A DNA stretch of 64,000 bases, taken from positions 372,001 to 436,000 of the forward strand of contig NZ_SEWW01000001.1 of NCBI RefSeq assembly GCF_011090385.1, in the 5' to 3' direction. The position numbers and the translations under genes are program-made. The notes below the pieces were generated by a model. That model searched no databases. It saw nothing but the letters and a program-made list of their open reading frames with translations, and was not told the origin of the DNA. The DNA comes from Aquirufa beregesia. GTDB lineage: Bacteria; Bacteroidota; Bacteroidia; Cytophagales; Spirosomataceae. The stretch's first letter is position 1. The number at the start of each line of letters is the position of its first letter. Shown one piece after another: positions 1 through 64,000 of the stretch.

Positions 1-1
1 T

Positions 2-1744
2 AGAATTGAGGTGAAAGGGAAAGTCAAGCGACCTGCCTTATTTGAAATCATGCCTCATGAAAATTTATCCAAAGTGGTTCAAGATTTTGCGGGTGGATTT
101 ACCGAAGATGCCTTCAAGGAATTGGTTAAAATTACTCGATACACTAACCGAGAAAGAAAATTGATAGACCTCAACTCTGCATTAATGGATTCATTCAGTC
201 CGCAAACAGGAGATGTCATTCAAGTAGAATCAGTGAATCAAGACCGATTTGAAAATAAAATATCCATCATTGGCGAAGTTTTCAGACCTGGTCAATTTGC
301 CTTAGAAGGAAGTTCCAGTTTATTGAAATTGATCGACAGAGCGGGTGGATTGAAGGAAAATGCTTTTCTAGATCGTATTTTAATTCAGCGTATTAACCCT
401 GATTTGTCTAAAACTAATTTATCTGTCAATTTGAAAGATATTTTAAACAATAAATCCAAGGATATAGCCTTAAGAAGAGAGGATAATGTGTCTATTTTCT
501 CCGTTTTAGATTTAAAAGAAGGATACACAGTGACTATTCACGGTGAGATTAATTTAAAGAGAGATAGGAGAAATGAAAGCAATCCTGAAACTTCAGTTGA
601 TGGAAGCATAAAAGCTGAGAATAACGCAGGAAAAGTAACAAGCTCTCAAGAAAGTGATCGTAAAAATTATGCGGATAAAACTAATGTGGATACGGATTTA
701 GTCCATATTGAAAGTGAGATTTCGGAAGAACTTAAGTCAAATGAAGCGGCTAATCAATTGATTAATCGCCAATTAAAGTTAACCACACCCTTTGTGGAAA
801 AAATGACAGTAGAAGATTTAATTTTACAAGCTGGAGGTCTAAGAGAATCTGCTGCCACAGGAGTGGTAGAAATTGTAAGAAGAAAGAAGAATTTGGCCGA
901 TAATACTCCTATCAATTCACAAATAGCAGAAATCATTCGATTCTCCATCAGTAAAAAATTACAATTAGACGAAACAGCATCTACTTTTGAATTGCAACCT
1001 TACGATGAAGTATTCATACGTTCTTCTCCTAATTATGAATTACAGCAATTTATCACCATCCAAGGACAAGTAGTATATCCAGGCGTATATGGCTTAGAAA
1101 AGAAAGATGAGCGTTTAAGCGAAATTATCTTGCGTGCTGGAGGTTTAAATAAACAAGCTTATCCGAAAGGAGCCAAATTGATTCGTAAAATTCAATTAAC
1201 TGAATTTGAGAAAAATAGAAAGGCTGAACAGTTAAATGAAATACAGGATAACTTTACTGGTGTTTCCACTCAAAGAGATCCAGCCATTGTGACTAAAACA
1301 AAAGAAACAATTGGTATTGATTTGGTGAAAGCATTAAAAAATCCAGGAGGTGAAGATGACTTATATGTGCTGGAAGGAGATATTATTGATATACCTAAGG
1401 AGCCACAAACAGTCAAAGTATCAGGAGAAGTTCTTTACCCTAATAGTGTTAAGTATTTAGACGGAAAATCATTCTACGACTTCATTTCAGAGGCAGGTGG
1501 TTTCACATCTAGTTCAGCTCGAAAAAGAGCCTATGTCTTGTATTCCAATGGATCCGTAAAGAGGACTAAATCCTTCTTATTTTTACGTTTCCATCCTAAG
1601 ATTGAACAAGGTGCAGAAATCATTGTTCCTAAAAAATCCAAAGCGACATCAGGACAACAAATTGTATCAGTGGTATCTATTTTCACAGGAACCCTTACTA
1701 GTTTAATTGGTATTATTACCTTGATTAAAGCTACTTCAAACTAA
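2..1744 (+). CDS. SLBB-domain polysaccharide export protein (Wza/KpsD-like), 5' end cut by window
   Basis: Outer-membrane or periplasmic polysaccharide export protein. The frame is open to the left edge, and the first visible residues (RIEVKGKVKRPALFEI) already lie inside an SLBB repeat, so the GTG at base 11 is internal and the true start is upstream. SLBB-like units recur at about residues 1-35, 84-127, 260-280, 345-390 and 470-515, each with a G-x-V-x-x-P and AGG(F/L) signature. A Ser/Asn/Lys/Glu-rich, probably disordered segment lies at about 185-250. The C-terminus has one hydrophobic segment (about 548-572), as in KpsD-like proteins. The Wzz-like gene begins 4 bases after the stop, which suggests one export operon. 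The family call is firm; the exact polysaccharide is unknown. Confidence 0.9.
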   Translation, partial: RIEVKGKVKRPALFEIMPHENLSKVVQDFAGGFTEDAFKELVKITRYTNRERKLIDLNSALMDSFSPQTGDVIQVESVNQDRFENKISIIGEVFRPGQFALEGSSSLLKLIDRAGGLKENAFLDRILIQRINPDLSKTNLSVNLKDILNNKSKDIALRREDNVSIFSVLDLKEGYTVTIHGEINLKRDRRNESNPETSVDGSIKAENNAGKVTSSQESDRKNYADKTNVDTDLVHIESEISEELKSNEAANQLINRQLKLTTPFVEKMTVEDLILQAGGLRESAATGVVEIVRRKKNLADNTPINSQIAEIIRFSISKKLQLDETASTFELQPYDEVFIRSSPNYELQQFITIQGQVVYPGVYGLEKKDERLSEIILRAGGLNKQAYPKGAKLIRKIQLTEFEKNRKAEQLNEIQDNFTGVSTQRDPAIVTKTKETIGIDLVKALKNPGGEDDLYVLEGDIIDIPKEPQTVKVSGEVLYPNSVKYLDGKSFYDFISEAGGFTSSSARKRAYVLYSNGSVKRTKSFLFLRFHPKIEQGAEIIVPKKSKATSGQQIVSVVSIFTGTLTSLIGIITLIKATSN

Positions 1745-1748
1745 TCAC

Positions 1749-2807
1749 ATGGCAGAGTTAAGATCTGATCAATTTTCTTTCAAGCGCTTACTATTTAAGT
1801 GCTTTTTATTAATTCCGTTTTTTAAACAGCATCGTAAAAAACTTTTAATAGGTGCGCTTATAGGTTTGGTTCTAGGAATTAGTGTAGAAATCATAAGAAG
1901 CCAAAATAAAATATATAAGGCGCAAATTGTCTTTGTCATGGATTCGGAGGGATCAGCAGGTGGGGGATTAGCTGACATCGCTAGTAGCTTAGGTTTGGGT
2001 GGTTTTACTGCGAGTAATTCTTTATTCAGTGGTGAAAATTTTAAAGAACTTTTGAAAACTAAAGCTTTATTTAGAAAAGCTATGTTAACCAAAGTGAAAT
2101 TTGGAGATAAAGAAGATTTATTTGCCAATTTCTTTTTACAAAAAGCGGATTTAAAAAAGCACGAATGGAGTGATTTACCAGATGATTTTTTTAATTACCG
2201 TTTTAAAATCACTGATCCTAGCAAGGCTAATGAGCAAGATAGAAATATCATGAATGCTATTTATGAATACTTAAAAGGGAATACTGTCATCAGTAACGAA
2301 AACCCTAAGTCTTCATTTTTAACCATGACGGTAGAAACACGTAATGATACGTTAAGCTATACTTGGTCTAAATTATATTTAAAAACAGTTACTGAATTCT
2401 ACATTCAAACCAAGACAAAAAAATCCAAGGAACTTTTAGTTATCATGGATAAACGAGTAGATTCATTACGTTCAGCTTTGTACTATACCCAAGGAAAACT
2501 AGCAAATTACAACGATCAAAATCAACAGATCATTTATCAACGTGCTAGAATTACAGCCGAAAGACTGCAAATGAATTCTTCTCAGCTACAAAGTATGTAT
2601 TTTGAAGCTGTTCGGAATTTTGATAATCTAAAATTCTCCCTTATTAAAGAATCTCCCTTATTTACTATTATTTCGGATTCGGAACTACCTACCAAAATTG
2701 AAGTCTATTTCTGGGGTCCAATTACCTTAGTAGCCATGGTCATAGGAATGTTTATCACCTCCTTGTTGATATATATGCGAAGTGTTTATAAAGAATTAAT
2801 GGCCTAG
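1749..2807 (+). CDS. Wzz/KpsE-like polysaccharide co-polymerase (chain-length determinant family)
   Basis: Inner-membrane, periplasm-spanning protein that usually couples chain-length control to export. It has the Wzz layout: an N-terminal transmembrane segment (about residues 31-49), a large periplasmic region with predicted helices (about 210-300), and a C-terminal transmembrane segment (about 319-342) followed by a short basic tail. A Gly/Ser-rich stretch near residues 70-90 (GGGLADIASSLGLGG) is typical of Bacteroidota members. There is no cytoplasmic kinase domain, so it is not a BY-kinase fusion. It lies between the SLBB gene and the ABC permease, spaced by 4 and 5 bases, which fits a KpsD/KpsE/KpsM/KpsT-like exporter. 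The family is clear, the polymer is not. Confidence 0.88.
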   Translation: MAELRSDQFSFKRLLFKCFLLIPFFKQHRKKLLIGALIGLVLGISVEIIRSQNKIYKAQIVFVMDSEGSAGGGLADIASSLGLGGFTASNSLFSGENFKELLKTKALFRKAMLTKVKFGDKEDLFANFFLQKADLKKHEWSDLPDDFFNYRFKITDPSKANEQDRNIMNAIYEYLKGNTVISNENPKSSFLTMTVETRNDTLSYTWSKLYLKTVTEFYIQTKTKKSKELLVIMDKRVDSLRSALYYTQGKLANYNDQNQQIIYQRARITAERLQMNSSQLQSMYFEAVRNFDNLKFSLIKESPLFTIISDSELPTKIEVYFWGPITLVAMVIGMFITSLLIYMRSVYKELMA

Positions 2808-2812
2808 TTTAC

Positions 2813-3616
2813 ATGAATCTTATACAACAAAAATTCAAAGAGATAAGTAGCGATTGGGAGTTATTGGTCATTTTAGCCAAAAGAGACATTTCCGTTAGAT
2901 ACAAGCAAACCATTTTAGGATTAAGCTGGGCTATAGTTAAGCCTGTAGCGACCATGTTGGTGTTTTTATTTGCTTATAAACAAGTAGCTAAAATTCAAGA
3001 TATTTCAGGCTACCCCATCCAATTGGTCATTTTCTCTGGAATTCTATTTTGGAATTACTTTGCTAATTCACTTCAAGCTATCAGTAATTCTATTTTAGTC
3101 AATAGTAATCTTATTTCCAAAGTATATTTTCCCAGATTAATCATTTGTTTTTCTTCAATAGCAGTTTCTTTAGTTGATTTTTTGGTTGGATTAGCCGTTT
3201 ACATCATTTTAGCACTAAGCCTACATCAAAGTATCTCTCTCTATATTTTCTTATTGCCGGTAGCATTATTTATTACCAGTTTATTTGCCTTAGGTTTTGG
3301 TTTAATTTTTGCTTCCTTTTCGGTCAAATACCGTGATGTACAGCAAATTATCCCATTGATTGTTCAATATGGTTTTTTCGCCACACCCATTGTATATACA
3401 ACGAAACAATTATCTGAGAAGTCGTGGTTCCTATACTATAATATCCTAAATCCATTGGCAGGCTTAGTTGAAATGTTTAGAGCATGTTTAATTAACCAAT
3501 ATGATTTGCTTACTGCACAGAATGTAAGCATCAGTATCATTGCTAGTGTCCTCGTATTTATCCTGGGCATTTTCATTTTTGACAAAAGAGAAGATTCCTT
3601 CGTGGATTATTTATAA
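2813..3616 (+). CDS. ABC-2 polysaccharide/polyol-phosphate exporter permease (Wzm/KpsM-like)
   Basis: Inner-membrane permease that moves a lipid-linked polysaccharide to the periplasm. At 267 residues it matches the Wzm family size. It opens with an amphipathic N-terminus and the family motif AKRDISVRYKQTILGLSWAI (residues 22-41), followed by about six hydrophobic segments. The ATPase gene starts 5 bases downstream, so the pair is almost certainly one transporter. The start was chosen at the ATG 5 bases after the Wzz-like stop. The assignment by motif and neighbour is strong; the cargo cannot be read from the sequence. Confidence 0.93.
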   Translation: MNLIQQKFKEISSDWELLVILAKRDISVRYKQTILGLSWAIVKPVATMLVFLFAYKQVAKIQDISGYPIQLVIFSGILFWNYFANSLQAISNSILVNSNLISKVYFPRLIICFSSIAVSLVDFLVGLAVYIILALSLHQSISLYIFLLPVALFITSLFALGFGLIFASFSVKYRDVQQIIPLIVQYGFFATPIVYTTKQLSEKSWFLYYNILNPLAGLVEMFRACLINQYDLLTAQNVSISIIASVLVFILGIFIFDKREDSFVDYL

Positions 3617-3621
3617 GATTT

Positions 3622-4842
3622 ATGCACATCATTGAAGTCAATTCCGTTTCTAAGAAATATGAGCTGTCAGCCAACAAAGGAGCTGTCAGCCTAAAAAATG
3701 GTATAAAAAACTTATTGACGAAAGAAGAAAAAGAAATTTTCTGGGCCGTAAATGATGTTTCTTTTGCTTTGAATCGAGGAGATAAGTTAGGAATCGTAGG
3801 TAGCAATGGTGCAGGGAAGTCGACCTTATTAAAGATATTAAGTAAAATTACTAAGCCAACAAGCGGTGAAATACATGTGCGAGGTAAGGTAGCCAGCTTA
3901 TTAGAAGTAGGTACAGGTTTTCATCCTGAATTAACGGGTAGAGAAAATATCTTTTTAAATGGTGCCATTTTGGGTATGTCCAAGCATGAAATCAAATCTC
4001 AATTTGATGAGATTGTTGATTTTGCTGGAGAACAAATTTCCCGTTTTTTAGATACGCCTGTTAAACGATATTCTTCAGGTATGTATGTTCGCTTAGGTTT
4101 TGCTATTTCCGCTCACCTAAACCCAGAAATACTGATTGTAGATGAAGTTTTAGCCGTGGGAGATGCTGATTTTCAAAAGAAATCATTAGGTAAAATGCGG
4201 GAGGTTGCTGCCAACGATAAAACGATATTATTCGTTAGTCATAATTTAACTGCAGTTGCCAATTTGTGCAATAAAACATTGCACTTAGAAAAAGGTAGGG
4301 TCAAGCAATTTGGAGAAACGGGTGAGGTGCTTTCTAATTACATGGCAGCCCTTCAAACCAACCGATTAGAACAAAATTTTGAATCTTTTGATTCTGCTCC
4401 TGGATCGCAACAAATACGCTTGAAAAGAGCGACATTAATTCCTGAGTTATTAGAGGGGCAAACCTATTTAGATATTAGAAACAAAATCAATATTAGTATT
4501 GAATTTTGGAATACTGAAGATAAGCAACAATTAAACGTGAGTTTACATCTGTTTGCTAGTACGGGTGAGTGCATTTTTAATGTAGGAACTCTTCCAGGTA
4601 ATTTTGGAGTAGGCCTAGTCCAAGCCAGTTTAGAAATTCCAGGACATTTTTTAAATGATGGGACCTACCATATTTCTTTCATGGTTGTTAAGGATAAGTC
4701 CATTGTCTTATATAACTTCGAAGAAGTATTTAACTTTGAAATTGCTGATTTCAGAGAAGATACCACTTGGTATGGCAAATGGCCGGGTTATGTAAGACCG
4801 GTATTTCCTTTTCCTATTCGTCAACTATCTGATTCTATCTAA
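3622..4842 (+). CDS. ABC polysaccharide exporter ATPase with C-terminal Wzt-like domain
   Basis: ATPase subunit partnering the preceding permease. The nucleotide-binding domain covers about residues 1-250: Walker A GSNGAGKST (60-68), signature SSGM (151-154), Walker B ILIVDE (170-175) and a switch histidine in FVSHN. Residues about 265-406 form a beta-rich extension like the C-terminal carbohydrate-binding domain of Wzt, which in known systems recognises a modified end of the O-polysaccharide. Such an extension is absent from KpsT, so the export machine mixes a capsule-like envelope complex with an O-antigen-like recognition ATPase. The ATPase call is firm; terminal-sugar recognition is inferred from family knowledge. 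Confidence 0.93.
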   Translation: MHIIEVNSVSKKYELSANKGAVSLKNGIKNLLTKEEKEIFWAVNDVSFALNRGDKLGIVGSNGAGKSTLLKILSKITKPTSGEIHVRGKVASLLEVGTGFHPELTGRENIFLNGAILGMSKHEIKSQFDEIVDFAGEQISRFLDTPVKRYSSGMYVRLGFAISAHLNPEILIVDEVLAVGDADFQKKSLGKMREVAANDKTILFVSHNLTAVANLCNKTLHLEKGRVKQFGETGEVLSNYMAALQTNRLEQNFESFDSAPGSQQIRLKRATLIPELLEGQTYLDIRNKINISIEFWNTEDKQQLNVSLHLFASTGECIFNVGTLPGNFGVGLVQASLEIPGHFLNDGTYHISFMVVKDKSIVLYNFEEVFNFEIADFREDTTWYGKWPGYVRPVFPFPIRQLSDSI

Positions 4843-4844
4843 TT

Positions 4845-5915
4845 ATGATACATGTTACCAAATCGTTCTTGCCTGATTTAAAAGAATATGTCAGCTATTT
4901 AGAACGTGTTTGGGAAAGTAATCATTTAACGAATGACGGTCCATTATTAAGGGAATTAGAGCAGAAACTTCGTGATTATTTACAAGTAGAACATGTTATT
5001 TTTGTCACGAATGGTACCATAGCCTTACAATTAGCCTTAAAAGCTCTTCAAATTAAAGGAGAGGTGATAACCACACCGTTTTCTTATTGTGCTACGTCTA
5101 ATGCCATTCTTTGGGAAGGTTCTACGCCCATTTTTGCCGATATAGATGCTCATAGCTTGACAGTAGAATCAGCTCAAATCAGGTCCAAAATTACGTCTAC
5201 TACGCAAGCCATATTAACCACACATGTGTATGGTAATGCGGGAGATTTGGAAGCCCAAGAAGCTCTAGCTGCAGAAAACCATATTCCTCTCATTTATGAT
5301 GGTGCCCATGCTTTTGGCGTCACCTATAAAGGAAAATCCATATTTAATTATGGTACAGTAAGTACATGCAGTTTTCATGCAACGAAGGTATTCCACAGTG
5401 TAGAAGGAGGGGCAGTTATGACCAATGATGCCAAATTAGCAGCCAAAATCATCGAGTTGCGAAGTTTTGGACATAAGAACGATGAATATTTCTCCGCAGG
5501 AATTAATGGAAAGAATTCGGAATTCCATGCGGCCATGGGTTTGGTGAATCTAGGACATTTCGAGCAAATCAGGAATTACAGAAAGTGGGCTTGTGCATTG
5601 TATGATAACCTTTTGCAGATTCCAGGGGAGGCTATAAAATTCAATGTTCATATCGATCGGAACTACAGTTATTATCCTGTACTTTTCCCCAATGAAGCCA
5701 GTTTATTGAAGGCGGTTGCTGCATTACAGGCAGTTCAAATAAACCCAAGGAGATATTTTTATCCTTCCTTGAATACCGTGAGTTTTGTGGATAAACAATC
5801 GTGCCCTATTTCAGAAAATATAGCGCTTAGGGTGTTATGCTTGCCGTTAAGTGCCGAAATAAAAGAAGACGAAATCAGATTGATTTCAGATTTAGTGAAT
5901 CAATCCTTTAATTAA
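4845..5915 (+). CDS. DegT/DnrJ/EryC1/StrS-family sugar aminotransferase
   Basis: PLP-dependent enzyme that transaminates a keto-sugar nucleotide during amino-sugar synthesis. The fold-type I features are visible: TNGT at 55-58 for phosphate binding, YDGAHAFG with Asp152 contacting the pyridine nitrogen, and SFHATK with Lys181 as the Schiff-base lysine. Length (356) is normal for the family. It starts 2 bases after the Wzt-like ATPase stop and is probably translationally coupled, which suggests the exported polymer contains an amino sugar such as a 4-amino-4,6-dideoxyhexose. A few family members are dehydratases with His in place of the lysine; the lysine here argues for aminotransfer. Substrate unknown. 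Confidence 0.9.
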   Translation: MIHVTKSFLPDLKEYVSYLERVWESNHLTNDGPLLRELEQKLRDYLQVEHVIFVTNGTIALQLALKALQIKGEVITTPFSYCATSNAILWEGSTPIFADIDAHSLTVESAQIRSKITSTTQAILTTHVYGNAGDLEAQEALAAENHIPLIYDGAHAFGVTYKGKSIFNYGTVSTCSFHATKVFHSVEGGAVMTNDAKLAAKIIELRSFGHKNDEYFSAGINGKNSEFHAAMGLVNLGHFEQIRNYRKWACALYDNLLQIPGEAIKFNVHIDRNYSYYPVLFPNEASLLKAVAALQAVQINPRRYFYPSLNTVSFVDKQSCPISENIALRVLCLPLSAEIKEDEIRLISDLVNQSFN

Positions 5916-5922
5916 TCATACC

Positions 5923-7935
5923 ATGTATTGGATCGCATTCATTTCATTTATTTTGATGAACTACAAGGTAGCATCTAAGATTTCAAATAAAAACTTAGAA
6001 GAAATATTAATCATTGGTTTTACCATTTATACTAGTAGTATCATTCTTACAGGCTATGGATTATCTGCTCTAGATCTATGGAATAGCCGTATTTTATGGG
6101 CAATTGTACCATTCTTTATTACATCTTTAACGTATTATTTTTTCCAAAGACCTGTATTCGCCTTTGAGATGGAGCATATCTCTGCCTTTAAAGTAATAGG
6201 TTCTGCCATTCAAACGACACACCAAACTTATTTAAAATTAACGGGCATTGAGCGGTTTATTTTTGCTTGTTTATTTTGGTCCTTTTTGCTCGTTTGCGCA
6301 CTTCAAATAACGATCGTTTTTAATAGTCCTCCCAATGAATGGGATAGTATGACTGGGCATTTAAATCGAATCATATATTTTCTTCAACGAGGATCAATGT
6401 CGCATTTTATTGGGACAAATTGGAATATTGATACTTATCCGAGAAGTTTTTGTTCCCTACAAGTCTATCCTTTTTTAATGAGTGGGTACAATGAATATCT
6501 TTTTAAACTTCCCAATGTAGGTTCCTATTGGATATTATCTTTTGGAATTTACGGAATACTGAAAAATTTAGGCGTTAAATTTAAGACCAGACTGTTTTTA
6601 AGTATCCTCTTTTTGTTTCTGCCCAATGTGCTAATGCAATCCATCACCACGGAAACAGATATTGTGCTTGCGGCCTACCTGTGCTCCATTGTTTACTATT
6701 TGGTGGCTTATAGAAAACAGGAAAAGACTATTTACTTGTATTTAGCAGGTTTAACTTTTGGTTTAGCTCTAAGCCATAAAATTACGTTTGTATTCTCTTT
6801 TATTCCTTTGTTCATTTTATATAGTTATTGCTTTTTACCAGCTATAAAGAAAAAGGCGGTATTTGTTATCAAACATTTAATCATAGCCCATATTTTAGGA
6901 TTGGTATTGTATGTAGCTGCCACGGGATATATCGCTAATTTCATTCATTATGGTCATCCGATTGGGCCACCTACTGCCACGCAACATCAATCGGTAGAAA
7001 GAGCCGGAAGTCTAGGCAATTTATTTGTTCAAGGAAGCAGAAATGTCGTTCGGTATGGTTTTGATTTGCTCAATTTGGATGGATTAAGAAACATCATGGT
7101 GGTAGAGAAAGTAAACCATGCCATGAAAGCTCCTTTTAGGGCTATTGATCAAGGATTGCATTTGGGTTTAGAAAAAGTCACTGAATTCACAATCATTCCC
7201 TTTACATTTGATAAGCGTTTTGAATTTTATAATGGTAGCCCCATCTATGGGAGTATTTTTATATTCATCATTCTACCAAGTTTGTTAATGTTCATCAGAA
7301 GACCAAATTGGATGCAAGGATTGTTTCTTATGGCATTTGCGGTTCATTTTGCCACTTTGGCATTTACAGCGGCCTATGACCCTTGGAAAGGGAGATATAT
7401 GATAAGTTCTGCCATATACTTGTTCCCGTTGTTGTCCTATCTATCCAGCTCTATTTTTGAAAGGAAACAACAGTGGTTAACGAATATGATTTTTGGATTA
7501 GTCGTGGTAATTATCAGTCTTTCAGCCATATTTACCTTAGGACTAAACATTCGAGCATTACCATTTAATGCCTATGGTAAAAAGTCGATTTTAGAACTTG
7601 ACCGAGTAGCAGCTTTAACCATCAATCGTCCTGATATTACCCCAGCATATCAAAATTTCGAAAAATTAGTGCCTAAAAATGCCATTGTAGCTTTAGGCAC
7701 GATTAATGACGACTTTGAGTATCCATTATGGGGAGCAAAATTTGGCAGGAAATTAATACCTCTAAATCCTTTTGAACAGGGGATTCAAGCCATTCCAACT
7801 AAGGCTGATTACCTATTTTTCAGTAAAGGTGTATTTCAACCGAAGCTAGGAGATATACGATTGGGAACAGATACGACCTTGGTAAAGGGGGTGCTGGTTC
7901 GGGGTGAAGATTATTATCTAAGAAAACTACACTAG
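5923..7935 (+). CDS. large polytopic membrane protein, GT-C glycosyltransferase-like
   Basis: A 670-residue integral membrane protein with about a dozen hydrophobic segments and a soluble C-terminal tail (about 560-670). After the third segment, near residue 140, it has NEWDSMTGHLNRI, an acidic motif in the first large periplasmic loop, the position and style expected of GT-C enzymes that use polyprenyl-phosphate sugars. No Wzy or Wzx signature was recognised. It is last in the polysaccharide export run, 7 bases after the aminotransferase, and its stop overlaps the convergent gene by 4 bases. Probably transfers a sugar to the lipid-linked polymer; this is inference from topology and neighbours. 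Confidence 0.7.
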   Translation: MYWIAFISFILMNYKVASKISNKNLEEILIIGFTIYTSSIILTGYGLSALDLWNSRILWAIVPFFITSLTYYFFQRPVFAFEMEHISAFKVIGSAIQTTHQTYLKLTGIERFIFACLFWSFLLVCALQITIVFNSPPNEWDSMTGHLNRIIYFLQRGSMSHFIGTNWNIDTYPRSFCSLQVYPFLMSGYNEYLFKLPNVGSYWILSFGIYGILKNLGVKFKTRLFLSILFLFLPNVLMQSITTETDIVLAAYLCSIVYYLVAYRKQEKTIYLYLAGLTFGLALSHKITFVFSFIPLFILYSYCFLPAIKKKAVFVIKHLIIAHILGLVLYVAATGYIANFIHYGHPIGPPTATQHQSVERAGSLGNLFVQGSRNVVRYGFDLLNLDGLRNIMVVEKVNHAMKAPFRAIDQGLHLGLEKVTEFTIIPFTFDKRFEFYNGSPIYGSIFIFIILPSLLMFIRRPNWMQGLFLMAFAVHFATLAFTAAYDPWKGRYMISSAIYLFPLLSYLSSSIFERKQQWLTNMIFGLVVVIISLSAIFTLGLNIRALPFNAYGKKSILELDRVAALTINRPDITPAYQNFEKLVPKNAIVALGTINDDFEYPLWGAKFGRKLIPLNPFEQGIQAIPTKADYLFFSKGVFQPKLGDIRLGTDTTLVKGVLVRGEDYYLRKLH

Positions 7936-9203
7936 GTCTTTTGTTTTTTCTTTTTAGCAGAAGGGAATAGAATATTATTCAATATTAATCGATATCCTGG
8001 AGAGTTTTTATGTAAACTTAAATCGGTATGTTCTTCGTTAACAAAATGCTGGTAATCCTCAGGGTCATGTCCTCCTAAAAAGGCAAAAAAACCTTTCCCA
8101 ACCTGTCCGTATAGATATTTCACTTCCTTTAAACTTTCATTTTCAGCTAAAATGGTCACTTCCGACTTGACAGTTGAACTAGCAAAACCTGTGGTTTGTC
8201 CCATAAATCCATGAATTACTTGCTGGTGATTTTGAGTCAAGATACAGGGTATCATGTCAGATTTGGCAGAAAATTCATTCAATTCAAAAAAGTCATTTTC
8301 TTCAGCTATAAGTCTTTGTGTATAATTGGGTGCCGAATCAATGGTCGAGAATTCATTTACCCGGTAATTGAGAATTAGGGAGAAATCTTTAAAGGCCACT
8401 GTATTTTTAAAATTCAACTGGTCGGCACTGATATTGGAAGAAGTAGCATCTCCATCGTAAAATGCAGGAACAGCGTCCATTCCAATCGTGGATAAGGCTA
8501 TATCAAAGGTATCTGTGGCGGTACACATAGCAAATAAATATCCACCACCTAACATAAAATCTTTGATCATGGAAGCCACTTTCCCTTTCATTTGGGATAC
8601 TTTCGAAAAACCATTTTTCTTGGCCATTTGTTGATCTTCTTGCAACTGCAATTGATACCACACTTGGTCTTTTTGAGTAAACATTTTTCCCATTTGCCCT
8701 GTAAAATCCTCATGATGTAAATGAACCCAATCGTATTTGGCCAAATTACCATCTAGAACATCTTGATCATAAATAGTCTCAAAGGGTATTTCGGCATAAG
8801 TGAGGGCTAATGACACAGCATCATCCCAGGGAGAAGCAGATTTAGGAGAATATAGTGCAATTTTAGGTACTTTCTGTAAAGTAGCCTGCTCCATATTGGA
8901 ACTTTCCGAATTGACCTCTGCCAAAATTTGTGCAGCAGATTGGTCCGAAATAATTTGATAAGAAATACCCTTGCTTAAAAGATCCTTGGAAAAAATCGGA
9001 TTATACTCCATCAGAAAAGAACCACCCTTATAGTTCAAAAGCCAAGAGACTTTCGCATCTTCACCTTGCAAAACCTTGTAGGTAAAACCATAGGCTTTTA
9101 AATGGTTAGTTTGGCTGTCATCCATAGGAATCAATAGCTTATTTGCTAGTAATGAGCTGAATGAAGAACAAAAAATGATTAATGGAAGAATAAGCCCTTT
9201 CAT
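7932..9203 (-). CDS. exported protein of the Bacteroidota family often labelled 'asparagine synthetase B'
   Basis: A 423-residue protein with a cleavable-looking signal peptide (MKGLILPLIIFCSSFSSLLA). It resembles a Bacteroidota family that databases often call asparagine synthetase B (MDDSQTNHLKAYGFTYKVL near residue 27, then LNYKGGSF). I see no N-terminal catalytic Cys2 and no PP-loop SGGxDS motif, and a secreted protein is a poor asparagine synthetase, so the label looks misleading. A segment around 195-250 (GGGYLFAMCTATD) and one near 365-385 (GKGFFAFLGGHDPEDY) recall amidotransferase-like or ThuA-like folds. The C-terminus is Lys-rich. Function unknown; it lies convergent to the GT-C gene and divergent from the permease at 9269. 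Confidence 0.65.
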   Translation of the reverse strand: MKGLILPLIIFCSSFSSLLANKLLIPMDDSQTNHLKAYGFTYKVLQGEDAKVSWLLNYKGGSFLMEYNPIFSKDLLSKGISYQIISDQSAAQILAEVNSESSNMEQATLQKVPKIALYSPKSASPWDDAVSLALTYAEIPFETIYDQDVLDGNLAKYDWVHLHHEDFTGQMGKMFTQKDQVWYQLQLQEDQQMAKKNGFSKVSQMKGKVASMIKDFMLGGGYLFAMCTATDTFDIALSTIGMDAVPAFYDGDATSSNISADQLNFKNTVAFKDFSLILNYRVNEFSTIDSAPNYTQRLIAEENDFFELNEFSAKSDMIPCILTQNHQQVIHGFMGQTTGFASSTVKSEVTILAENESLKEVKYLYGQVGKGFFAFLGGHDPEDYQHFVNEEHTDLSLHKNSPGYRLILNNILFPSAKKKKQKT

Positions 9204-9268
9204 TGGTTTCTTAAGACGTAATTTATCTAATAAATTGCAAGGTAAAATTTAAACGGTAGGAGAACAAC

Positions 9269-10507
9269 ATGAATCTTAAGGAAAACGTATTTGAAGGACT
9301 AAGATCGATCAAAGGAAATTTGCTAAGAACGATATTAACGGCCTTAATCATTTCACTAGGAATTACTTCTTTAGTTGGAATTTTAACCGCCATTGACGGC
9401 ATTCAAAGTTCAGTGGACAATTCTTTTTCAGGATTGGGAGCCAATTCATTTGACATTAGAAACCGTCCAGCCATGCAAATAAGAAGAGAAGGTCAGAGGG
9501 AAAAAAGATTTAAAAATATTGATTACCGGCAAGCCTCCAAATACAAAGCACTCTTTAGTCCAAAAGGGAAAGTGTCTTTAAAAACCAATGTCAATTTCAA
9601 CGCTATAGCCAAACATGCCTCTAAAAAAACTAACCCCAATACTCGTTTAGTGGGTATAGATGATAATTTCATGGAATTAAAGGGTTATAAAGTTGGTATG
9701 GGAAGAAGTTTCTCTAATCAAGAGTTTCAACACGCTAATAATGTTTGTCTATTAGGAGTAGACGTCATTGATCAACTTTTTGAAAAAGAAAATCCCGTTA
9801 ATTCTGAAATTATAGTCTCTGGTCAAAAATTGAAAGTTGTGGGAATCTTAGAGAAAAAAGGAAGTATGATGGGAGGGGGAGATGACCGCGTGATCATGGT
9901 GCCTTTAGAAACAGGTAGAAAAATGGCTGTAGGAAGAAGTTTAACCTTTGATATTACCACTTCTTCAACTAAAGTAAAAAATCTGGATGATTTTATGGAA
10001 GAAGCAAGAGGAGCTATGCGCAGAGTAAGAATGGATCCCATAGGTACAGAAGATTCCTTTTCCATCGATCGTTCAGACTCTATAGCTAAAAGCTTTGGAA
10101 ACATCACTTCTTCCCTGAGAATCGGTGGTTTCGTCATTGGATTTATCACATTACTAGGGGCAGCTATTGCCTTAATGAATATTATGATGGTTTCGGTAAC
10201 GGAACGAACTCGAGAAATAGGTATTCGTAAATCCTTAGGAGCTACACCTTTCAGAATACTACAACAATTTCTCATTGAAGCGATTGTTATTTGTTTACTA
10301 GGTGGAATCGGGGGGATCATTTTAGCGATTCCCATCGGAAATTTAATTGCTCAAGGAATAAGTTCAGGTAGTGCAAGTTTTATTATCCCTTGGGTTTGGA
10401 TGATTACTGGTATCATTGTTTGTATTTTAGTTGGCTTATTTTCAGGAATTTATCCTGCATTTAAAGCTTCTAAATTAGACCCTGTAGATGCGCTACGCTA
10501 CGAATAA
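9269..10507 (+). CDS. MacB/FtsX-type ABC transporter permease
   Basis: Inner-membrane permease of the type VII (mechanotransmission) ABC group. It has the MacB topology: one N-terminal transmembrane segment (about 20-42), a periplasmic MacB core domain (about 50-270), then three C-terminal segments (about 283-305, 335-360 and 371-395). The FtsX motif VSVTERTREIGIRKSLGAT lies near 307-325 and the tail SGIYPAFKASKLDPVDALRYE is canonical. No ATPase domain is fused and no ATPase gene is adjacent; the nearest lone ATPase is at 12187, beyond a tRNA and xylB. Likely a lipoprotein, peptide or drug exporter subunit; cargo unknown. Confidence 0.92.
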   Translation: MNLKENVFEGLRSIKGNLLRTILTALIISLGITSLVGILTAIDGIQSSVDNSFSGLGANSFDIRNRPAMQIRREGQREKRFKNIDYRQASKYKALFSPKGKVSLKTNVNFNAIAKHASKKTNPNTRLVGIDDNFMELKGYKVGMGRSFSNQEFQHANNVCLLGVDVIDQLFEKENPVNSEIIVSGQKLKVVGILEKKGSMMGGGDDRVIMVPLETGRKMAVGRSLTFDITTSSTKVKNLDDFMEEARGAMRRVRMDPIGTEDSFSIDRSDSIAKSFGNITSSLRIGGFVIGFITLLGAAIALMNIMMVSVTERTREIGIRKSLGATPFRILQQFLIEAIVICLLGGIGGIILAIPIGNLIAQGISSGSASFIIPWVWMITGIIVCILVGLFSGIYPAFKASKLDPVDALRYE

Positions 10508-10530
10508 TAAAGAAATTATTAAATAGGTGC

Positions 10531-10561
10531 TTGATAAATCGAAGGATTTGAAGTACTTTTG
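10531..10561 (+). promoter_or_regulatory. Bacteroidota-type promoter for tRNA-Leu
   Basis: TTG at 10531-10533, a 20-base spacer, then TACTTTTG at 10554-10561. This matches the Bacteroidota primary sigma consensus (TTG / TAnnTTTG, 19-21 spacing). It ends 17 bases before the mature tRNA, the expected geometry for a short leader. Motif and spacing are seen directly; activity is inferred. Confidence 0.7.
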
Positions 10562-10578
10562 TGTCGCAATTAAGAATT

Positions 10579-10662
10579 GCCCAGATGGCGGAATTGGTAG
10601 ACGCGCTGGTCTCAAACACCCGTGGGTGCAAGCCCGTGCCGGTTCGACTCCGGCTCTGGGTA
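10579..10662 (+). tRNA. tRNA-Leu (anticodon CAA)
   Basis: A class II tRNA of 84 bases. The acceptor stem GCCCAGA pairs with TCTGGGT (first pair G-U), the D arm contains GGAATTGGTAGAC, the anticodon loop is CTCAAAC with CAA at 10613-10615, there is a long variable arm of about 15 bases (GGG/CCC stem), and the T arm is GCCGG-TTCGACT-CCGGC. The discriminator base is A at 10662 and CCA is not encoded. It reads the UUG codon. As I fold it, the anticodon stem has one U-C mismatch (positions 28-42), worth checking with a covariance model. Confidence 0.95.
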
Positions 10663-10663
10663 C

Positions 10664-10690
10664 AAGCCTCCTGAATTTCAGGAGGCTTTT
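10664..10690 (+). terminator. intrinsic terminator after tRNA-Leu
   Basis: AGCCTCCTGA (10665-10674) and TCAGGAGGCT (10678-10687) form a perfect 10-bp stem with a 3-base loop, followed by a T run. It starts two bases beyond the mature tRNA end and also sits just past the stop of the convergent xylB, so it may serve both, although the T tract is better on the plus strand. Confidence 0.85.
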
Positions 10691-10696
10691 ACTTTT

Positions 10697-12172
10697 TTAA
10701 GCAGGTAAGAAATTTTTCCAGTTGGCATATGCCTGTGCCGTTTCGTCAGCATATTTCAAATCTGGTTCAATTGTTCTTTTTATTTTCAATTTAGATACAG
10801 CCTCTTTCGGCGAATTATAATAACCGATTCCGATACCAGCACCCAAAGCTGCGCCCATGGCACCATCGGATTCCATCAAATCCACAGCTATTTGAGCCGC
10901 GTTGACAATACTTTGACTAAATACAGGACTTAAATACATATTAGCTAATCCTGCTTTTAATCGTTGAGGCGTAATACCCACCTTATCTAATAATTCGATA
11001 CCATAGACTAATGAAAAGGCGATACCTTCTTGTACGGATCGACTAATCTCTGCGGATTGATGGCGATTCAAATCCAATTGTTGAAAACTGGCACCAATCA
11101 CACGGTTTTGAAATATTCTTTCTGCTCCATTCCCAAAAGGCATCACAATTAAGCCTTTAGATCCAATTTCAGCCTGAGAAGCTACATCATTCATTTGTTG
11201 ATATGAACTGCTAGGAAAAAAGTTTTGCTTCAACCAGCGGTTCATAATCCCCGTTCCATTTATACACATCAAAACCCCAATTCTTCGTAATGTATTTTGG
11301 TAGTTCACGTGGGCAAAGGAATTTACCCGATTCCCTTGATCAAATTTTAACTCATCGCTCACACCATATACCACACCGGAAGTTCCAGCAGTGGTGGCAA
11401 TTTCACCAGGTTCTAAAACCCCTAGAGACAAGGCATTATTAGGCTGATCCCCAGCTTTATACGTCACTTTTACATATTCATTGAAACCAAGGCTTTTAGC
11501 TATTTCAGGTAAAATTTGACCGTGATCTGAAAAAACAGGTTGAATGGTTGGAAATAAATCAGCTGAAAAACCAAAATAAGTAAGCAATTCTGTTGAAATT
11601 CTATTTTGTTTAAAATCCCAAAAAATGCCTTCTGATAAAGAAGATGGGGTACAAGTTAAATTCCCCGTTAATTGAGCTCCGATGTAATCACCTGGTAAAA
11701 CAACATGTTTGATTTTTTCAAATATCTCAGGTTGGTTTTCTTTCACCCAAGCCAATTTCGCTGCAGTAAAATTACCCGGAGAGTTAAGTAAATGAGATTG
11801 ACAATATGCCTCCCCAAGAGCTTGGGCAGCCTTTTCTCCTAAAGCTCCAGCTCTAGAATCGCACCAAATAATGGAAGGTCTTAACACTTCCAGTTTTTCA
11901 TCCAATACTACCAAGCCATGCATTTGGTAAGAAATTCCTATGGCATGAATATCCAAAGGATTGTATGTACCCGAAGCATTTCCTTTAAAAATAGCTTGTT
12001 GCGTACAATTCCACCAATGTGCAGGATCTTGTTCCGCAAAGCCAGGTTGAGGAGAATAAATTTCATTTTCTGTCTCTGGATAGGAGCAAGAAAAAAGAAC
12101 TGTTTGCTTAGCAGCATCAACAATACTAACTTTAATCGAAGATGTGCCTACATCAATTCCACACAGTAGCAT
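10697..12172 (-). CDS. xylB: xylulokinase (FGGY carbohydrate kinase)
   Basis: Phosphorylates D-xylulose to xylulose 5-phosphate for the pentose phosphate pathway. The 491-residue protein has the FGGY layout: N-terminal phosphate-1 motif GIDVGTSSIK, QMHGLV near residue 80 and WCDSRA near 103, the catalytic aspartate in AGDQPNNA, and the ATP-binding TAGTSGVVYG. XylB is favoured over glycerol or rhamnulose kinases by the QMHGLV and WCDSRA motifs. No xylose isomerase or xylose transporter lies nearby. The start is the ATG 14 bases from the divergent ATPase start, so the promoters must overlap coding sequence. Confidence 0.88.
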   Translation of the reverse strand: MLLCGIDVGTSSIKVSIVDAAKQTVLFSCSYPETENEIYSPQPGFAEQDPAHWWNCTQQAIFKGNASGTYNPLDIHAIGISYQMHGLVVLDEKLEVLRPSIIWCDSRAGALGEKAAQALGEAYCQSHLLNSPGNFTAAKLAWVKENQPEIFEKIKHVVLPGDYIGAQLTGNLTCTPSSLSEGIFWDFKQNRISTELLTYFGFSADLFPTIQPVFSDHGQILPEIAKSLGFNEYVKVTYKAGDQPNNALSLGVLEPGEIATTAGTSGVVYGVSDELKFDQGNRVNSFAHVNYQNTLRRIGVLMCINGTGIMNRWLKQNFFPSSSYQQMNDVASQAEIGSKGLIVMPFGNGAERIFQNRVIGASFQQLDLNRHQSAEISRSVQEGIAFSLVYGIELLDKVGITPQRLKAGLANMYLSPVFSQSIVNAAQIAVDLMESDGAMGAALGAGIGIGYYNSPKEAVSKLKIKRTIEPDLKYADETAQAYANWKNFLPA

Positions 12173-12186
12173 AAAAAGTCATTTAA

Positions 12187-12936
12187 ATGTTAGAGATTCA
12201 AATTAATCACCACCAAGTTACAAGTCATTTTGCTTTAAACCATATACATTTCCAAGTAAAAGCAGGTGAAATATTTGCTCTCATAGGAAAAAGTGGCTCA
12301 GGGAAGAGTACCATAGCGAATATCGTAGTTGGTCAAACTGTTCAGCCAGAGGCTTCCATAAGAATTCAAGGAAGGGAATTGAACACTCAAATGGATCGTT
12401 TGATCAAAGTATTTAGAGAAGTGGGCTATGTCCCTCAAAATTTGCATTTAATGCCTCATCATACAGTAGAAGAATACCTTCGCCGATTAGGGCAAAAAAT
12501 GACATCCAAGGATTTAGAAAGATTCATTCAGAAAAATTTATTACGGTTTCGGCTTAAATCAGTCAGAAACACTAAAATCCAGCATCTATCAGGTGGTGAA
12601 AGGCAAAAATTAGCCCTATTAGAGGCCATCAGTAAACCGATCGAATTGTTAGTTTTAGATGAACCCTTTAGTCAGTTGGATACAGAACAAAAATTAGAAT
12701 TTTCCGAAATATTCAAACAGGTTGTTGAAGAAGAAAAGATACCATGCCTTCTTATCAGCCACGATTTAATGGATATATTAAGTTTAAGTCAACAGGTGGG
12801 AATTCTACATCAAGGTAAATTGATTTTCCTAGGTGATTGGGGACATTTTAAAAAATCCAAAAACAAACATGTCGTCAAATTACAACAAGCCATGTTTGTT
12901 TGGAAAGAAAAAATAGACGCACTAATCAAAGCTTGA
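12187..12936 (+). CDS. orphan ABC transporter ATP-binding protein
   Basis: A stand-alone 249-residue ABC ATPase. Walker A IGKSGSGKST lies near residues 33-42, the Q-loop is in GYVPQN, the signature is LSGGERQKLA, Walker B is LLVLDEPFSQLD and the switch histidine is in LISHDL. The C-terminal tail (about 215-249) is Lys-rich and not recognised. There is no permease beside it; the MacB-type permease at 9269 points the same way but is separated by tRNA-Leu and xylB. The two could be partners in trans, although MacB-class ATPases usually carry a LolD-like motif pattern that I do not clearly see. Its 3' end overlaps tatD by 15 bases. Confidence 0.85.
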   Translation: MLEIQINHHQVTSHFALNHIHFQVKAGEIFALIGKSGSGKSTIANIVVGQTVQPEASIRIQGRELNTQMDRLIKVFREVGYVPQNLHLMPHHTVEEYLRRLGQKMTSKDLERFIQKNLLRFRLKSVRNTKIQHLSGGERQKLALLEAISKPIELLVLDEPFSQLDTEQKLEFSEIFKQVVEEEKIPCLLISHDLMDILSLSQQVGILHQGKLIFLGDWGHFKKSKNKHVVKLQQAMFVWKEKIDALIKA

Positions 12937-13695
12937 ATAAGCTTTTAAAGCTCTAGCATTTTGACTCGTAATTTCGATTAATTCCGATACGTTTATCTCC
13001 CGATAATCAGCCAATTTTTGAGCAATTAAACCAAGATAAGCAGGACTATTAGGTTTACCACGATAGGGAACAGGACTTAAATAGGGAGCGTCTGTTTCTA
13101 ATACCAAATGAGTTAAAGGAACATGTTGAATATCCTGATACAGATTGGCATTTTTATAGGTTATTACTCCGCCTATACCCAAAGTAAAGCCTAAATCCAC
13201 TAGGGTATTAGCTTCTCTGGCATCCCCAGAGAAACAGTGAATAATCCCCGTTACATCTTTAAATTCTTTCTTTTTAAGAATTGCCAAAAGGTCTGCATAG
13301 GCTTTTCTACAGTGGACATCAATCCACAAATGATGTTCTAAAGCCCAATGACACTGGATTTCAAAAGCGGCGATTTGCTGAGATTTAAAACTTACATCCC
13401 AATAATAATCTAGGCCAATTTCTCCTATAGCCAGTACTTTTTTACTTTGTAATTCCTTTTCGAAAAAGGCTAATTGCTGCTCAAAATCTTCTTTTACATA
13501 AGTAGGATGCAGGCCCAACATAGGTTTGCAAAAATCCGAGTTTGACAGATATAAATTCCATAAAGCTTCCCAAGATGCTTGGTCACAATTAGGCAACCAA
13601 ACCTCTTCTATACCAGCTTGTATCATTTCAGCATAAGCGACATCCCATTGCTGGATAAAATATTCATCGTATAAATGGGCGTGAGTATCAATCAT
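12922..13695 (-). CDS. TatD-family metal-dependent hydrolase/DNase
   Basis: Cytoplasmic TIM-barrel metallo-hydrolase related to E. coli TatD and YcfH. The metal ligands are present: H5 and H7 in DTHAHLYD, the glutamate in AIGEIGLDYYWD, histidines in DVHCRKA and IIHCFSGD, and the aspartate in LETDAPYLSP. Length (257) is normal. Known members are 3'-5' exonucleases or D-aminoacyl-tRNA deacylase-like enzymes, so the substrate is open. Its start overlaps the stop of the deacetylase gene upstream (13692-13695), so the two are translationally coupled. Confidence 0.9.
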   Translation of the reverse strand: MIDTHAHLYDEYFIQQWDVAYAEMIQAGIEEVWLPNCDQASWEALWNLYLSNSDFCKPMLGLHPTYVKEDFEQQLAFFEKELQSKKVLAIGEIGLDYYWDVSFKSQQIAAFEIQCHWALEHHLWIDVHCRKAYADLLAILKKKEFKDVTGIIHCFSGDAREANTLVDLGFTLGIGGVITYKNANLYQDIQHVPLTHLVLETDAPYLSPVPYRGKPNSPAYLGLIAQKLADYREINVSELIEITSQNARALKAYSSFD

Positions 13696-14321
13696 AGGGC
13701 AGATAATTGAAAGCCATTGTCATAACAATAGGCTAAAAATTCGGGTAAAATAACTTTTAAATGTGGATAGGCTTTTTGGCTATCATGAAAAACAATGATA
13801 GAACCCGCTTGAATATTTTTTAGGCAATTTTCAGATATAGATAAAGGAGATAAACTCGCATTATAATCACCCGTTAACAAAGACCACATGTAAATAGGTC
13901 CCCATTCATGGGCCTTTTTGATTATTGCTCGATTGACTCGACCATAAGGAGGTCTAAATCCCACACTAGGAATAGCTAAGTCCAAAAACACATCATCACA
14001 GGCTATTTTATTGGCTACATAATCTTCATGAGTAACTTTCCAGGCATTGACATGATTCATGGTATGATTTCCCAAACTATGACCAGATACATGCACTCTT
14101 TGGGCTAGATCAGGAAATAGGCGCATATTCTTACCAATGCAAAAAAAAGTGGCTTTTGCCTGATATTTATCTAACTCTTCTAAGACAAAATTGGTAATTT
14201 CAGGACTAGGTCCATCGTCAAAAGTGAAATACACTTGATTTTCCTTCGCATCGGCTTTTTTATCCCAAATCAAACTGGGAAAAATGCTGGGTACTATTGA
14301 AGGTAAACGATGAATGAACAT
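13692..14321 (-). CDS. polysaccharide deacetylase family protein (NodB domain)
   Basis: Carbohydrate esterase family 4 type enzyme that would remove N-acetyl groups from a glycan such as peptidoglycan or a poly-N-acetylhexosamine. The NodB motifs are complete: TFDDGP with the catalytic base and metal aspartate, the metal histidines in GHSLGNHTMNH, RPPYG, and a late VFHDS with the catalytic histidine. The ATG at 14321 was chosen; a TTG codon at 14336 would add five residues but leaves only 5 bases to ruvC. No clear signal peptide, so the location is uncertain (the N-terminus MFIHRLPSIVPSIFPSLIW is mildly hydrophobic). Coupled to the tatD-like gene. Confidence 0.88.
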   Translation of the reverse strand: MFIHRLPSIVPSIFPSLIWDKKADAKENQVYFTFDDGPSPEITNFVLEELDKYQAKATFFCIGKNMRLFPDLAQRVHVSGHSLGNHTMNHVNAWKVTHEDYVANKIACDDVFLDLAIPSVGFRPPYGRVNRAIIKKAHEWGPIYMWSLLTGDYNASLSPLSISENCLKNIQAGSIIVFHDSQKAYPHLKVILPEFLAYCYDNGFQLSAL

Positions 14322-14341
14322 ATTTTTCAGATCCAATATTC

Positions 14342-14914
14342 ATGCAAATTACGAGTTCAGGTGCAGAAAAAATAATTTTAGGGATAGACCCAGGTACTCG
14401 CTTTTTGGGATATGGCTTATTAAAAATTGATAAAGCCAAAGTCACCGTCCTGCAATATGGTGTTTTAAACCTGACAAAATACACGACTCAAGGTGCCAAA
14501 TTTCTGAAGATTCATGAAAGAGTATTAGGCATCATAGAAGAATTCTTACCAGATGAAATAGCCATTGAATCTCCATTTTTTGGTAAAAATATTCAATCCA
14601 TGTTGAAATTAGGCCGTGTTCAAGGTATGGTCATGTCTTTGGCTTTTTCAAAAGGTATTCCCATTGTCGAATATGAGCCGAAAAAAATTAAGCAATCTGT
14701 AACAGGAAATGGCAATGCTTCTAAAGAACAAGTGGCCAAAATGGTGGAAGTGATAGCAGGCATCAAATTAGATACTAAATTATTTGATGCAACGGACGCT
14801 CTCGGCATAGCTATATGTCATCATTTCCACCAAAATAATATTTCTTCTTCAGTTAAAGGTACCAAAAAGGGCTGGGGGGCCTTTGTTTCTGAAAACCCAG
14901 AAAGAATTAAATAA
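14342..14914 (+). CDS. ruvC: crossover junction endodeoxyribonuclease RuvC
   Basis: Resolves Holliday junctions with RuvAB by symmetric nicking. The first acidic residue is D16 in LGIDPGTRFLGYG, the glutamate is in IAIESPFFGKN, and the late acidic cluster is DATDALGIAICHH near 140-152. Length 190 is typical. The start ATG lies 20 bases from the divergent deacetylase. The 3' end overlaps the convergent DUF255 gene by 8 bases. ruvA and ruvB are not in the window, a common arrangement in Bacteroidota. Confidence 0.95.
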   Translation: MQITSSGAEKIILGIDPGTRFLGYGLLKIDKAKVTVLQYGVLNLTKYTTQGAKFLKIHERVLGIIEEFLPDEIAIESPFFGKNIQSMLKLGRVQGMVMSLAFSKGIPIVEYEPKKIKQSVTGNGNASKEQVAKMVEVIAGIKLDTKLFDATDALGIAICHHFHQNNISSSVKGTKKGWGAFVSENPERIK

Positions 14915-16856
14915 TCTCTTTCCATTGCGCTTGTAATTCTTTCCAAGTACTGACAGGAGCTAAGCAATGATTTCCTACGCAAACTAAAAAATGTTTATCT
15001 TGAGGCAGATTATCCACAGGAATCAACGTACAATTCAAGGCGCGCAAAGAATCCAATAGTCCCTGATCCATGACAAAGGAATGATTGAATTTGATCATCG
15101 CTTGGGGATTTTCAAACCACTGAGAATAAATCCGTAACCAATTAGAAAAATAAGCTGGATTAGACTGAGCCTTCGACATGACAGTTTCCAACATTTGTTG
15201 AGCCCGCATCGTGCAATTGATTTGCGATTCAATTAAACCCAACCAAAGTAAAGCTTCGCAAAGCATAGAATTAGAAGAAGGACAAACCGAATCTGTGAAT
15301 TCAACCTTATCTGCAATTAATTCATTATCCATATTTTGTGCATAATGATATAAAGCAAAATTCTCCTCTTTGGATTCAAATAAATCGGTTGCTTTTTTAA
15401 CAATTTGATTAGCTATTTCTACATGTTTTTTGTCAAAAGAAATTAAATACAAGTGGATATAAGCTAAAGCAGTAGCCGCATAATCATCCAGAAATCCAAC
15501 GATGGGACTACCCGAATAAGTGGCTTGGTGTAAACAAGTTCCATCCGGTTTTAATAAATGTTTTTCTATAGCATCCGCTAAAGTCAATGCATCTTGTTTT
15601 ATCTCCGCAGAAAAAAGTGCCTGAGATGTAGAAACCAATCCAGATAGCACATAGGCATTCCATGCCAAAATTTGCTTGGTATCCGTTTCAGGTCTAATTC
15701 GAGTATTTCTTTCAGCTAACAGTAAGCCCAATTCATCCTTAAAAGTATTGTTAAGTACGGCCTCTTTTTTGAATAAGATGTTTCTAGCATCTTCCCAATT
15801 ACCATTAGGCAAAATGCTATAGGTACGATAAAAATCAGGGTTTTCTAAAGAGGATATAAGCTCATTAACTTCCTCGAAAGACCAAGTATAAAATAATCCT
15901 TCAATACCTTCACTATCAGCATCTAAGGATGCATAATATAGGCCATTTTTAGCCAACAATTCTGACTTTAAAAAATGAATTGTTTGTACCAGTACTTCAG
16001 CATATAAAGGATTTTTTGACCTTTGGGAGGCCGCTGCATAAGCTTCTAGTAATTGGCCATTATCATATAACATTTTTTCAAAATGAGGGGCAAACCACTC
16101 TGAATCAACAGAATAACGAGAGAAACCTCCTGCTAATTGATCAAATATACCTCCTTGAGCCATGCGGCTTAATTGCACATCAGAAGCCTGATAGGCATGG
16201 GTATGCTGAGCTAGTTTTTGGGGTGTTGATTCTAAATACTTTAATAAAGAAGGTAATGGAAACTTTGGCGCTTTATTCATTCCTCCGAATACGGGATCCA
16301 TATTGCCAACAATGATTTGTAGACTAGCAGGAATGAAACTAGGACTTGAATCTAAATCCATCATGTGAAATAATGAAGCATGGTCAGAAATGGCATTAGC
16401 AAATCCCTCCGCTGAAGCCTCTAATTCTGCACGATGTTCCACAAAGGCATTTTGAACAGAAGATAAAATATTCATCCATTTCGCCTTAGGAAAATAGGTT
16501 CCCCCATAAAAAGGTTTTTGAGAAGGCATTAAAAACACATTCAATGGCCAACCACCTGATAATCCCATTTGTTGGATAGCATCCATGTAAATCATATCCA
16601 CATCTGGTCTTTCTTCACGATCTACCTTGATATTAATAAAATGTTGATTCATCAAATCTGCTACTTCCTGATTCTCAAAACATTCTTTCTCCATGACATG
16701 GCACCAGTGGCAAGCAGCATAACCAATGCTGACTAGAATTAACTTATCCTCGTCTTTAGCTTGTTGCAAAGCTTCCTGACCCCATGGTTGCCAATGAACA
16801 GGATTATGCTGATGTTGTAACAAATAGGGGCTAACTTGATGTTGAAGCTTGTTCAT
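14907..16856 (-). CDS. DUF255 thioredoxin-fold protein (YyaL/spermatogenesis-associated 20 family)
   Basis: A 649-residue protein with an N-terminal thioredoxin-like domain (about 1-165) beginning with the family signature SPYLLQHQHNPVHWQPWG and carrying a CxxC-type pair, C49 and C52, in YAACHWCHVME. The rest (about 180-640) resembles an alpha/alpha-barrel like those of N-acylglucosamine 2-epimerase and glycosidase families (WFAPHFEKMLYDNGQLL, LDADSEGIEGLFYTW). Length is slightly below the usual 670-700. The biological reaction is not established for the family. No signal peptide, so cytoplasmic. It is divergent from the FAD oxidoreductase with only 40 bases between the starts. Confidence 0.9.
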   Translation of the reverse strand: MNKLQHQVSPYLLQHQHNPVHWQPWGQEALQQAKDEDKLILVSIGYAACHWCHVMEKECFENQEVADLMNQHFINIKVDREERPDVDMIYMDAIQQMGLSGGWPLNVFLMPSQKPFYGGTYFPKAKWMNILSSVQNAFVEHRAELEASAEGFANAISDHASLFHMMDLDSSPSFIPASLQIIVGNMDPVFGGMNKAPKFPLPSLLKYLESTPQKLAQHTHAYQASDVQLSRMAQGGIFDQLAGGFSRYSVDSEWFAPHFEKMLYDNGQLLEAYAAASQRSKNPLYAEVLVQTIHFLKSELLAKNGLYYASLDADSEGIEGLFYTWSFEEVNELISSLENPDFYRTYSILPNGNWEDARNILFKKEAVLNNTFKDELGLLLAERNTRIRPETDTKQILAWNAYVLSGLVSTSQALFSAEIKQDALTLADAIEKHLLKPDGTCLHQATYSGSPIVGFLDDYAATALAYIHLYLISFDKKHVEIANQIVKKATDLFESKEENFALYHYAQNMDNELIADKVEFTDSVCPSSNSMLCEALLWLGLIESQINCTMRAQQMLETVMSKAQSNPAYFSNWLRIYSQWFENPQAMIKFNHSFVMDQGLLDSLRALNCTLIPVDNLPQDKHFLVCVGNHCLAPVSTWKELQAQWKEII

Positions 16857-16896
16857 TAAAAGAGAGGATTTTTGTAAATTCGTACAAATTTACACG

Positions 16897-18456
16897 ATGT
16901 TAGAACTAAAAGATTTTGTAGTCAGTCCAGAAATCGCTCATTCTCCTGAATTGCTTCGAGCCTTTCTTATTTCTGAATTAGGCACAAATCTATTAAATAG
17001 CTGCCAATATCGAATCGAGAAAAAATCGATTGATGCGAGAAGCAGACAAATAAAAGTAAATCTAAGAATTGGCTTTTATGAAAAAACACATGATTTCTCT
17101 GTACAATATCAGACTAAATTAAATCCTCTCAAAACGAATGCGACACAAGTTATCATTGTTGGAAGTGGTCCAGCTGGCTTATTTGCAGCTATCCGACTTA
17201 TTCAATTGGGGATTAAACCCATCGTTTTAGAAAGAGGAAAAGATGTTCGTGAAAGAAGAAGAGATTTAGCTGCCATCAATCGATTTAATATCGTCGATTC
17301 TGACAGTAATTATTGTTTTGGTGAAGGGGGAGCAGGAACCTATTCCGATGGAAAATTATATACCAGAAGTACCAAAAGGGGTGATATTAAGTCCGTCTTG
17401 GAAACTTTTGTCGCCCATGGTGCTGATAGTAATATACTATATGAAGCCCATCCCCATATAGGTACCAATAAATTACCTGCCATTATTGCATCCATGAGAG
17501 ACGCCATTATTGAGGCAGGGGGGGAGGTGCATTTCCATCAAAGAGTCACTGATTTTATTATTCAAAACAAGCAGATCAAAGGAGTTATTACTGCTCAAAA
17601 TCAAGAGTATAAAGCTGATAAACTACTTTTAGCTACTGGGCATTCGGCACGTGACATTTTTGAACTATTAAGACAAAAAAACATATTGATTGAGTCCAAA
17701 GGTTTTGCTATTGGTGTTCGGATAGAGCATCGACAAGCTTTAATAGATACATGTCAATATAAAACCCAACAAAGACCTGAGTATTTACCACCAGCAAGTT
17801 TTAGTTTAGTGAGTCAAACAAAATTCAAAGGCTTACAGCGGGGAGTATTCTCTTTTTGCATGTGTCCTGGAGGTTTTATTGTTCCATCAGCTACTAGCCA
17901 AAATCAGGTTGTAGTGAATGGTATGTCTCCATCTCGACGAGATTCCCACTATGCCAATTCGGGCATTGTGGTGAGTTTATTGGAAAATGATTGGGCTGCA
18001 TTTAAATCTGAAGGAGCTCTAGCAGGTATGTATTTGCAGGAATCATTAGAGCAAAAGGCTCATGAATTGTCTGGTGCTACCCAGAAAGCCATTTCACAAT
18101 TAACACTAGATTTTATTCAAAAAAAGACGAGTAAGTCCTTTCATGAAACATCCTATGTCCCTGGATTAATACCAGGTGAAATGCGGGAATTTTTACCTGA
18201 TTTTATTGCTGAACCTTTGGCCTTAGGTTTAAGTGACTTTAATAGAAAGATCCCTACTTTTTCGAGTAATATTGGGCAAATCATAGGATTAGAAAGTAGA
18301 ACATCTTCTCCGGTTAAAATTCCCAGAGATCAGGAAAGCTTGGAGCACCCACAAATCAAAGGATTATACCCTTGCGGGGAAGGAGCAGGATATGCTGGAG
18401 GAATTATGTCGGCGGCATTAGATGGTATTCGTTGTGCTGAAGCCATGTCAAAATAA
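16897..18456 (+). CDS. FAD-dependent oxidoreductase of an uncharacterised family
   Basis: A 519-residue flavoprotein. An N-terminal ferredoxin-like or RNA-binding-like region of about 80 residues precedes the Rossmann FAD motif VIIVGSGPAGLFAA (near 84-97). It continues with GEGGAGTYSDGKLYTR, LLLATGHSARD, and the C-terminal FAD motif GLYPCGEGAGYAGGIMSAA. These are hallmarks of a widespread family annotated only as NAD(P)/FAD-dependent oxidoreductase or FAD-utilizing dehydrogenase. I chose the ATG at 16897; an upstream TTG at 16849 would overlap the divergent gene and adds a non-conserved segment. It leads a co-directional run with Nudix, parC and an MFS gene. Confidence 0.85.
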   Translation: MLELKDFVVSPEIAHSPELLRAFLISELGTNLLNSCQYRIEKKSIDARSRQIKVNLRIGFYEKTHDFSVQYQTKLNPLKTNATQVIIVGSGPAGLFAAIRLIQLGIKPIVLERGKDVRERRRDLAAINRFNIVDSDSNYCFGEGGAGTYSDGKLYTRSTKRGDIKSVLETFVAHGADSNILYEAHPHIGTNKLPAIIASMRDAIIEAGGEVHFHQRVTDFIIQNKQIKGVITAQNQEYKADKLLLATGHSARDIFELLRQKNILIESKGFAIGVRIEHRQALIDTCQYKTQQRPEYLPPASFSLVSQTKFKGLQRGVFSFCMCPGGFIVPSATSQNQVVVNGMSPSRRDSHYANSGIVVSLLENDWAAFKSEGALAGMYLQESLEQKAHELSGATQKAISQLTLDFIQKKTSKSFHETSYVPGLIPGEMREFLPDFIAEPLALGLSDFNRKIPTFSSNIGQIIGLESRTSSPVKIPRDQESLEHPQIKGLYPCGEGAGYAGGIMSAALDGIRCAEAMSK

Positions 18457-18465
18457 TACATCCAG

Positions 18466-19041
18466 ATGAAAGAAATGTTTGAGCCAATTTTTAACCTACA
18501 CCAAACTTTCATGAAAATGGATTCGGTGAAAGAAAATGCTCGACATGCTGCGGTGGTAGCCATCATACATAAAAATGTCGAACAAGATACCATTTTATTG
18601 ATCAAACGAAATGAATATGAGGGGGCGCATTCAGGTCAAATGGCTTTTCCAGGTGGAAAACAAGAAATATCAGACATCGATTTGAAGATAACGGCTATAA
18701 GGGAAGTAAAAGAAGAAATTGGAATAGATCTACCGTATGATGCCCTAAAGGCACTAGAACCCGTCTGGGTTATGGTCTCCAATTATTGGGTTCAGCCATA
18801 TTTTGCCGTCTTAGAAGAAAAGCAAAATTACGTTTTAGATAAACGAGAAATTAATCGTATTTTTGAAATACCTGTGTCACATTTCCAAGATAACTCGCAA
18901 TTAAAAGCGCATCAATTAAAGATTCAAAATGAGACCTACTGGGCCCCACAATTTGAATTTGAAGGAGAAGTTATTTGGGGAGCCACAGCCTTGTTTTTAT
19001 ATCAATTATTCCACCTTAAAATAGGGGAATTAAAATTATAG
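18466..19041 (+). CDS. NudL-like Nudix hydrolase (probable CoA pyrophosphatase)
   Basis: Hydrolyses a nucleoside diphosphate derivative, likely CoA to phosphopantetheine and 3',5'-ADP. It shows the CoA-pyrophosphatase subfamily motif before the Nudix box (LLIKRNEYEGAHSGQMAFPGG) and a Nudix helix with REVKEEIGI. Length 191 is close to the family norm. It starts 9 bases after the FAD oxidoreductase stop and ends 9 bases before parC, so the three genes are likely cotranscribed. Subfamily assignment rests on the HxGQxxFPGG pattern; the substrate is untested. Confidence 0.85.
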   Translation: MKEMFEPIFNLHQTFMKMDSVKENARHAAVVAIIHKNVEQDTILLIKRNEYEGAHSGQMAFPGGKQEISDIDLKITAIREVKEEIGIDLPYDALKALEPVWVMVSNYWVQPYFAVLEEKQNYVLDKREINRIFEIPVSHFQDNSQLKAHQLKIQNETYWAPQFEFEGEVIWGATALFLYQLFHLKIGELKL

Positions 19042-19050
19042 TTTGATTAT

Positions 19051-21771
19051 ATGGATGAATCATTGGATGGCAGCTTGCAAAATCAAATTGCCGTGGCAGG
19101 AATGTACGAGAATTGGTTTTTAGAATATGCCTCTTACGTTATTCTTGAGCGCGCTGTTCCAGCCGTAGCAGATGGACTAAAACCTGTACAAAGAAGGATT
19201 CTTCACGCTTTGAGGGAAATGGATGATGGTCGCTTCAATAAAGTGGCCAATGTAGTGGGTCAAACCATGCAATATCACCCACACGGCGATGCCTCCATTA
19301 CTGATGCTATGGTGAATCTAGGGCAAAAAGAATTGCTATTTGATTGCCAAGGTAACTGGGGTGATATGCGAACGGGAGACAGCGCCGCCGCTGCTCGTTA
19401 TATTGAGGTAAGGTTATCTAAATTTGCCAATGATGTTGTTTTTAATAACCAAACCACGAAATGGCAATTATCCTATGATGGGCGTAAAAAAGAACCCATT
19501 ACATTACCCATAAAATTTCCGTTATTATTAGCCCAAGGCGTAGAAGGTATAGCTGTAGGTTTGGCTACCAAAATCATGCCGCATAATTTCTGTGAAATTC
19601 TACAGGCTTCCATCGATTTATTGAATAATAAGAAAGTGGAATTATTGCCCGACTTTCTCACTGGAGGTTTATTGGATGCGTCTAATTACAATGATGGCTT
19701 ACGTGGAGGAAAAATACGCATTCGAGCAAAGATCGAAGAATCGGACAAGAAAACCTTGGTAATCAAGGATATACCTTATTCAACTACTACAACTTCGTTG
19801 ATTGATTCCATCATAAAGGCCAATGATACGGGAAAGATTAAGATCAAAAAAGTAATCGACAATACGGCGAAAGATGTCGAAATTCAAATACAATTAGCGC
19901 CAGGTATTTCGCCCGATGTAACCATAGATGCCTTATATGCCTTTACAGATTGTGAGATTTCTATATCCCCCAATGCTTGTGTGATTATTGAAGAAAAACC
20001 CCATTTCGTAGGTATTTCTGAAATTCTTAAAGTTAGCACCAACCAAACAGTCGATTTACTCAAACAAGAATTAGAAATTAGGAAAGCGGAACTTATGGAG
20101 CGCATCCTATTTAGTTCTTTGGAGAAAATATTCATTGAAAATCGTATTTACCGTGATATTGAAGAATGTGAAACCTTTGAATCGGTAATAGATATGGTAG
20201 ATAAAGGTCTAGAGCCTTATAAAAAGGATTTTTACCGAGAAATTGTCGAAGAGGATATCTTACGTTTATTGGAAATTCGTATCAAACGAATCTCTAAATT
20301 CGATGCATTCAAGGCAGATGAAGCCATGAAACGTTTAGAAGAAGAATTGACTGAAGTGGAACACCATTTGGCTAATTTGATTACCTATGCCATCAACTAC
20401 TTCAAAAATTTACTAAATAAATATGGAAAGGGAAGAGAACGTAAAACAGAAATCCAAAACTTTAATACCATAACAGCCACGGTAGTAGCGGCAGCGAATC
20501 AAAAACTATATGTGAATCGCACTGATGGTTTTATTGGCTATGGATTGAAAAAAGATGAGTACGTGATGGATTGTTCTGATATCGATGATATCATCGTATT
20601 TCGTCAAAATGGTACCTGTGTCGTGACCAAAGTACAAGAGAAGGTATTTGTTGGAAAAGATATATTGTATTGTTCGGTATTCAAGAAAAATGATGACCGA
20701 AAGGTGTATAATTTGGTTTATTTTGATGGCAAAAATGGCATTTCCTATGTCAAACGATTTAAAGTCACTTCTGTAACGCGTGACCGAGAATATAAATTAG
20801 TGAGTGACAATGCTAAGTCCAAAATCACCTATTTCTCGGCCAATGAAAATGGTGAAGCTGAAATTATTCAAATCAATTTAACGGCCAACTGCACGGCTAA
20901 AATTAAGCAATTTGATTACGATTTTGCCAAACTGGCCATTAAAGGAAGGGAGTCTTTAGGTAATGTTTTGACAAAGTATCCTGTAAGGAAAATTGTTCAA
21001 AAATCGGCCGGTGTTTCCACACTAGGTGGGGTAGATATCTGGTATGATGCCACAGTAGGTAGATTGAACCGAGATGAACATGGTCAATTTATCGGAAACT
21101 TTGAGCCTAAGGACAGTATCTTAGTGCTGTACAAATCAGGCAATTATGAATTAACCAATTTCGAATTAACCAATCGATATACTGCTGATGAAATTTTGTA
21201 TTTGAAAAAATATGAGGCGAATAGTGTCATTTCTGCTGCTTATTTAGATGGGGCTAGTAAAAATCATTTTATTAAACGGTTTAAATTAGAAACAACAACC
21301 ATCGACAAGAAATTCTTGTTTATTTCAGATCATAAAGCTTCCAGATTGATTGCCGCTAGTGATAATTATGCACCCAATGTGCAGATTAAGCATAAAGCAG
21401 ATGGAAAGACGAATCAAATTGAATTAGTTCCCATTGCTGAATTAGTGGATGTTCGAGGATGGAAAGCGATTGGAAATAAACTGAATTATCCCAAACTAAC
21501 AGATTTGCAATTCATCGACACGGATGAAAAAGCACCCATTCAGCCTGAGGAGGAAAGTCCTGTAGTAGATGGAGATGATGAACCTGAATTCATCATTAAA
21601 AACTTAGAGGGAGATTTTGAAACAAGTGAGTCGGAATCGGATGAGATTAAAGAAGATGCAGAATCGGATAATATGTCAAAAGAAGAAGTAGATGATATTC
21701 CTTTTGAAATAAAGAATTTACCACCTGATCACAAAGACCTAGGAACTGGAGAACAACTAGGCCTATTTTAA
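19051..21771 (+). CDS. parC: DNA topoisomerase IV subunit A (GyrA/ParC family)
   Basis: Breakage-reunion subunit of a type IIA topoisomerase that decatenates chromosomes. The catalytic tyrosine is Y117 in AAAARYIEV, the quinolone-resistance region runs around HPHGDASITDAM (76-87), and a coiled coil lies near 395-445. The C-terminal region (about 465-800) resembles a ParC-like beta-pinwheel; I do not see a GyrA box (QRRGGKG). The last 100 residues are acidic and probably disordered. At 906 residues it is longer than E. coli ParC but usual for Bacteroidota. A 15-bp in-frame tandem duplication near 21148-21176 gives ELTNF-ELTNR. The partner parE is not in the window. Confidence 0.92.
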   Translation: MDESLDGSLQNQIAVAGMYENWFLEYASYVILERAVPAVADGLKPVQRRILHALREMDDGRFNKVANVVGQTMQYHPHGDASITDAMVNLGQKELLFDCQGNWGDMRTGDSAAAARYIEVRLSKFANDVVFNNQTTKWQLSYDGRKKEPITLPIKFPLLLAQGVEGIAVGLATKIMPHNFCEILQASIDLLNNKKVELLPDFLTGGLLDASNYNDGLRGGKIRIRAKIEESDKKTLVIKDIPYSTTTTSLIDSIIKANDTGKIKIKKVIDNTAKDVEIQIQLAPGISPDVTIDALYAFTDCEISISPNACVIIEEKPHFVGISEILKVSTNQTVDLLKQELEIRKAELMERILFSSLEKIFIENRIYRDIEECETFESVIDMVDKGLEPYKKDFYREIVEEDILRLLEIRIKRISKFDAFKADEAMKRLEEELTEVEHHLANLITYAINYFKNLLNKYGKGRERKTEIQNFNTITATVVAAANQKLYVNRTDGFIGYGLKKDEYVMDCSDIDDIIVFRQNGTCVVTKVQEKVFVGKDILYCSVFKKNDDRKVYNLVYFDGKNGISYVKRFKVTSVTRDREYKLVSDNAKSKITYFSANENGEAEIIQINLTANCTAKIKQFDYDFAKLAIKGRESLGNVLTKYPVRKIVQKSAGVSTLGGVDIWYDATVGRLNRDEHGQFIGNFEPKDSILVLYKSGNYELTNFELTNRYTADEILYLKKYEANSVISAAYLDGASKNHFIKRFKLETTTIDKKFLFISDHKASRLIAASDNYAPNVQIKHKADGKTNQIELVPIAELVDVRGWKAIGNKLNYPKLTDLQFIDTDEKAPIQPEEESPVVDGDDEPEFIIKNLEGDFETSESESDEIKEDAESDNMSKEEVDDIPFEIKNLPPDHKDLGTGEQLGLF

Positions 21772-21773
21772 CT

Positions 21774-23087
21774 ATGGAGCAATCGCTGAACAATAAAAAA
21801 ACGATGAATGCCTGGGCCTTTTATGATTGGGCTAATTCGGTGCATTCGTTAACCATTGTTTCAGCTATATTTCCTATTTATTTTCCAGTGGCTGCCATTA
21901 TGATGGGCAGTAAGCACCCCGAATTGATTGAAATTGCAGGATTTTCTATGCAAAACACGGTGGTTTATTCCTACATTATTTCATTTGCCTACTTAGTACT
22001 TGCCATTTTCATGCCCTTTCTATCTGGAATAGCAGATTATACAGGGAATAAAAAAAGTTTCATGCGCTTCTTTTGTTATTTGGGCGCATTTAGCTGTATG
22101 CTTTTGTATTTATTCACCAAAGGGCAATACATCATTGGTTCTTTAGGGTTTCTTTTTTCCATCATAGGCTGGGGGGGAAGCTTAGTTTTCTATAATTCCT
22201 TTTTACCTGAAATTGCTAGTCCAGATCGCTATGATCAATTAAGTGCCAAAGGCTTTTCATTGGGCTATATAGGAAGCGTAATTCTCTTATTACAAAATTT
22301 AAGCATGATCCTTATGCCCGATTTATATGGTGGAATTTCCGTGGAAATGGCATCTAGGATATCCTTTTTAACGGTGGGAGTTTGGTGGTTTATTTTCGCT
22401 CAAATACCCTTTTATTATCTTCCTAAATCCATACAAAAGGAAAAAGATCACCCAAGATGGTGGCTGGGTGGATTCAAAGAACTAAAAAAGGTGTTTCATG
22501 AAATTACCCATATTCCTTCCATCAAGAACTTTTTACTGGGGTTCTTTCTGTACAATATGGGTTCACAAACAGTGATGCTTTTAGGGGCACTATTTGGAAG
22601 CCAGGAGTTACATTTACCCTCAGAATCACTCATCATTACCATTTTACTTATTCAGTTAGTTGCAATTCCAGGAGCCTATGTTTGTGCTCATTTGTCCAAA
22701 AAAATAGGGAATGTGAATGCCATACGAATCATTATCCTTTTTTGGATTTTGGTTTGTTGTTCGGCCTATTTTGTGCACGAAACGTTTCATTTCTATTTAT
22801 TAGCTACCGCCATAGGCTTTGTTATGGGTGGAATTCAATCAAACTCCAGAGCTACTTATGCTAAGTTATGTCCTGAAAATGAACACGATACAGCATCATA
22901 CTTCAGTTTTTTTGATGTATGTGATCGGGCATCTACCGTAGTTGGAACCTTTATTTTTGGTTTATTGATTCAATTGACTGGCAATATGCGTTTAGGTATT
23001 TTGGTTCTGGCCTTAGTATTTATACTTAGTTTGATTTACATGGCTAGACTTCATAAAATAAATCCAGAGGTGCTTAGATCGGAATAA
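21774..23087 (+). CDS. UMF1-family MFS transporter (Atg22-like)
   Basis: A 437-residue major-facilitator protein with about 12 transmembrane segments. The N-terminus NAWAFYDWANSVHSLTIVSAIFPIYF is the signature of the UMF1/Atg22 group (AxYDWANS), and FMGGIQSNSRATYAKLCP-like residues lie in the second half (about 350-370). Substrate unknown; yeast Atg22 exports amino acids from the vacuole, but bacterial functions are not settled. It begins 2 bases after the parC stop, so it is probably coupled, and overlaps the convergent oxyR by 14 bases. Confidence 0.88.
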   Translation: MEQSLNNKKTMNAWAFYDWANSVHSLTIVSAIFPIYFPVAAIMMGSKHPELIEIAGFSMQNTVVYSYIISFAYLVLAIFMPFLSGIADYTGNKKSFMRFFCYLGAFSCMLLYLFTKGQYIIGSLGFLFSIIGWGGSLVFYNSFLPEIASPDRYDQLSAKGFSLGYIGSVILLLQNLSMILMPDLYGGISVEMASRISFLTVGVWWFIFAQIPFYYLPKSIQKEKDHPRWWLGGFKELKKVFHEITHIPSIKNFLLGFFLYNMGSQTVMLLGALFGSQELHLPSESLIITILLIQLVAIPGAYVCAHLSKKIGNVNAIRIIILFWILVCCSAYFVHETFHFYLLATAIGFVMGGIQSNSRATYAKLCPENEHDTASYFSFFDVCDRASTVVGTFIFGLLIQLTGNMRLGILVLALVFILSLIYMARLHKINPEVLRSE

Positions 23088-23994
23088 TATTTCGTTCATT
23101 TAATTCTCTCCAAGATTCTGGAACTACCGATAAGATTTCTTCATGCAAAGCTTGAATAATGCCTTTTCTAGCGTAACTAGGAGAATATACCAAAGAAACC
23201 TCACGTACGGGTTTAGGAAATGGTAAAGGAAAAACGTGATCTTGTTTAATGGAATCTAAAAAGTCGTATAACATTTCGGGGATAATCGTCTGCCCCCCTG
23301 CATCTTCAGCAATACGAACGATGGTTTCTAAGCTTCCCGTTTGATAAGTAATGTGCGAGCTTAAGGTTTGTCTTGATTTCAAGTTACAAATGGAATTAAT
23401 TTGACTGCTCAAACAATGTCCTTCTTCCAATAACCATAAATTCTCCGGTTCCACCAATTGACAAATCTTTCCTGTTGATAGGCGAAGATTAGAATAGAGG
23501 TATAGTTCTTCGTAATATAGATGCTTCTCAATCAATTGATCTCCCAAAGGGGTTACTAAAATACCAATATCCAATTTACCTTCTTTGATTTCTTTTACAA
23601 TATTAGACGTAGTCGTTTCGGATATATTAATATGCAGTTCTGGGAATTTTTGTTGAAAGCCCGATAAAAATCGAGGCATTAAATAGGGGGCAATGGTCGG
23701 AATTACGCCAATACTCACATTTCCAGAAACCTGATTACTCCAACCTTTAGATAAATCTTTTAATGTAGCTGTTTCTTTTAAAATAACTCTAGCCTGACGG
23801 ATAATTTCTTGCCCCTGTGGAGTGGCCTTCAATGGCTTATCTTTCCGATTAAAAATGACAATATTTAATTCAGATTCTAACTTTTGAATCTGCATACTGA
23901 GACTAGGTTGGGTAACACAACAAAAATCTGCCGCTTTTGAAAAACTTTTTAAATCATCTAAAGCCACAATATATTCTAACTGAGTGATTGTCAT
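23074..23994 (-). CDS. oxyR: OxyR-type LysR peroxide-sensing regulator
   Basis: Transcription factor that senses hydrogen peroxide through a disulfide. The N-terminal winged helix-turn-helix (about 1-60, FSKAADFCCVTQPSLSMQIQ) is of LysR type. In the effector domain Cys194 and Cys203 lie in GHCLSSQINSIC, the same nine-residue spacing as the redox pair C199/C208 of E. coli OxyR, followed by the family-like TGSLETIVRIAEDAGG. The ATG at 23994 (MTITQLEYIVAL) was chosen over a TTG at 24018, which would add eight non-conserved residues and sit inside an operator-like dyad. Divergent from ahpC, the classic arrangement. 306 residues. Confidence 0.92.
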   Translation of the reverse strand: MTITQLEYIVALDDLKSFSKAADFCCVTQPSLSMQIQKLESELNIVIFNRKDKPLKATPQGQEIIRQARVILKETATLKDLSKGWSNQVSGNVSIGVIPTIAPYLMPRFLSGFQQKFPELHINISETTTSNIVKEIKEGKLDIGILVTPLGDQLIEKHLYYEELYLYSNLRLSTGKICQLVEPENLWLLEEGHCLSSQINSICNLKSRQTLSSHITYQTGSLETIVRIAEDAGGQTIIPEMLYDFLDSIKQDHVFPLPFPKPVREVSLVYSPSYARKGIIQALHEEILSVVPESWRELNERNIIPI

Positions 23995-23998
23995 GATG

Positions 23999-24015
23999 TA
24001 TAGTTTAAAACTATA
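23999..24015. promoter_or_regulatory. OxyR-type operator dyad
   Basis: A perfect 17-base dyad, TATAGTTTAAAACTATA, centred at 24007 and containing ATAG-N7-CTAT, half of the known OxyR tetramer site. A further ATAG follows at 24021-24024 with spacing 6 instead of 7, so a degenerate second half-site is possible. It sits only 5 bases upstream of the oxyR start codon, which would fit autorepression, and about 80 bases upstream of ahpC, which would fit activation. Confidence 0.75.
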
Positions 24016-24034
24016 CAAATATAGTAAATATAGA

Positions 24035-24066
24035 TTTGCTTGATATACTTAACTTATCGAAATTTG
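24035..24066 (+). promoter_or_regulatory. candidate ahpC promoter
   Basis: TTTG at 24035-24038, a 20-base spacer, then GAAATTTG at 24059-24066, one base off TAnnTTTG. It lies between the OxyR-type dyad and the ahpC start, leaving a leader of about 25 bases. Spacing is right for the Bacteroidota primary sigma; activity is inferred. Confidence 0.45.
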
Positions 24067-24095
24067 TGTAACATTTAAACGAAACAAATAATATT

Positions 24096-24644
24096 ATGTC
24101 TACACACATGTTAGGATTGGGAAGTAAGTTTCCTGCATTTGAAAAAAAAGCAGTAGTGTCATTAGAAAAAGATAAGGAGTTCGCAACGATTACTGCAGAA
24201 GATCATAAAAAAGAGGGAAAATGGTTGGTGATGTTTTGGTGGCCAAAAGATTTTACTTTTGTTTGCCCAACTGAGATCGCAGAATTCAACCGCCGTGCAG
24301 GTGATTTTTCTGACCGTGACGCTGTTTTAATAGGTGCATCTACAGATTCTGAGTTCGTTCACGCAGCATGGAGAAGAGATCATGATGATTTACGTGGATT
24401 AAAATTCCCCATGTTAGCTGATACTTCTAAAAGTTTAGCTGAAGAGTTAGGTATTTTGACGGAAGATGAAAAAGTAGCTTACCGTGTTACTTATATCGCA
24501 GATCAAGATGGTATTATCCGTTGGGTTTCTGCTAATGATTTATCCGTAGGACGTAACGTAGATGAAGTATTACGTGTATTAGATGCTTTACAAACAGATG
24601 AGCTTTGCCCATGTAACTGGAAAGCTGGAGAAGCAACCTTATAA
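24096..24644 (+). CDS. ahpC: AhpC-type peroxiredoxin (AhpD-linked subgroup)
   Basis: Thiol peroxidase that reduces hydrogen peroxide and organic hydroperoxides. The peroxidatic Cys57 is in DFTFVCPTEI. The C-terminus LCPCNWKAGEATL (Cys171, Cys173) is like mycobacterial AhpC, which is recycled by AhpD rather than AhpF. At 182 residues the size is usual. A hairpin and then an AhpD-like gene follow, and no ahpF is visible, which supports the same reductive partner here. Likely induced by OxyR through the dyad upstream. Motifs are seen directly; recycling by AhpD is inference from neighbour and tail. Confidence 0.93.
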   Translation: MSTHMLGLGSKFPAFEKKAVVSLEKDKEFATITAEDHKKEGKWLVMFWWPKDFTFVCPTEIAEFNRRAGDFSDRDAVLIGASTDSEFVHAAWRRDHDDLRGLKFPMLADTSKSLAEELGILTEDEKVAYRVTYIADQDGIIRWVSANDLSVGRNVDEVLRVLDALQTDELCPCNWKAGEATL

Positions 24645-24652
24645 TATCAACT

Positions 24653-24678
24653 AAAGCCCCATTCATTTGGGGCTTTTT
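24653..24678 (+). terminator. hairpin between ahpC and the ahpD-like gene
   Basis: AAAGCCCC (24653-24660) pairs with GGGGCTTT (24669-24676), with an AT-rich loop and a run of five T. It lies between the ahpC stop and the next ATG at 24691. It looks like an intrinsic terminator that would leave the downstream gene expressed only by read-through, setting a lower AhpD to AhpC ratio. Confidence 0.75.
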
Positions 24679-24690
24679 AACAACAAGATC

Positions 24691-25263
24691 ATGAGTGAAA
24701 CTAGAGATAATCTATTAGCCGAAATTAATTTACCTGCCACTAGTCAATTTCCATTACTGGACCAATTAGATGCCACGGATAATCGTTATATCAAAGATTT
24801 AAAGATCAACGTTTCCAATGCATTAAAGTATGCTACTTTGACAGAAAAAGAAGCTGTATTATTAGCTTTAGCTGTTTCTGTAAATCAAAAGCACGACATC
24901 ACCATTGACTCATTGACTGAATTAGCCAAATCAAAAGGAGCTACTGAAGCTGAAATCAACGAGATTCATGCATTAACTTCTTTACTGAATGCTAACAATG
25001 TGTTTTATCGTTTTAAGCATTTTGTAGGCAAAGAATTTTACAATACAGCTCCAGCAGGAATCAGAATGTCCATCATGATGAATCCTGTATTAGGAAAAGA
25101 ATTCTTTGAATTGGCGAGTCTAACTGTTTCCGCCATCAATGGCTGCGAAATGTGTGTTAAATCGCATGAACAATCTGTTATTAATCATGGTGCTACGGAA
25201 GCTCGCATCATGGATGCCATTCGCTTAACTGCGATTTTCAAAAGCTTAATCGTTTTATTGTAG
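24691..25263 (+). CDS. AhpD-like alkylhydroperoxidase (carboxymuconolactone decarboxylase fold)
   Basis: Reductase partner for the upstream peroxiredoxin, using an active-site dithiol. The AhpD core motif is intact: GCEMCVKSHE with Cys152, Cys155 and His159. The all-helical CMD fold and length 190 fit AhpD of mycobacteria. The ATG at 24691 was chosen; an in-frame TTG at 24667 lies inside the terminator hairpin. It probably links peroxide reduction to a lipoamide/dihydrolipoamide electron source as in mycobacteria, although no such adaptor gene is in the window. Confidence 0.87.
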   Translation: MSETRDNLLAEINLPATSQFPLLDQLDATDNRYIKDLKINVSNALKYATLTEKEAVLLALAVSVNQKHDITIDSLTELAKSKGATEAEINEIHALTSLLNANNVFYRFKHFVGKEFYNTAPAGIRMSIMMNPVLGKEFFELASLTVSAINGCEMCVKSHEQSVINHGATEARIMDAIRLTAIFKSLIVLL

Positions 25264-25268
25264 GGTAA

Positions 25269-26660
25269 TTATTTACCCCACATCGCATTAGCCGTGTTCG
25301 GGAAGGGAAGGGTCAATTCAGGTACTTGATGTACCATGCGATTGGCCCATTCTACTCCTTGCATCATCGAGTGATCCTGATTGGACACTTCGTATTTCCA
25401 AGCTCCAAATCTTCCGCGACTATACACCTCTTGTTTTTCCAAAACGGGTAACACCTGCTTTAGAATACCATCGCGTTCAATGGAAGGAGTAGGATATCCG
25501 TAAGCCGTAGAAAAATAGAATTTAGAAACCACTTGATCTTCAGATTCAATCAAACCATCTTCTAGCATAGCTTTGATCGTATCTTCCACCAAAGTGGCTC
25601 TATTTACAGGCTTCATATCAGATTCACTGACCTCAGCCATTAATGACCATTGATTCGCAGGATCAGGTACGTTATCTGGGCTGTAATTAGAAAATACGGT
25701 AACACGGTAATACGGACTATTATCCTCTGGGAAATACATCCAACATTTTTTGGCTAATTGTTCTACCGGTTTACCTTTCAATCCAATACCAATAACATGG
25801 GTACTACTGTGTTTTAAACCTTGAGCAATTTCGGTCACCTCGTCAGGTAAATCCACACATTTTTGAGTGAATATATCCAAAGGAATCGTATTCATTACTT
25901 GATCATATTCAATCTGAGTACCATCTTCCAAGGTAATGTGATGAGCCTTTAAGTTTACCGATTTTACGGTAGAATTTAATCGGAAATATTCCTCTCCAAT
26001 CAATTGACCTACGGCTTTCCAAATAGCTCCAGTACCTCCTGATTTAGGGAATTGAAATAAATTATTCGGTCCCCAAGAAAGATCATCTTTGTCAAAAATA
26101 ATATTCTCCACTATTCTTCCTAAATCACTAACCGCTACGCGTTCACCCACCCAACTAGCATTCATCATTTCAGGAGGGTAGGCCCACACTTTGAAATTAT
26201 ATGGAAACATAAATACATCGGCAATTCCTTGTCCACAAGTATTTAAAATCCATTCTCTGAAATTGGATAGTTTTGGAGAGGGGCCTTTTTTGTATAATTC
26301 AATTAAACCTTGTAAACATTGCCATTGCTCTTCCTTTGGTAAATAACCTAAATTATTTTGAAAAGGATAAGGAACAAAACGATCTCTAATCCACACCCAA
26401 GACTCTCTTTGATGCGTATACCAACCTTCCTCACCTAAGGCCAATTTCATCAAATCATCAAAATACTGATAATGAGAAAACTGAACGTGTCCACCCACAT
26501 CCCAAGTAAACCCTTGGTCATCCACAAAGCTGGTAGCTAAACCTCCTACAAAGTTTTCTTTTTCAAGAACGATAAAATCAGTAATTCCTAATTCTTTTAA
26601 TCGATAAGCTGCACCTAAACCAGTGGGTCCTCCACCTAGGATAACATATTTATATTTCAT
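25269..26660 (-). CDS. FAD-binding amine-oxidase/UDP-galactopyranose mutase-like protein
   Basis: A 463-residue flavoprotein. The N-terminal dinucleotide motif is ILGGGPTGLGAAYRL, followed by the FAD ribose glutamate in VLEKENFVGGLA and the GGH segment WDVGGHVQFSH. This pattern is shared by protoporphyrinogen oxidase-like and UDP-galactopyranose mutase-like enzymes in polysaccharide clusters. The C-terminal FAD motif is not the usual GD but RFGAWKYEVSNQDHSMMQG, like mutases. It overlaps the GT2 gene upstream by 4 bases, so it is coupled to glycan synthesis. A sugar ring-contracting mutase is plausible but not shown; heme synthesis is unlikely in this context. Confidence 0.72.
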   Translation of the reverse strand: MKYKYVILGGGPTGLGAAYRLKELGITDFIVLEKENFVGGLATSFVDDQGFTWDVGGHVQFSHYQYFDDLMKLALGEEGWYTHQRESWVWIRDRFVPYPFQNNLGYLPKEEQWQCLQGLIELYKKGPSPKLSNFREWILNTCGQGIADVFMFPYNFKVWAYPPEMMNASWVGERVAVSDLGRIVENIIFDKDDLSWGPNNLFQFPKSGGTGAIWKAVGQLIGEEYFRLNSTVKSVNLKAHHITLEDGTQIEYDQVMNTIPLDIFTQKCVDLPDEVTEIAQGLKHSSTHVIGIGLKGKPVEQLAKKCWMYFPEDNSPYYRVTVFSNYSPDNVPDPANQWSLMAEVSESDMKPVNRATLVEDTIKAMLEDGLIESEDQVVSKFYFSTAYGYPTPSIERDGILKQVLPVLEKQEVYSRGRFGAWKYEVSNQDHSMMQGVEWANRMVHQVPELTLPFPNTANAMWGK

Positions 26661-27406
26661 TTCCCTTGGGTAATTTCTTTGACTAAACTGTTTAAATGAA
26701 CTCTAAAGGCTACTAATTCTTTAAAACTTTGCCAACAAACTTTAAGCAATTTAAAATGACGAATAGACACTTCACCTGTTTCTCTTTCTTTGTGTATAAC
26801 CGGAATATTAAATAAATTTTGACCCGATTTTTTAGCTAAAACCGCTAAAAATATATTGGGAGCAAAAGGTGTATGTACTGGTAAAGCATGTAGCAACTTC
26901 TTCAAGAAACTTGTTTTGAAAAGACGAAAAGGAATATTGGCATCATCGATATAAGTCCCATAGATGAATAATAAAGAGAATTTCAAAATACGAGTAATCA
27001 CCAATCGGAAAGGATCATCATGTCTTACTTTTCGATATCCCAAAATAAAATCCGACTGATTTCTTTTTTCCCAGAAATTACCAAAATCTTTAACATCAAA
27101 CTGGTCATCAGAATCTGTTTGAAATACATACGTGGGATTCATTTCTACAGCCATACGATAACCATTGACTACCGCATTACCATGTCCACCATTTAATTGA
27201 TGTTTGGCCATCAAATTGGGATAAATACCTGAAATCTCATCTAAAATAGCTCCAGTCCGATCTTTCGAACCATCATTAATGATGAGTAATTTGAATTTAT
27301 CTGGACTCACATAAGTAGAAATTCCATTGATCCAATGTGCTACCACTTGCTGAATACATTCCTCTTCATTGTAAGCAGGTATTACTACTACTAATTCCAA
27401 ACTCAT
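26657..27406 (-). CDS. family 2 glycosyltransferase (DPM1-like)
   Basis: GT-A fold transferase of the polyprenyl-phosphate sugar synthase type. Residues VVIPAYNEEE (7-16), LLIINDGSKDRTGAIL and the metal-binding TDSDDQF (about 116-122) are typical. Length 249 covers the catalytic domain without membrane segments. Part of a run of overlapping genes with the FAD protein downstream (4-base overlap) and an acyltransferase upstream (1-base gap). Probably charges undecaprenyl phosphate with a sugar or extends a surface glycan. Confidence 0.88.
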   Translation of the reverse strand: MSLELVVVIPAYNEEECIQQVVAHWINGISTYVSPDKFKLLIINDGSKDRTGAILDEISGIYPNLMAKHQLNGGHGNAVVNGYRMAVEMNPTYVFQTDSDDQFDVKDFGNFWEKRNQSDFILGYRKVRHDDPFRLVITRILKFSLLFIYGTYIDDANIPFRLFKTSFLKKLLHALPVHTPFAPNIFLAVLAKKSGQNLFNIPVIHKERETGEVSIRHFKLLKVCWQSFKELVAFRVHLNSLVKEITQGK

Positions 27407-27407
27407 A

Positions 27408-28532
27408 TTATTTTAATTTATCCTTGAAACTATTTATTGGTTTCTCAATTACAAACCAGGAGACACTAGCAACAAATAGTAATAAAATTAGGTTGACGAA
27501 AAATTTTGACAATATAAAATTAAGGAAATTTGTTTGAAATAGGGGCATATATTTAGAAATAGCCCACCATAAAGTGTTTCCTTCTTGGTGATAATAATTA
27601 TAAATAAAGTTATGGTACAAATATAAACCATAGGATATTTTGCCTAGGTAATCTACCCAGGAATGTGACAAAAATCGACCAAAAACATGTTGCCTTTCAG
27701 CCACAGCTTCTGCTATTAAAAAGAAAGAAAAAATAGCTGCTACACTTCGCTCTATCACAATGAACCAGACATTATCATATGTATATTCGGCTAAATGGGA
27801 TAACCAAAGAACTAGGAAAAAGGAAGCTAATGTAATGGGAAGAATAAACTTGACTTCACTTATTTGCAGGAATATAGCACGATGATAATGGTAGAAATAG
27901 GCTAATAAACCACCTAAACCAAAACTATCAATGGCACTGAAAGGATTGACATAGGACCACATCCAAGCTGATTCTTTAAAGTTATGACTCGCCAACAGAT
28001 AAAAAAACAAACGTGAGCAAAAGCCTAGAGCAATCATCCAAGGAAATAATTTACCAAAGAATTTCCTTGGTAAAAACAGGATAAAATAAGGGAAGATTAA
28101 ATAGTATTGTTCTTCCACCGCTAAAGACCAAAGATGGTCCCAAACACCAATCCATTGTCGGTGTATCATGATGTAAAAATCAGGCATATAAAAGACCAAC
28201 CATTTCCATACTTGGGAAAATGGTTCTATGCGTAAGAAACCTCCAATCAATAAAATAAGAAAGTAGATGGGGAAAATACGTAAAGACCTACGCAATATAA
28301 AAGTCTTGATTTTTTTCCAGGGAGAATGCCCTCTATCAGCTACATCATCGGCACTTTGAAATAAAATACGCGTAATTAAAAATCCACTTAACACAAAAAA
28401 AATGACCACTCCTAAATGCCCTAAGGGAAAGGGGATGGTAGGTACCAACCAATGGTCCATTAAAACCAAAAACACCGCCAAAAAGCGAATACCATTTAAC
28501 TGCGTGAAATATACTGCGTGTTTATCGCTCAT
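27408..28532 (-). CDS. acyltransferase family 3 membrane protein (OafA/YrhL-like)
   Basis: Integral membrane O-acyltransferase that decorates surface sugars with acetyl or other acyl groups. It opens with LNGIRFLAVFLVLMDHW, the family motif with the conserved Arg and His, followed by FFVLSGFLITRIL (about 41-54) and around ten transmembrane segments. Length 374 is typical for the transmembrane module without a C-terminal SGNH domain. Its ATG overlaps the stop of the OmpA gene by one base. It probably modifies the glycan made by the following GT2 and FAD genes. Confidence 0.9.
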   Translation of the reverse strand: MSDKHAVYFTQLNGIRFLAVFLVLMDHWLVPTIPFPLGHLGVVIFFVLSGFLITRILFQSADDVADRGHSPWKKIKTFILRRSLRIFPIYFLILLIGGFLRIEPFSQVWKWLVFYMPDFYIMIHRQWIGVWDHLWSLAVEEQYYLIFPYFILFLPRKFFGKLFPWMIALGFCSRLFFYLLASHNFKESAWMWSYVNPFSAIDSFGLGGLLAYFYHYHRAIFLQISEVKFILPITLASFFLVLWLSHLAEYTYDNVWFIVIERSVAAIFSFFLIAEAVAERQHVFGRFLSHSWVDYLGKISYGLYLYHNFIYNYYHQEGNTLWWAISKYMPLFQTNFLNFILSKFFVNLILLLFVASVSWFVIEKPINSFKDKLK

Positions 28533-30559
28533 TAATCTCCTTGAAGGGTAAACTCCACTCTTCGATTTAATTTTCTTCTTTCTTCACTCATATTGCTGGC
28601 CATCGGTTTCGTTCCTCCCCAGCCTTTTACACGTACTCGATTGGCACTAATCCCTTTAGAAACGATATATGCTTTTACATTTTCAACCCGCTCCAGCGAG
28701 AGTTTCATGTTTTCATTCCAATCCCCTTGGTTGTCGGTATGACCCTCCAGCAGTACTTTAAAACTAGTATTATCTTTTAAAATTTTGATTATTTTGTCTA
28801 GTTCCTCATAAGAACTTGGGATTAATTCCGCTTTACTCTGGTCAAAGTTAATGTTAGGAATTTGATATTGCTTATTTAACTGAATAGGAATTATCAAAAG
28901 GTTCCTTTGTATGCTTTTAAAATTCCGTTCGGAAGTATAATCAAATTTCTCCACCCGACAGATGTAGCCATCTTTGACCACTTGCATGGTGAAAGCCTTT
29001 TTAGCTGGCCACATAAAGCTATAATCTCCTAAATATGGGTCATAATCCACCCAGAGAGAATCCGTTCCTGCCACCGATTTAACCAAAATCTTAGCTGCCA
29101 CTGTTTCTTGTGAATCCTGATTAAGTATCTGACCAGCCATTTGAATCAAAGTCAAAGGTTTAGCTTTCTCTGGTATTTTAATCCGATAGATATCTTCTGC
29201 TCCCAAAGAGTTCTCCACCGAACTGAAATAAGCATAATCACCTTGAGCTGCTACCGAAAAATATCCATCCCATTGAGCTGTATTCACGATGGGGCCCAGA
29301 TTTTCTGGTTCTGACCAATTCAACCAAGTATCATCCAGTCTTCGGGTTAAAAAGATATCATTGTTTCCATAACCCACATGACCACTGGATGAGAAATACA
29401 TGGTCACGCCATCAGGAGCAATAAAAGGAGTAGACTCCGATTCTCCCGTATTGACTACTTGACCTATGTTTCTTGGTTCAGTCCAACTATCATCGTTTTT
29501 CCAAAAAGACACATAAATATCCTTGCCACCATAGGAATCCTTCATTTCCGTGGTCATGACCAAAATCTTACCATTGGGAGCTAGGGAATACTCTGAAAAT
29601 TCTGATTTATTTTTAAAATTCAAAATTTTCAATGCTTTAGGAAAACTCCAATCACCTGTTCGTAACAAAAAAGACATAGAAACACCTTTTTCCATTTGTC
29701 CATCATTTCGGTACACGTTGTTCAACAGCATGGTTTTACCATTGGGTGAAATGCCACAAACTGCATTATTCTCATCATTGTTGATAGGTTCAGAAAACAA
29801 TTCCGCTTTAGACCAGATTTTGGTATCCACTTGCCAATTAGAAACCCAAATATCCTGATTCTTATTTTTCCCCATATTGGAGGGGTGTTTCCAACGAGTA
29901 AAATAGAGCTTTTTGCCATCAGGGCTAATCACAGGGCATATTTCGTTGTAAGGCGAATTAATTTCCTTACCTAGATTTTCCTTAAATGAATAGGCATTAG
30001 CATCCTTATTCAATTTCAAACTCTCTTCTATAGGAATATCTGCATCTGAAATACCAATGGCATCTATTTGAGAATATCCTTTTACCCGGTCTGAATTCAT
30101 GGATACCTTAATCGCCCGAAGGGGAACCGTGGCCGTAGGTAAATTAATACTTGTTATTTGAGCCGATTTTAGGGCATAACCTGGACTAAACTCTTTTAAT
30201 AATATTAATTTATTATTCTCATCTAATCCATCTACCCGCACAATGGATCCTGCACCAAAGTTCTCAAAAATGGCTACTTGTTTTACTTGAGACAAACTAT
30301 CAAATGAAACGATGATGTACTCTCCCGCAGGATTATCTGGAGTTAGGGATTGCCAGGCACTGGGACTATTACTGAATGTAGGGTATTTACTAGGTTTTCC
30401 TAGAATATGCAGGGCTCGAAACTCCAAACCTAATAGAGGATCAGAATACTCACTAGAAACCGAAATGACTTTACTGGCCCAGCGAACACGCTGTGCAGGC
30501 AAGCTAAAAACAAGCAGACAACAGAAAATTCCAAAAATTAAGCGGATTTTCAAATTCAT
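28532..30559 (-). CDS. OmpA-family outer-membrane protein with PD40/WD40-like propeller
   Basis: Exported protein of 675 residues with a signal peptide (MNLKIRLIFGIFCCLLVFSLPAQ). A discoidin-like or beta-sandwich region (about 25-170) is followed by PD40 beta-propeller repeats (about 200-455, e.g. SPDGKKLYFTRW and APDGVTMYFSSSGH). A carboxypeptidase-like segment covers about 470-555, and the C-terminal OmpA peptidoglycan-binding domain about 565-672 (INFDQSKAELIP, LLEGHTDNQGD, NRRVEFTL). The set resembles PorE/SprF-associated envelope proteins of Bacteroidota, but no TPR is seen, so a type IX secretion role is only a possibility. In an operon with rpe and three glycan genes. Confidence 0.85.
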   Translation of the reverse strand: MNLKIRLIFGIFCCLLVFSLPAQRVRWASKVISVSSEYSDPLLGLEFRALHILGKPSKYPTFSNSPSAWQSLTPDNPAGEYIIVSFDSLSQVKQVAIFENFGAGSIVRVDGLDENNKLILLKEFSPGYALKSAQITSINLPTATVPLRAIKVSMNSDRVKGYSQIDAIGISDADIPIEESLKLNKDANAYSFKENLGKEINSPYNEICPVISPDGKKLYFTRWKHPSNMGKNKNQDIWVSNWQVDTKIWSKAELFSEPINNDENNAVCGISPNGKTMLLNNVYRNDGQMEKGVSMSFLLRTGDWSFPKALKILNFKNKSEFSEYSLAPNGKILVMTTEMKDSYGGKDIYVSFWKNDDSWTEPRNIGQVVNTGESESTPFIAPDGVTMYFSSSGHVGYGNNDIFLTRRLDDTWLNWSEPENLGPIVNTAQWDGYFSVAAQGDYAYFSSVENSLGAEDIYRIKIPEKAKPLTLIQMAGQILNQDSQETVAAKILVKSVAGTDSLWVDYDPYLGDYSFMWPAKKAFTMQVVKDGYICRVEKFDYTSERNFKSIQRNLLIIPIQLNKQYQIPNINFDQSKAELIPSSYEELDKIIKILKDNTSFKVLLEGHTDNQGDWNENMKLSLERVENVKAYIVSKGISANRVRVKGWGGTKPMASNMSEERRKLNRRVEFTLQGD

Positions 30560-30564
30560 GAATG

Positions 30565-31227
30565 TTAGTTACCTAGTTTTACCAAATTGGCTATGGTTTC
30601 CATGGGATTGGGTGAAGAAAATACAAAATTACCAGCCACTAATACATTAGCACCCGCTTTAATTAAATCAGCAGCATTGGAAGTAGAAACACCACCGTCA
30701 ATTTCTATTTTAAGTTTCGTCAATCCTTTTGAAGCAGCTAACTCAGCCAATTCTTTTGTCTTTTTAATGGCATTAGGAATAAATTTTTGTCCGCCAAAAC
30801 CAGGATTCACGGACATAATTAATACCAAATCAAGATCCGAAATGATATCTTCTAAAACATGTACAGGAGTGGATGGATTCAATGCTACACCAGCCAAACA
30901 ACCTAAATCTTTGATTTGTTGGATTGTACGATGTAAATGAGGACAAGTTTCATAATGTACTGTTAATACTTGAGCACCTGCCTTAGCAAAAGCTTCCAAA
31001 TATCTTTCCGGCTTTTCAATCATCAAATGTACATCCAACACCTTGTTAGCTCTTTTATTGACTGCCTCTAAAACGGGGAAACCAAAAGAAATATTGGGTA
31101 CAAACATTCCATCCATAACATCCACATGAATCCACTCAGCTTGAGAGGCATTCAACATGTCGATTTCGGAACCAAGTTCTGCAAAATTAGCAGCTAAAAT
31201 AGAAGGGGCGATGATTAAACTTTCCAT
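30565..31227 (-). CDS. rpe: ribulose-phosphate 3-epimerase
   Basis: Interconverts ribulose 5-phosphate and xylulose 5-phosphate in the pentose phosphate pathway. The TIM-barrel motifs are complete: APSILAANFAELG, the metal histidine and aspartate in WIHVDVMDGMFVPNISFG, the histidine in DVHLMIEKPE, MSVNPGFGGQKF and the catalytic aspartate in IEIDGGV. Length 220 is normal. It is the first gene of a five-gene minus-strand run and ends 5 bases before the OmpA gene. Confidence 0.96.
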   Translation of the reverse strand: MESLIIAPSILAANFAELGSEIDMLNASQAEWIHVDVMDGMFVPNISFGFPVLEAVNKRANKVLDVHLMIEKPERYLEAFAKAGAQVLTVHYETCPHLHRTIQQIKDLGCLAGVALNPSTPVHVLEDIISDLDLVLIMSVNPGFGGQKFIPNAIKKTKELAELAASKGLTKLKIEIDGGVSTSNAADLIKAGANVLVAGNFVFSSPNPMETIANLVKLGN

Positions 31228-31305
31228 CTTGCAAAGGTATGAAAATTATTGGCTATGGTTTATTTCTTAGTGCTTTCCATTTAACTTTAGGTTGTTAAAA
31301 ATTGA

Positions 31306-33309
<2,004 letters not shown>

Positions 33310-33312
33310 CTC

Positions 33313-34206
33313 ATGCATACATTACCTAAATTTCACGGGGTAGCACCAGCCCTAATTACACCTATGCAAGCCGATCGAACGATTGATTGGAAGGCCTTAG
33401 GAAACCTTGTTCAGTACGTAACAACTGGCGGTGTCGATTATTTAGTAGTTCAAGGAACTACAGGAGAATCTGTAACTACTAGCGCAGATGAAAAGAAAAA
33501 AATCCTTGCTACTGTACAAGAGGCAAATACTCAAAATTTACCCATTGTTTATGGTTTAGGTGGAAACCATACTGAAAATTTAATTGCTCAAATCAAGCAG
33601 ACTTCTTTTGATGGCATTGATGCCATTTTATCTGTTTGTCCTTATTATAATAAGCCAAGTGCTCGCGGTGTTATCCAACATTACCGCGCGGTAGCAGATG
33701 CCAGTCCTGTTCCTGTTATTTTATACAATATCCCAGGAAGAACCGGAATTAATTTGTCGCCAGAAACTATTCTAAGCCTAGCCGAACATCCCAATATCAT
33801 TGGGGTGAAGGAGGCTTCCTGCATCATTGAACAATGTATGGAAATTGCCGCTCATAAACCGACAGATTTTCTTTTAATCTCAGGAGACGATGTTCAAGCT
33901 GTACCCATTATTTCCATAGGAGGTGTTGGAGTAATGTCTGTTATTGCTAATGCATTTCCTCATCAATTCTCACAAATGATTCATGCAGCTTTAGCTGGTG
34001 ATTTTGCAGAAGCTAGAAAATCATTAGGAAGTTTCTTAGCCATTGATCCTTTTTTATATGAAGAGGGTAATCCAGTAGGTGTTAAGAAAATTTTAGCCTT
34101 AAAAGGCATGATTCAGGCTCAAGTTCGCATGCCATTAGCTGAAGCATCAGAAGAATTAGGAGTAAAATTGAACCGTATTATTCAACAAGAAAACTTATCC
34201 AATTAA
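33313..34206 (+). CDS. dapA: 4-hydroxy-tetrahydrodipicolinate synthase
   Basis: Condenses pyruvate with aspartate semialdehyde in lysine and diaminopimelate synthesis. The Schiff-base lysine is K166 in GVKEAS, the catalytic tyrosine Y138 is in ILYNIPGR, and GTTGES and CPYYNKPSARG match true DapA. Length 297 is typical. It follows ligA by 3 bases. DapA-like aldolases can also cleave keto-deoxy sugar acids, and a fucose locus starts 2 kb downstream, but the motifs and the ligA linkage favour lysine synthesis. Confidence 0.93.
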   Translation: MHTLPKFHGVAPALITPMQADRTIDWKALGNLVQYVTTGGVDYLVVQGTTGESVTTSADEKKKILATVQEANTQNLPIVYGLGGNHTENLIAQIKQTSFDGIDAILSVCPYYNKPSARGVIQHYRAVADASPVPVILYNIPGRTGINLSPETILSLAEHPNIIGVKEASCIIEQCMEIAAHKPTDFLLISGDDVQAVPIISIGGVGVMSVIANAFPHQFSQMIHAALAGDFAEARKSLGSFLAIDPFLYEEGNPVGVKKILALKGMIQAQVRMPLAEASEELGVKLNRIIQQENLSN

Positions 34207-34209
34207 AAC

Positions 34210-34512
34210 ATGTTTGTTCACGTAGTAAATTTTTGGTTAAAAAAAGGCCTAAGCGAAGAAGAAATTCAACAATTTGAAGCTGGGGTATTATCATTAGGGA
34301 AAGTTGAAACTGTAAAAGATTTCAATGTTGGAAAGCCCGCTAAAACGGATCGTCCAGTGATTGATCGTTCTTATGATTATTGCTTATTGACCACCTTTAC
34401 AGATGAAGCTGGACATGATTATTACCAAACAGCCCCTATCCATTTAGAATTCATCAAAAACTGTGCCCAATATTGGGACAGAGTATTAATTTATGACTCA
34501 GAAAGCATTTAA
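34210..34512 (+). CDS. Dabb (stress-responsive alpha/beta barrel) protein
   Basis: A 100-residue single-domain protein of the dimeric A/B barrel family: FVHVVNFWLKKGLSEEEIQQFEAG at the start and HDYYQTAPIHLEFIKNC near the end, a common Dabb pattern. Function is not established for most members. It starts 3 bases after dapA and overlaps the lipoprotein gene by 20 bases, so all three are probably cotranscribed with ligA. Confidence 0.85.
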   Translation: MFVHVVNFWLKKGLSEEEIQQFEAGVLSLGKVETVKDFNVGKPAKTDRPVIDRSYDYCLLTTFTDEAGHDYYQTAPIHLEFIKNCAQYWDRVLIYDSESI

Positions 34513-34942
34513 AGTACTTAGTTTCAGTTTCCTATTCTTGTTGGCCGCTTGTTCAAAAAACGTCAAGCCTTCAAGCTATTATTCTCCCAATTATAAGGAT
34601 GGAGGTGTAGATCGCCATGACGGATTGGGTTTTGAAATACCTGTTAAGTATGCCATTGATGTATTTTATTTCAATGAAAGTCCAAAGCAATCCTACGAAG
34701 TCATTGAAAGCATCAGTATTTCTGGAGAAGTACCTTTGGAAAACAACCAAACGGTTAATGGAAAAATGCTTAACCGCGGTAATCATCAAACTAAGAAACA
34801 AGAAATCTTAAGTCAATTAGTCGAAAAAGCTACTGAAATGGGTGCTAGTGCCTTGATGGATGTAAAATATCAAGTTTATAGCACCCAATATGCCAATGGC
34901 TATACATTTAGCGGAAAAGCGATTCGTTACGTGTTGAAATAA
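34493..34942 (+). CDS. small lipoprotein of unknown function
   Basis: A 149-residue protein with a lipoprotein signal peptide: a short basic N-terminus, a hydrophobic core and a lipobox LLAAC (Cys20). The mature part is polar and beta-rich, ending in GKAIRYVLK, with a segment (SQLVEKATEMGASALMDVKYQVY) that resembles YbjQ- or heavy-metal-binding-like folds in style only. No function assigned. It overlaps the Dabb gene at its start and the convergent fucosidase by 35 bases at its end. Confidence 0.75.
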   Translation: MTQKAFKVLSFSFLFLLAACSKNVKPSSYYSPNYKDGGVDRHDGLGFEIPVKYAIDVFYFNESPKQSYEVIESISISGEVPLENNQTVNGKMLNRGNHQTKKQEILSQLVEKATEMGASALMDVKYQVYSTQYANGYTFSGKAIRYVLK

Positions 34943-36344
34943 TTCGATAAAGAGCCAAATTAGAAATCAATGGTTGGGCTCGATACTCTTCTAAAATGAT
35001 GCGAATCTGCTTTACCTTTCTTTCTGGGAAGGTAAGCATTCGTTTATTTCCAATGGTTTTGGCTTTAATTAGCCATTTTTCTCCATTTTCAGATGCTATT
35101 TCTACCGAAAATGCCTTGATTCTTTGACCTAAAGCAATAGGTTCTTGAAGTTGCAATGTGTTCGAATGTACTGCGTGATCTAATGTAATGACCATACTTG
35201 GCTGTGCATCACTAACTTGCGGAGCCCAAGCACTTGATGGGTCTTTATCAGATAAGTATTTAACTGAATATGTAGCATTAAACGTTGAACTTACTTGAAT
35301 CTTAGTGGAGCTAGGCTGCAATAAATTGATTAAGCTTTTCTTTCTTAATTCCGCAAAACCCATCATGGAAGCAGAATCATTGGGATGTATCAAACCTCGC
35401 GTATCTACGGGGATGTTTAGGAGTAAATTGGAATTTCTCCCTACAGATGCCACGTAAATCTTCATTAAGGAATCTGGACTTTTCACTCGATTATCCTCCT
35501 TGGGATGATAATACCAACCCGGACGAATAGAAACATCAACTTCAGGTGCCACCCAGTGAGTTCCGTTTTCTTGTCCATGCCGATATCGATCGAATTGTGG
35601 GTATCCTGGGTAAATTTCATCACGATTGATAGGACTCCAAGAAGTTTCGTAGTTGTAGCCGCGCTCATTTCCTACCCAACGAATATCTGGTCCATTATCT
35701 GAAAATTGAACCGCATTAGGCTGATATTTATTGACCATGGCATGAAATAAGGGCCAATCGTATACTTGCTTCTTTCCATTAGGGCCTTCACCATTAGCAC
35801 CGTCGTACCAAAATTCAAAAATAGGACCATATTGAGTCAATAACTCTTTTTGCATTTCTGCATAAATTTTGTTGTATTCATCAGTGCCATAGGCAGGATG
35901 AAAACGATCCCAAGGAGAAAGATAAATCCCCAATTTCAAACCATATTCTTTACATGCTAGGGCTAATTCCTTAACTACATCTCCTTTACCATTTTTCCAA
36001 GGAGATTTCGCCACAGAATGAGTAGTAAACTTAGAAGGATACAAGGCAAATCCATCATGATGCTTGGCCGTTACTATTAACCCTTTCATACCAGCCGCCT
36101 TGGCAATTCTAGCCCATTGTCGGCAATCCAAAGCACTAGGATTAAAATTGGATGGAGATTCTTTTCCTTCACCCCATTCTACATTGGTAAACGTATTCAT
36201 ATTAAAATGTATGAAGCCATAATATTCCAATGCTTGCCATCGAATTTGTTTCGGAGAAGGGAGCGGGGCAACGGGGACTATTTGTTGAGCAAATGTGCTA
36301 AAAATTGAACTCAAATAAACGCTAGCAAGTAGAATGAAACGCAT
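34908..36344 (-). CDS. exported GH29 alpha-L-fucosidase
   Basis: Hydrolyses terminal alpha-L-fucose from glycans, probably in the periplasm or outside. The start at 36344 gives a clean signal peptide (MRFILLASVYLSSIFSTFAQ); an in-frame ATG at 36437 would add 31 residues that spoil it. The GH29 signatures are RWQALEYYGFIHFNMNTFT, TAKHHDGFALYPS and the nucleophile region FEFWYDGANGEG with Asp181 as the likely nucleophile. After the barrel comes a beta-sandwich (about 330-478). It lies divergent from the fucose catabolic operon beginning at 36568 and shares its 223-base upstream region, so coregulation by fucose is likely. Confidence 0.9.
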   Translation of the reverse strand: MRFILLASVYLSSIFSTFAQQIVPVAPLPSPKQIRWQALEYYGFIHFNMNTFTNVEWGEGKESPSNFNPSALDCRQWARIAKAAGMKGLIVTAKHHDGFALYPSKFTTHSVAKSPWKNGKGDVVKELALACKEYGLKLGIYLSPWDRFHPAYGTDEYNKIYAEMQKELLTQYGPIFEFWYDGANGEGPNGKKQVYDWPLFHAMVNKYQPNAVQFSDNGPDIRWVGNERGYNYETSWSPINRDEIYPGYPQFDRYRHGQENGTHWVAPEVDVSIRPGWYYHPKEDNRVKSPDSLMKIYVASVGRNSNLLLNIPVDTRGLIHPNDSASMMGFAELRKKSLINLLQPSSTKIQVSSTFNATYSVKYLSDKDPSSAWAPQVSDAQPSMVITLDHAVHSNTLQLQEPIALGQRIKAFSVEIASENGEKWLIKAKTIGNKRMLTFPERKVKQIRIILEEYRAQPLISNLALYRIISTRNESLFR

Positions 36345-36386
36345 GAAGGTATTTTTTAACGTGAGCAAGTAGATAAGAAAAAATTC

Positions 36387-36498
36387 ATTGATACTAATTA
36401 TAAAATTGATACAATAATTTCGGTGGAAAAACCTCAATTCAGGATTTATTGAAATTTGATTGAACTATTTTAACATTTAACATAAGAATAATTAGTAT
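36387..36498. promoter_or_regulatory. repeat-rich control region between fucosidase and fucP
   Basis: The AT-rich gap holds ATTGATAC at 36387-36394 and again at 36405-36412 (18 bases apart), and ATACTAATT at 36391-36399 with its inverted copy AATTAGTAT at 36490-36498. These could be operator half-sites for a fucose regulator. No regulator gene lies nearby and no clear -33/-7 pair was found. Evidence is repeat geometry only. Confidence 0.35.
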
Positions 36499-36567
36499 AA
36501 AACTAAATTTAATAAAAAAAAGCAGGTAAATTAAAGCTGCTAAACTCTTTTAACATAAAGTATCTGC

Positions 36568-37911
36568 ATGGCCTTACCCATTAACTCTGGAGAACAATTA
36601 GAACTAAGTCAAAGCAAAGACAATACTAATTATTTACTTCCTTTTATCTTAGTTACTAGTCTATTTTTTCTTTGGGGATTAGCCAATAGCTTGAATGGAA
36701 CCTTAGTTAAACAATTTCAAATAGCTTTAGATTTACAACGTTGGCAAGCCAATATCGTAGAGACTGCCTTTTATATGGGATATTTTGTCATGGCTATTCC
36801 TGCAGGGATGGTCATGCGAAAATTAGGTTATAAAATGGGTATATTAATGGGTCTAATCCTTTATTCAGCAGGAGCATTTTTATTTTATCCTGCCGCTGCC
36901 GTAAGACAATACAGCTTTTTCTTGGGTGCCCTATTTCTGATAGCCAGTGGAATTGCCTTTTTAGAAACAGCTGCTAATTTATATGTAACTGTGCTTGGGG
37001 ACCCCAAGAAAGGAGATTTTCGACTAAATTTGGCGCAGTCATTCAATGGTATAAGCACGATATTGGGTCCAGTTATTGGTGGTTTATTCATTTTTTCGGA
37101 TCGGGAATATTCTCGTGACATGATTCAAGCGTTACCAGCTGCTGAAGCAGAAGCCATTCGCGTCAGTCAAGCCGAATCCGTTCAAGGACCCTATTTAGCA
37201 ATAGGCTTGGTAGTGGCGATTGTTGCCATATTGTTCGCCATTACTAAAATGCCGGAGGTAAAAGCGGCAGGAGAAAGTAAGTCGAGTGACAGTAAAATTA
37301 CTATTTCTAGTTTACTCAAAAACAAGCATTTACGATTAGGCGTTATCGCACAATTTTGCAATATCGGAGCACAAGTTTCGCTGTGGGGAAATTTTGTTGA
37401 CTTCAAATTAGACTTTGCCAGAGACTCCAATTTATGGATAGTTGAACAAATTTATCAAACTACGGAAAGTATGACTGCTACTCAAATTGCTAGTTTTCAT
37501 GCTTCATTTGCCTTTATTTTATTTATGGTTGGTCGATTCATTGGTACCTATTTTATGGGTAAATATGAATCAAATCGAGTATTAGGTATTTATGCCGTTG
37601 GTTCTGTTCTTTCCATCATCATTGCTATGTTGGGAGGAGGAATCTTAGCAGTTATTGCATTAATGATGGTATATTTTTTCCAATCCATTATGTTTCCTAC
37701 TATCTTTGCACTGGCATGTAAAGATTTGGGAGAAGGTTCGAAGTTAGCCTCGTCATTACTTATTATGTCCATTGTTGGAGGAGCTATTATTCCGCCATTT
37801 ACAGCTTACCTATTTAAAATAGGTCCATCATTAGCATTAGGCATTCCTTTACTTTGCTTTGTGTTTATTGTATATTACGCGTACCAGGGATTTAAAATCC
37901 AAAAAGTCTAG
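36568..37911 (+). CDS. fucP: L-fucose:H+ symporter (FucP-type MFS permease)
   Basis: Imports L-fucose with protons across the inner membrane. The 447-residue protein has 12 predicted transmembrane segments and the FucP signature near the start, SLFFLWGLANSLNGTLVKQF, then IVETAFYMGYFVMAIPAGMVMRKLGYKMG and the ETAANLYVTVLGDP motif with the glutamate that binds sugar in E. coli FucP (E135 there). It heads the fucose operon and faces an exported fucosidase. Hexose transporters of the same family exist, but the neighbours make fucose the likely substrate. Confidence 0.88.
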   Translation: MALPINSGEQLELSQSKDNTNYLLPFILVTSLFFLWGLANSLNGTLVKQFQIALDLQRWQANIVETAFYMGYFVMAIPAGMVMRKLGYKMGILMGLILYSAGAFLFYPAAAVRQYSFFLGALFLIASGIAFLETAANLYVTVLGDPKKGDFRLNLAQSFNGISTILGPVIGGLFIFSDREYSRDMIQALPAAEAEAIRVSQAESVQGPYLAIGLVVAIVAILFAITKMPEVKAAGESKSSDSKITISSLLKNKHLRLGVIAQFCNIGAQVSLWGNFVDFKLDFARDSNLWIVEQIYQTTESMTATQIASFHASFAFILFMVGRFIGTYFMGKYESNRVLGIYAVGSVLSIIIAMLGGGILAVIALMMVYFFQSIMFPTIFALACKDLGEGSKLASSLLIMSIVGGAIIPPFTAYLFKIGPSLALGIPLLCFVFIVYYAYQGFKIQKV

Positions 37912-37915
37912 GATT

Positions 37916-38245
37916 ATGCAACGATTTATGCTAATGCTGGACTTAAAAAATGAATCTAAACTTATTCAAACCTATGAAAACTATCACCAAAACATCCCCG
38001 CTGAAATTGCGGAAAGCATCCGTGAATCTGGAATTGAATCCATGGAAATTTATCGCTTTGAAAACCGACTAGTCATGGAGATTGTCGCCCATGACAATTT
38101 CAGTTTTGAGGAAAAAAGCAAGCTAGATGCCTCGAATAAAAAGGTTCAGGCATGGGAACAACTCATGAGTCAATTTCAGCAAGTGATACCCGGCACTCCA
38201 GAAGGAGTTAAGTGGGTATTAGCTAAACATATCTTTAAACTATAA
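37916..38245 (+). CDS. L-rhamnose/L-fucose mutarotase (DUF718, RhaM-like)
   Basis: Interconverts alpha and beta anomers of a 6-deoxyhexose. The 109-residue protein has the DUF718 dimeric barrel: RFMLMLDLKNE at the start, ENYHQNIPAEIAESIRESGI with the catalytic histidine, IYRFENRLVMEIVA and a late Trp in QAWEQLMSQF. The ATG at 37916 follows the fucP stop by 4 bases; an upstream in-frame start at 37859 would lie inside fucP. E. coli uses the unrelated FucU, but the C. jejuni fucose locus, as I recall, also uses a DUF718 protein. L-fucose is the probable substrate here. Confidence 0.88.
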   Translation: MQRFMLMLDLKNESKLIQTYENYHQNIPAEIAESIRESGIESMEIYRFENRLVMEIVAHDNFSFEEKSKLDASNKKVQAWEQLMSQFQQVIPGTPEGVKWVLAKHIFKL

Positions 38246-38260
38246 TTTAAAACTATTTTA

Positions 38261-39916
38261 ATGTCTCGTTCTTACTTACAAATACACCCCTTAGATAATT
38301 TACTCGTTGCGCTAAAAGACTTAAAAGCTGGTACTATCATACAACATCAAGGTCAGGAAATTACATTAAAGGACGATATTGCTGCTAAACATAAATTTAG
38401 TACAATAGATATTCCTAAGGGTGATACGGCTACGATGTACGGTGTTTTAGTAGGTGTGGCTACCCAAGATATTCCCAAAGGTGGATTAATTCATACTTTT
38501 AATTTACACCATGCCTCACAAGATTTTTTAGGAAAACAGAAAGAATATTCTTGGGAAGCACCCAATGTCGATCGGTGGAAAAATTCCACATTTAAAGGTT
38601 ATCAAAGACCTGATGGTCAGGTAGGTACTCAAAATTATTGGCTAGTTATTCCTTTAGTGTTTTGTGAAAATCGAAATATAGAATTACTCAAAAATGCCTT
38701 TATCAAAGGTTTAGGATTTCAAAAGAATGACCCATTTACCGACCAGGTCATTGAATTGAAAAATCAATTGGAAAGTGGTAAAGAATTAAAAACAAACGAA
38801 ATAAAAAGCACATTTAAAGGTGAATTACTTCAGAAATCGGAATCTTTCCCTAATGTAGATGGAATTAAATTTTTACGTCATGAAAGTGGATGTGGTGAAA
38901 GCAAAGATGACTCTGACATGCTTTGTGCTTTATTAGCGGGCTATTGTGTCAATCCCAATGTGGGTGGAATTTCTGTGTTAAGCTTAGGCTGCCAACATTC
39001 ACAAATTGAAACATTCAAAAATAGCCTAAAAGCTATTGATCCTAATTTTTCTAAGCCTATACATTTCTTTGAACAACAACAAGATGAGGGTAGTGGTGTT
39101 GAAAATTTATTGAGTGAAGTCATCTTAAAAACATTTCAAGGTCTGGTAGAAATCAATAAAATTAATAGAACAGATACACCACTCTCTAAATTACGTTTAG
39201 GGGTAAAATGTGGAGGTTCTGATGGTTTCTCAGGTATTTCTGCCAATCCAGCTATCGGACATACAGCTGATTTATTGGTTGCCCTAGGTGGCACCGTGAT
39301 GATCGCTGAATTTCCAGAATTATGTGGTGTAGAACAGGAATTACAAAATAGATCGGTGGATGCAACGGTAGCTGATAATTTTGGTAAATTGATGCGCGAA
39401 TATGCTAGAAGAGCAGAAGCCGTTGGTGCAGGTTTTGATATGAATCCTTCACCAGGTAATATTAAGGATGGCTTAATTACTGATGCCATTAAATCTGCTG
39501 GAGCTGCCAAGAAAGCAGGAACTTCACCCATTGTAGATGCCTTAGGTTACGGTCAATACGCTAAAAAACATGGCTTAAATTTAGTTTGTACTCCAGGAAA
39601 TGATGTATTAGCTACAACTGGTATGGCAGGAGCAGGGGCAACGGTACAACTATTTACTACGGGCTTAGGAACTCCAACAGGAAATCCGATCAGCCCTATG
39701 GTTAAATTGTCTACCAATACCCGTTTAGCTGAAAAACTACCGGAAATCATTGATATTGATTGTGGTCCTATTATTTCCGGTGAAAAATCGGTCGAAGAAA
39801 TGGGGGAAGAAATATTGGATTATGTGATTCATTTAGCTTCAGGAGAAATCAACACCAAAGCCATGGAGCTTGGACAAGATGATTTCATGTTCTGGAGAAG
39901 GGGAGTATCTTTATAA
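38261..39916 (+). CDS. UxaA-family dehydratase, probable L-fuconate dehydratase
   Basis: A 551-residue altronate-dehydratase-like enzyme, iron- or Mn-dependent. An N-terminal SAF domain (about 1-95) is followed by the UxaA core with GYQRPDGQVGTQNYWLVIP, a HESGCGESKDDSD segment and LGVKCGGSDGFSGISANPAIG. In C. jejuni the same family is split into two genes (Cj0482/Cj0483) in the fucose locus; here the parts are fused. It probably converts L-fuconate to 2-keto-3-deoxy-L-fuconate, replacing the enolase-superfamily enzyme of Xanthomonas. Altronate or galactarate are alternatives, made less likely by the neighbours. Confidence 0.82.
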   Translation: MSRSYLQIHPLDNLLVALKDLKAGTIIQHQGQEITLKDDIAAKHKFSTIDIPKGDTATMYGVLVGVATQDIPKGGLIHTFNLHHASQDFLGKQKEYSWEAPNVDRWKNSTFKGYQRPDGQVGTQNYWLVIPLVFCENRNIELLKNAFIKGLGFQKNDPFTDQVIELKNQLESGKELKTNEIKSTFKGELLQKSESFPNVDGIKFLRHESGCGESKDDSDMLCALLAGYCVNPNVGGISVLSLGCQHSQIETFKNSLKAIDPNFSKPIHFFEQQQDEGSGVENLLSEVILKTFQGLVEINKINRTDTPLSKLRLGVKCGGSDGFSGISANPAIGHTADLLVALGGTVMIAEFPELCGVEQELQNRSVDATVADNFGKLMREYARRAEAVGAGFDMNPSPGNIKDGLITDAIKSAGAAKKAGTSPIVDALGYGQYAKKHGLNLVCTPGNDVLATTGMAGAGATVQLFTTGLGTPTGNPISPMVKLSTNTRLAEKLPEIIDIDCGPIISGEKSVEEMGEEILDYVIHLASGEINTKAMELGQDDFMFWRRGVSL

Positions 39917-39925
39917 TTTTAGCCT

Positions 39926-40693
39926 ATGTTATTTACATTAAAAAATAAGAAAGCAGTCATTACGGGTGGTGGATCTGGAATCGGAAAAGCCATTTCTTTA
40001 CTTTTCGCCAAACAGGGTGCAGAAGTTCACATGATTGATTTAGAAAATGCTAGCTCTCGTCAAACGGAAAAAGAATTAAAAAGCATTTCCCAGCAATCCC
40101 AACTTCATATTGTCAATATTACTCAATTAGAAGCCGTTAAGAACTTGGCAAGTGAATTAGGAAACATTGATATCCTTATCAATAATGCAGGAATTGCCCA
40201 AATTGGAAATCTAGAAAATACCACCTCTGAAGGCTTTCAGGCTATATTTGATGTCAATGTGAAAGGGGCTTTCCATTGTATGCAAGCATTTATTCCCGGT
40301 ATGTTAATCCAATCCAAGGGAGTGATTATGAATATGGCCTCCGTAGCGGCTTCAGTGGGCATACCAGATCGCTTTGGTTATTCTATGACCAAAGGAGCTA
40401 TTCGTTCCATGACACAATCGGTAGCCAAAGACTACATCCAACAAGGAATCCGATGCAATTGCATTTCTCCAGGAAGAGTACATACACCTTTTGTGGATGG
40501 ATTTATCGCCAAAAATTATCCAGACAAAAAAGAAGAAATGTTTGCCAAATTATCAGCGACTCAGCCCATCGGTCGTATGGCTCAACCAGAAGAAATTGCC
40601 CATTTAGCCTTATATTTATGTTCCGATGAAGCCTCTTTCATCACAGGTTGTGATTATCCTATCGATGGAGGTTTTACTTATTTAAACAATTAA
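39926..40693 (+). CDS. SDR oxidoreductase, probable 2-keto-3-deoxy-L-fuconate dehydrogenase
   Basis: A 255-residue classical short-chain dehydrogenase. The cofactor motif is TGGGSGIG with an acidic residue after beta-2 (MIDLE), favouring NAD. NNAG, a serine in MASVAAS and the Tyr-Lys pair in GYSMTKG are all intact. RVHTPFVDGFIAKNYPDK resembles keto-deoxy-fuconate dehydrogenases and the human DHRS6-like group. It would oxidise 2-keto-3-deoxy-L-fuconate to the 2,4-diketo acid, the substrate for the FAH enzyme at 41404. Reaction inferred from similarity and cluster. Confidence 0.8.
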   Translation: MLFTLKNKKAVITGGGSGIGKAISLLFAKQGAEVHMIDLENASSRQTEKELKSISQQSQLHIVNITQLEAVKNLASELGNIDILINNAGIAQIGNLENTTSEGFQAIFDVNVKGAFHCMQAFIPGMLIQSKGVIMNMASVAASVGIPDRFGYSMTKGAIRSMTQSVAKDYIQQGIRCNCISPGRVHTPFVDGFIAKNYPDKKEEMFAKLSATQPIGRMAQPEEIAHLALYLCSDEASFITGCDYPIDGGFTYLNN

Positions 40694-40701
40694 TTAATCC
40701 C

Positions 40702-41379
40702 ATGAAAAATAAGTTGATTTTCTCCATTGTCCTATTAATGGCTTCTTTAAGCTCTTTTAGTCCAGCTAATCCCATCAAAATCGTTTTCTTTGGTGATTCT
40801 ATTACCCAAGCTGGGGTTTCCAAAACTGGGTATATAACCCAACTGCAAGGTATGTTGGCTTCACAAGGTATAGGTGATCAATATGAATTAATAGGAGCCG
40901 GTATAGGTGGTAATAAAATTTATGATTTGTATCTACGTCATGAAGAGGATTTATTGGCCAAAAAACCCAACATTACTGTCATTTACATAGGAATAAACGA
41001 TGTTTGGCATAAAACATCTTCCAGAACGGGTACTGATGCTGATAAGTTTGAGCGTTTTTACAATGCTTTAATCAAGAAGATTCAATCAGCTGGCAGTCAA
41101 GTAGTTATTTGTACTCCAACAGTAATAGGCGAACGATTTGATGCAACAAACGAAAATGATGGAGATCTAAATCGCTATTCAGATATCATCCGCAGAATTG
41201 CAAAAAATAATAATTGTGCTTTGATTGATTTAAGAAAAGCCTTTTTAAGCTTTGAGCAAAACAATAATCCAGAAAATAAAGAGTCTGGCATTTTGACCAG
41301 CGATCGAGTACATTTGAATGAAGCTGGAAATAAATTTTTAGCAGAAACCATGTGGTCTGTACTAAAGGACATCAAATAA
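40702..41379 (+). CDS. exported SGNH/GDSL hydrolase
   Basis: A 225-residue protein with a signal peptide (MKNKLIFSIVLLMASLSSFSPA). The SGNH blocks are clear: nucleophile serine in FFGDSITQAG, glycine in GAGIGGNK, asparagine in IYIGINDVWH, and the Asp-His pair in SDRVHLNEAG. Such enzymes often remove O-acetyl groups from sugars. Placed inside the fucose operon, it may deacetylate a fucose-containing glycan before or after the fucosidase acts. The substrate is inference. Confidence 0.85.
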   Translation: MKNKLIFSIVLLMASLSSFSPANPIKIVFFGDSITQAGVSKTGYITQLQGMLASQGIGDQYELIGAGIGGNKIYDLYLRHEEDLLAKKPNITVIYIGINDVWHKTSSRTGTDADKFERFYNALIKKIQSAGSQVVICTPTVIGERFDATNENDGDLNRYSDIIRRIAKNNNCALIDLRKAFLSFEQNNNPENKESGILTSDRVHLNEAGNKFLAETMWSVLKDIK

Positions 41380-41403
41380 TACCCTTATAATTCAAAAATT
41401 AAC

Positions 41404-42252
41404 ATGAAATTAGTTCGTCTAGGAGCCCAAAACAATGAAAAACCTGCTGTTTTAATCGATGGTAAATACTTCGATGTCAGTACTTATTTTCAAGATTTCA
41501 ATGAAGCCTTCTTTGAGCAAGGAGGACTTGATAAGTTGGCAGATATTATTAGCAACGAAATATTAGAAGAAATAAGTAATCCAAAAAGAATTGGTTCATG
41601 CGTGGCTCGCCCTTCTAAAATCATATGTGTGGGATTAAATTATGCTGACCATGCCAAAGAAACAGGCGCTGCCATTCCTACGGAACCCATTTTGTTTTTC
41701 AAAAGCACATCTGCTTTAAGTGGCCCATTTGATGATGTCATTATCCCCAAAAACTCCATTAAGACGGATTGGGAAGTAGAATTTGCCATCGTAATAGGTA
41801 AAAAAGCCTCTTATATTAGCGAGGAAAAAGCGTATGACTATGTGGCGGGTTATTGCTTACACAATGATATTTCTGAAAGAGAGTTTCAATTAGAAAGAGG
41901 AGGAAATTGGTCCAAAGGTAAAGGCTGTGATACATTTGCCCCATTAGGACCATTTTTAGCCACAAAGGACGAAATTCAAGACGTGCACAACTTAAACATG
42001 TGGTTAGATATCAATGGAAAACGTTTTCAAACAAGTAACACGAAACAATTGATTTTCAATGTGCCACAAATTGTTTCTTATATATCTCAATTTATGACCT
42101 TATTACCGGGCGACGTGATTTCTACAGGAACACCACACGGAGTAGGACTTGGATTAAATCCCCCCGTATTTTTAAAACCTGGTGATATCATGACTTTAGG
42201 AATGGATGGTTTAGGTGAGCAAAAGCAAAAAGCCGTTGCCTACTCAGTATAA
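41404..42252 (+). CDS. fumarylacetoacetate-hydrolase-family enzyme, probable 2,4-diketo-3-deoxy-L-fuconate hydrolase
   Basis: A 282-residue FAH-fold metal enzyme. The pattern CVGLNYADHAKETG, PILFFKSTSAL, DWEVEFAIVIGKKA (metal glutamates) and STGTPHGVGLGLNPP is typical of the group that includes ureidoglycolate lyase-like proteins and diketo-deoxy-fuconate hydrolase. Here it would split the 2,4-diketo acid into pyruvate and L-lactate. The lactonase gene starts one base after the stop. The family is firm; the substrate comes from pathway context. Confidence 0.85.
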   Translation: MKLVRLGAQNNEKPAVLIDGKYFDVSTYFQDFNEAFFEQGGLDKLADIISNEILEEISNPKRIGSCVARPSKIICVGLNYADHAKETGAAIPTEPILFFKSTSALSGPFDDVIIPKNSIKTDWEVEFAIVIGKKASYISEEKAYDYVAGYCLHNDISEREFQLERGGNWSKGKGCDTFAPLGPFLATKDEIQDVHNLNMWLDINGKRFQTSNTKQLIFNVPQIVSYISQFMTLLPGDVISTGTPHGVGLGLNPPVFLKPGDIMTLGMDGLGEQKQKAVAYSV

Positions 42253-42253
42253 T

Positions 42254-43084
42254 ATGATTGATGCACATCAACACTTTTGGAATTATCAGCCTGAGCGAGA
42301 TACTTGGATTACCGATGATATGTCCAAAATTCAAGCTGATTTTTATCCCAATGAAAGTCAAATAATATTCGAAAAAAACGGAATTGATGGCTGCATAGCC
42401 GTTCAGGCAGATTCGTCGGAAGAGGAAACGCTCTTTCTCTTAGCATTGGCTGAACAAAATGATTTCATCAAAGGGGTAGTAGGGTGGACCGATCTACAAA
42501 ATGAACACCTAGAAAGTCGACTCGAGTATTTTTCGCAATTTGAAAAATGTGTGGGTTTCCGCCATGTGATCCAAGGAGAAAAAGACCCATTATTCTTTCA
42601 GAGGCCCCATTTTATTCAAGGCGTCAAACAATTAGCTGCCTTTGATTATACTTACGATATCTTAATTTACCCGCATCAATTAAAAGAGAGCGTCGCTTTT
42701 GCACAGAAAGTAGATGAACAGAAATTAATTTTAGACCATTTGGCTAAGCCTCCCTATAAGTCTAAAGACTTAACAAATTGGAAAAATGAACTAAGAGGAT
42801 ATCAAAAATTAGACCATGTTTCTGCCAAAATTTCTGGTTTAGTGACTGAAGCTGATTGGGCAAATTGGACAAAAGATGAAATCAAAGAAACCATCGATGT
42901 GGCTTTGGAGGTATTCGGCCCCAAAAGATTATTATTTGGTTCTGATTACCCAGTGGTATTGGTGGCCTCAACACTAGAAAAATGGTTGAAAGTATTTCAT
43001 GAAAGTATTACCAACTTATCTGCAACAGAACAAGCAGATATTAAATTAAATAATTGTTTAGCTTTCTATCAAGTAGAACTATAA
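42254..43084 (+). CDS. amidohydrolase-2 family lactonase, probable L-fuconolactonase
   Basis: A 276-residue TIM-barrel metal hydrolase. It begins MIDAHQHFWNYQPERDTWI with H5 and H7 as metal ligands and the HFW pattern seen in L-fuconolactonases and L-rhamnono-lactonases. Further motifs are VQADSSEEETLFLL, FRHVIQGEKDP, ILDHLAKP and the late FGSDYPV aspartate. The ATG at 42254 was chosen because it lies one base past the FAH stop; an in-frame start at 42215 would overlap that gene. It would open L-fucono-lactone to L-fuconate. Confidence 0.87.
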   Translation: MIDAHQHFWNYQPERDTWITDDMSKIQADFYPNESQIIFEKNGIDGCIAVQADSSEEETLFLLALAEQNDFIKGVVGWTDLQNEHLESRLEYFSQFEKCVGFRHVIQGEKDPLFFQRPHFIQGVKQLAAFDYTYDILIYPHQLKESVAFAQKVDEQKLILDHLAKPPYKSKDLTNWKNELRGYQKLDHVSAKISGLVTEADWANWTKDEIKETIDVALEVFGPKRLLFGSDYPVVLVASTLEKWLKVFHESITNLSATEQADIKLNNCLAFYQVEL

Positions 43085-43866
43085 TGAACCTAGGACTTAA
43101 AGAAAAGGTCATCATCGTAACTGGTGGTGCCAAAGGAATTGGAGAAGGAATTAGTCAATCATTGGCTTTAGAATCAGCTATGGTGGCTATTGTGGGAAGG
43201 AATAAAGAAGATAATGAAAAGGCCATTGCCAAAATTCAAGCCACGGGTGGTCAAGCATTCTCTTTTGTAGCTGAACTAAGCCGGCCTGAAGAATGTGAAC
43301 GTGTGGTGAATGAAGTATATCAATTTTTTGGTAAAATTGATGGTTTAGTTAACAATGCAGGAATCAATGATGGTGTAGGATTAGCCACTGGTAGCTATGA
43401 AAAATTTATGCAGTCGCTACATTCCAATTTGATTCATTATTATTTGATGGCCAAAGCTTGCTTGCCTCATTTAATCCAATCGAAAGGAGCCATCGTCAAT
43501 ATTGGTTCAAAAGTAGCTGAAACAGGTCAAGGTGGCACTTCTGCCTATGCCGCAGCCAATGGTGGTAGGAATGCACTAACCAGAGAATGGGCAGTGGAAT
43601 TATTGAAAGAGGGTGTCCGTGTAAACGCAGTTATCGTAGCAGAATGCTATACACCCTTGTACGACAGGTGGTTAAAAACCCTCCCCAATCCAGAAGAAAC
43701 CTTGGCTTCTATCACCGAAAAAATACCATTAGGGAAGAGAATGACCACTCCTGAGGAATTAGGGGATATGGTTACTTTTTTGATGTCTAAAAAATCAAGT
43801 CATACTACAGGCCAATTAATCCATGTAGATGGTGGTTATACACATTTAGATCGTGCATTAATATAA
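43084..43866 (+). CDS. SDR oxidoreductase, probable L-fucose dehydrogenase, with YxxxN in place of YxxxK
   Basis: A 260-residue short-chain dehydrogenase, probably making L-fuconolactone from L-fucose. The resemblance to L-fucose dehydrogenases lies in NNAGINDGVGL (90-100), SKVAETGQGGTSAYAAANGG, ALTREWAVELL and the EC(Y/W)TPLY segment. The cofactor motif TGGAKGIG is normal. Ser142 and Tyr155 are present, but the usual catalytic lysine four residues after the tyrosine is Asn159 (codon AAT at 43558-43560). The start codon shares its A with the lactonase stop (TAATG). Whether activity survives, or Asn is normal for this subgroup, needs comparison. Confidence 0.83.
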   Translation: MNLGLKEKVIIVTGGAKGIGEGISQSLALESAMVAIVGRNKEDNEKAIAKIQATGGQAFSFVAELSRPEECERVVNEVYQFFGKIDGLVNNAGINDGVGLATGSYEKFMQSLHSNLIHYYLMAKACLPHLIQSKGAIVNIGSKVAETGQGGTSAYAAANGGRNALTREWAVELLKEGVRVNAVIVAECYTPLYDRWLKTLPNPEETLASITEKIPLGKRMTTPEELGDMVTFLMSKKSSHTTGQLIHVDGGYTHLDRALI

Positions 43867-43867
43867 G

Positions 43868-44959
43868 ATGAGCATTGATTGTACAGAAATTCAAAGTCCA
43901 GGTCTATTGGTCTTTCCTGAAAAGGTAAAGCAAAATATTGCTTATGTTTTAAGTTTGGTAGATGGAGATCCGAATCGATTAAGGCCTCATATCAAAACTC
44001 ATAAAACGAAAGAAGTTAATGATTTACTGCTTGAGGCTGGAATAACCAAATTCAAATGCGCTACCATAGCTGAGGCTGAACTACTCGCTTTATCGCAAGC
44101 CCCTTCCATTTTATTAAGTATGCAGCCTACTGGACCTAATATAGTCCGTTTGGCTAATTTGGTTCAAGCTTATCCCCAAAGTCAATTTGCTTGCTTAGTC
44201 GATGATCTTCATGCCGCTCAAGCTATTTCTCAAATCTTTCAAGACAATGCACAGTCCATCAATGTATTCATCGACTTAAATGTAGGAATGAATCGAACAG
44301 GAATCATTCCAGGACAGGCAGCTTCATTGATTCATCAAATAAAGAGTTTACCAGCTTTAAAAATAAGTGGACTTCATGCCTACGATGGACATATTCGTGA
44401 TGTGAATTTAGAGGATAGAAAAGTACATGTTCAAAGAGATTTCATTGAATTTGAGGCATTGATTCAATCTATTTCATCTGAATTTCCAGACTTAGAATTG
44501 TGTGTAGGGGGGACTCCCAGTTTTTTAGTTCATCATCAGAATCCAGCCTATGTGTGTAGTCCTGGTACCTTTGTTTTTTTTGATGCAGGATATAGCTCCC
44601 TTTATCCTGAAAATAGCCTAGAACAAGCCCTTTACATCATCAGTAGAATTGTTTCCAAACCAAGTAAAACCAGTATTTGCTTGGATTTGGGTCATAAATC
44701 CGTCGCGGCAGAAAATTCCATTGAAAATCGAGTTCGATTTGTCGACTACCCAGAATTTAAGTTAATGAGCCAAAGTGAAGAACATGGAATCGTCGAAGTT
44801 CCTGATTCTGAATCATTTGAAATAGGTCAGGAGTTTTATATGATTCCTTACCATGTTTGTCCAACAGTTGCCTTGCATGCTAATTTGCAAGTAATAGAAG
44901 ATGACATATTTACCGGTATTTGGGAAGTAAAAGCTAGAAACAGAAAAATCAACATATAA
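43868..44959 (+). CDS. D-threonine-aldolase/D-serine-dehydratase-like PLP enzyme
   Basis: A 363-residue fold-type III PLP enzyme with an alanine-racemase-like barrel. The PLP lysine is in RPHIKTHKT, and the C-terminal metal-binding segment VCPTVALHANL resembles the DSD1/D-TA family. It starts one base after the SDR stop, clearly within the operon. Known members cleave D-threonine to glycine and acetaldehyde or dehydrate D-serine. No such step belongs to fucose oxidation, so the role here is unknown; a link to amino-acid-decorated glycans or to aldol chemistry on a sugar acid is speculation. Confidence 0.82.
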   Translation: MSIDCTEIQSPGLLVFPEKVKQNIAYVLSLVDGDPNRLRPHIKTHKTKEVNDLLLEAGITKFKCATIAEAELLALSQAPSILLSMQPTGPNIVRLANLVQAYPQSQFACLVDDLHAAQAISQIFQDNAQSINVFIDLNVGMNRTGIIPGQAASLIHQIKSLPALKISGLHAYDGHIRDVNLEDRKVHVQRDFIEFEALIQSISSEFPDLELCVGGTPSFLVHHQNPAYVCSPGTFVFFDAGYSSLYPENSLEQALYIISRIVSKPSKTSICLDLGHKSVAAENSIENRVRFVDYPEFKLMSQSEEHGIVEVPDSESFEIGQEFYMIPYHVCPTVALHANLQVIEDDIFTGIWEVKARNRKINI

Positions 44960-44960
44960 C

Positions 44961-46028
44961 ATGCTATTATTTGACGCACATTTAGACCTCAGCATGAATG
45001 CTTTGGAGTGGAATCGTGATTTAAGATCTTCATTGAAGGATATTAATGACAGAGAAAAAGGCATGATAGATAAACCTGATCGAGGCAATGCAGTCATTTC
45101 TTTGGATGAATTGAGAACAGGGAATATTGGTATTGTCGTTGCAACTCAAATTGCTCGATATGTCGATAAAAGCTCTACTTTACCTGGTTGGCATTCGCCT
45201 GAACAAGCCTGGGCACAAACTCAAGGGCAATTAGCCTATTACAAAGCATTAGAAACTTTAGGTGAATTAAGTCCTATTCGAAATTGGGAAGAACTCCAAA
45301 ATCATCTTACTTATTGGAATAGCAGCCAAGACAGTAAAAAGAAGATTGGGTATATCTTAAGTTTAGAAGGAGCAGATTCTATTATTACTGTAGATCATTT
45401 AGATATAGCTTATAACTACGGATTAAGAGCCTTAGGCCCTGCTCATTATGGACCTGGAAGATATGCTCAAGGGACAAATGCTACAGGGGGACTAGGCGAG
45501 AATGGCAGAGCTCTTCTAACAAGAATGCAGCAATTAGGTATCATTCTTGATGCCACGCATTTATGTGATGACAGCTTTTGGGAAGCCATGGAGCATTATG
45601 ATGGCCCAGTTTGGGCTAGCCACCATAATTGTAGAGTTTTGGTAGATCATAATCGCCAATTTACGGATGAACAATTCAAAGAATTGATTCGTCGGGATGC
45701 CGTGATAGGCATGCCATTAGATGCCTGGATGATGGTTTCTAATTGGGTAAGGGGTGTTTCCACACCTCAAAACATGCAGGTGAGCTTGAATACCATGATT
45801 GATCACTTGGATCATATTTGTCAAATTGCTGGAAATACCGACCACGTAGGACTAGGTACAGATTTAGATGGAGGATTTGGAACTGAACAATGTCCTTACG
45901 ACATTCAATCTATTGCCGATTTACAAAAAATACCTAATTTATTAAGCAACAGAGGCTATTCTGAACATGACATTGAAAAAATATGTCACAAAAACTGGAT
46001 AGGTTTTTTAGAGAAAAACTGGCAATAA
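44961..46028 (+). CDS. M19 membrane-dipeptidase-like metalloenzyme
   Basis: A 355-residue renal-dipeptidase-family protein. The metal ligands are recognisable: DAHLDLS at the start (HxD), the glutamate in LSLEGADS, DATHLCDD, SHHNCRVL and the late GLGTDLDGGFG. No signal peptide, so probably cytoplasmic. The family hydrolyses dipeptides, often with D-residues, or beta-lactams. It is last in the fucose operon, one base after the D-threonine-aldolase-like gene. Its presence with that gene suggests an amino acid amide attached to the imported sugar, but this is inference. Confidence 0.85.
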   Translation: MLLFDAHLDLSMNALEWNRDLRSSLKDINDREKGMIDKPDRGNAVISLDELRTGNIGIVVATQIARYVDKSSTLPGWHSPEQAWAQTQGQLAYYKALETLGELSPIRNWEELQNHLTYWNSSQDSKKKIGYILSLEGADSIITVDHLDIAYNYGLRALGPAHYGPGRYAQGTNATGGLGENGRALLTRMQQLGIILDATHLCDDSFWEAMEHYDGPVWASHHNCRVLVDHNRQFTDEQFKELIRRDAVIGMPLDAWMMVSNWVRGVSTPQNMQVSLNTMIDHLDHICQIAGNTDHVGLGTDLDGGFGTEQCPYDIQSIADLQKIPNLLSNRGYSEHDIEKICHKNWIGFLEKNWQ

Positions 46029-46035
46029 ATTATGA

Positions 46036-46127
46036 ATTATAAAATATAGATTATAAATATTGGGAATAAAACAGATTTAAAAGGAGTCAAGAAAACTATC
46101 ATCTATTTACAATTTATATTCTATAAT
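46036..46127. repeat. imperfect inverted repeat in the convergent gap
   Basis: Arms at 46036-46058 and 46105-46127 match at 20 of 23 positions as reverse complements, with the three differences all A/G. The spacer is 46 bases. It sits between the dipeptidase stop and the convergent SDR stop, in very AT-rich DNA. It could be a bidirectional termination structure or a decayed miniature element; no target duplication was seen. Confidence 0.5.
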
Positions 46128-46134
46128 TTATCAT

Positions 46135-46884
46135 TCAATTAGGGGGTATCCCCACCGAAGTCCAGCCGCCATCAATGACTAAAAACTGGCCAGTGATGTG
46201 TTTGGAAAGAGGAGAGAGGAAAAATAAAGCTGCATTCGCGATATCTTCCACTGTGGCTGGGTAGCCCAATGGAGTAATAGCTGACCATTCTTTGATATAA
46301 TCTTGATCAGAAAGCGTTCTTTCAGTTAAGGTTGCTCCTGGGCTAATCGTATTGATACGAATTTGAAAAGGAGAAAGGTCAATCACCAAATTCTTAGCCA
46401 ATTGATTCAAAGCTGCTTTAGTCATTCCATAAGCTGCTAAATCAGGATGAGCTTGATGACCTGTAACTGACGACATCAATAAAATACTTCCACCATTTCC
46501 TGAGTCTCTAAGTTTTTGAGCTATCAATTGGGCCAAAAAGAAGGTTCCTTTGATGTTAATCTTCAATATTTGATCTAATGATTCTTTGGTATAAGACCAA
46601 AAATCTCCGAAAGTAGTGATACCTGCATTACAAACACATCCAGCTAATGTACCAGGCGTTTGATCTATCAGATTGGAGAGCGAGTCCAAAAATTCATCGG
46701 AACTAGCATCAGCACAAATACTGGAAAATTGATATAGTCCAAGGTGGTGTAATTGTGCTTGAGCTTTTTCAATTTGTTCCTGATTGATATCATTCCAAAT
46801 AACATAGTCTCCCTGCAATAAAATAGACTTAACTATCTCAAATCCAATACCTTGTGCAGCACCCGTAACAATATACTTTAACAT
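46135..46884 (-). CDS. SDR family oxidoreductase of unknown substrate
   Basis: A 249-residue classical short-chain dehydrogenase. The cofactor motif is TGAAQGIG, with an aspartate after beta-2 (WNDINQ) suggesting NAD. CNAG stands for NNAG, the serine is in LMSSVTG, YGMTK holds Tyr and Lys, and SPGAT follows. It lies downstream of the IlvD/Edd dehydratase but beyond a terminator, so it may have its own promoter or rely on read-through. A sugar or sugar-acid dehydrogenase acting with the dehydratase is plausible. Confidence 0.85.
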   Translation of the reverse strand: MLKYIVTGAAQGIGFEIVKSILLQGDYVIWNDINQEQIEKAQAQLHHLGLYQFSSICADASSDEFLDSLSNLIDQTPGTLAGCVCNAGITTFGDFWSYTKESLDQILKINIKGTFFLAQLIAQKLRDSGNGGSILLMSSVTGHQAHPDLAAYGMTKAALNQLAKNLVIDLSPFQIRINTISPGATLTERTLSDQDYIKEWSAITPLGYPATVEDIANAALFFLSPLSKHITGQFLVIDGGWTSVGIPPN

Positions 46885-46894
46885 AATAATCGAT

Positions 46895-46931
46895 AAAACA
46901 AAGAGGCCTCATTGAGTCAATAAGGCCTCTT
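46895..46931 (-). terminator. terminator downstream of the IlvD/Edd dehydratase gene
   Basis: AAGAGGCCT (46901-46909) and AGGCCTCTT (46923-46931) form a 9-bp stem. On the minus strand it is followed by a T-rich tract (TTTGTTTTATCG). It lies 11 bases beyond the dehydratase stop and separates it from the SDR gene. Confidence 0.8.
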
Positions 46932-46941
46932 CTATCTGAAA

Positions 46942-48657
46942 TTAATGGGAATCTCTTGTCACCACAGAACCTGATCCTCCTTTTAGGAAATCAAAATCAG
47001 CCCCCTCGTGGGCTTGGGATACACGATCAATAAATAGACCTACATAACCTCGAATATGCGCTTGTGCTTGGAAAGGCTGAGCTTGTTTACGTACTTCCAA
47101 TTCTTCATCAGATACTTCCCAATGAATGGATCTATTATCTAAATCCAAAGCAATATAATCGCCATTTTGAACCCAATTTAATGGACCCCCAGCAGCAGAT
47201 TCAGGGGAAACGTGTAATACAACGGTTCCAAATCCTGTACCGCTCATACGTCCATCAGAAATACGAACCATGTCTTTCACACCTTTTTCCAAGAGTTTTT
47301 TAGGTATACCCATATTACCAACCTCGGCCATACCTGGATATCCTTTAGGACCCACATTTTTCAAAACCATCACCGAGTTTTCATCGATATCTAAATCTGG
47401 ATGATCAATACGAGCATGATAGTCTTCAATATTTTCAAAAACAACTGCTTTTCCCCGATGTTTATATAACTCAGGTGAAGCTGCACTTGGCTTAACCACA
47501 GCACCATTGGGAGCCAAATTACCTTTTACCACCGCAATTCCAGAATCTGGTTTAAAGGGATTCTCCATGGTAGATATGATCTTGGAATCATAAATAGGGG
47601 TATTCGCTATATTTTCACCGACCGTTTTACCATTCACAGTAATGATTCCCGTATGTAAAAATTCCTTCATTTGATTCATCAAAGCAGGTAAGCCACCGGC
47701 ATAATATAAATCTTCCATGAAGTGCTCTCCTGAAGGCTGAATATTAGCCAATAAAGGAATTTGCTTGGAGAATTTATCAAAATCATTTAGATCCAATTCC
47801 ACACCAATACGACCAGCAATGGCCAATAGATGGATGACAAAATTCGTGGAACCTCCTGTAGCAGCATTCACACGAATGGCATTTTCAAATGCCTCGCGCG
47901 TAAGTACTTTAGAAAGTTTTAAATCTTCCTTCACCATTTCCACAATCCTTCTTCCTGAATGCTGAGCCAAGACTTTTCTACGTACATCGGCAGCAGGAAT
48001 GGCTGCATTTTGTGGTAAACTTAATCCCAAGGCTTCCACCATAGTAGCCATCGTAGAGGCTGTGCCCATAACTGCACAGTGACCTGGCGTACGAGCCATA
48101 CAGGCTTCTGCTTCAATAAACTCTGCTTGAGATAATTCTCCTAGCTTGTAAGCTTCAGCAAAGCGCCATACATCAGATGTACCAATTTCTTTTCCTTTAA
48201 ACTTTCCTTTCATCATAGGTCCTCCAGAAATAACCAAACTAGGTAAATCCACACTGCAAGCGCCCATGACCAAAGAAGGAGTGGTTTTATCACAACCACA
48301 CATCAATACCACACCGTCAATTGGATTAGCACGAATAGATTCCTCTACGTCCATACTTGCCAAATTACGGTATAACATCGCTGTAGGCTTAATCAATGTT
48401 TCCCCCAAAGACATCACAGGGAATTCAACTGGAAATCCACCTGCTTCAATGACCCCTTTTTTAACAAATTCAGCTAATTCTCTAAAATGAGCATTACAAG
48501 GGGTTAATTCTGACCAAGTATTACATATACCAATAACTGGTTTCCCCTGAAAATAATCATCAGGAATACCCTGATTTTTCATCCATGCACGATAAATAAA
48601 TCCGTCTTTACCTGTCTTGCCAAACCATTGTTGCGATCGTAATTTTTGCTCACTCAT
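46942..48657 (-). CDS. IlvD/Edd-family sugar-acid dehydratase
   Basis: A 571-residue Fe-S dehydratase. The opening LRSQQWFGKTGKDGFIYRAW and GICNTWSELTPCN, RNLASMDVEESIRANP, LMCGCDKTTPS, and NAATGGSTNFVIHLLAIAGR belong to the pentonate/hexonate subgroup (L-arabinonate, D-xylonate and related acids) rather than branched-chain IlvD. Cysteines in CNTWSELTPCN and CGCDKT would hold the cluster. It overlaps the small membrane protein gene by 4 bases (ATGA). The substrate could be L-arabinonate, D-xylonate, L-fuconate or galactonate; the last gene before its terminator. Confidence 0.87.
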   Translation of the reverse strand: MSEQKLRSQQWFGKTGKDGFIYRAWMKNQGIPDDYFQGKPVIGICNTWSELTPCNAHFRELAEFVKKGVIEAGGFPVEFPVMSLGETLIKPTAMLYRNLASMDVEESIRANPIDGVVLMCGCDKTTPSLVMGACSVDLPSLVISGGPMMKGKFKGKEIGTSDVWRFAEAYKLGELSQAEFIEAEACMARTPGHCAVMGTASTMATMVEALGLSLPQNAAIPAADVRRKVLAQHSGRRIVEMVKEDLKLSKVLTREAFENAIRVNAATGGSTNFVIHLLAIAGRIGVELDLNDFDKFSKQIPLLANIQPSGEHFMEDLYYAGGLPALMNQMKEFLHTGIITVNGKTVGENIANTPIYDSKIISTMENPFKPDSGIAVVKGNLAPNGAVVKPSAASPELYKHRGKAVVFENIEDYHARIDHPDLDIDENSVMVLKNVGPKGYPGMAEVGNMGIPKKLLEKGVKDMVRISDGRMSGTGFGTVVLHVSPESAAGGPLNWVQNGDYIALDLDNRSIHWEVSDEELEVRKQAQPFQAQAHIRGYVGLFIDRVSQAHEGADFDFLKGGSGSVVTRDSH

Positions 48658-49304
48658 TGTTGAATATGTTCTAAGTCTAACGTTTTGTTTAATATAAAGC
48701 TTCGGTCTGTTCCAAAGCTATAATAACATGCCCTAATTCCTTCGGAAAGGTCCGAATAGGGATCATTTCGAAAATCAAATGACCTTACAATATAAGATTT
48801 ATCTACATGTAAACTATCATTTCCTGCGTACCCAAAGTTTTGTCGACCTTTTAGCACGGGGAAATGAACAGCTTTCAGATTACCCTTTTGGTATTCAAAA
48901 GCATAAATCAACCTATTTTTACCTTGGCTGACTAATAACCAAAACTCAGGTTGCATGTCGCTATTCAAATCAGAAGATAGAATTTGCTTACACCTAACAT
49001 CCAAAAATTCCCTCCGATAAATCGTATGATTACTCTTGGATACGCTAAAAACAATTTTAGCTGTTAACACTTCTACCTTCGCTTCAAAATCCTCAATTTT
49101 AGTGGTGTATTCTGGTATTTTATCATGCTCCACTGGCTTTTGTAACCTATTTAAAGAGTCTTGGTAACGCTGTACCAAATCCAATTCCTCCAATCCAATG
49201 TTCGATTGCTTTTCAATATCTTCTTCTTGCTGTACATAAAAAATCAGTCCAACGAGCAGCGATACCAACAATAGAAATAAAGCAAAGCGAATCATTTTTA
49301 CCAT
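48654..49304 (-). CDS. membrane-anchored protein of unknown function
   Basis: A 216-residue protein with one N-terminal hydrophobic segment (MVKMIRFALFLLLVSLLVGLI) that serves as anchor or uncleaved signal, then a short helical region with coiled-coil tendency (about 25-70) and a beta-rich domain (SDLNSDMQPEFWLLVSQGKNRLIYAFEYQKG). No family recognised. The ATG at 49304 was chosen because it is one base from the PatB-like stop; an earlier in-frame ATG at 49367 lies inside that gene. Its stop overlaps the dehydratase start. Tight coupling on both sides is the only hint of role. Confidence 0.65.
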   Translation of the reverse strand: MVKMIRFALFLLLVSLLVGLIFYVQQEEDIEKQSNIGLEELDLVQRYQDSLNRLQKPVEHDKIPEYTTKIEDFEAKVEVLTAKIVFSVSKSNHTIYRREFLDVRCKQILSSDLNSDMQPEFWLLVSQGKNRLIYAFEYQKGNLKAVHFPVLKGRQNFGYAGNDSLHVDKSYIVRSFDFRNDPYSDLSEGIRACYYSFGTDRSFILNKTLDLEHIQQ

Positions 49305-49305
49305 G

Positions 49306-50442
49306 CTAGTGCGCCAAACTGGCAATAATCTGACAGGCTTCTTGCAACTGCGTCTTAGAGCAAGCAAAATTTAAACGAATGAAGTTTTTTCCTTTAAACT
49401 GTTCCCCACGCAAAACATGTAGTCCGTTTTCCAAAAGTCGTTCTGGTAAATCTCCCCAAGTAGGGTCATAAGAAATCCAAGCCAAATAAGTGGCTTCCAA
49501 AGGAACCATGTCCAATCCTGAAGTTTGATTGACAAAATCCATTAGATAATCGTGATTTTGTTTCAAATATGGCAATAATTGAGATAGCCAATTGGAACCA
49601 TGCAGGTAGGCGGCTGACATCACATCAATACTATGTCGACTTAGCATGGGCATATACCCAAACGTTTTTTTAATAAAAGCTTCTCTAGTCTTTTGATGAG
49701 GAATAATGGTTACACAACCACCTAAACCAGCAGTATTGAATGCTTTGGAAGTAGCGAAAAAACTAATAGAAGGAATTTCTTCGATGTATTGACCAATACA
49801 AATATGCTTGGATTGGGGATGTATACGCAAATCAGCATGTATTTCATCAGAAATGATGAGGCAATCATATTGCTTGCATAAGGCCACAATTCGATCTATT
49901 TCTGCTTGATTAAATACCGTTCCTCCAGGATTATGTGGATTACAAAATAAAAATACACCCGGTTTTTGTTTTAGAGCTTCCTCAAAAGCTACAAAATCGT
50001 AAGTCCACCGGCCATCTTTTTCCACCATGGGAAAAGTAAGCAAGGGACGATTTAACCAAGTAGGAATCAAGTGAAATGGATGATACACAGGAATGGCTGT
50101 CAAAACGCCTCTCGCATCATTGGAAAAAAGATCGCATGCTAAGGTAATTCCTGGAACTATTCCAGGTAGCCATACTTGCCAATCTAATTCAGTTGTCCAA
50201 TGATATTCTTCCTGAATCCTTTTTTGAGCCAATAATTTCAAAGAATCTGGCACGATGGAATAACCTAAAACTCCATGTTGAGTAATCTTATCCAAGGCCT
50301 CCAAAATCTCATCCGCTACCACAAACTCCATATCAGCCACAGGCATTGGAAGCATGGATTTACCAGCATACATGGGATTATCCCATTTATAACTAGAAGT
50401 ATTTCTACGATCAATCACTTGATCAAAGTCGTATTTTTTCAT
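49306..50442 (-). CDS. PatB/MalY-type aminotransferase, cystathionine beta-lyase-like
   Basis: A 378-residue fold-type I PLP enzyme. The start YDFDQVIDRRNTSSYKWDN and VADMEFVVADEILEAL are the MalY/PatB signature. CNPHNPGG, SDEIHADL and the PLP lysine in FATSKAFNTAGL follow. The family cleaves cystathionine to homocysteine, ammonia and pyruvate; MalY of E. coli also restrains the maltose regulator MalT, curious given the GH13 gene upstream, but MalT is not seen here. Its start overlaps the DUF1460 stop by 4 bases. Confidence 0.9.
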   Translation of the reverse strand: MKKYDFDQVIDRRNTSSYKWDNPMYAGKSMLPMPVADMEFVVADEILEALDKITQHGVLGYSIVPDSLKLLAQKRIQEEYHWTTELDWQVWLPGIVPGITLACDLFSNDARGVLTAIPVYHPFHLIPTWLNRPLLTFPMVEKDGRWTYDFVAFEEALKQKPGVFLFCNPHNPGGTVFNQAEIDRIVALCKQYDCLIISDEIHADLRIHPQSKHICIGQYIEEIPSISFFATSKAFNTAGLGGCVTIIPHQKTREAFIKKTFGYMPMLSRHSIDVMSAAYLHGSNWLSQLLPYLKQNHDYLMDFVNQTSGLDMVPLEATYLAWISYDPTWGDLPERLLENGLHVLRGEQFKGKNFIRLNFACSKTQLQEACQIIASLAH

Positions 50443-51242
50443 TTAATAAAATTAGGTCTAAAAACCTGAATGCCAAGAAAGGAGGGATGTGATTTCATGT
50501 ATTCCACTAAATTCTTATCCGACACACATACCTTTTTTAATTCCTGAGAAGCATGTAGCAGATACCAGTTTGATTTTCTAAACGTAAGAAATCCAGTATG
50601 CTGTACATCCAGACCATTCCTTTTGGAAACAAAAGTAACGATATCTCCTTCCTTCAAATTCGACAGCACCATGTTTACTTTGGCAGAAGGAATATAGCTA
50701 AATGGAGCAGATGCCAAATTTTTCTCAACTTGTTCCAAAGCTATAATGGAGATATTCTTATTCTTATTCCGATAAAATTGAGATAAAAACGTAAAACTTT
50801 TCTTTATCTGTATTCCTTCATGAGTAGGTATGGGAACAATCCATTTGTCTTTCATTAATTGTTCCATGGCAGCAGAGAAATAATGATTTCTTGTTTCAAA
50901 GCGAATATCCTTCGGTTGGGTATATCTCCAATGAATCAAGTTTTTCTTGTAAAGAGAATCCTGACCTTTGGATTGGTATAGAGACATCACATTTTCAATA
51001 AATGTCACGCAATCAAAATCTTCCAGTGAAAGGTATAATTTCTCTGGATTTTCAGCCGAAAGGGCATTGGCCACATAAGGTTTACCTAAGAAATACTCGG
51101 CCAAAATTACATGATTTTGACTTTTCTGCGCTAAAGCTATTCTACTTTGCAAATCCAAAGGAATCCATTTTTCTTGAGCAATACCATGCTGTACCAGAAG
51201 ACTAAATAGTATAAATATTAAAAATCGCATGGATTTATGCAT
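50439..51242 (-). CDS. exported DUF1460 protein (NlpC/P60-like amidase)
   Basis: A 267-residue protein with a signal peptide (MRFLIFILFSLLVQHGIAQ from the second in-frame start; the ATG at 51242 adds four residues). DUF1460 motifs are present: LEDFDCVTFIENVMSLYQS with the probable catalytic cysteine, HYFSAAMEQLMKDKWI, and QHTGFLTFRKSNWYLLHAS with a histidine. Known structures resemble cysteine peptidases or N-acetylmuramoyl-L-alanine amidases, so a role in cell-wall peptide turnover is likely. Between GH13 and PatB genes with spacing of 8 bases and an overlap of 4. Confidence 0.87.
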   Translation of the reverse strand: MHKSMRFLIFILFSLLVQHGIAQEKWIPLDLQSRIALAQKSQNHVILAEYFLGKPYVANALSAENPEKLYLSLEDFDCVTFIENVMSLYQSKGQDSLYKKNLIHWRYTQPKDIRFETRNHYFSAAMEQLMKDKWIVPIPTHEGIQIKKSFTFLSQFYRNKNKNISIIALEQVEKNLASAPFSYIPSAKVNMVLSNLKEGDIVTFVSKRNGLDVQHTGFLTFRKSNWYLLHASQELKKVCVSDKNLVEYMKSHPSFLGIQVFRPNFIK

Positions 51243-51250
51243 CTAAGGAA

Positions 51251-52957
51251 TTAAGAAATCTTAAACATATAAGCACTATTTGGAGGCAAATTAGACTCAT
51301 CAGGCTGTTGATTTAGCCCCTTTACTACTGGAGGTACAAATGCTTGCATTAATTTCAACTTAACCTTAGACACTTTCATCATATCTCTAGCTAAAGTTGG
51401 GATTTGAATGTCCAATGAATAGGATTGTTGAGAATCAAAATTACATACGATTAACAATTTTTCTTTGGAGGTATATCTTAAAAATGAATAGACTTTTCTC
51501 TTCGGATAATGCTCATTTTGAGCATATTGTAAATCAAAAAAATGCCCTTCTTGAATACTAGGCTGGGAGTGAACGAATTGGAATAAATGCCCATAAAAAT
51601 CATCCAATTGTTTTTCCTCCTTAGTTAATCGTGCCCCATCAAATTGCCCTTGATTCATCCATCTTTGATGTGTTTCTACCCGCCAAAAATCAAACATGGT
51701 TGTGCGATCTTGCGCCAAATTAAATCCTTCCACCTCATTGGCCGCTTCGCCAAATTCTTGCCCCATATACATCATTACTGGCCCATGATGCAGGCAAGCG
51801 GTAATCACCATAGCTGGAATAGTTGACCATAGATTATGCTGGGCAAAACCTGGACTATTAATCCTGGTTTCATCATGGTTTTCCAAAAAACGCAACATAT
51901 GTTCTGAAAAATCACCAGATTCATTTTGCCACACTCGCGTAATATCTTCTACCGTAGCCTCAGGTCTTTCTTCCATCAATCTACGCAGGGCATCATATAA
52001 ACCTACTTTATCGTACAAATAATCAAATCCACCACGGAAAATATAATCATGGTAACGATAAGGTTGATAAATTTCAGCAATAAATGTCACTTGAGGACTA
52101 ATAGCCTTAATCTTAGGAATAACATAAGCCCAAAATTCCACGGGCACCATTTCTGCCATATCGCAACGAAATGAATCGACACCTTTCTGAGTCCAATAAA
52201 TAAGTACATCCAAAAGCTTTAACCATGTATCAGGTATCGGGTCAAAATAAGTTTTTTCCCCGTGCTGAAAATCGATTCCATAATTCAGCTTAACCGTTTC
52301 AAACCAATCATCCTTAGTGGGTTGAGCAGAAAAAACATTATTGCCGCTCACCTTAGCGGGAATTTCAATATAAGGTATAGAGTAGGGCACAGGCATTTCC
52401 AATCCTACCGGAACGGAAAATTGAGTTCCAGGTAAATAGTAGAAATTGTTATTCGGATCAAAAGATTTATCTGTTTGATCGTTTGTACCAAAATCAAGTA
52501 CACCTTGGGGCTTTTTATCTGAATAGTATTGACGAGCTAAATGATTCGGCACAAAATCAAGTATTAAATGCAATCCACAAGCATGAATCCTCTCCAGCAT
52601 TTCCTCAAACTCTTCCATTCTTTTAGCTGGATCAGAAGCTAAAAACGGATTGACATCGTAATAATCTTTGATAGCAAAAGGAGAACCTGCCCGACCTTTA
52701 ACGATGGAAGGATGATCCAAGGGCGATCCGTAGGCAGAAAAATCTTCCATGGTCGCATGTTCAATGATTCCAGTGGCATACAAATGAGTATATCCCTTTT
52801 TAGCCAAGGCCTGTAAAGCTTTCACAGATACGTCAGCAAACTTGGTAACTCCATTTCTTTGACAAGAACCATTAAAAGCTAAATCGGTATTGGTATTTCC
52901 CCATAAGTGAAACATCATTTGATACACAATAAACTTATGGGAGCTTTTCTCTTTCAT
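51251..52957 (-). CDS. cytoplasmic GH13 alpha-amylase-family glycoside hydrolase
   Basis: A 568-residue enzyme acting on alpha-glucans. The GH13 conserved regions are present: LILDFVPNHLA, GVDSFRCDMAE with the nucleophile aspartate, TFIAEIY with the acid/base glutamate, and RFLENHDETR with the transition-state aspartate. A C-terminal beta domain spans about 475-568. No signal peptide, so it acts on imported maltodextrins or glycogen. It heads a minus-strand run and is divergent from pgmB and the GH65 phosphorylase, forming a maltose module. The subfamily cannot be fixed by eye. Confidence 0.88.
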   Translation of the reverse strand: MKEKSSHKFIVYQMMFHLWGNTNTDLAFNGSCQRNGVTKFADVSVKALQALAKKGYTHLYATGIIEHATMEDFSAYGSPLDHPSIVKGRAGSPFAIKDYYDVNPFLASDPAKRMEEFEEMLERIHACGLHLILDFVPNHLARQYYSDKKPQGVLDFGTNDQTDKSFDPNNNFYYLPGTQFSVPVGLEMPVPYSIPYIEIPAKVSGNNVFSAQPTKDDWFETVKLNYGIDFQHGEKTYFDPIPDTWLKLLDVLIYWTQKGVDSFRCDMAEMVPVEFWAYVIPKIKAISPQVTFIAEIYQPYRYHDYIFRGGFDYLYDKVGLYDALRRLMEERPEATVEDITRVWQNESGDFSEHMLRFLENHDETRINSPGFAQHNLWSTIPAMVITACLHHGPVMMYMGQEFGEAANEVEGFNLAQDRTTMFDFWRVETHQRWMNQGQFDGARLTKEEKQLDDFYGHLFQFVHSQPSIQEGHFFDLQYAQNEHYPKRKVYSFLRYTSKEKLLIVCNFDSQQSYSLDIQIPTLARDMMKVSKVKLKLMQAFVPPVVKGLNQQPDESNLPPNSAYMFKIS

Positions 52958-53000
52958 CTACATCAAATGGGAAATTAATTCTAAAAAAATAGTCTTAGGA

Positions 53001-53038
53001 AGGAATAATTCTAGTTTAAATAAAATTAAATTATTCCT
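53001..53038. promoter_or_regulatory. inverted repeat in the GH13/pgmB divergent region
   Basis: AGGAATAATT (53001-53010) and AATTATTCCT (53029-53038) are perfect 10-base arms with an 18-base gap. The position, between two divergent maltose genes, suggests an operator shared by both. No regulator gene is adjacent. Confidence 0.4.
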
Positions 53039-53076
53039 CAAATACAAGATAAAGTGCTCAAATAAGCCATTTTTCG

Positions 53077-53108
53077 CTTTTTCCCCATGAGGAAAACTCG
53101 TATTTTTG
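53077..53108 (+). promoter_or_regulatory. candidate pgmB promoter
   Basis: TATTTTTG at 53101-53108 fits TAnnTTTG exactly; 20 bases upstream, CTTT at 53077-53080 is a weak match to the -33 box. It is 31 bases ahead of the pgmB ATG at 53140. Activity is inferred. Confidence 0.4.
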
Positions 53109-53139
53109 AAATATAGCATTGAACCCTAAAAAATATAGC

Positions 53140-53787
53140 ATGACATATAAAGCCTGTCTTTTTGACTTAGATGGCGTACTGGTTGATACGGCAATATACC
53201 ATTTTCAAGCTTGGAGAACTTTAGGGAAGCAATTTGATTTTGAATTAAGTCATGAACAAAATGAAGGGCTAAAAGGTATATCCCGAGTAGAGTCTTTGGA
53301 AAAAATATTACATTGGGCTCATTATCAGGCCACTCAGGAACAAAAAGAACGTTGGCTAAAAGAAAAGAATGATACTTACCTAGAACTAATTTCGCATATG
53401 AATCCAAGCGAAATTTTACCTGGAGTCATTTCATTTTTAAGTCAATTAAAAGAACAAGGGTATTTAATTGCTTTAGGTTCTGCCAGCAAAAATGCCCGTA
53501 TCATTTTGGAAAAAACAGGCCTAATCACTTGGTTCAACGCAATAATTGACGGAAATCTTGTCACAAAAAGCAAACCAGATCCAGAAGTATTTTTGAAAGG
53601 CGCTGCCGCATTACATTGCCAAGCATCAGATTGTATTGTATTTGAAGATGCACAAGCCGGAATAGACGCCGCTAAAGCGGGAGGGATGAAAGTCATAGGA
53701 ATTGGCTCCCAAAAAGTTTTGCAAGGCGCAGATAAAGTCATTTCATCTTTTACTGACCTACAAGTTTCCGAACTACTTCATCTTTAA
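53140..53787 (+). CDS. pgmB: beta-phosphoglucomutase (HAD superfamily)
   Basis: Converts beta-glucose 1-phosphate to glucose 6-phosphate. HAD motifs: nucleophile D9 and acid/base D11 in LFDLDGVLVDT, the substrate-binding GISRVESLEKIL, GSASKNA, then SKPDPEVFLKGA and FEDAQAGIDAAKAGG. Length 215 is usual. The ATG at 53140 was chosen; an earlier TTG at 53119 adds seven residues. The next gene is a GH65 phosphorylase whose product is exactly beta-glucose 1-phosphate, which makes the assignment strong. Confidence 0.95.
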   Translation: MTYKACLFDLDGVLVDTAIYHFQAWRTLGKQFDFELSHEQNEGLKGISRVESLEKILHWAHYQATQEQKERWLKEKNDTYLELISHMNPSEILPGVISFLSQLKEQGYLIALGSASKNARIILEKTGLITWFNAIIDGNLVTKSKPDPEVFLKGAAALHCQASDCIVFEDAQAGIDAAKAGGMKVIGIGSQKVLQGADKVISSFTDLQVSELLHL

Positions 53788-53828
53788 TATTAACTAATAA
53801 ATGCATTTGCGCTCCTAATTAGAACCCT

Positions 53829-56123
53829 ATGAAACAATATTTAAAACACGATGCTTGGAAAGTGATAGAAGATTCTTTCCATCCTGAATTCAATGAAATC
53901 ACGGAATCCGTTTTTTCATTAGGAAACGGGCGAATGGGACAAAGAGCCAATTTTGAAGAAAGCTACACGGGTAAAACACTTCAAGGAAATTATGTAGCTG
54001 GAGTTTACTACCCAGATAAAACGCGCGTTGGTTGGTGGAAAAACGGTTATCCAGAATATTTTGCCAAAGTATTAAATGCCGCCAATTGGATTGGAATAGA
54101 TATTGAAATAGAAGGAGTGAAGGTCGACCTACACCAAGCAACGATTCATGATTTTTACCGTGAATTGAATATGAAAGAGGGTTATTTGCTTCGTACTTGC
54201 GACATCACCTTATCGAATAAAAAACGGTTGAAAATTGAATCAATACGCTTCAACAGTTTGGCAGATGATGAATCTGGAGCCATTTCTTATAAAATCACCC
54301 CCATCAATTTCTCTGGTTCAATACACATCAAGGCTTTTATTGATGGAGATATTCAAAATAAAGATTCTAATTACCAAGAAAAATTTTGGGATCAAGTAAA
54401 AGTAGAAGCTCAAGGAAATCGTTCATTTGTTTGGTCTAAAACGAAAAAAACAAATTTTGAAGTCATCACAGGACAAGAAGTGCATCTACTCCAAGGCGGA
54501 CAAAGGTTGAACTTAGCTGCTCAATGCGATAGTAGAGAAAAGTATAGTTCCTTGGGTTTTGAAGTTAAAGTTCTAGAAAATGAACCCATTACACTATATA
54601 AATACGCGGTCAATTTAAGTTCAGAAAATCATCCAACTGCCCATTTTGAAAATTCACTATCCAACTATCTAACAAAAATTACAGCCAAAGGATTTGATCA
54701 AATGCTCCAAGAACATGCCTCTACTTGGGCAGAAAAATGGAATAGCAATGATATTATCATTGAAGGAGATGTGGCTGCCCAACAAGGTATTCGATTTAAC
54801 ATATTTCAACTCAATCAAACTTATACAGGTAAAGATGATCGTTTAAATATTGGTCCCAAGGGATTTACTGGTGAAAAATATGGAGGATCTACCTATTGGG
54901 ATACAGAAGCTTATTGCATACCTTTTTACTTATCAACAGCCCCTTCCCAAGTAGCCAAAAATCTCTTGATTTATCGTTGGAAGCAATTGGATAAGGCCAT
55001 TGAAAATGCCCAAAAGCTCGGTTTTAGTCAAGGTGCAGCTCTTTATCCCATGGTGACTATGAATGGAGAAGAATGTCATAATGAATGGGAAATCACCTTT
55101 GAAGAAATCCATCGAAATGGTGCTATTGCCTATGCCATCAAGGATTATGTGCAATACACAGATGATAAACGACATTTACTAGATTACGGATGGGATGTAT
55201 TATTAGCTATTGCCCGCTTTTGGAAGCAGCGGGTCAATTGGTCAGAAAATCTTCAAAAATATGTCATGCTGGGTGTTACTGGGCCCAATGAATATGAAAA
55301 CAATGTCAATAATAACTGGTATACCAATTACCTAGCAGCCTGGTGCTTAGCGTATGTACAAGAGGTTTATCAAGAAATCACCAACTTATACCCTCAAGAA
55401 GCCATTTTGAAATTCGAAAATAGCCAATTTCATGTGAGAGAATTAGCTGAATTCGAACATATTGTTCAGCACATGTACTTTCCAAGGGATGAGAAAAGAG
55501 GTATTTATCTCCAGCAAGACGGCTTTTTAGATAAAGTTATAGCCCCAGTAGATCAAATACCGGCCTATCAACGACCTATTAATCAGCATTGGTCTTGGGA
55601 TCGAATTTTACGTTCTTGTTACATTAAACAAGCAGATGTACTACAAGGCATGTATTTCTTTGAAACCGATTTCTCCAAGGATGAAATCGAAAGAAATTAT
55701 CAATTTTATGAACCATTAACCGTCCATGAATCATCATTGAGTCCTTGTGTTCATAGCATTCTTGCGGCCAAATTAGGGAAAGAAGATAAATCCTATGAAT
55801 TCTATACTCGGGCTGCTCGTTTGGATTTAGATGATTATAACAATGATACGGAAGATGGCTGTCATATCACCAGCATGGCAGGAACTTGGATGTCGATTAT
55901 CAAAGGTTTTGCTGGACAAAGTGTCCAAAACAATCAATTACACTTAGCACCATTTTTACCAAAGCAATGGAAGAGTTATCGATTTAAAATCAATTTCAGA
56001 AATGATCATTTGGAAATAGAAGTGAACCAAGCAGGAGTGAAGGTTCAAAATTTATCTAGCCATGATACGGAGATTGTTGTTCATGGTCAAAAGCATCACA
56101 TTGCAGGAAATTCTACTACATAG
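53829..56123 (+). CDS. GH65 maltose phosphorylase
   Basis: Phosphorolyses maltose to glucose and beta-glucose 1-phosphate. The 764-residue protein has an N-terminal beta-sandwich (about 1-270), the (alpha/alpha)6 barrel (about 310-690) and a C-terminal beta domain. The catalytic acid region is CHNEWEITFEEIHRNGAIA, as in lactobacillar maltose phosphorylase, with YWDTEAYCIPFYL and NQHWSWDRILRSCYIKQADV also typical. Kojibiose and trehalose phosphorylases share the family, but the match and the pgmB/GH13 neighbours favour maltose. Its stop codon lies within a long terminator hairpin. Confidence 0.92.
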   Translation: MKQYLKHDAWKVIEDSFHPEFNEITESVFSLGNGRMGQRANFEESYTGKTLQGNYVAGVYYPDKTRVGWWKNGYPEYFAKVLNAANWIGIDIEIEGVKVDLHQATIHDFYRELNMKEGYLLRTCDITLSNKKRLKIESIRFNSLADDESGAISYKITPINFSGSIHIKAFIDGDIQNKDSNYQEKFWDQVKVEAQGNRSFVWSKTKKTNFEVITGQEVHLLQGGQRLNLAAQCDSREKYSSLGFEVKVLENEPITLYKYAVNLSSENHPTAHFENSLSNYLTKITAKGFDQMLQEHASTWAEKWNSNDIIIEGDVAAQQGIRFNIFQLNQTYTGKDDRLNIGPKGFTGEKYGGSTYWDTEAYCIPFYLSTAPSQVAKNLLIYRWKQLDKAIENAQKLGFSQGAALYPMVTMNGEECHNEWEITFEEIHRNGAIAYAIKDYVQYTDDKRHLLDYGWDVLLAIARFWKQRVNWSENLQKYVMLGVTGPNEYENNVNNNWYTNYLAAWCLAYVQEVYQEITNLYPQEAILKFENSQFHVRELAEFEHIVQHMYFPRDEKRGIYLQQDGFLDKVIAPVDQIPAYQRPINQHWSWDRILRSCYIKQADVLQGMYFFETDFSKDEIERNYQFYEPLTVHESSLSPCVHSILAAKLGKEDKSYEFYTRAARLDLDDYNNDTEDGCHITSMAGTWMSIIKGFAGQSVQNNQLHLAPFLPKQWKSYRFKINFRNDHLEIEVNQAGVKVQNLSSHDTEIVVHGQKHHIAGNSTT

Positions 56124-56165
56124 CATTAAAAAGGCCTCTGTGAGGCCTTTTTAATGCTATGTAGT
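56115..56165. terminator. long bidirectional terminator hairpin overlapping the GH65 stop
   Basis: Arms at 56115-56138 and 56142-56165 are perfect reverse complements over 24 bases with a 3-base TGT loop. The core AAAAAGGCCTC/GAGGCCTTTTT has A and T runs on both sides, so it can stop transcription from both the GH65 gene and the convergent desaturase gene. The left arm includes the GH65 stop codon (56121-56123). Confidence 0.93.
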
Positions 56166-56175
56166 CTAGATTTTT

Positions 56176-57177
56176 TTATTCTTTTGATAAATCAATATCA
56201 GGAGTTGAAACATCCGTTAATACAACCCCACCCCGTTCTTTTCGAGCTATTCTAGAAAACAAACCTACCTCTTGAGAGAATAGGAAAGTAAAGAATAATT
56301 TGACAAATGAAGTGTGATATTTCAAATTATCATAGTATTCAGGAGCTGCCGCTTTTAATTTGGGAAGATTATTCCAAGGAATAGATGGCATATCATGGTG
56401 TTCATTGTGGTAACCCACATTCATATTGATGCCATTCAAACCACCATAGTAACTATACGTTTCCTGATTTTTATCTAAAACTAAATAATGTTCTTGAATC
56501 CAACGGGCGCCAAGTGGATGTAAACCCACAGAGAACATGAAACTTAAGCCCATGTAAGCCAATGCGGGCCAACCCCATAAGTACACGATCAAAGCATCAA
56601 AAGCAAATTGGGCTATAATATTCATGATTACCCAACGATCAAATACGGCTAACTCAATACAACGGATGGTACGGATAGCTTGGAAGAAAGGAAATAACAA
56701 TAACCAGATAGCTTTACCAATGAAATAGTTATTAATCAATTTTGCTTCCCAATAATCTGGTAAATCAGCATCCAATTCATGTACCCCTTGAAAAGCATGA
56801 TGCTTTAAGTGGTAGTTTTTGAAAGAAATGGCCGTAGGGAATAAAGAGGGGAAGTTGGCTACTATCCCAGCAAACACATTCCATGAATTCTTTTTGAAAA
56901 CCAAATTATGGGCCGTTTCATGAATGCATACAAAAAGTGTATGTGTTGGGAATGCCCCCACAAACCAGGCTACAGCCACAATCAACCACCAGGGGGAATC
57001 TTTCAGAAAATAAGCTAAGGTAATTTGCAAACCTACACAGCCCAAAATCCACCACATAGTGTTCGGATTTTTCCCAATTAACTTTTTTACTTCAGGGTGT
57101 TTCTTGATAATTTCTCTTGTACGTTGACGATGAGGCTCTGAACCTTCTACCCACGTAAAGTCATTAAATTCAGACAT
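56176..57177 (-). CDS. fatty-acid desaturase resembling dihydroceramide delta-4 desaturase (DEGS)
   Basis: A 333-residue integral membrane di-iron desaturase. The three histidine boxes are HETAH (86-90), HLKHH (123-127) and HNEHH (257-261), with about four membrane segments. Beyond the boxes it resembles animal DEGS1 as I remember it: FTWVEGSEPHRQR at the N-terminus, VGLHPLGARWIQEHY, ETYSYYGGLNGINMNVGYHNEHHDMPSIP and AAPEYYDNL. Bacteroidota of this kind often make sphingolipids, so desaturation of a ceramide base is plausible; an ordinary acyl-lipid desaturase is the alternative. Single gene, ends at the shared terminator. Confidence 0.9.
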   Translation of the reverse strand: MSEFNDFTWVEGSEPHRQRTREIIKKHPEVKKLIGKNPNTMWWILGCVGLQITLAYFLKDSPWWLIVAVAWFVGAFPTHTLFVCIHETAHNLVFKKNSWNVFAGIVANFPSLFPTAISFKNYHLKHHAFQGVHELDADLPDYWEAKLINNYFIGKAIWLLLFPFFQAIRTIRCIELAVFDRWVIMNIIAQFAFDALIVYLWGWPALAYMGLSFMFSVGLHPLGARWIQEHYLVLDKNQETYSYYGGLNGINMNVGYHNEHHDMPSIPWNNLPKLKAAAPEYYDNLKYHTSFVKLFFTFLFSQEVGLFSRIARKERGGVVLTDVSTPDIDLSKE

Positions 57178-57266
57178 AATTGAACATATTTTCTTGTTAC
57201 AAAGATAACATATATGCCTATTTACTGACGAAATTTATTGAATTTTATTATTTAGAGTGGAGTACG

Positions 57267-57279
57267 TGACAATATGTCA
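57267..57279. promoter_or_regulatory. palindrome upstream of dnaK
   Basis: TGACA-ATA-TGTCA, a perfect 5-base-arm dyad, in the 170-base gap between the divergent desaturase and dnaK starts. It lies 24 bases upstream of the sigma-54-like element. It may be an operator; no known regulator is assigned. Confidence 0.4.
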
Positions 57280-57302
57280 GCATTTACATAAAACTAATTT
57301 CA

Positions 57303-57317
57303 TGGCATATTCCTTGT
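57303..57317 (+). promoter_or_regulatory. sigma-54-like -24/-12 promoter candidate for dnaK
   Basis: TGGCATA (57303-57309), four bases, then TTGTT (57314-57318) fits the RpoN pattern TGGCAyr-N4-TTGCw except for T in place of the C. A start about 12 bases on would give a leader of about 20 bases to the dnaK ATG. Seen as a motif only; chance occurrence is possible. Confidence 0.35.
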
Positions 57318-57347
57318 TACATGGGAGGAAAAAATAAAATAATAATC

Positions 57348-59237
57348 ATGGGAAAAATTATTGGAATTGACCTAGGTACCACCAACTCATGTGTGGCCGT
57401 AATGGAAGGAAATGAGGCAGTTGTTATTGCTAACTCAGAAGGAAGAAGGACAACTCCCTCAATTGTAGCGTTTTTAGAGAATGGTGAGCGTAAAGTAGGA
57501 GATCCTGCCAAAAGACAAGCTATTACCAACCCTCAAAATACCATATCATCTGTTAAAAGATTTATGGGTAAAAAATATAGTGATGTTAGTTCTGAATTAA
57601 AAACAATTTCATATCAAGTTGAAAAAGGAAATAACGATACACCACGTGTTCGCATAGGTGACCGTTTATATACTCCACAAGAAATTTCTGCGCAAATCTT
57701 AACTAAGATGAAGCAAACAGCAGAAGATTATTTGGGACAAACTGTAACTGAAGCTGTCATTACCGTTCCTGCCTATTTCAATGATGCAGAACGTCAAGCT
57801 ACGAAAGAAGCAGGTCAAATCGCTGGTTTAGAAGTAAAACGTATCATCAACGAGCCTACAGCTGCAGCATTAGCCTATGGGGTTGACAAGCAAGGTAAGG
57901 ATATGAAGATTGCGGTGTTCGACTTAGGTGGAGGAACATTTGACGTATCTATCTTAGAATTAGGTGATGGGGTTTTTGAAGTAAAATCGACAGATGGAGA
58001 TACCCACTTAGGCGGTGATGATTTTGATCAAGTAATCATTGATTGGTTGGCTCAAGAATTCATTGCTGATGAAAACATCGACTTGCGTAAAGACCCAATG
58101 GCGCTTCAACGTTTAAAAGAAGCGGCTGAAAAAGCTAAAATCGAATTAAGTTCTGGCGCATCGACTGAGATCAATTTGCCTTATATCATGCCAGTGGATG
58201 GTATTCCTAAGCACTTAGTTCGCAATTTAACGCGTGCTAAATTTGAACAACTAGCTGATAGTTTGATTCAACGTACGTTGGAGCCTTGCAAGAGAGCCAT
58301 GAAAAATGCTGGTTATTCTAATGCAGACATCGATGAGGTTATTTTAGTAGGTGGTTCTACTCGTATCCCTAGAATTCAAGAAGAAGTAGAAAAATTCTTT
58401 GAAAAGAAACCTTCTAAAGGGGTGAATCCAGACGAAGTAGTAGCTTTAGGAGCTGCCATTCAAGGTGGAGTTTTAACGGGAGAAGTAAAAGATGTTTTGT
58501 TACTTGATGTGACTCCATTATCTTTAGGGATTGAAACGATGGGAGGTGTATTTACTAAGCTAATTGAAGCTAACACAACCATCCCAACGAAGAAGTCGGA
58601 AGTATTCTCTACAGCCGCAGATAACCAACCTTCTGTTGAGTTAAATGTATTGCAAGGAGAAAGACCAATGGCTAAGGATAATCGTTCATTAGGACGTTTT
58701 CACTTAGATGGTTTACCACCATCACAACGTGGAGTACCTCAAATTGAAGTTACTTTTGACATTGATGCCAATGGTATTTTGCATGTATCTGCGAAAGACA
58801 AAGGAACAGGTAAGGAACAAAAAATCCGTATCGAAGCTTCCAGCGGTTTAACAGATGCTGAAATTGAAAAAATGCGCAACGAGGCAAAGGCCAACGAAGC
58901 GAACGATAAAATTGAGAAAGAGCGTGTTGAGAAAATCAACCAAGCTGATGCTTTAATTTTCCAATCTGAAAAGCAATTGAAAGAATATGGAGAGAAGCTT
59001 TCTGAAGGAAACAAATCAGCCATTGAAGGTGCTTTAGCTGAACTAAAAACAGCTCATGCTTCCCAAGATGTAGCCGCTATAGATGCTGGCTTGGAAAAAC
59101 TTAATACAGCTTGGACTGCTGCTTCCCAAGAAATGTACGCTGCCGGTGAAACTGCAGGTGCAACAGAAAATACAGCGGATGCTTCTGCCAATGGCGCTAG
59201 TGAAGCAGAAGATGTAGCTTTCGAGGAAGTAAAATAG
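57348..59237 (+). CDS. dnaK: molecular chaperone DnaK (Hsp70)
   Basis: ATP-dependent chaperone working with DnaJ and Grp[21 protein letters not shown] starts the ATPase domain, followed by [34 protein letters not shown], and [11 protein letters not shown]. The linker [15 protein letters not shown] leads to the substrate-binding domain, and the acidic, Ala-rich tail ends in AFEEVK. The ATG at 57348 was chosen because it gives the canonical N-terminus; an ATG at 57321 adds nine residues and overlaps the likely leader. 629 residues. dnaJ and grpE are not here. Confidence 0.98.
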
Positions 59238-59262
59238 TTAAATAGGTTTAGAGGTTTATTTA

Positions 59263-59292
59263 AACTCCCAGCAGCTACGCTGGGAGTTTTTT
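59263..59292 (+). terminator. dnaK terminator
   Basis: AACTCCCAGC (59263-59272) and GCTGGGAGTT (59279-59288) form a perfect 10-bp stem with a 6-base loop and a six-T run. It is 25 bases after the dnaK stop and ahead of the convergent xdhC stop. Confidence 0.93.
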
Positions 59293-59332
59293 GTGGATAT
59301 ACCTCTTTCTATCTTTCCATTCAATAGTTTTA

Positions 59333-60376
59333 CTAGTGGATTGGCTTGTCCCTGAACTTGAGAGGTTGACCATCGCGCTTATTTTTTTGCGCAATTATTT
59401 CTGAAATAATTGAAATAGCAATTTCTTCTGGACCTTCTGCACCTACATCAAGACCTATAGGGCTAGATAATTTTTTTCTTAGCTCTGAAATATCAATTCC
59501 TTCATCATTCAATTGACCTTGTAGTTTGTCCATTCGCTTTTGAGGTCCTAAAACTCCCCAATAAGCAAAAGTTTCCAAAGAACTTAACTTTCTCATTAAA
59601 AACACATCGCGATCAAAGTCATGAGTCATCATGACTAGAGAATCATCGGGTAGAATTTGATACTCTGATTCCCAATCATACACTTGTTTGACTGATTTCT
59701 TTCCTTGAAGATTCATTTTTTGAACATTCCCCACCCAATGTATCTCCCAAGCCAATAAATTAATTTGTTGAATCAATGCCAAAGCGTCAAACTGATTCCC
59801 AAAAATCCAAATACGGGGCATAGGAGGGATGTATTCCAATAAGGTTGATTTTCCTTGGATCAATCGGTAATGAGCCGTTTTTTGAACTAAAATCGCTTTT
59901 TTGTCTGTATCAAAAGAATGAATATCCGACAGAGGAGAGTATACATATTGAAAAGAGGACAAGTCGTTTTCATCCCATTCACTACCTAACACCCCAGGTT
60001 CATATGAAGAAACTGCTTGTTTCATCGCTTGACAAAAAGCTTCTAAATGTGAACGAATTGGATCTATGACGATATCAATTAGTCCTTGACAACCCAATCC
60101 CACACCTAATTGAAAAGGATCATCCTCCCGGGTATCATACGTGACTAATTTGATTTGTTGAGTCATCATGGCCATTTGTGCCTTTTTCAACATGTCTCCT
60201 TCCAAACAACCGCCACTAATAGCTCCCCACCAATTTCCATCTCCTGTCACCAACATTCTAGCTCCCGGTCTTCGATAGGCCGAACCATCTACATGTACGA
60301 CAGTGGCGAGAGCTAACTCATTATTTTCTAACAAGAGTTGTTCCAATCGATTCACAATTTGTATCCAATCTTTCAT
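59333..60376 (-). CDS. xdhC: XdhC-family molybdenum cofactor insertion/sulfuration protein
   Basis: A 347-residue cytoplasmic chaperone that binds molybdenum cofactor and delivers it in sulfurated form to xanthine-dehydrogenase-type enzymes. The N-terminal XdhC/CoxI domain has LATVVHVDGSAYRRPGARMLV and WWGAISGGCLEGDML with a conserved cysteine; VTYDTREDDPFQLGVGLGCQG follows. The C-terminal Rossmann-like domain has IWIFGNQFDALALI and MMTHDFDRD, ending around GLDVGAEGPEEIAISI. Its ATG overlaps the stop of the cysteine desulfurase gene by 4 bases, suggesting the two work together. No oxidase subunit genes are in the window. Confidence 0.88.
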   Translation of the reverse strand: MKDWIQIVNRLEQLLLENNELALATVVHVDGSAYRRPGARMLVTGDGNWWGAISGGCLEGDMLKKAQMAMMTQQIKLVTYDTREDDPFQLGVGLGCQGLIDIVIDPIRSHLEAFCQAMKQAVSSYEPGVLGSEWDENDLSSFQYVYSPLSDIHSFDTDKKAILVQKTAHYRLIQGKSTLLEYIPPMPRIWIFGNQFDALALIQQINLLAWEIHWVGNVQKMNLQGKKSVKQVYDWESEYQILPDDSLVMMTHDFDRDVFLMRKLSSLETFAYWGVLGPQKRMDKLQGQLNDEGIDISELRKKLSSPIGLDVGAEGPEEIAISIISEIIAQKNKRDGQPLKFRDKPIH

Positions 60377-61503
60377 GATATCAATTTTTCTAGACTTTTA
60401 ACTAAGTAATTCATCACCCAATCATGATCTTCATTCAAATAAGTATGAGCTAGAGAAATACGTAGACTGGCTAAGGCCGTATCATCGTCTCTACCAAGTG
60501 CTTTTAACACATGTGAGGGAAATGTTGATTTAGAATTACAAGCTGATCCATTAGAAAGAGCTAACATTGGCATGGATCTAAAAAGTTTTTCCCAATCAAC
60601 TTCTTGAATGGAAAAATTAAGTATATGCGGTATTTGATTTTGGGAAATAGAATTTAAAATCATTCTTTCACCTAACAATTTTTTAAGTGTATTTTCTAAC
60701 TCTTGCTTTTTTGCTTGTATTTGGGGCAAATAGGTCAAGAGTTGAGGAATACCTTCTACTGCCTTAGCTAGTCCTACAATCAAAGGAACAGGCAGCGTAC
60801 CCGCTCGTAAGCCTCTTTCTTGGGCGCCTCCCCATTGTCTGGCTTGTAAATGAGTCCCCTCTTTCACATAAAGTCCCCCAATACCTTTGGGCCCGAAAAT
60901 TTTATGGCCTGAAAAGCTCAGCAAATCTGGTAAATAGGCTTGAGAAATATCCAATTTTCCCAATGCTTGGGTCGCATCACTATGACAGGTGATTCCTACT
61001 TGTGTACACCATTGAGCTATGGCAGGAATATCATTGATTGTTCCAATTTCATTATTAACCCACATGATGGATACTAGCCGAGTATTGGACTTCTTACTAG
61101 CCGTTATTTGGTCTAACCTTATTTCTCCCTGATGATTAGGTTCTATATAGGTGATATCCCAACCTTTCGAGGCCAAAAATGCTAATGGCTCTAACACAGC
61201 TTTATGTTCTAAGGGCGAAGAAATGATATGTCCAGGAGTTTGATGTTCCAACAAACCTAATATGGTTAAGTTATTGGATTCTGTGGCTCCAGAAGTGAAT
61301 AGGATAGAGGCTGGTTTAACAGAAAAATAAGAGGCTATGGTTTTCCGAGCTTGATCAACTGCATCGGCAGCTTCCCATCCAAAAATATGTTGATTGGAGC
61401 CTGAATTACCAAAGTATTGACTAAAATAGGGAATCATAGCTTCCAAAACTTCTGGTAAAACAGGAGTCGTGGCGGCATAATCTAAATAGATAGGACGATT
61501 CAA
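60373..61503 (-). CDS. cysteine desulfurase (NifS/IscS family), TTG start likely
   Basis: PLP enzyme that takes sulfur from L-cysteine. YLDYAATTPVLPEVLEAM opens the protein, HKAVLEPL and WVNNEIGTINDIP follow, the PLP lysine is in SFSGHKIFGPKG, and the catalytic cysteine is in NGSACNSKS. 376 residues from a TTG at 61503. No in-frame ATG is found nearby, and a TTG at 61560 would place the start inside the rplT terminator. Overlap with xdhC suggests it supplies sulfur for molybdenum cofactor sulfuration; a general Fe-S role is also possible. Confidence 0.88.
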   Translation of the reverse strand: MNRPIYLDYAATTPVLPEVLEAMIPYFSQYFGNSGSNQHIFGWEAADAVDQARKTIASYFSVKPASILFTSGATESNNLTILGLLEHQTPGHIISSPLEHKAVLEPLAFLASKGWDITYIEPNHQGEIRLDQITASKKSNTRLVSIMWVNNEIGTINDIPAIAQWCTQVGITCHSDATQALGKLDISQAYLPDLLSFSGHKIFGPKGIGGLYVKEGTHLQARQWGGAQERGLRAGTLPVPLIVGLAKAVEGIPQLLTYLPQIQAKKQELENTLKKLLGERMILNSISQNQIPHILNFSIQEVDWEKLFRSMPMLALSNGSACNSKSTFPSHVLKALGRDDDTALASLRISLAHTYLNEDHDWVMNYLVKSLEKLIS

Positions 61504-61547
61504 TTTCTTAGCGGGTGGATGTATAACAAAGATACAAATTGGGCATG

Positions 61548-61576
61548 AAAAAAGTCCCAAATTTCTTTGGGACTTT
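61548..61576 (-). terminator. terminator of the thrS-infC-rpmI-rplT run
   Basis: AAAGTCCCAAA (61551-61561) and TTTGGGACTTT (61566-61576) form an 11-bp stem with a 4-base loop, and on the minus strand a six-T run follows. It begins 24 bases beyond the rplT stop and precedes the desulfurase start. Confidence 0.92.
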
Positions 61577-61599
61577 CTTTTAAGGTATGTAAAAAAGGA

Positions 61600-61944
61600 T
61601 TAACCTAATTTATTAACTACTGCTTTGAACGCATCTGGGTGGTTCATCGCTAAATCAGCAAGCACTTTACGGTTTAAAGCCATTCCTGATTTGTTGAATT
61701 TGCCCATGAAAGCTGAATAAGACATTCCTTCTTGACGAGCAGCAGCATTGATACGCTGAATCCACAATCCTCTGAAATCTCTTTTCTTTACTTTGCGATC
61801 ACGGTATGCATATTGCAAACCTTTCTCAACTTTGTTTTTGGCTACGGTCCAAACGTTTTTTCCGCGACCATAAAAGCCTTTGGCTAATTTTAAGATTTTT
61901 TTTCTGCGAGCTCTAGAAGCTACATGGTTGACACTACGTGGCAT
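61600..61944 (-). CDS. rplT: 50S ribosomal protein L20
   Basis: Binds 23S rRNA and is essential early in large-subunit assembly. The 114-residue protein has the basic N-terminus [20 protein letters not shown] followed by [27 protein letters not shown] and [21 protein letters not shown], all typical. It is last in the thrS-infC-rpmI-rplT order common in bacteria, 82 bases after rpmI. In other phyla L20 represses this operon; no control structure was recognised here. Confidence 0.98.
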
Positions 61945-62026
61945 AGAAATTTGTTTTTTGAAATTGAGGCGACTTCTTACAGTACTTTAGGCCTTATTTC
62001 TGGTTGAACAATAACTTAAATTGATA

Positions 62027-62221
62027 TTAAAGACCTAACATTAAGTTTACACGGTCCATATCAGATGGAGAAACTAAGGTAGCGTGAACTAAGTTACGCT
62101 TCTGCTTAGTCGTTTTTTTAGTAAGGATATGGCTATGAAAAGCGTGTTTACGCTTGATTTTACCAGTTCCAGTTACTTTGAAACGTTTCTTTGCTCCAGA
62201 GTTGGTTTTAATTTTTGGCAT
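62027..62221 (-). CDS. rpmI: 50S ribosomal protein L35
   Basis: A 64-residue basic ribosomal protein with the typical start [20 protein letters not shown] and [22 protein letters not shown]. Between infC (86 bases upstream) and rplT (82 bases downstream), the standard order. Confidence 0.97.
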
Positions 62222-62307
62222 TATTGTAAAAATTAAATTTAAAATTGGGAATGCAAAAGTATAAAAAATACCCTTTAATTCCCTGTTTTGATGAAAAAAA
62301 ATTGAAA

Positions 62308-62868
62308 TTATTTCTTGGCAGCTTTAGGAGAGAAGATAATGCTCATACGCTTACCTTCTAATTTAGGCATGTCGTCTGGTTTACCAAATTCTTCCAGGCC
62401 TTTAGCGAAGTTCAATAATAACATTTCGCCACGCTCTTTGAAAACAATGGTACGTCCCACAAAATGCACATAGGCTTTTACCTTTGCACCTTCTTTTAAG
62501 AAGTTAACCGCATGCTTTAATTTAAAATTAAAATCGTGCTCATCTGTATTAGGGCCGAAACGAATCTCCTTAATGACCGTTTTAGTGGCATTAGCTTTGA
62601 TTTCTTTTTGCTTTTTCTTTTGATCATACTTGAACTTAGCATAATCAATGACCTTACAAACAGGAGGAACTGCATTAGGAGAGATTTCGACCAAATCTAA
62701 ACTCTGAGATTCAGCAATCGCTAAGGCTTTAGAAAACTCATAAACACCTTGTTCAATATTTTCTCCTACTAATCGCACTTCTGCAACCCCTCGAATTAGG
62801 TTATTGATTCTGTAAGGCTCCTCTTCTCGTTTGTTTCCTCTGTAATTGTTATTGGGGCGTAAAGCCAT
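62308..62868 (-). CDS. infC: translation initiation factor IF-3
   Basis: Binds the 30S subunit, checks start-codon and initiator tRNA pairing and blocks early subunit joining. 186 residues: a short basic leader ([20 protein letters not shown]), the N-domain with [41 protein letters not shown], the linker, then the C-domain with [21 protein letters not shown] and [12 protein letters not shown]. The start is ATG here, not the rare AUU of E. coli. It follows thrS after 117 bases with no recognised structure. Confidence 0.97.
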
Positions 62869-62985
62869 AAAGTAAAATTTCGTTTAATAATTATTGTTAA
62901 TTCTTGTATTCAATTCGAAAGCTATATCAATTTTAACGCATTTGCAAACAAAAGAGTTTCAAGCAATTGATATTCTCCAATAAAT

Positions 62986-63999
62986 CTATTTATCGTGTGT
63001 CAATTGTTGAATTTCCTCCTGAGCGATAGCCATAAATGCATCCAAAGTCATCGAGCCTAAGTCGCCTTGTCCTTTTTTACGGATACTCACCAATCCTTCT
63101 GCTTGTTCCTTATCACCCACAATGATCATGAAGGGAACTTTGGAAACTTCTGCATCACGAATTTTGCGTCCGATCTTCTCATCACGGTGATCAACGTAAC
63201 CTCTTAAATCACGCTCTTGTAAACGTAAATAGATCTCATTGGCATAATCTTCATATTTCTCTGAAATCGGCAATACAGCCAATTGATCTGGAGACAGCCA
63301 TAAAGGAAAATTCCCTGCTGTATTTTCAATCAAAATAGCCACAAAACGCTCCAAAGAACCGAAAGGGGCTCGGTGAATCATGACGGGACGGTGCTTTTGA
63401 TTATCTGAGCCAGTATATTCCAATTCAAAACGCTGAGGTAATTGATAATCCACTTGAATGGTTCCTAACTGCCATTTTCTACCTAGAGCATCACGTACCA
63501 TGAAATCCAGCTTAGGGCCATAAAATGCTGCCTCGCCATATTCCACCACATAAGGTAAACCTTTTTCTTGCGCTGATTTAATGATGGCCGCTTCCGCTTT
63601 TTCCCAATCTTCATCACGACCAATGTATTTTTCACGGTCCGTTTTATCTCTCAATGATACCTGTGCAGAAAATTCATGAAAGCCTAAAGCCTTAAAAACA
63701 TAAAGCACCAAATCAATCACCTTCATAAATTCATCTTCCACTTGATCTGGCCGACAAAATATATGGGCATCGTCCTGCGTAAAACCTCGCACACGTGTCA
63801 ATCCATGTAATTCACCCGATTGCTCATACCGATAAACCGTTCCAAACTCAGCTAATCGTAAAGGTAAATCCTTGTAAGAGCGAGGTTTGACTTTATAAAT
63901 CTCACAATGGTGAGGACAGTTCATTGGTTTCAATAGAAACTCTTCCCCTTCATCAGGTGTATGAATTGGCTGGAATGAATCTTTACCATATTTGGCATA
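62986..63999 (-). CDS. thrS: threonyl-tRNA synthetase, N-terminal part cut by window
   Basis: Class II synthetase charging tRNA-Thr. The frame is open to the right edge; visible sequence begins [20 protein letters not shown] and continues to [14 protein letters not shown], so the methionine codon at 63933 is internal. Motif 2 ([34 protein letters not shown]), and motif 3 ([22 protein letters not shown]) are intact, followed by the anticodon-binding domain (about 225-315 of the visible part). The TGS, editing and motif 1 regions lie beyond the window. It leads the thrS-infC-rpmI-rplT run. Confidence 0.97.
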
Positions 64000-64000
64000 A

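Follow-up and report, generated by a model that had tools for sequence, protein, structure and literature searches.

Which enzyme would remove water from L-fuconate in an L-fucose operon that encodes no enolase-type dehydratase? The question was raised by a locus (34908-46028) in the 64,000-nucleotide stretch of Aquirufa beregesia DNA analyzed here (hereafter, the window), in which 10 same-strand genes (36568-46028, plus strand), tightly packed with junctions of 4, 15, 9, 8, 24, 1, -1, 1, and 1 bases in order, lie opposite a GH29 fucosidase gene. Slimes of algae and microbes commonly contain L-fucose. We consider it highly likely that the operon encodes non-phosphorylating L-fucose breakdown by Route III, with a UxaA-family enzyme as the dehydratase, a reading supported by the ligand pattern of one dehydrogenase, relatives in the PDB, co-occurrence across genomes, an exchange with an enolase-superfamily protein, and wide conservation.

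Gene content of the locus and the proposed pathway

Family and equivalog profile matches recovered the fucosidase and all operon genes named in a preliminary description, whose count of 10 is right with the SGNH hydrolase, D-threonine-aldolase-like, and M19 peptidase genes included. The GH29 alpha-L-fucosidase (34908..36437, minus strand; PF01120, 126.8 bits against a cutoff of 25.2) carries an F5/8 type C domain, likely starts at the ATG at 36344, and is probably exported, judging by a hydrophobic N-terminal stretch that by eye resembles a signal peptide. The divergent intergenic region between the 2 opposed starts (36345..36567) contained no match, with no mismatch allowed, to a Bacteroidota-type promoter consensus; the window has 2 matches, no more than expected by chance. 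The operon opens with the FucP L-fucose:H+ symporter (36568..37911, plus strand; TIGR00885, 373.3, above the equivalog cutoff of 280.4) and an L-fucose/L-rhamnose mutarotase (DUF718, rhaM; FucM role; 37916..38245, plus strand; PF05336, 81.8 bits). An SGNH/GDSL hydrolase with a hydrophobic N-terminus (40702..41379, plus strand; PF13472, 94.8 bits) matched the acetylxylan esterase model NF042968 weakly (38.9 against 700) and is a possible de-acylase. Accessory genes for a D-threonine aldolase/D-serine dehydratase-like PLP enzyme (43868..44959, plus strand; PF01168, PF14031) and an M19 membrane-dipeptidase family protein (44961..46028, plus strand; PF01244, 167.1 bits) close the operon, and both accompany fucose genes again in another genome (G057, locus L072).

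The amidohydrolase, a proposed L-fucono-1,5-lactonase (FucB; 42254..43084, plus strand, start ATG at 42254), has as its best PDB relative 4dlf, the Burkholderia multivorans lactonase; its top equivalog, NF052480, scored 266.9, under the cutoff of 400. Likewise under its cutoff (359.5 against 500) was the top equivalog, NF053535, of the FAH-family protein (41404..42252, plus strand; PF01557; best PDB relative 8gsr), a proposed L-2,4-diketo-3-deoxyfuconate hydrolase (FucG). The short-chain dehydrogenase (SDR) annotated as L-fucose 1-dehydrogenase (FucA, here FDH; 43084..43866, plus strand) exceeded its equivalog cutoff (NF052481, 398.5 against 300), and its best PDB relative, followed by 6drr, is 4gkb, identical in sequence to 4gvx and representing the B. 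multivorans L-fucose dehydrogenase (PMC13406643).

A second SDR, SDR1 (39926..40693, plus strand), is the proposed NAD+-dependent L-2-keto-3-deoxyfuconate (L-KDF) 4-dehydrogenase (FucF). Its nearest solved structures, 8XWK, 8Y4J, and 8Y11, are of L-KDF 4-dehydrogenase, and sequence comparison placed R-R-F-T at the positions of Arg148, Thr183, Arg192, and Arg214; the same residues occur in SMI01S_RS12625 of Sphingobacterium mizutaii, assayed in 2024 as a strictly NAD+-dependent L-KDF dehydrogenase (PMC11199699). By sequence, SDR1 has the arginine ligands of the C1-carboxylate expected of an L-KDF 4-dehydrogenase, in the type 4 pattern. Every SDR1 row with 48% identity or more (53 of 53) from the fetched loci, some of them overlapping, conserved the pattern R-R-[FY]-[TSA], and a pattern of this type was absent from the 10 commonest patterns of 19 more distant SDR rows.

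Together these genes would form the following route. The fucosidase would free L-fucose outside the cytoplasm, FucP would import it, and the mutarotase would interconvert its anomers; FDH would then oxidize L-fucose to L-fuconolactone, and the amidohydrolase would open the ring to give L-fuconate. The UxaA-family enzyme, probably iron-bound, would remove water to yield L-KDF, SDR1 would oxidize its C4 with NAD+, and the FAH hydrolase would cleave the diketo acid to pyruvate and L-lactate. The L-lactate would probably be oxidized by the products of a LUD-domain pair (LutB/LutC-like) encoded elsewhere in the genome. The SDR1 pattern, the PDB relatives, and co-occurrence support the earlier proposal that L-fucose is converted to pyruvate plus L-lactate. 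We infer the exact substrates of the UxaA-family enzyme, the lactonase, and the FAH hydrolase, as well as induction by fucose.

Two other fates for the pathway were weighed. Under Route I, a DapA-family aldolase would cleave L-KDF, yielding pyruvate plus lactaldehyde, in the style of the Campylobacter jejuni gene set, and a DapA-family gene does lie upstream (33313-34206); however, its product exceeds the cutoff for biosynthetic DapA (TIGR00674, 293.3 against 206.15), 3 genes separate it from FucP, and the operon itself holds SDR1 and FAH, making this extremely improbable. Alternatively, the operon could serve D-arabinose, L-galactose, or L-rhamnose. According to 2 reports, C. jejuni FucX also accepts D-arabinose (PMC6946681, PMC12566272), and the best equivalog of the FAH protein is a rhamnonate-type hydrolase acting on the same diketo acid (PMC11199699). 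Against this, the operon has FucP and a facing GH29 fucosidase, FDH scores above the L-fucose dehydrogenase cutoff, SDR1 shows the type 4 L-KDF pattern, and the operon encodes no tagaturonate reductase or Zn-dehydrogenase, unlike the L-galactose-like clusters seen elsewhere; we regard D-arabinose, L-galactose, or L-rhamnose in place of L-fucose as very improbable.

The UxaA-family protein as candidate L-fuconate dehydratase

The proposed L-fuconate dehydratase (FucC; 38261..39916, plus strand) is a fused protein of 551 aa that carries the SAF, second, and C-terminal domains of the UxaA/GarD superfamily (PF08666, PF04295, PF20629) on one chain. Its Cys135, Cys211, Cys244, and Cys317 were invariant in 67 of 67 rows, including E. 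coli UxaA and GarD, and 4 conserved cysteines are proposed as iron ligands of the superfamily in PMC6336799. Against the model for galactarate dehydratase GarD the protein scored below the cutoff (TIGR03248, 285.4 against 730.85). It is the single UxaA of the whole genome (G000), in which no match to L-fucose isomerase FucI (PF07881) was found. Profile search identified no enolase-type dehydratase in the operon; the genome's one MR_MLE_N match lies on another contig (34.1 bits against a 22-bit cutoff), and no relative (E <= 1e-20) of the operon-borne enolase-type protein of genome G132 was found in it. Both absences agree with the preliminary description. In G132, which has FDH and no UxaA, that enolase-superfamily protein is encoded directly before SDR1, the place of UxaA in the window (L106); it passed no curated NCBIfam model (best score 125.6 against 500), so its role rests on context. 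Fucose clusters on Rahnella and Granulicella plasmids likewise contained an enolase-superfamily protein and no UxaA within the stretch viewed.

Among 148 genomes of the order, UxaA was present in 38 of 40 with FDH versus 18 of the 108 that lack it (Fisher p 4e-19), and among the 94 lacking UxaC in 5 of 7 with FDH versus 1 of 87 without (p 2e-6), relatedness being uncorrected in these tests. The 2 FDH genomes without UxaA were G110 (72% complete) and G132. The tie of UxaA to UxaC is as strong as that to FDH (50 of 54 UxaC genomes). The fetched loci leave out 3 UxaA matches, those of G096 C189 and G120, both partial and at contig ends, and that of G058, which contains 6 stop codons; their genomes are still scored positive in these counts, G120 being one of the 5 of 7. 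Comparison of gene order, suggested in the preliminary description, also revealed similar operons across Bacteroidota and among MAGs of Acidobacteria. Given the absence of FucI and of an enolase-type relative, the sole UxaA, the co-occurrence with FDH, and the recurrent operons, the operon UxaA is very probably the L-fuconate dehydratase; its place, the 38 of 40 genomes, and the exchange in G132 favor the earlier suggestion that the fused protein replaces the enolase-type enzyme.

Directly behind the operon, on the opposite strand, lies a pair of genes (46135-48657) that the preliminary description did not include: SDR2 (46135..46884, minus strand), identified by family match, and an IlvD/EDD sugar-acid dehydratase (46942..48657, minus strand; NF004784, 898.5 above 539; NF009559, 825.9 below 882; PDB relatives 8ej0 and 5j83). 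Being a sugar-acid dehydratase, nearest the L-arabinonate type, 0.9 kb behind the operon, the latter, the sole rival dehydratase within the window, could be the L-fuconate dehydratase, leaving UxaA to altronate only. We find this quite improbable: the gene is on the opposite strand to the operon, and among the fucose-context loci examined it occurs only in the genus of the window and one close MAG (window, L032, L125, and L126; the contig of L127 stops before this position). The C2-C4 stereochemistry of L-arabinonate is the mirror image of that of L-fuconate, which also counts against this alternative.

The UxaA of the window falls within a 6-row clade (SH-aLRT 99) whose 6 members all adjoin FDH. 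Context nevertheless switches at least 5 times on 45 labeled rows and 8 times on a 92-row tree, so that fucose-context UxaA is not one clade and the substrate cannot be read from family membership alone. An assayed UxaA/GarD family member from H. huttiense is a D-arabinonate dehydratase with a relative activity of 5.6% on L-fuconate, and the NMR spectrum of the product from a poor substrate differed from expectation (PMC6336799), so D-arabinose may itself be a true substrate of this operon. Both were quick trees with support by SH-aLRT only and no rows dropped for length; the 92-row tree leaves out the duplicate L199 and rows of context other than fucose, hexuronate, or L-galactose-like, 5 L-galactose-like rows were relabeled by hand, and the fucose-context label is defined differently in the 6-row-clade analysis and in the residue counts below.

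In named genomes, 20 of the best 80 of 591 UxaA relatives sit in such a fucose cluster, in Aquirufa, Pedobacter, Daejeonella, Sphingobacterium, Flavobacterium, Elizabethkingia, Chryseobacterium, Dyadobacter, Acidobacteria MAGs, and others. Because numerous Bacteroidota genera have such a cluster with a UxaA-type dehydratase, a fucose pathway can go unnoticed behind the annotation "altronate dehydratase." In Algoriphagus marincola HL-49, for which the L-fuconate dehydratase was reported missing (PMC5507952), contig L154 carries a UxaA, a candidate for that missing enzyme.

A possible shared UxaA for L-fucose and D-galacturonate

Residue 246 lies next to a proposed iron-ligand cysteine and is His in the window. 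His246 was found in 17 of 20 fucose rows versus 4 of 25 hexuronate rows of the named set (best 80 of 591) and in 13 of 17 versus 1 of 17 of the 148-genome set; the column was selected from those that best separated the contexts in the earlier, 148-genome set and is the best over both, and 2 named rows out of 80 duplicate rows of that earlier set. On a tree built without this column, independent context-change pairs differed in the same direction in 4.5 of 7 cases on average, in the opposite direction in 0.1, and not at all in 2.4 (median p 0.0625). The idea that residue 246 cleanly marks specificity was rejected, the tree-paired comparison being suggestive only and counterexamples existing: L127 has the gene order of the window as far as its contig reaches, yet Asn at 246; L081 and H. 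tibetensis have Lys; and Asn occurs in 6 of 7 hexuronate-side single UxaAs from genomes in which no dehydratase gene was seen within the fucose cluster. The fucose rows of the 148-genome set with Asn246 (G127, G139, and G073) all have, as noted post hoc, an enolase relative elsewhere.

We give an even chance to the possibility that the operon UxaA is a shared, promiscuous dehydratase, acting on L-fuconate from the operon and on D-altronate from a separate galacturonate locus, which would extend and does not contradict the Route III explanation. The genome (99.99% complete) has a separate locus (L090) that encodes UxaC (NF002794, 635 above 387), tagaturonate reductase (NF002969, 548.9 above 359), and KdgK-, KdgA-, and transporter-like proteins and no altronate dehydratase, the sole UxaA being that of the operon. 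FDH and UxaC occurred together in 33 of 148 genomes, none without UxaA and 28 with exactly 1, only some dehydratase families having been searched across every genome. The single UxaA lay in the fucose cluster in 10 of these 28 genomes (9 with tagaturonate reductase), beside hexuronate genes in 7 (3 adjoining a tagaturonate-reductase-like gene only), and elsewhere in 11 (5 adjoining SDR1 or FDH alone); those same 7 have a fucose cluster elsewhere without a UxaA, IlvD, or enolase marker. One UxaA in such varying places suggests that a single promiscuous dehydratase may serve both sugars. L-fuconate has the same C2-C4 configuration as D-arabinonate and D-altronate. PMC6336799 describes the C2-C4 configuration of D-altronate as that of D-arabinonate, and the title of mmi.14259 (Mol Microbiol 2019) names promiscuity of the family in fucose and other routes. 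On the other side, gene presence is not activity, and residue 246 varies by context, pointing to some specialization. Of the 10 genomes with a fucose-cluster UxaA, 3 hold a relative (43-45%) of the enolase-type protein elsewhere, just these 3 having Asn246. Where UxaA adjoins hexuronate genes, Asn246 occurs in 6 of 7 genomes.

More tentatively, and at somewhat less than even chance, many Cytophagales, the present organism among them, may use 1 UxaA for unlinked L-fucose and D-galacturonate routes, located in either operon, with His246 gained repeatedly in fucose context and mostly Asn in altronate context, a shift in preference and not an exclusive substrate. If one enzyme serves both pathways, calls of galacturonate or fucose use from gene presence in the phylum would need rethinking.

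Comparison with known systems

E. coli UxaA, a D-altronate dehydratase, belongs to the same superfamily as the window protein and shares the 4 cysteines and 36% identity with it; in contrast, it adjoins UxaC and has Asn at the position of His246. Xanthomonas campestris and B. multivorans resemble the window in FDH, lactonase, L-KDF dehydrogenase, and hydrolase, whereas Xanthomonas has an enolase-superfamily L-fuconate dehydratase where the window has UxaA. As described in PMC6946681 and PMC12566272, the C. jejuni fuc locus shares FucP, the FucX dehydrogenase, an amidohydrolase, a mutarotase, and a pair of UxaA-type (altronate hydrolase) genes whose proposed substrate is L-fuconate; there, however, UxaA is in 2 pieces, and DapA-type and aldehyde dehydrogenase genes replace SDR1 and FAH. 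S. mizutaii SMI01S_RS12625 is alike in its R-R-F-T pattern, phylum, and, according to its authors, fucose gene context, although the dehydrogenase alone was assayed and SDR1 is likened to it by ligand pattern, not full sequence (PMC11199699).

For Paraburkholderia mimosarum, Watanabe and colleagues (2019) describe an L-fucose-induced Route III cluster with a UxaA/GarD-type L-fuconate dehydratase, sharing L-KDF, its 4-dehydrogenase, the hydrolase, and the dehydratase superfamily with the window; that dehydratase is two-piece (heteromeric) and was assigned by gene context, versus a single fused chain here (PMC6336799). The "hybrid" pathway of the preliminary description is therefore not a novel kind of pathway, the UxaA/GarD-type dehydratase within Route III being already in that paper and the type 4 enzyme in PMC11199699. 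With the UxaA-type fucose route already described, what may be new is the use of one UxaA for L-fucose and D-galacturonate.

Proposed step assignment in a probable fucose operon

In the Aquirufa beregesia genome (72 contigs, 3.23 Mb), a minus-strand GH29 gene stands divergent to a run of ten co-directional genes, whose junctions measure -1 to 24 bases (34908-46028 for the whole locus). The gene families assigned to this operon in the preliminary description were borne out by family profile matches. FucP and the L-fucose 1-dehydrogenase (FDH) passed curated equivalog cut-offs, and the expected equivalogs were the first match, at scores below cut-off, for the fuconolactonase-like protein (lactonase) and the proposed diketo-acid hydrolase (FAH). 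The last two genes of the operon (43868-46028) encode a D-threonine-aldolase-like protein and an M19 peptidase; this pair occurs again with fucose genes in a genome of another family (G057, locus L072). Behind the operon lie an SDR and an L-arabinonate-type IlvD/EDD dehydratase (46135-48657), found at that place, among the loci examined, only in the same genus and one close MAG.

Judged from sequence, the proposed L-2-keto-3-deoxyfuconate (L-KDF) 4-dehydrogenase, SDR1, is the best marker for which step each gene performs. Its top solved relatives in a PDB search were L-KDF 4-dehydrogenase structures from Herbaspirillum huttiense, and its four ligand positions, read by eye from an alignment with these structures, were R-R-F-T. 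This pattern is designated "type 4" in PMC11199699 (2024), in which a type 4 protein of Sphingobacterium mizutaii is described as a strictly NAD+-dependent L-KDF dehydrogenase with a kcat/Km of 2730 per min per mM. The fetched loci contain 53 SDR1 rows with 48% identity or more; all of them keep R-R-[FY]-[TSA], and 32 have R-R-F-T. The nearest PDB entries were 4gkb (named as B. multivorans L-fucose dehydrogenase in PMC13406643) and 6drr for FDH, 4dlf for the lactonase, and 8gsr, titled L-2,4-diketo-3-deoxyrhamnonate hydrolase, for FAH; the diketo intermediate of that hydrolase is common to the rhamnose and fucose routes, according to PMC11199699.

UxaA as the putative L-fuconate dehydratase

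The UxaA protein carries all three domains on a single chain, matched GarD (6u7l), the altronate hydrolase N-terminal domain (3k3s), and 3laz in the PDB, and shares 36% identity with the E. coli enzyme of that name. The four conserved cysteines of the superfamily were present in 67 of 67 aligned UxaA rows. On the UxaA tree the protein of this operon falls in a 6-row clade in which FDH adjoins every member; elsewhere, fucose and hexuronate contexts alternate, with at least 5 changes. A match to the fucose isomerase domain (PF07881, 123-126 bits) was seen in 2 genomes of this clade (G039, C17:18303-18812; G095, C63:134070-134579), and the contig concerned in G039 also carries the fucose cluster.

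Across 148 genomes of the order, UxaA was identified in 56, FDH in 40, SDR1 in 38, and UxaC in 54. UxaA and SDR1 each occurred in 38 of the 40 FDH genomes, the 2 lacking UxaA being G110 (72% complete) and G132. UxaA tracks FDH among UxaC-negative genomes, occurring in 5 of 7 with FDH versus 1 of 87 without. The assignment of UxaA as the likely dehydratase of this operon is well supported.

In G132, an enolase-superfamily protein takes the place of UxaA: it immediately precedes SDR1, FAH, and the lactonase, all on one strand, with FDH, FucP, and the mutarotase about 8 kb away (L105, L106). It is 65% identical to that of a Rahnella plasmid cluster and passed none of the curated models. The Granulicella fucose genes also include such a protein, and, judged by similarity only, so do those of an unannotated Burkholderia stagnalis record (L102). 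From gene context, we infer that these proteins are L-fuconate dehydratases. Relatives of the enolase-type protein at 43-45% identity were seen in 4 genomes of the Aquirufa family (G010, G073, G127, and G139); UxaA residue 246 is Asn in the latter 3 and in one of the two UxaA rows of G010.

A possible shared UxaA for fucose and galacturonate

D-altronate is the product of tagaturonate reductase, and its use needs a UxaA; UxaC with UxuA can serve glucuronate. The genome under study encodes UxaC, tagaturonate reductase, KdgK-like and KdgA-like proteins, and a transporter on contig C25, and no altronate dehydratase was found at this hexuronate locus. Two UxuA genes lie on C11, and the genome has one UxaA in all. 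All 33 genomes with both FDH and UxaC had UxaA, exactly one copy in 28. That single UxaA lay in the fucose cluster in 10 genomes (tagaturonate reductase was present in 9 of these), beside hexuronate genes in 7, and at other places in 11. In the 7, a separate fucose cluster contains SDR1, FAH, and FDH; the stretch fetched around it showed no marker for UxaA, IlvD, or enolase, and the genome had no enolase relative at 1e-20. Because of these reciprocal gaps between fucose and hexuronate loci, the data suggest that one dehydratase serves both routes, a testable hint of enzyme sharing. Position 246, beside a proposed iron-ligand cysteine (His246 in the protein studied), was the column best separating fucose from hexuronate UxaA rows, both sets combined; it stays a lead as a context marker because of exceptions and the phylogenetic test.

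Several other sugar-acid loci were observed. Clusters that combine a Zn-dehydrogenase, UxaA, tagaturonate reductase, a fuconolactonase-like protein, a FucDH-like protein or AKR, FucP, and often a mutarotase (L164, 8924-16232; the same kind in L161, L191, L198, L078, L079, L083, L084, and L087) occur in Zobellia, Aquimarina, a Maribacter MAG, a Bacteroidetes MAG, and one Cytophagales family, and resemble an L-galactose route that runs through tagaturonate and altronate. UxaA with an aldehyde dehydrogenase (L095, 5471-9650; L169; L174), joined by a FAH protein on a Runella plasmid, is suggestive of a Route II pentonate pathway, and all 3 loci have Lys at residue 246. Three listed E. coli records have a UxaA-family gene with about 45% identity to that of the operon; in the one viewed (L097, 5710-9584) this gene follows IclR, DHDPS-family, and MFS genes, in a sugar-acid locus that is perhaps of aldolase type. 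In Algoriphagus marincola HL-49 (L154), a UxaA with His at 246 lies beside a tagaturonate-reductase-like gene.

Comparison with known systems

Within the open-access literature searched, no paper was found on Aquirufa with fucose or on "fuconate dehydratase" with altronate and Bacteroidetes, and none found named, in its text outside figures and supplements, the step that UxaA takes in this Bacteroidota operon. The passages available from PMC11378808, PMC9007349, PMC8857213, and PMC5698469 contain nothing on a UxaA step. PMC5507952 notes the fuconate dehydratase as missing in A. marincola HL-49. The UxaA/GarD superfamily is described in PMC6336799, where gene context is the ground for assigning a two-piece P. 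mimosarum member as L-fuconate dehydratase. The paper also reports induction of the Route III cluster of that strain by L-fucose, and gives C785_RS13685 as an assayed D-arabinonate dehydratase with slight L-fuconate activity. For C. jejuni, a UxaA proposal together with induction is found in PMC12566272, and a gene list in PMC6946681.

Among the best 80 of 591 UxaA relatives, in named genomes, SDR1 plus FAH, FDH, or lactonase lay beside UxaA in 20. The nearest named relative in this set, from which records very near the window were possibly excluded, was Aquirufa ecclesiirivi, with a 96% identical UxaA and the same gene order. The order FucP-RhaM-UxaA-SDR1-FAH-LAC-FDH recurs in Pedobacter sp. 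B4-66, Daejeonella lutea, and Pedobacter psychroterrae, whose clusters had no SGNH match, and a Hymenobacter tibetensis plasmid carries a divergent AraC gene followed by UxaA, SDR, FAH, FDH, and FucP. The pathway type is already known, and this operon is a member of it that is well conserved.
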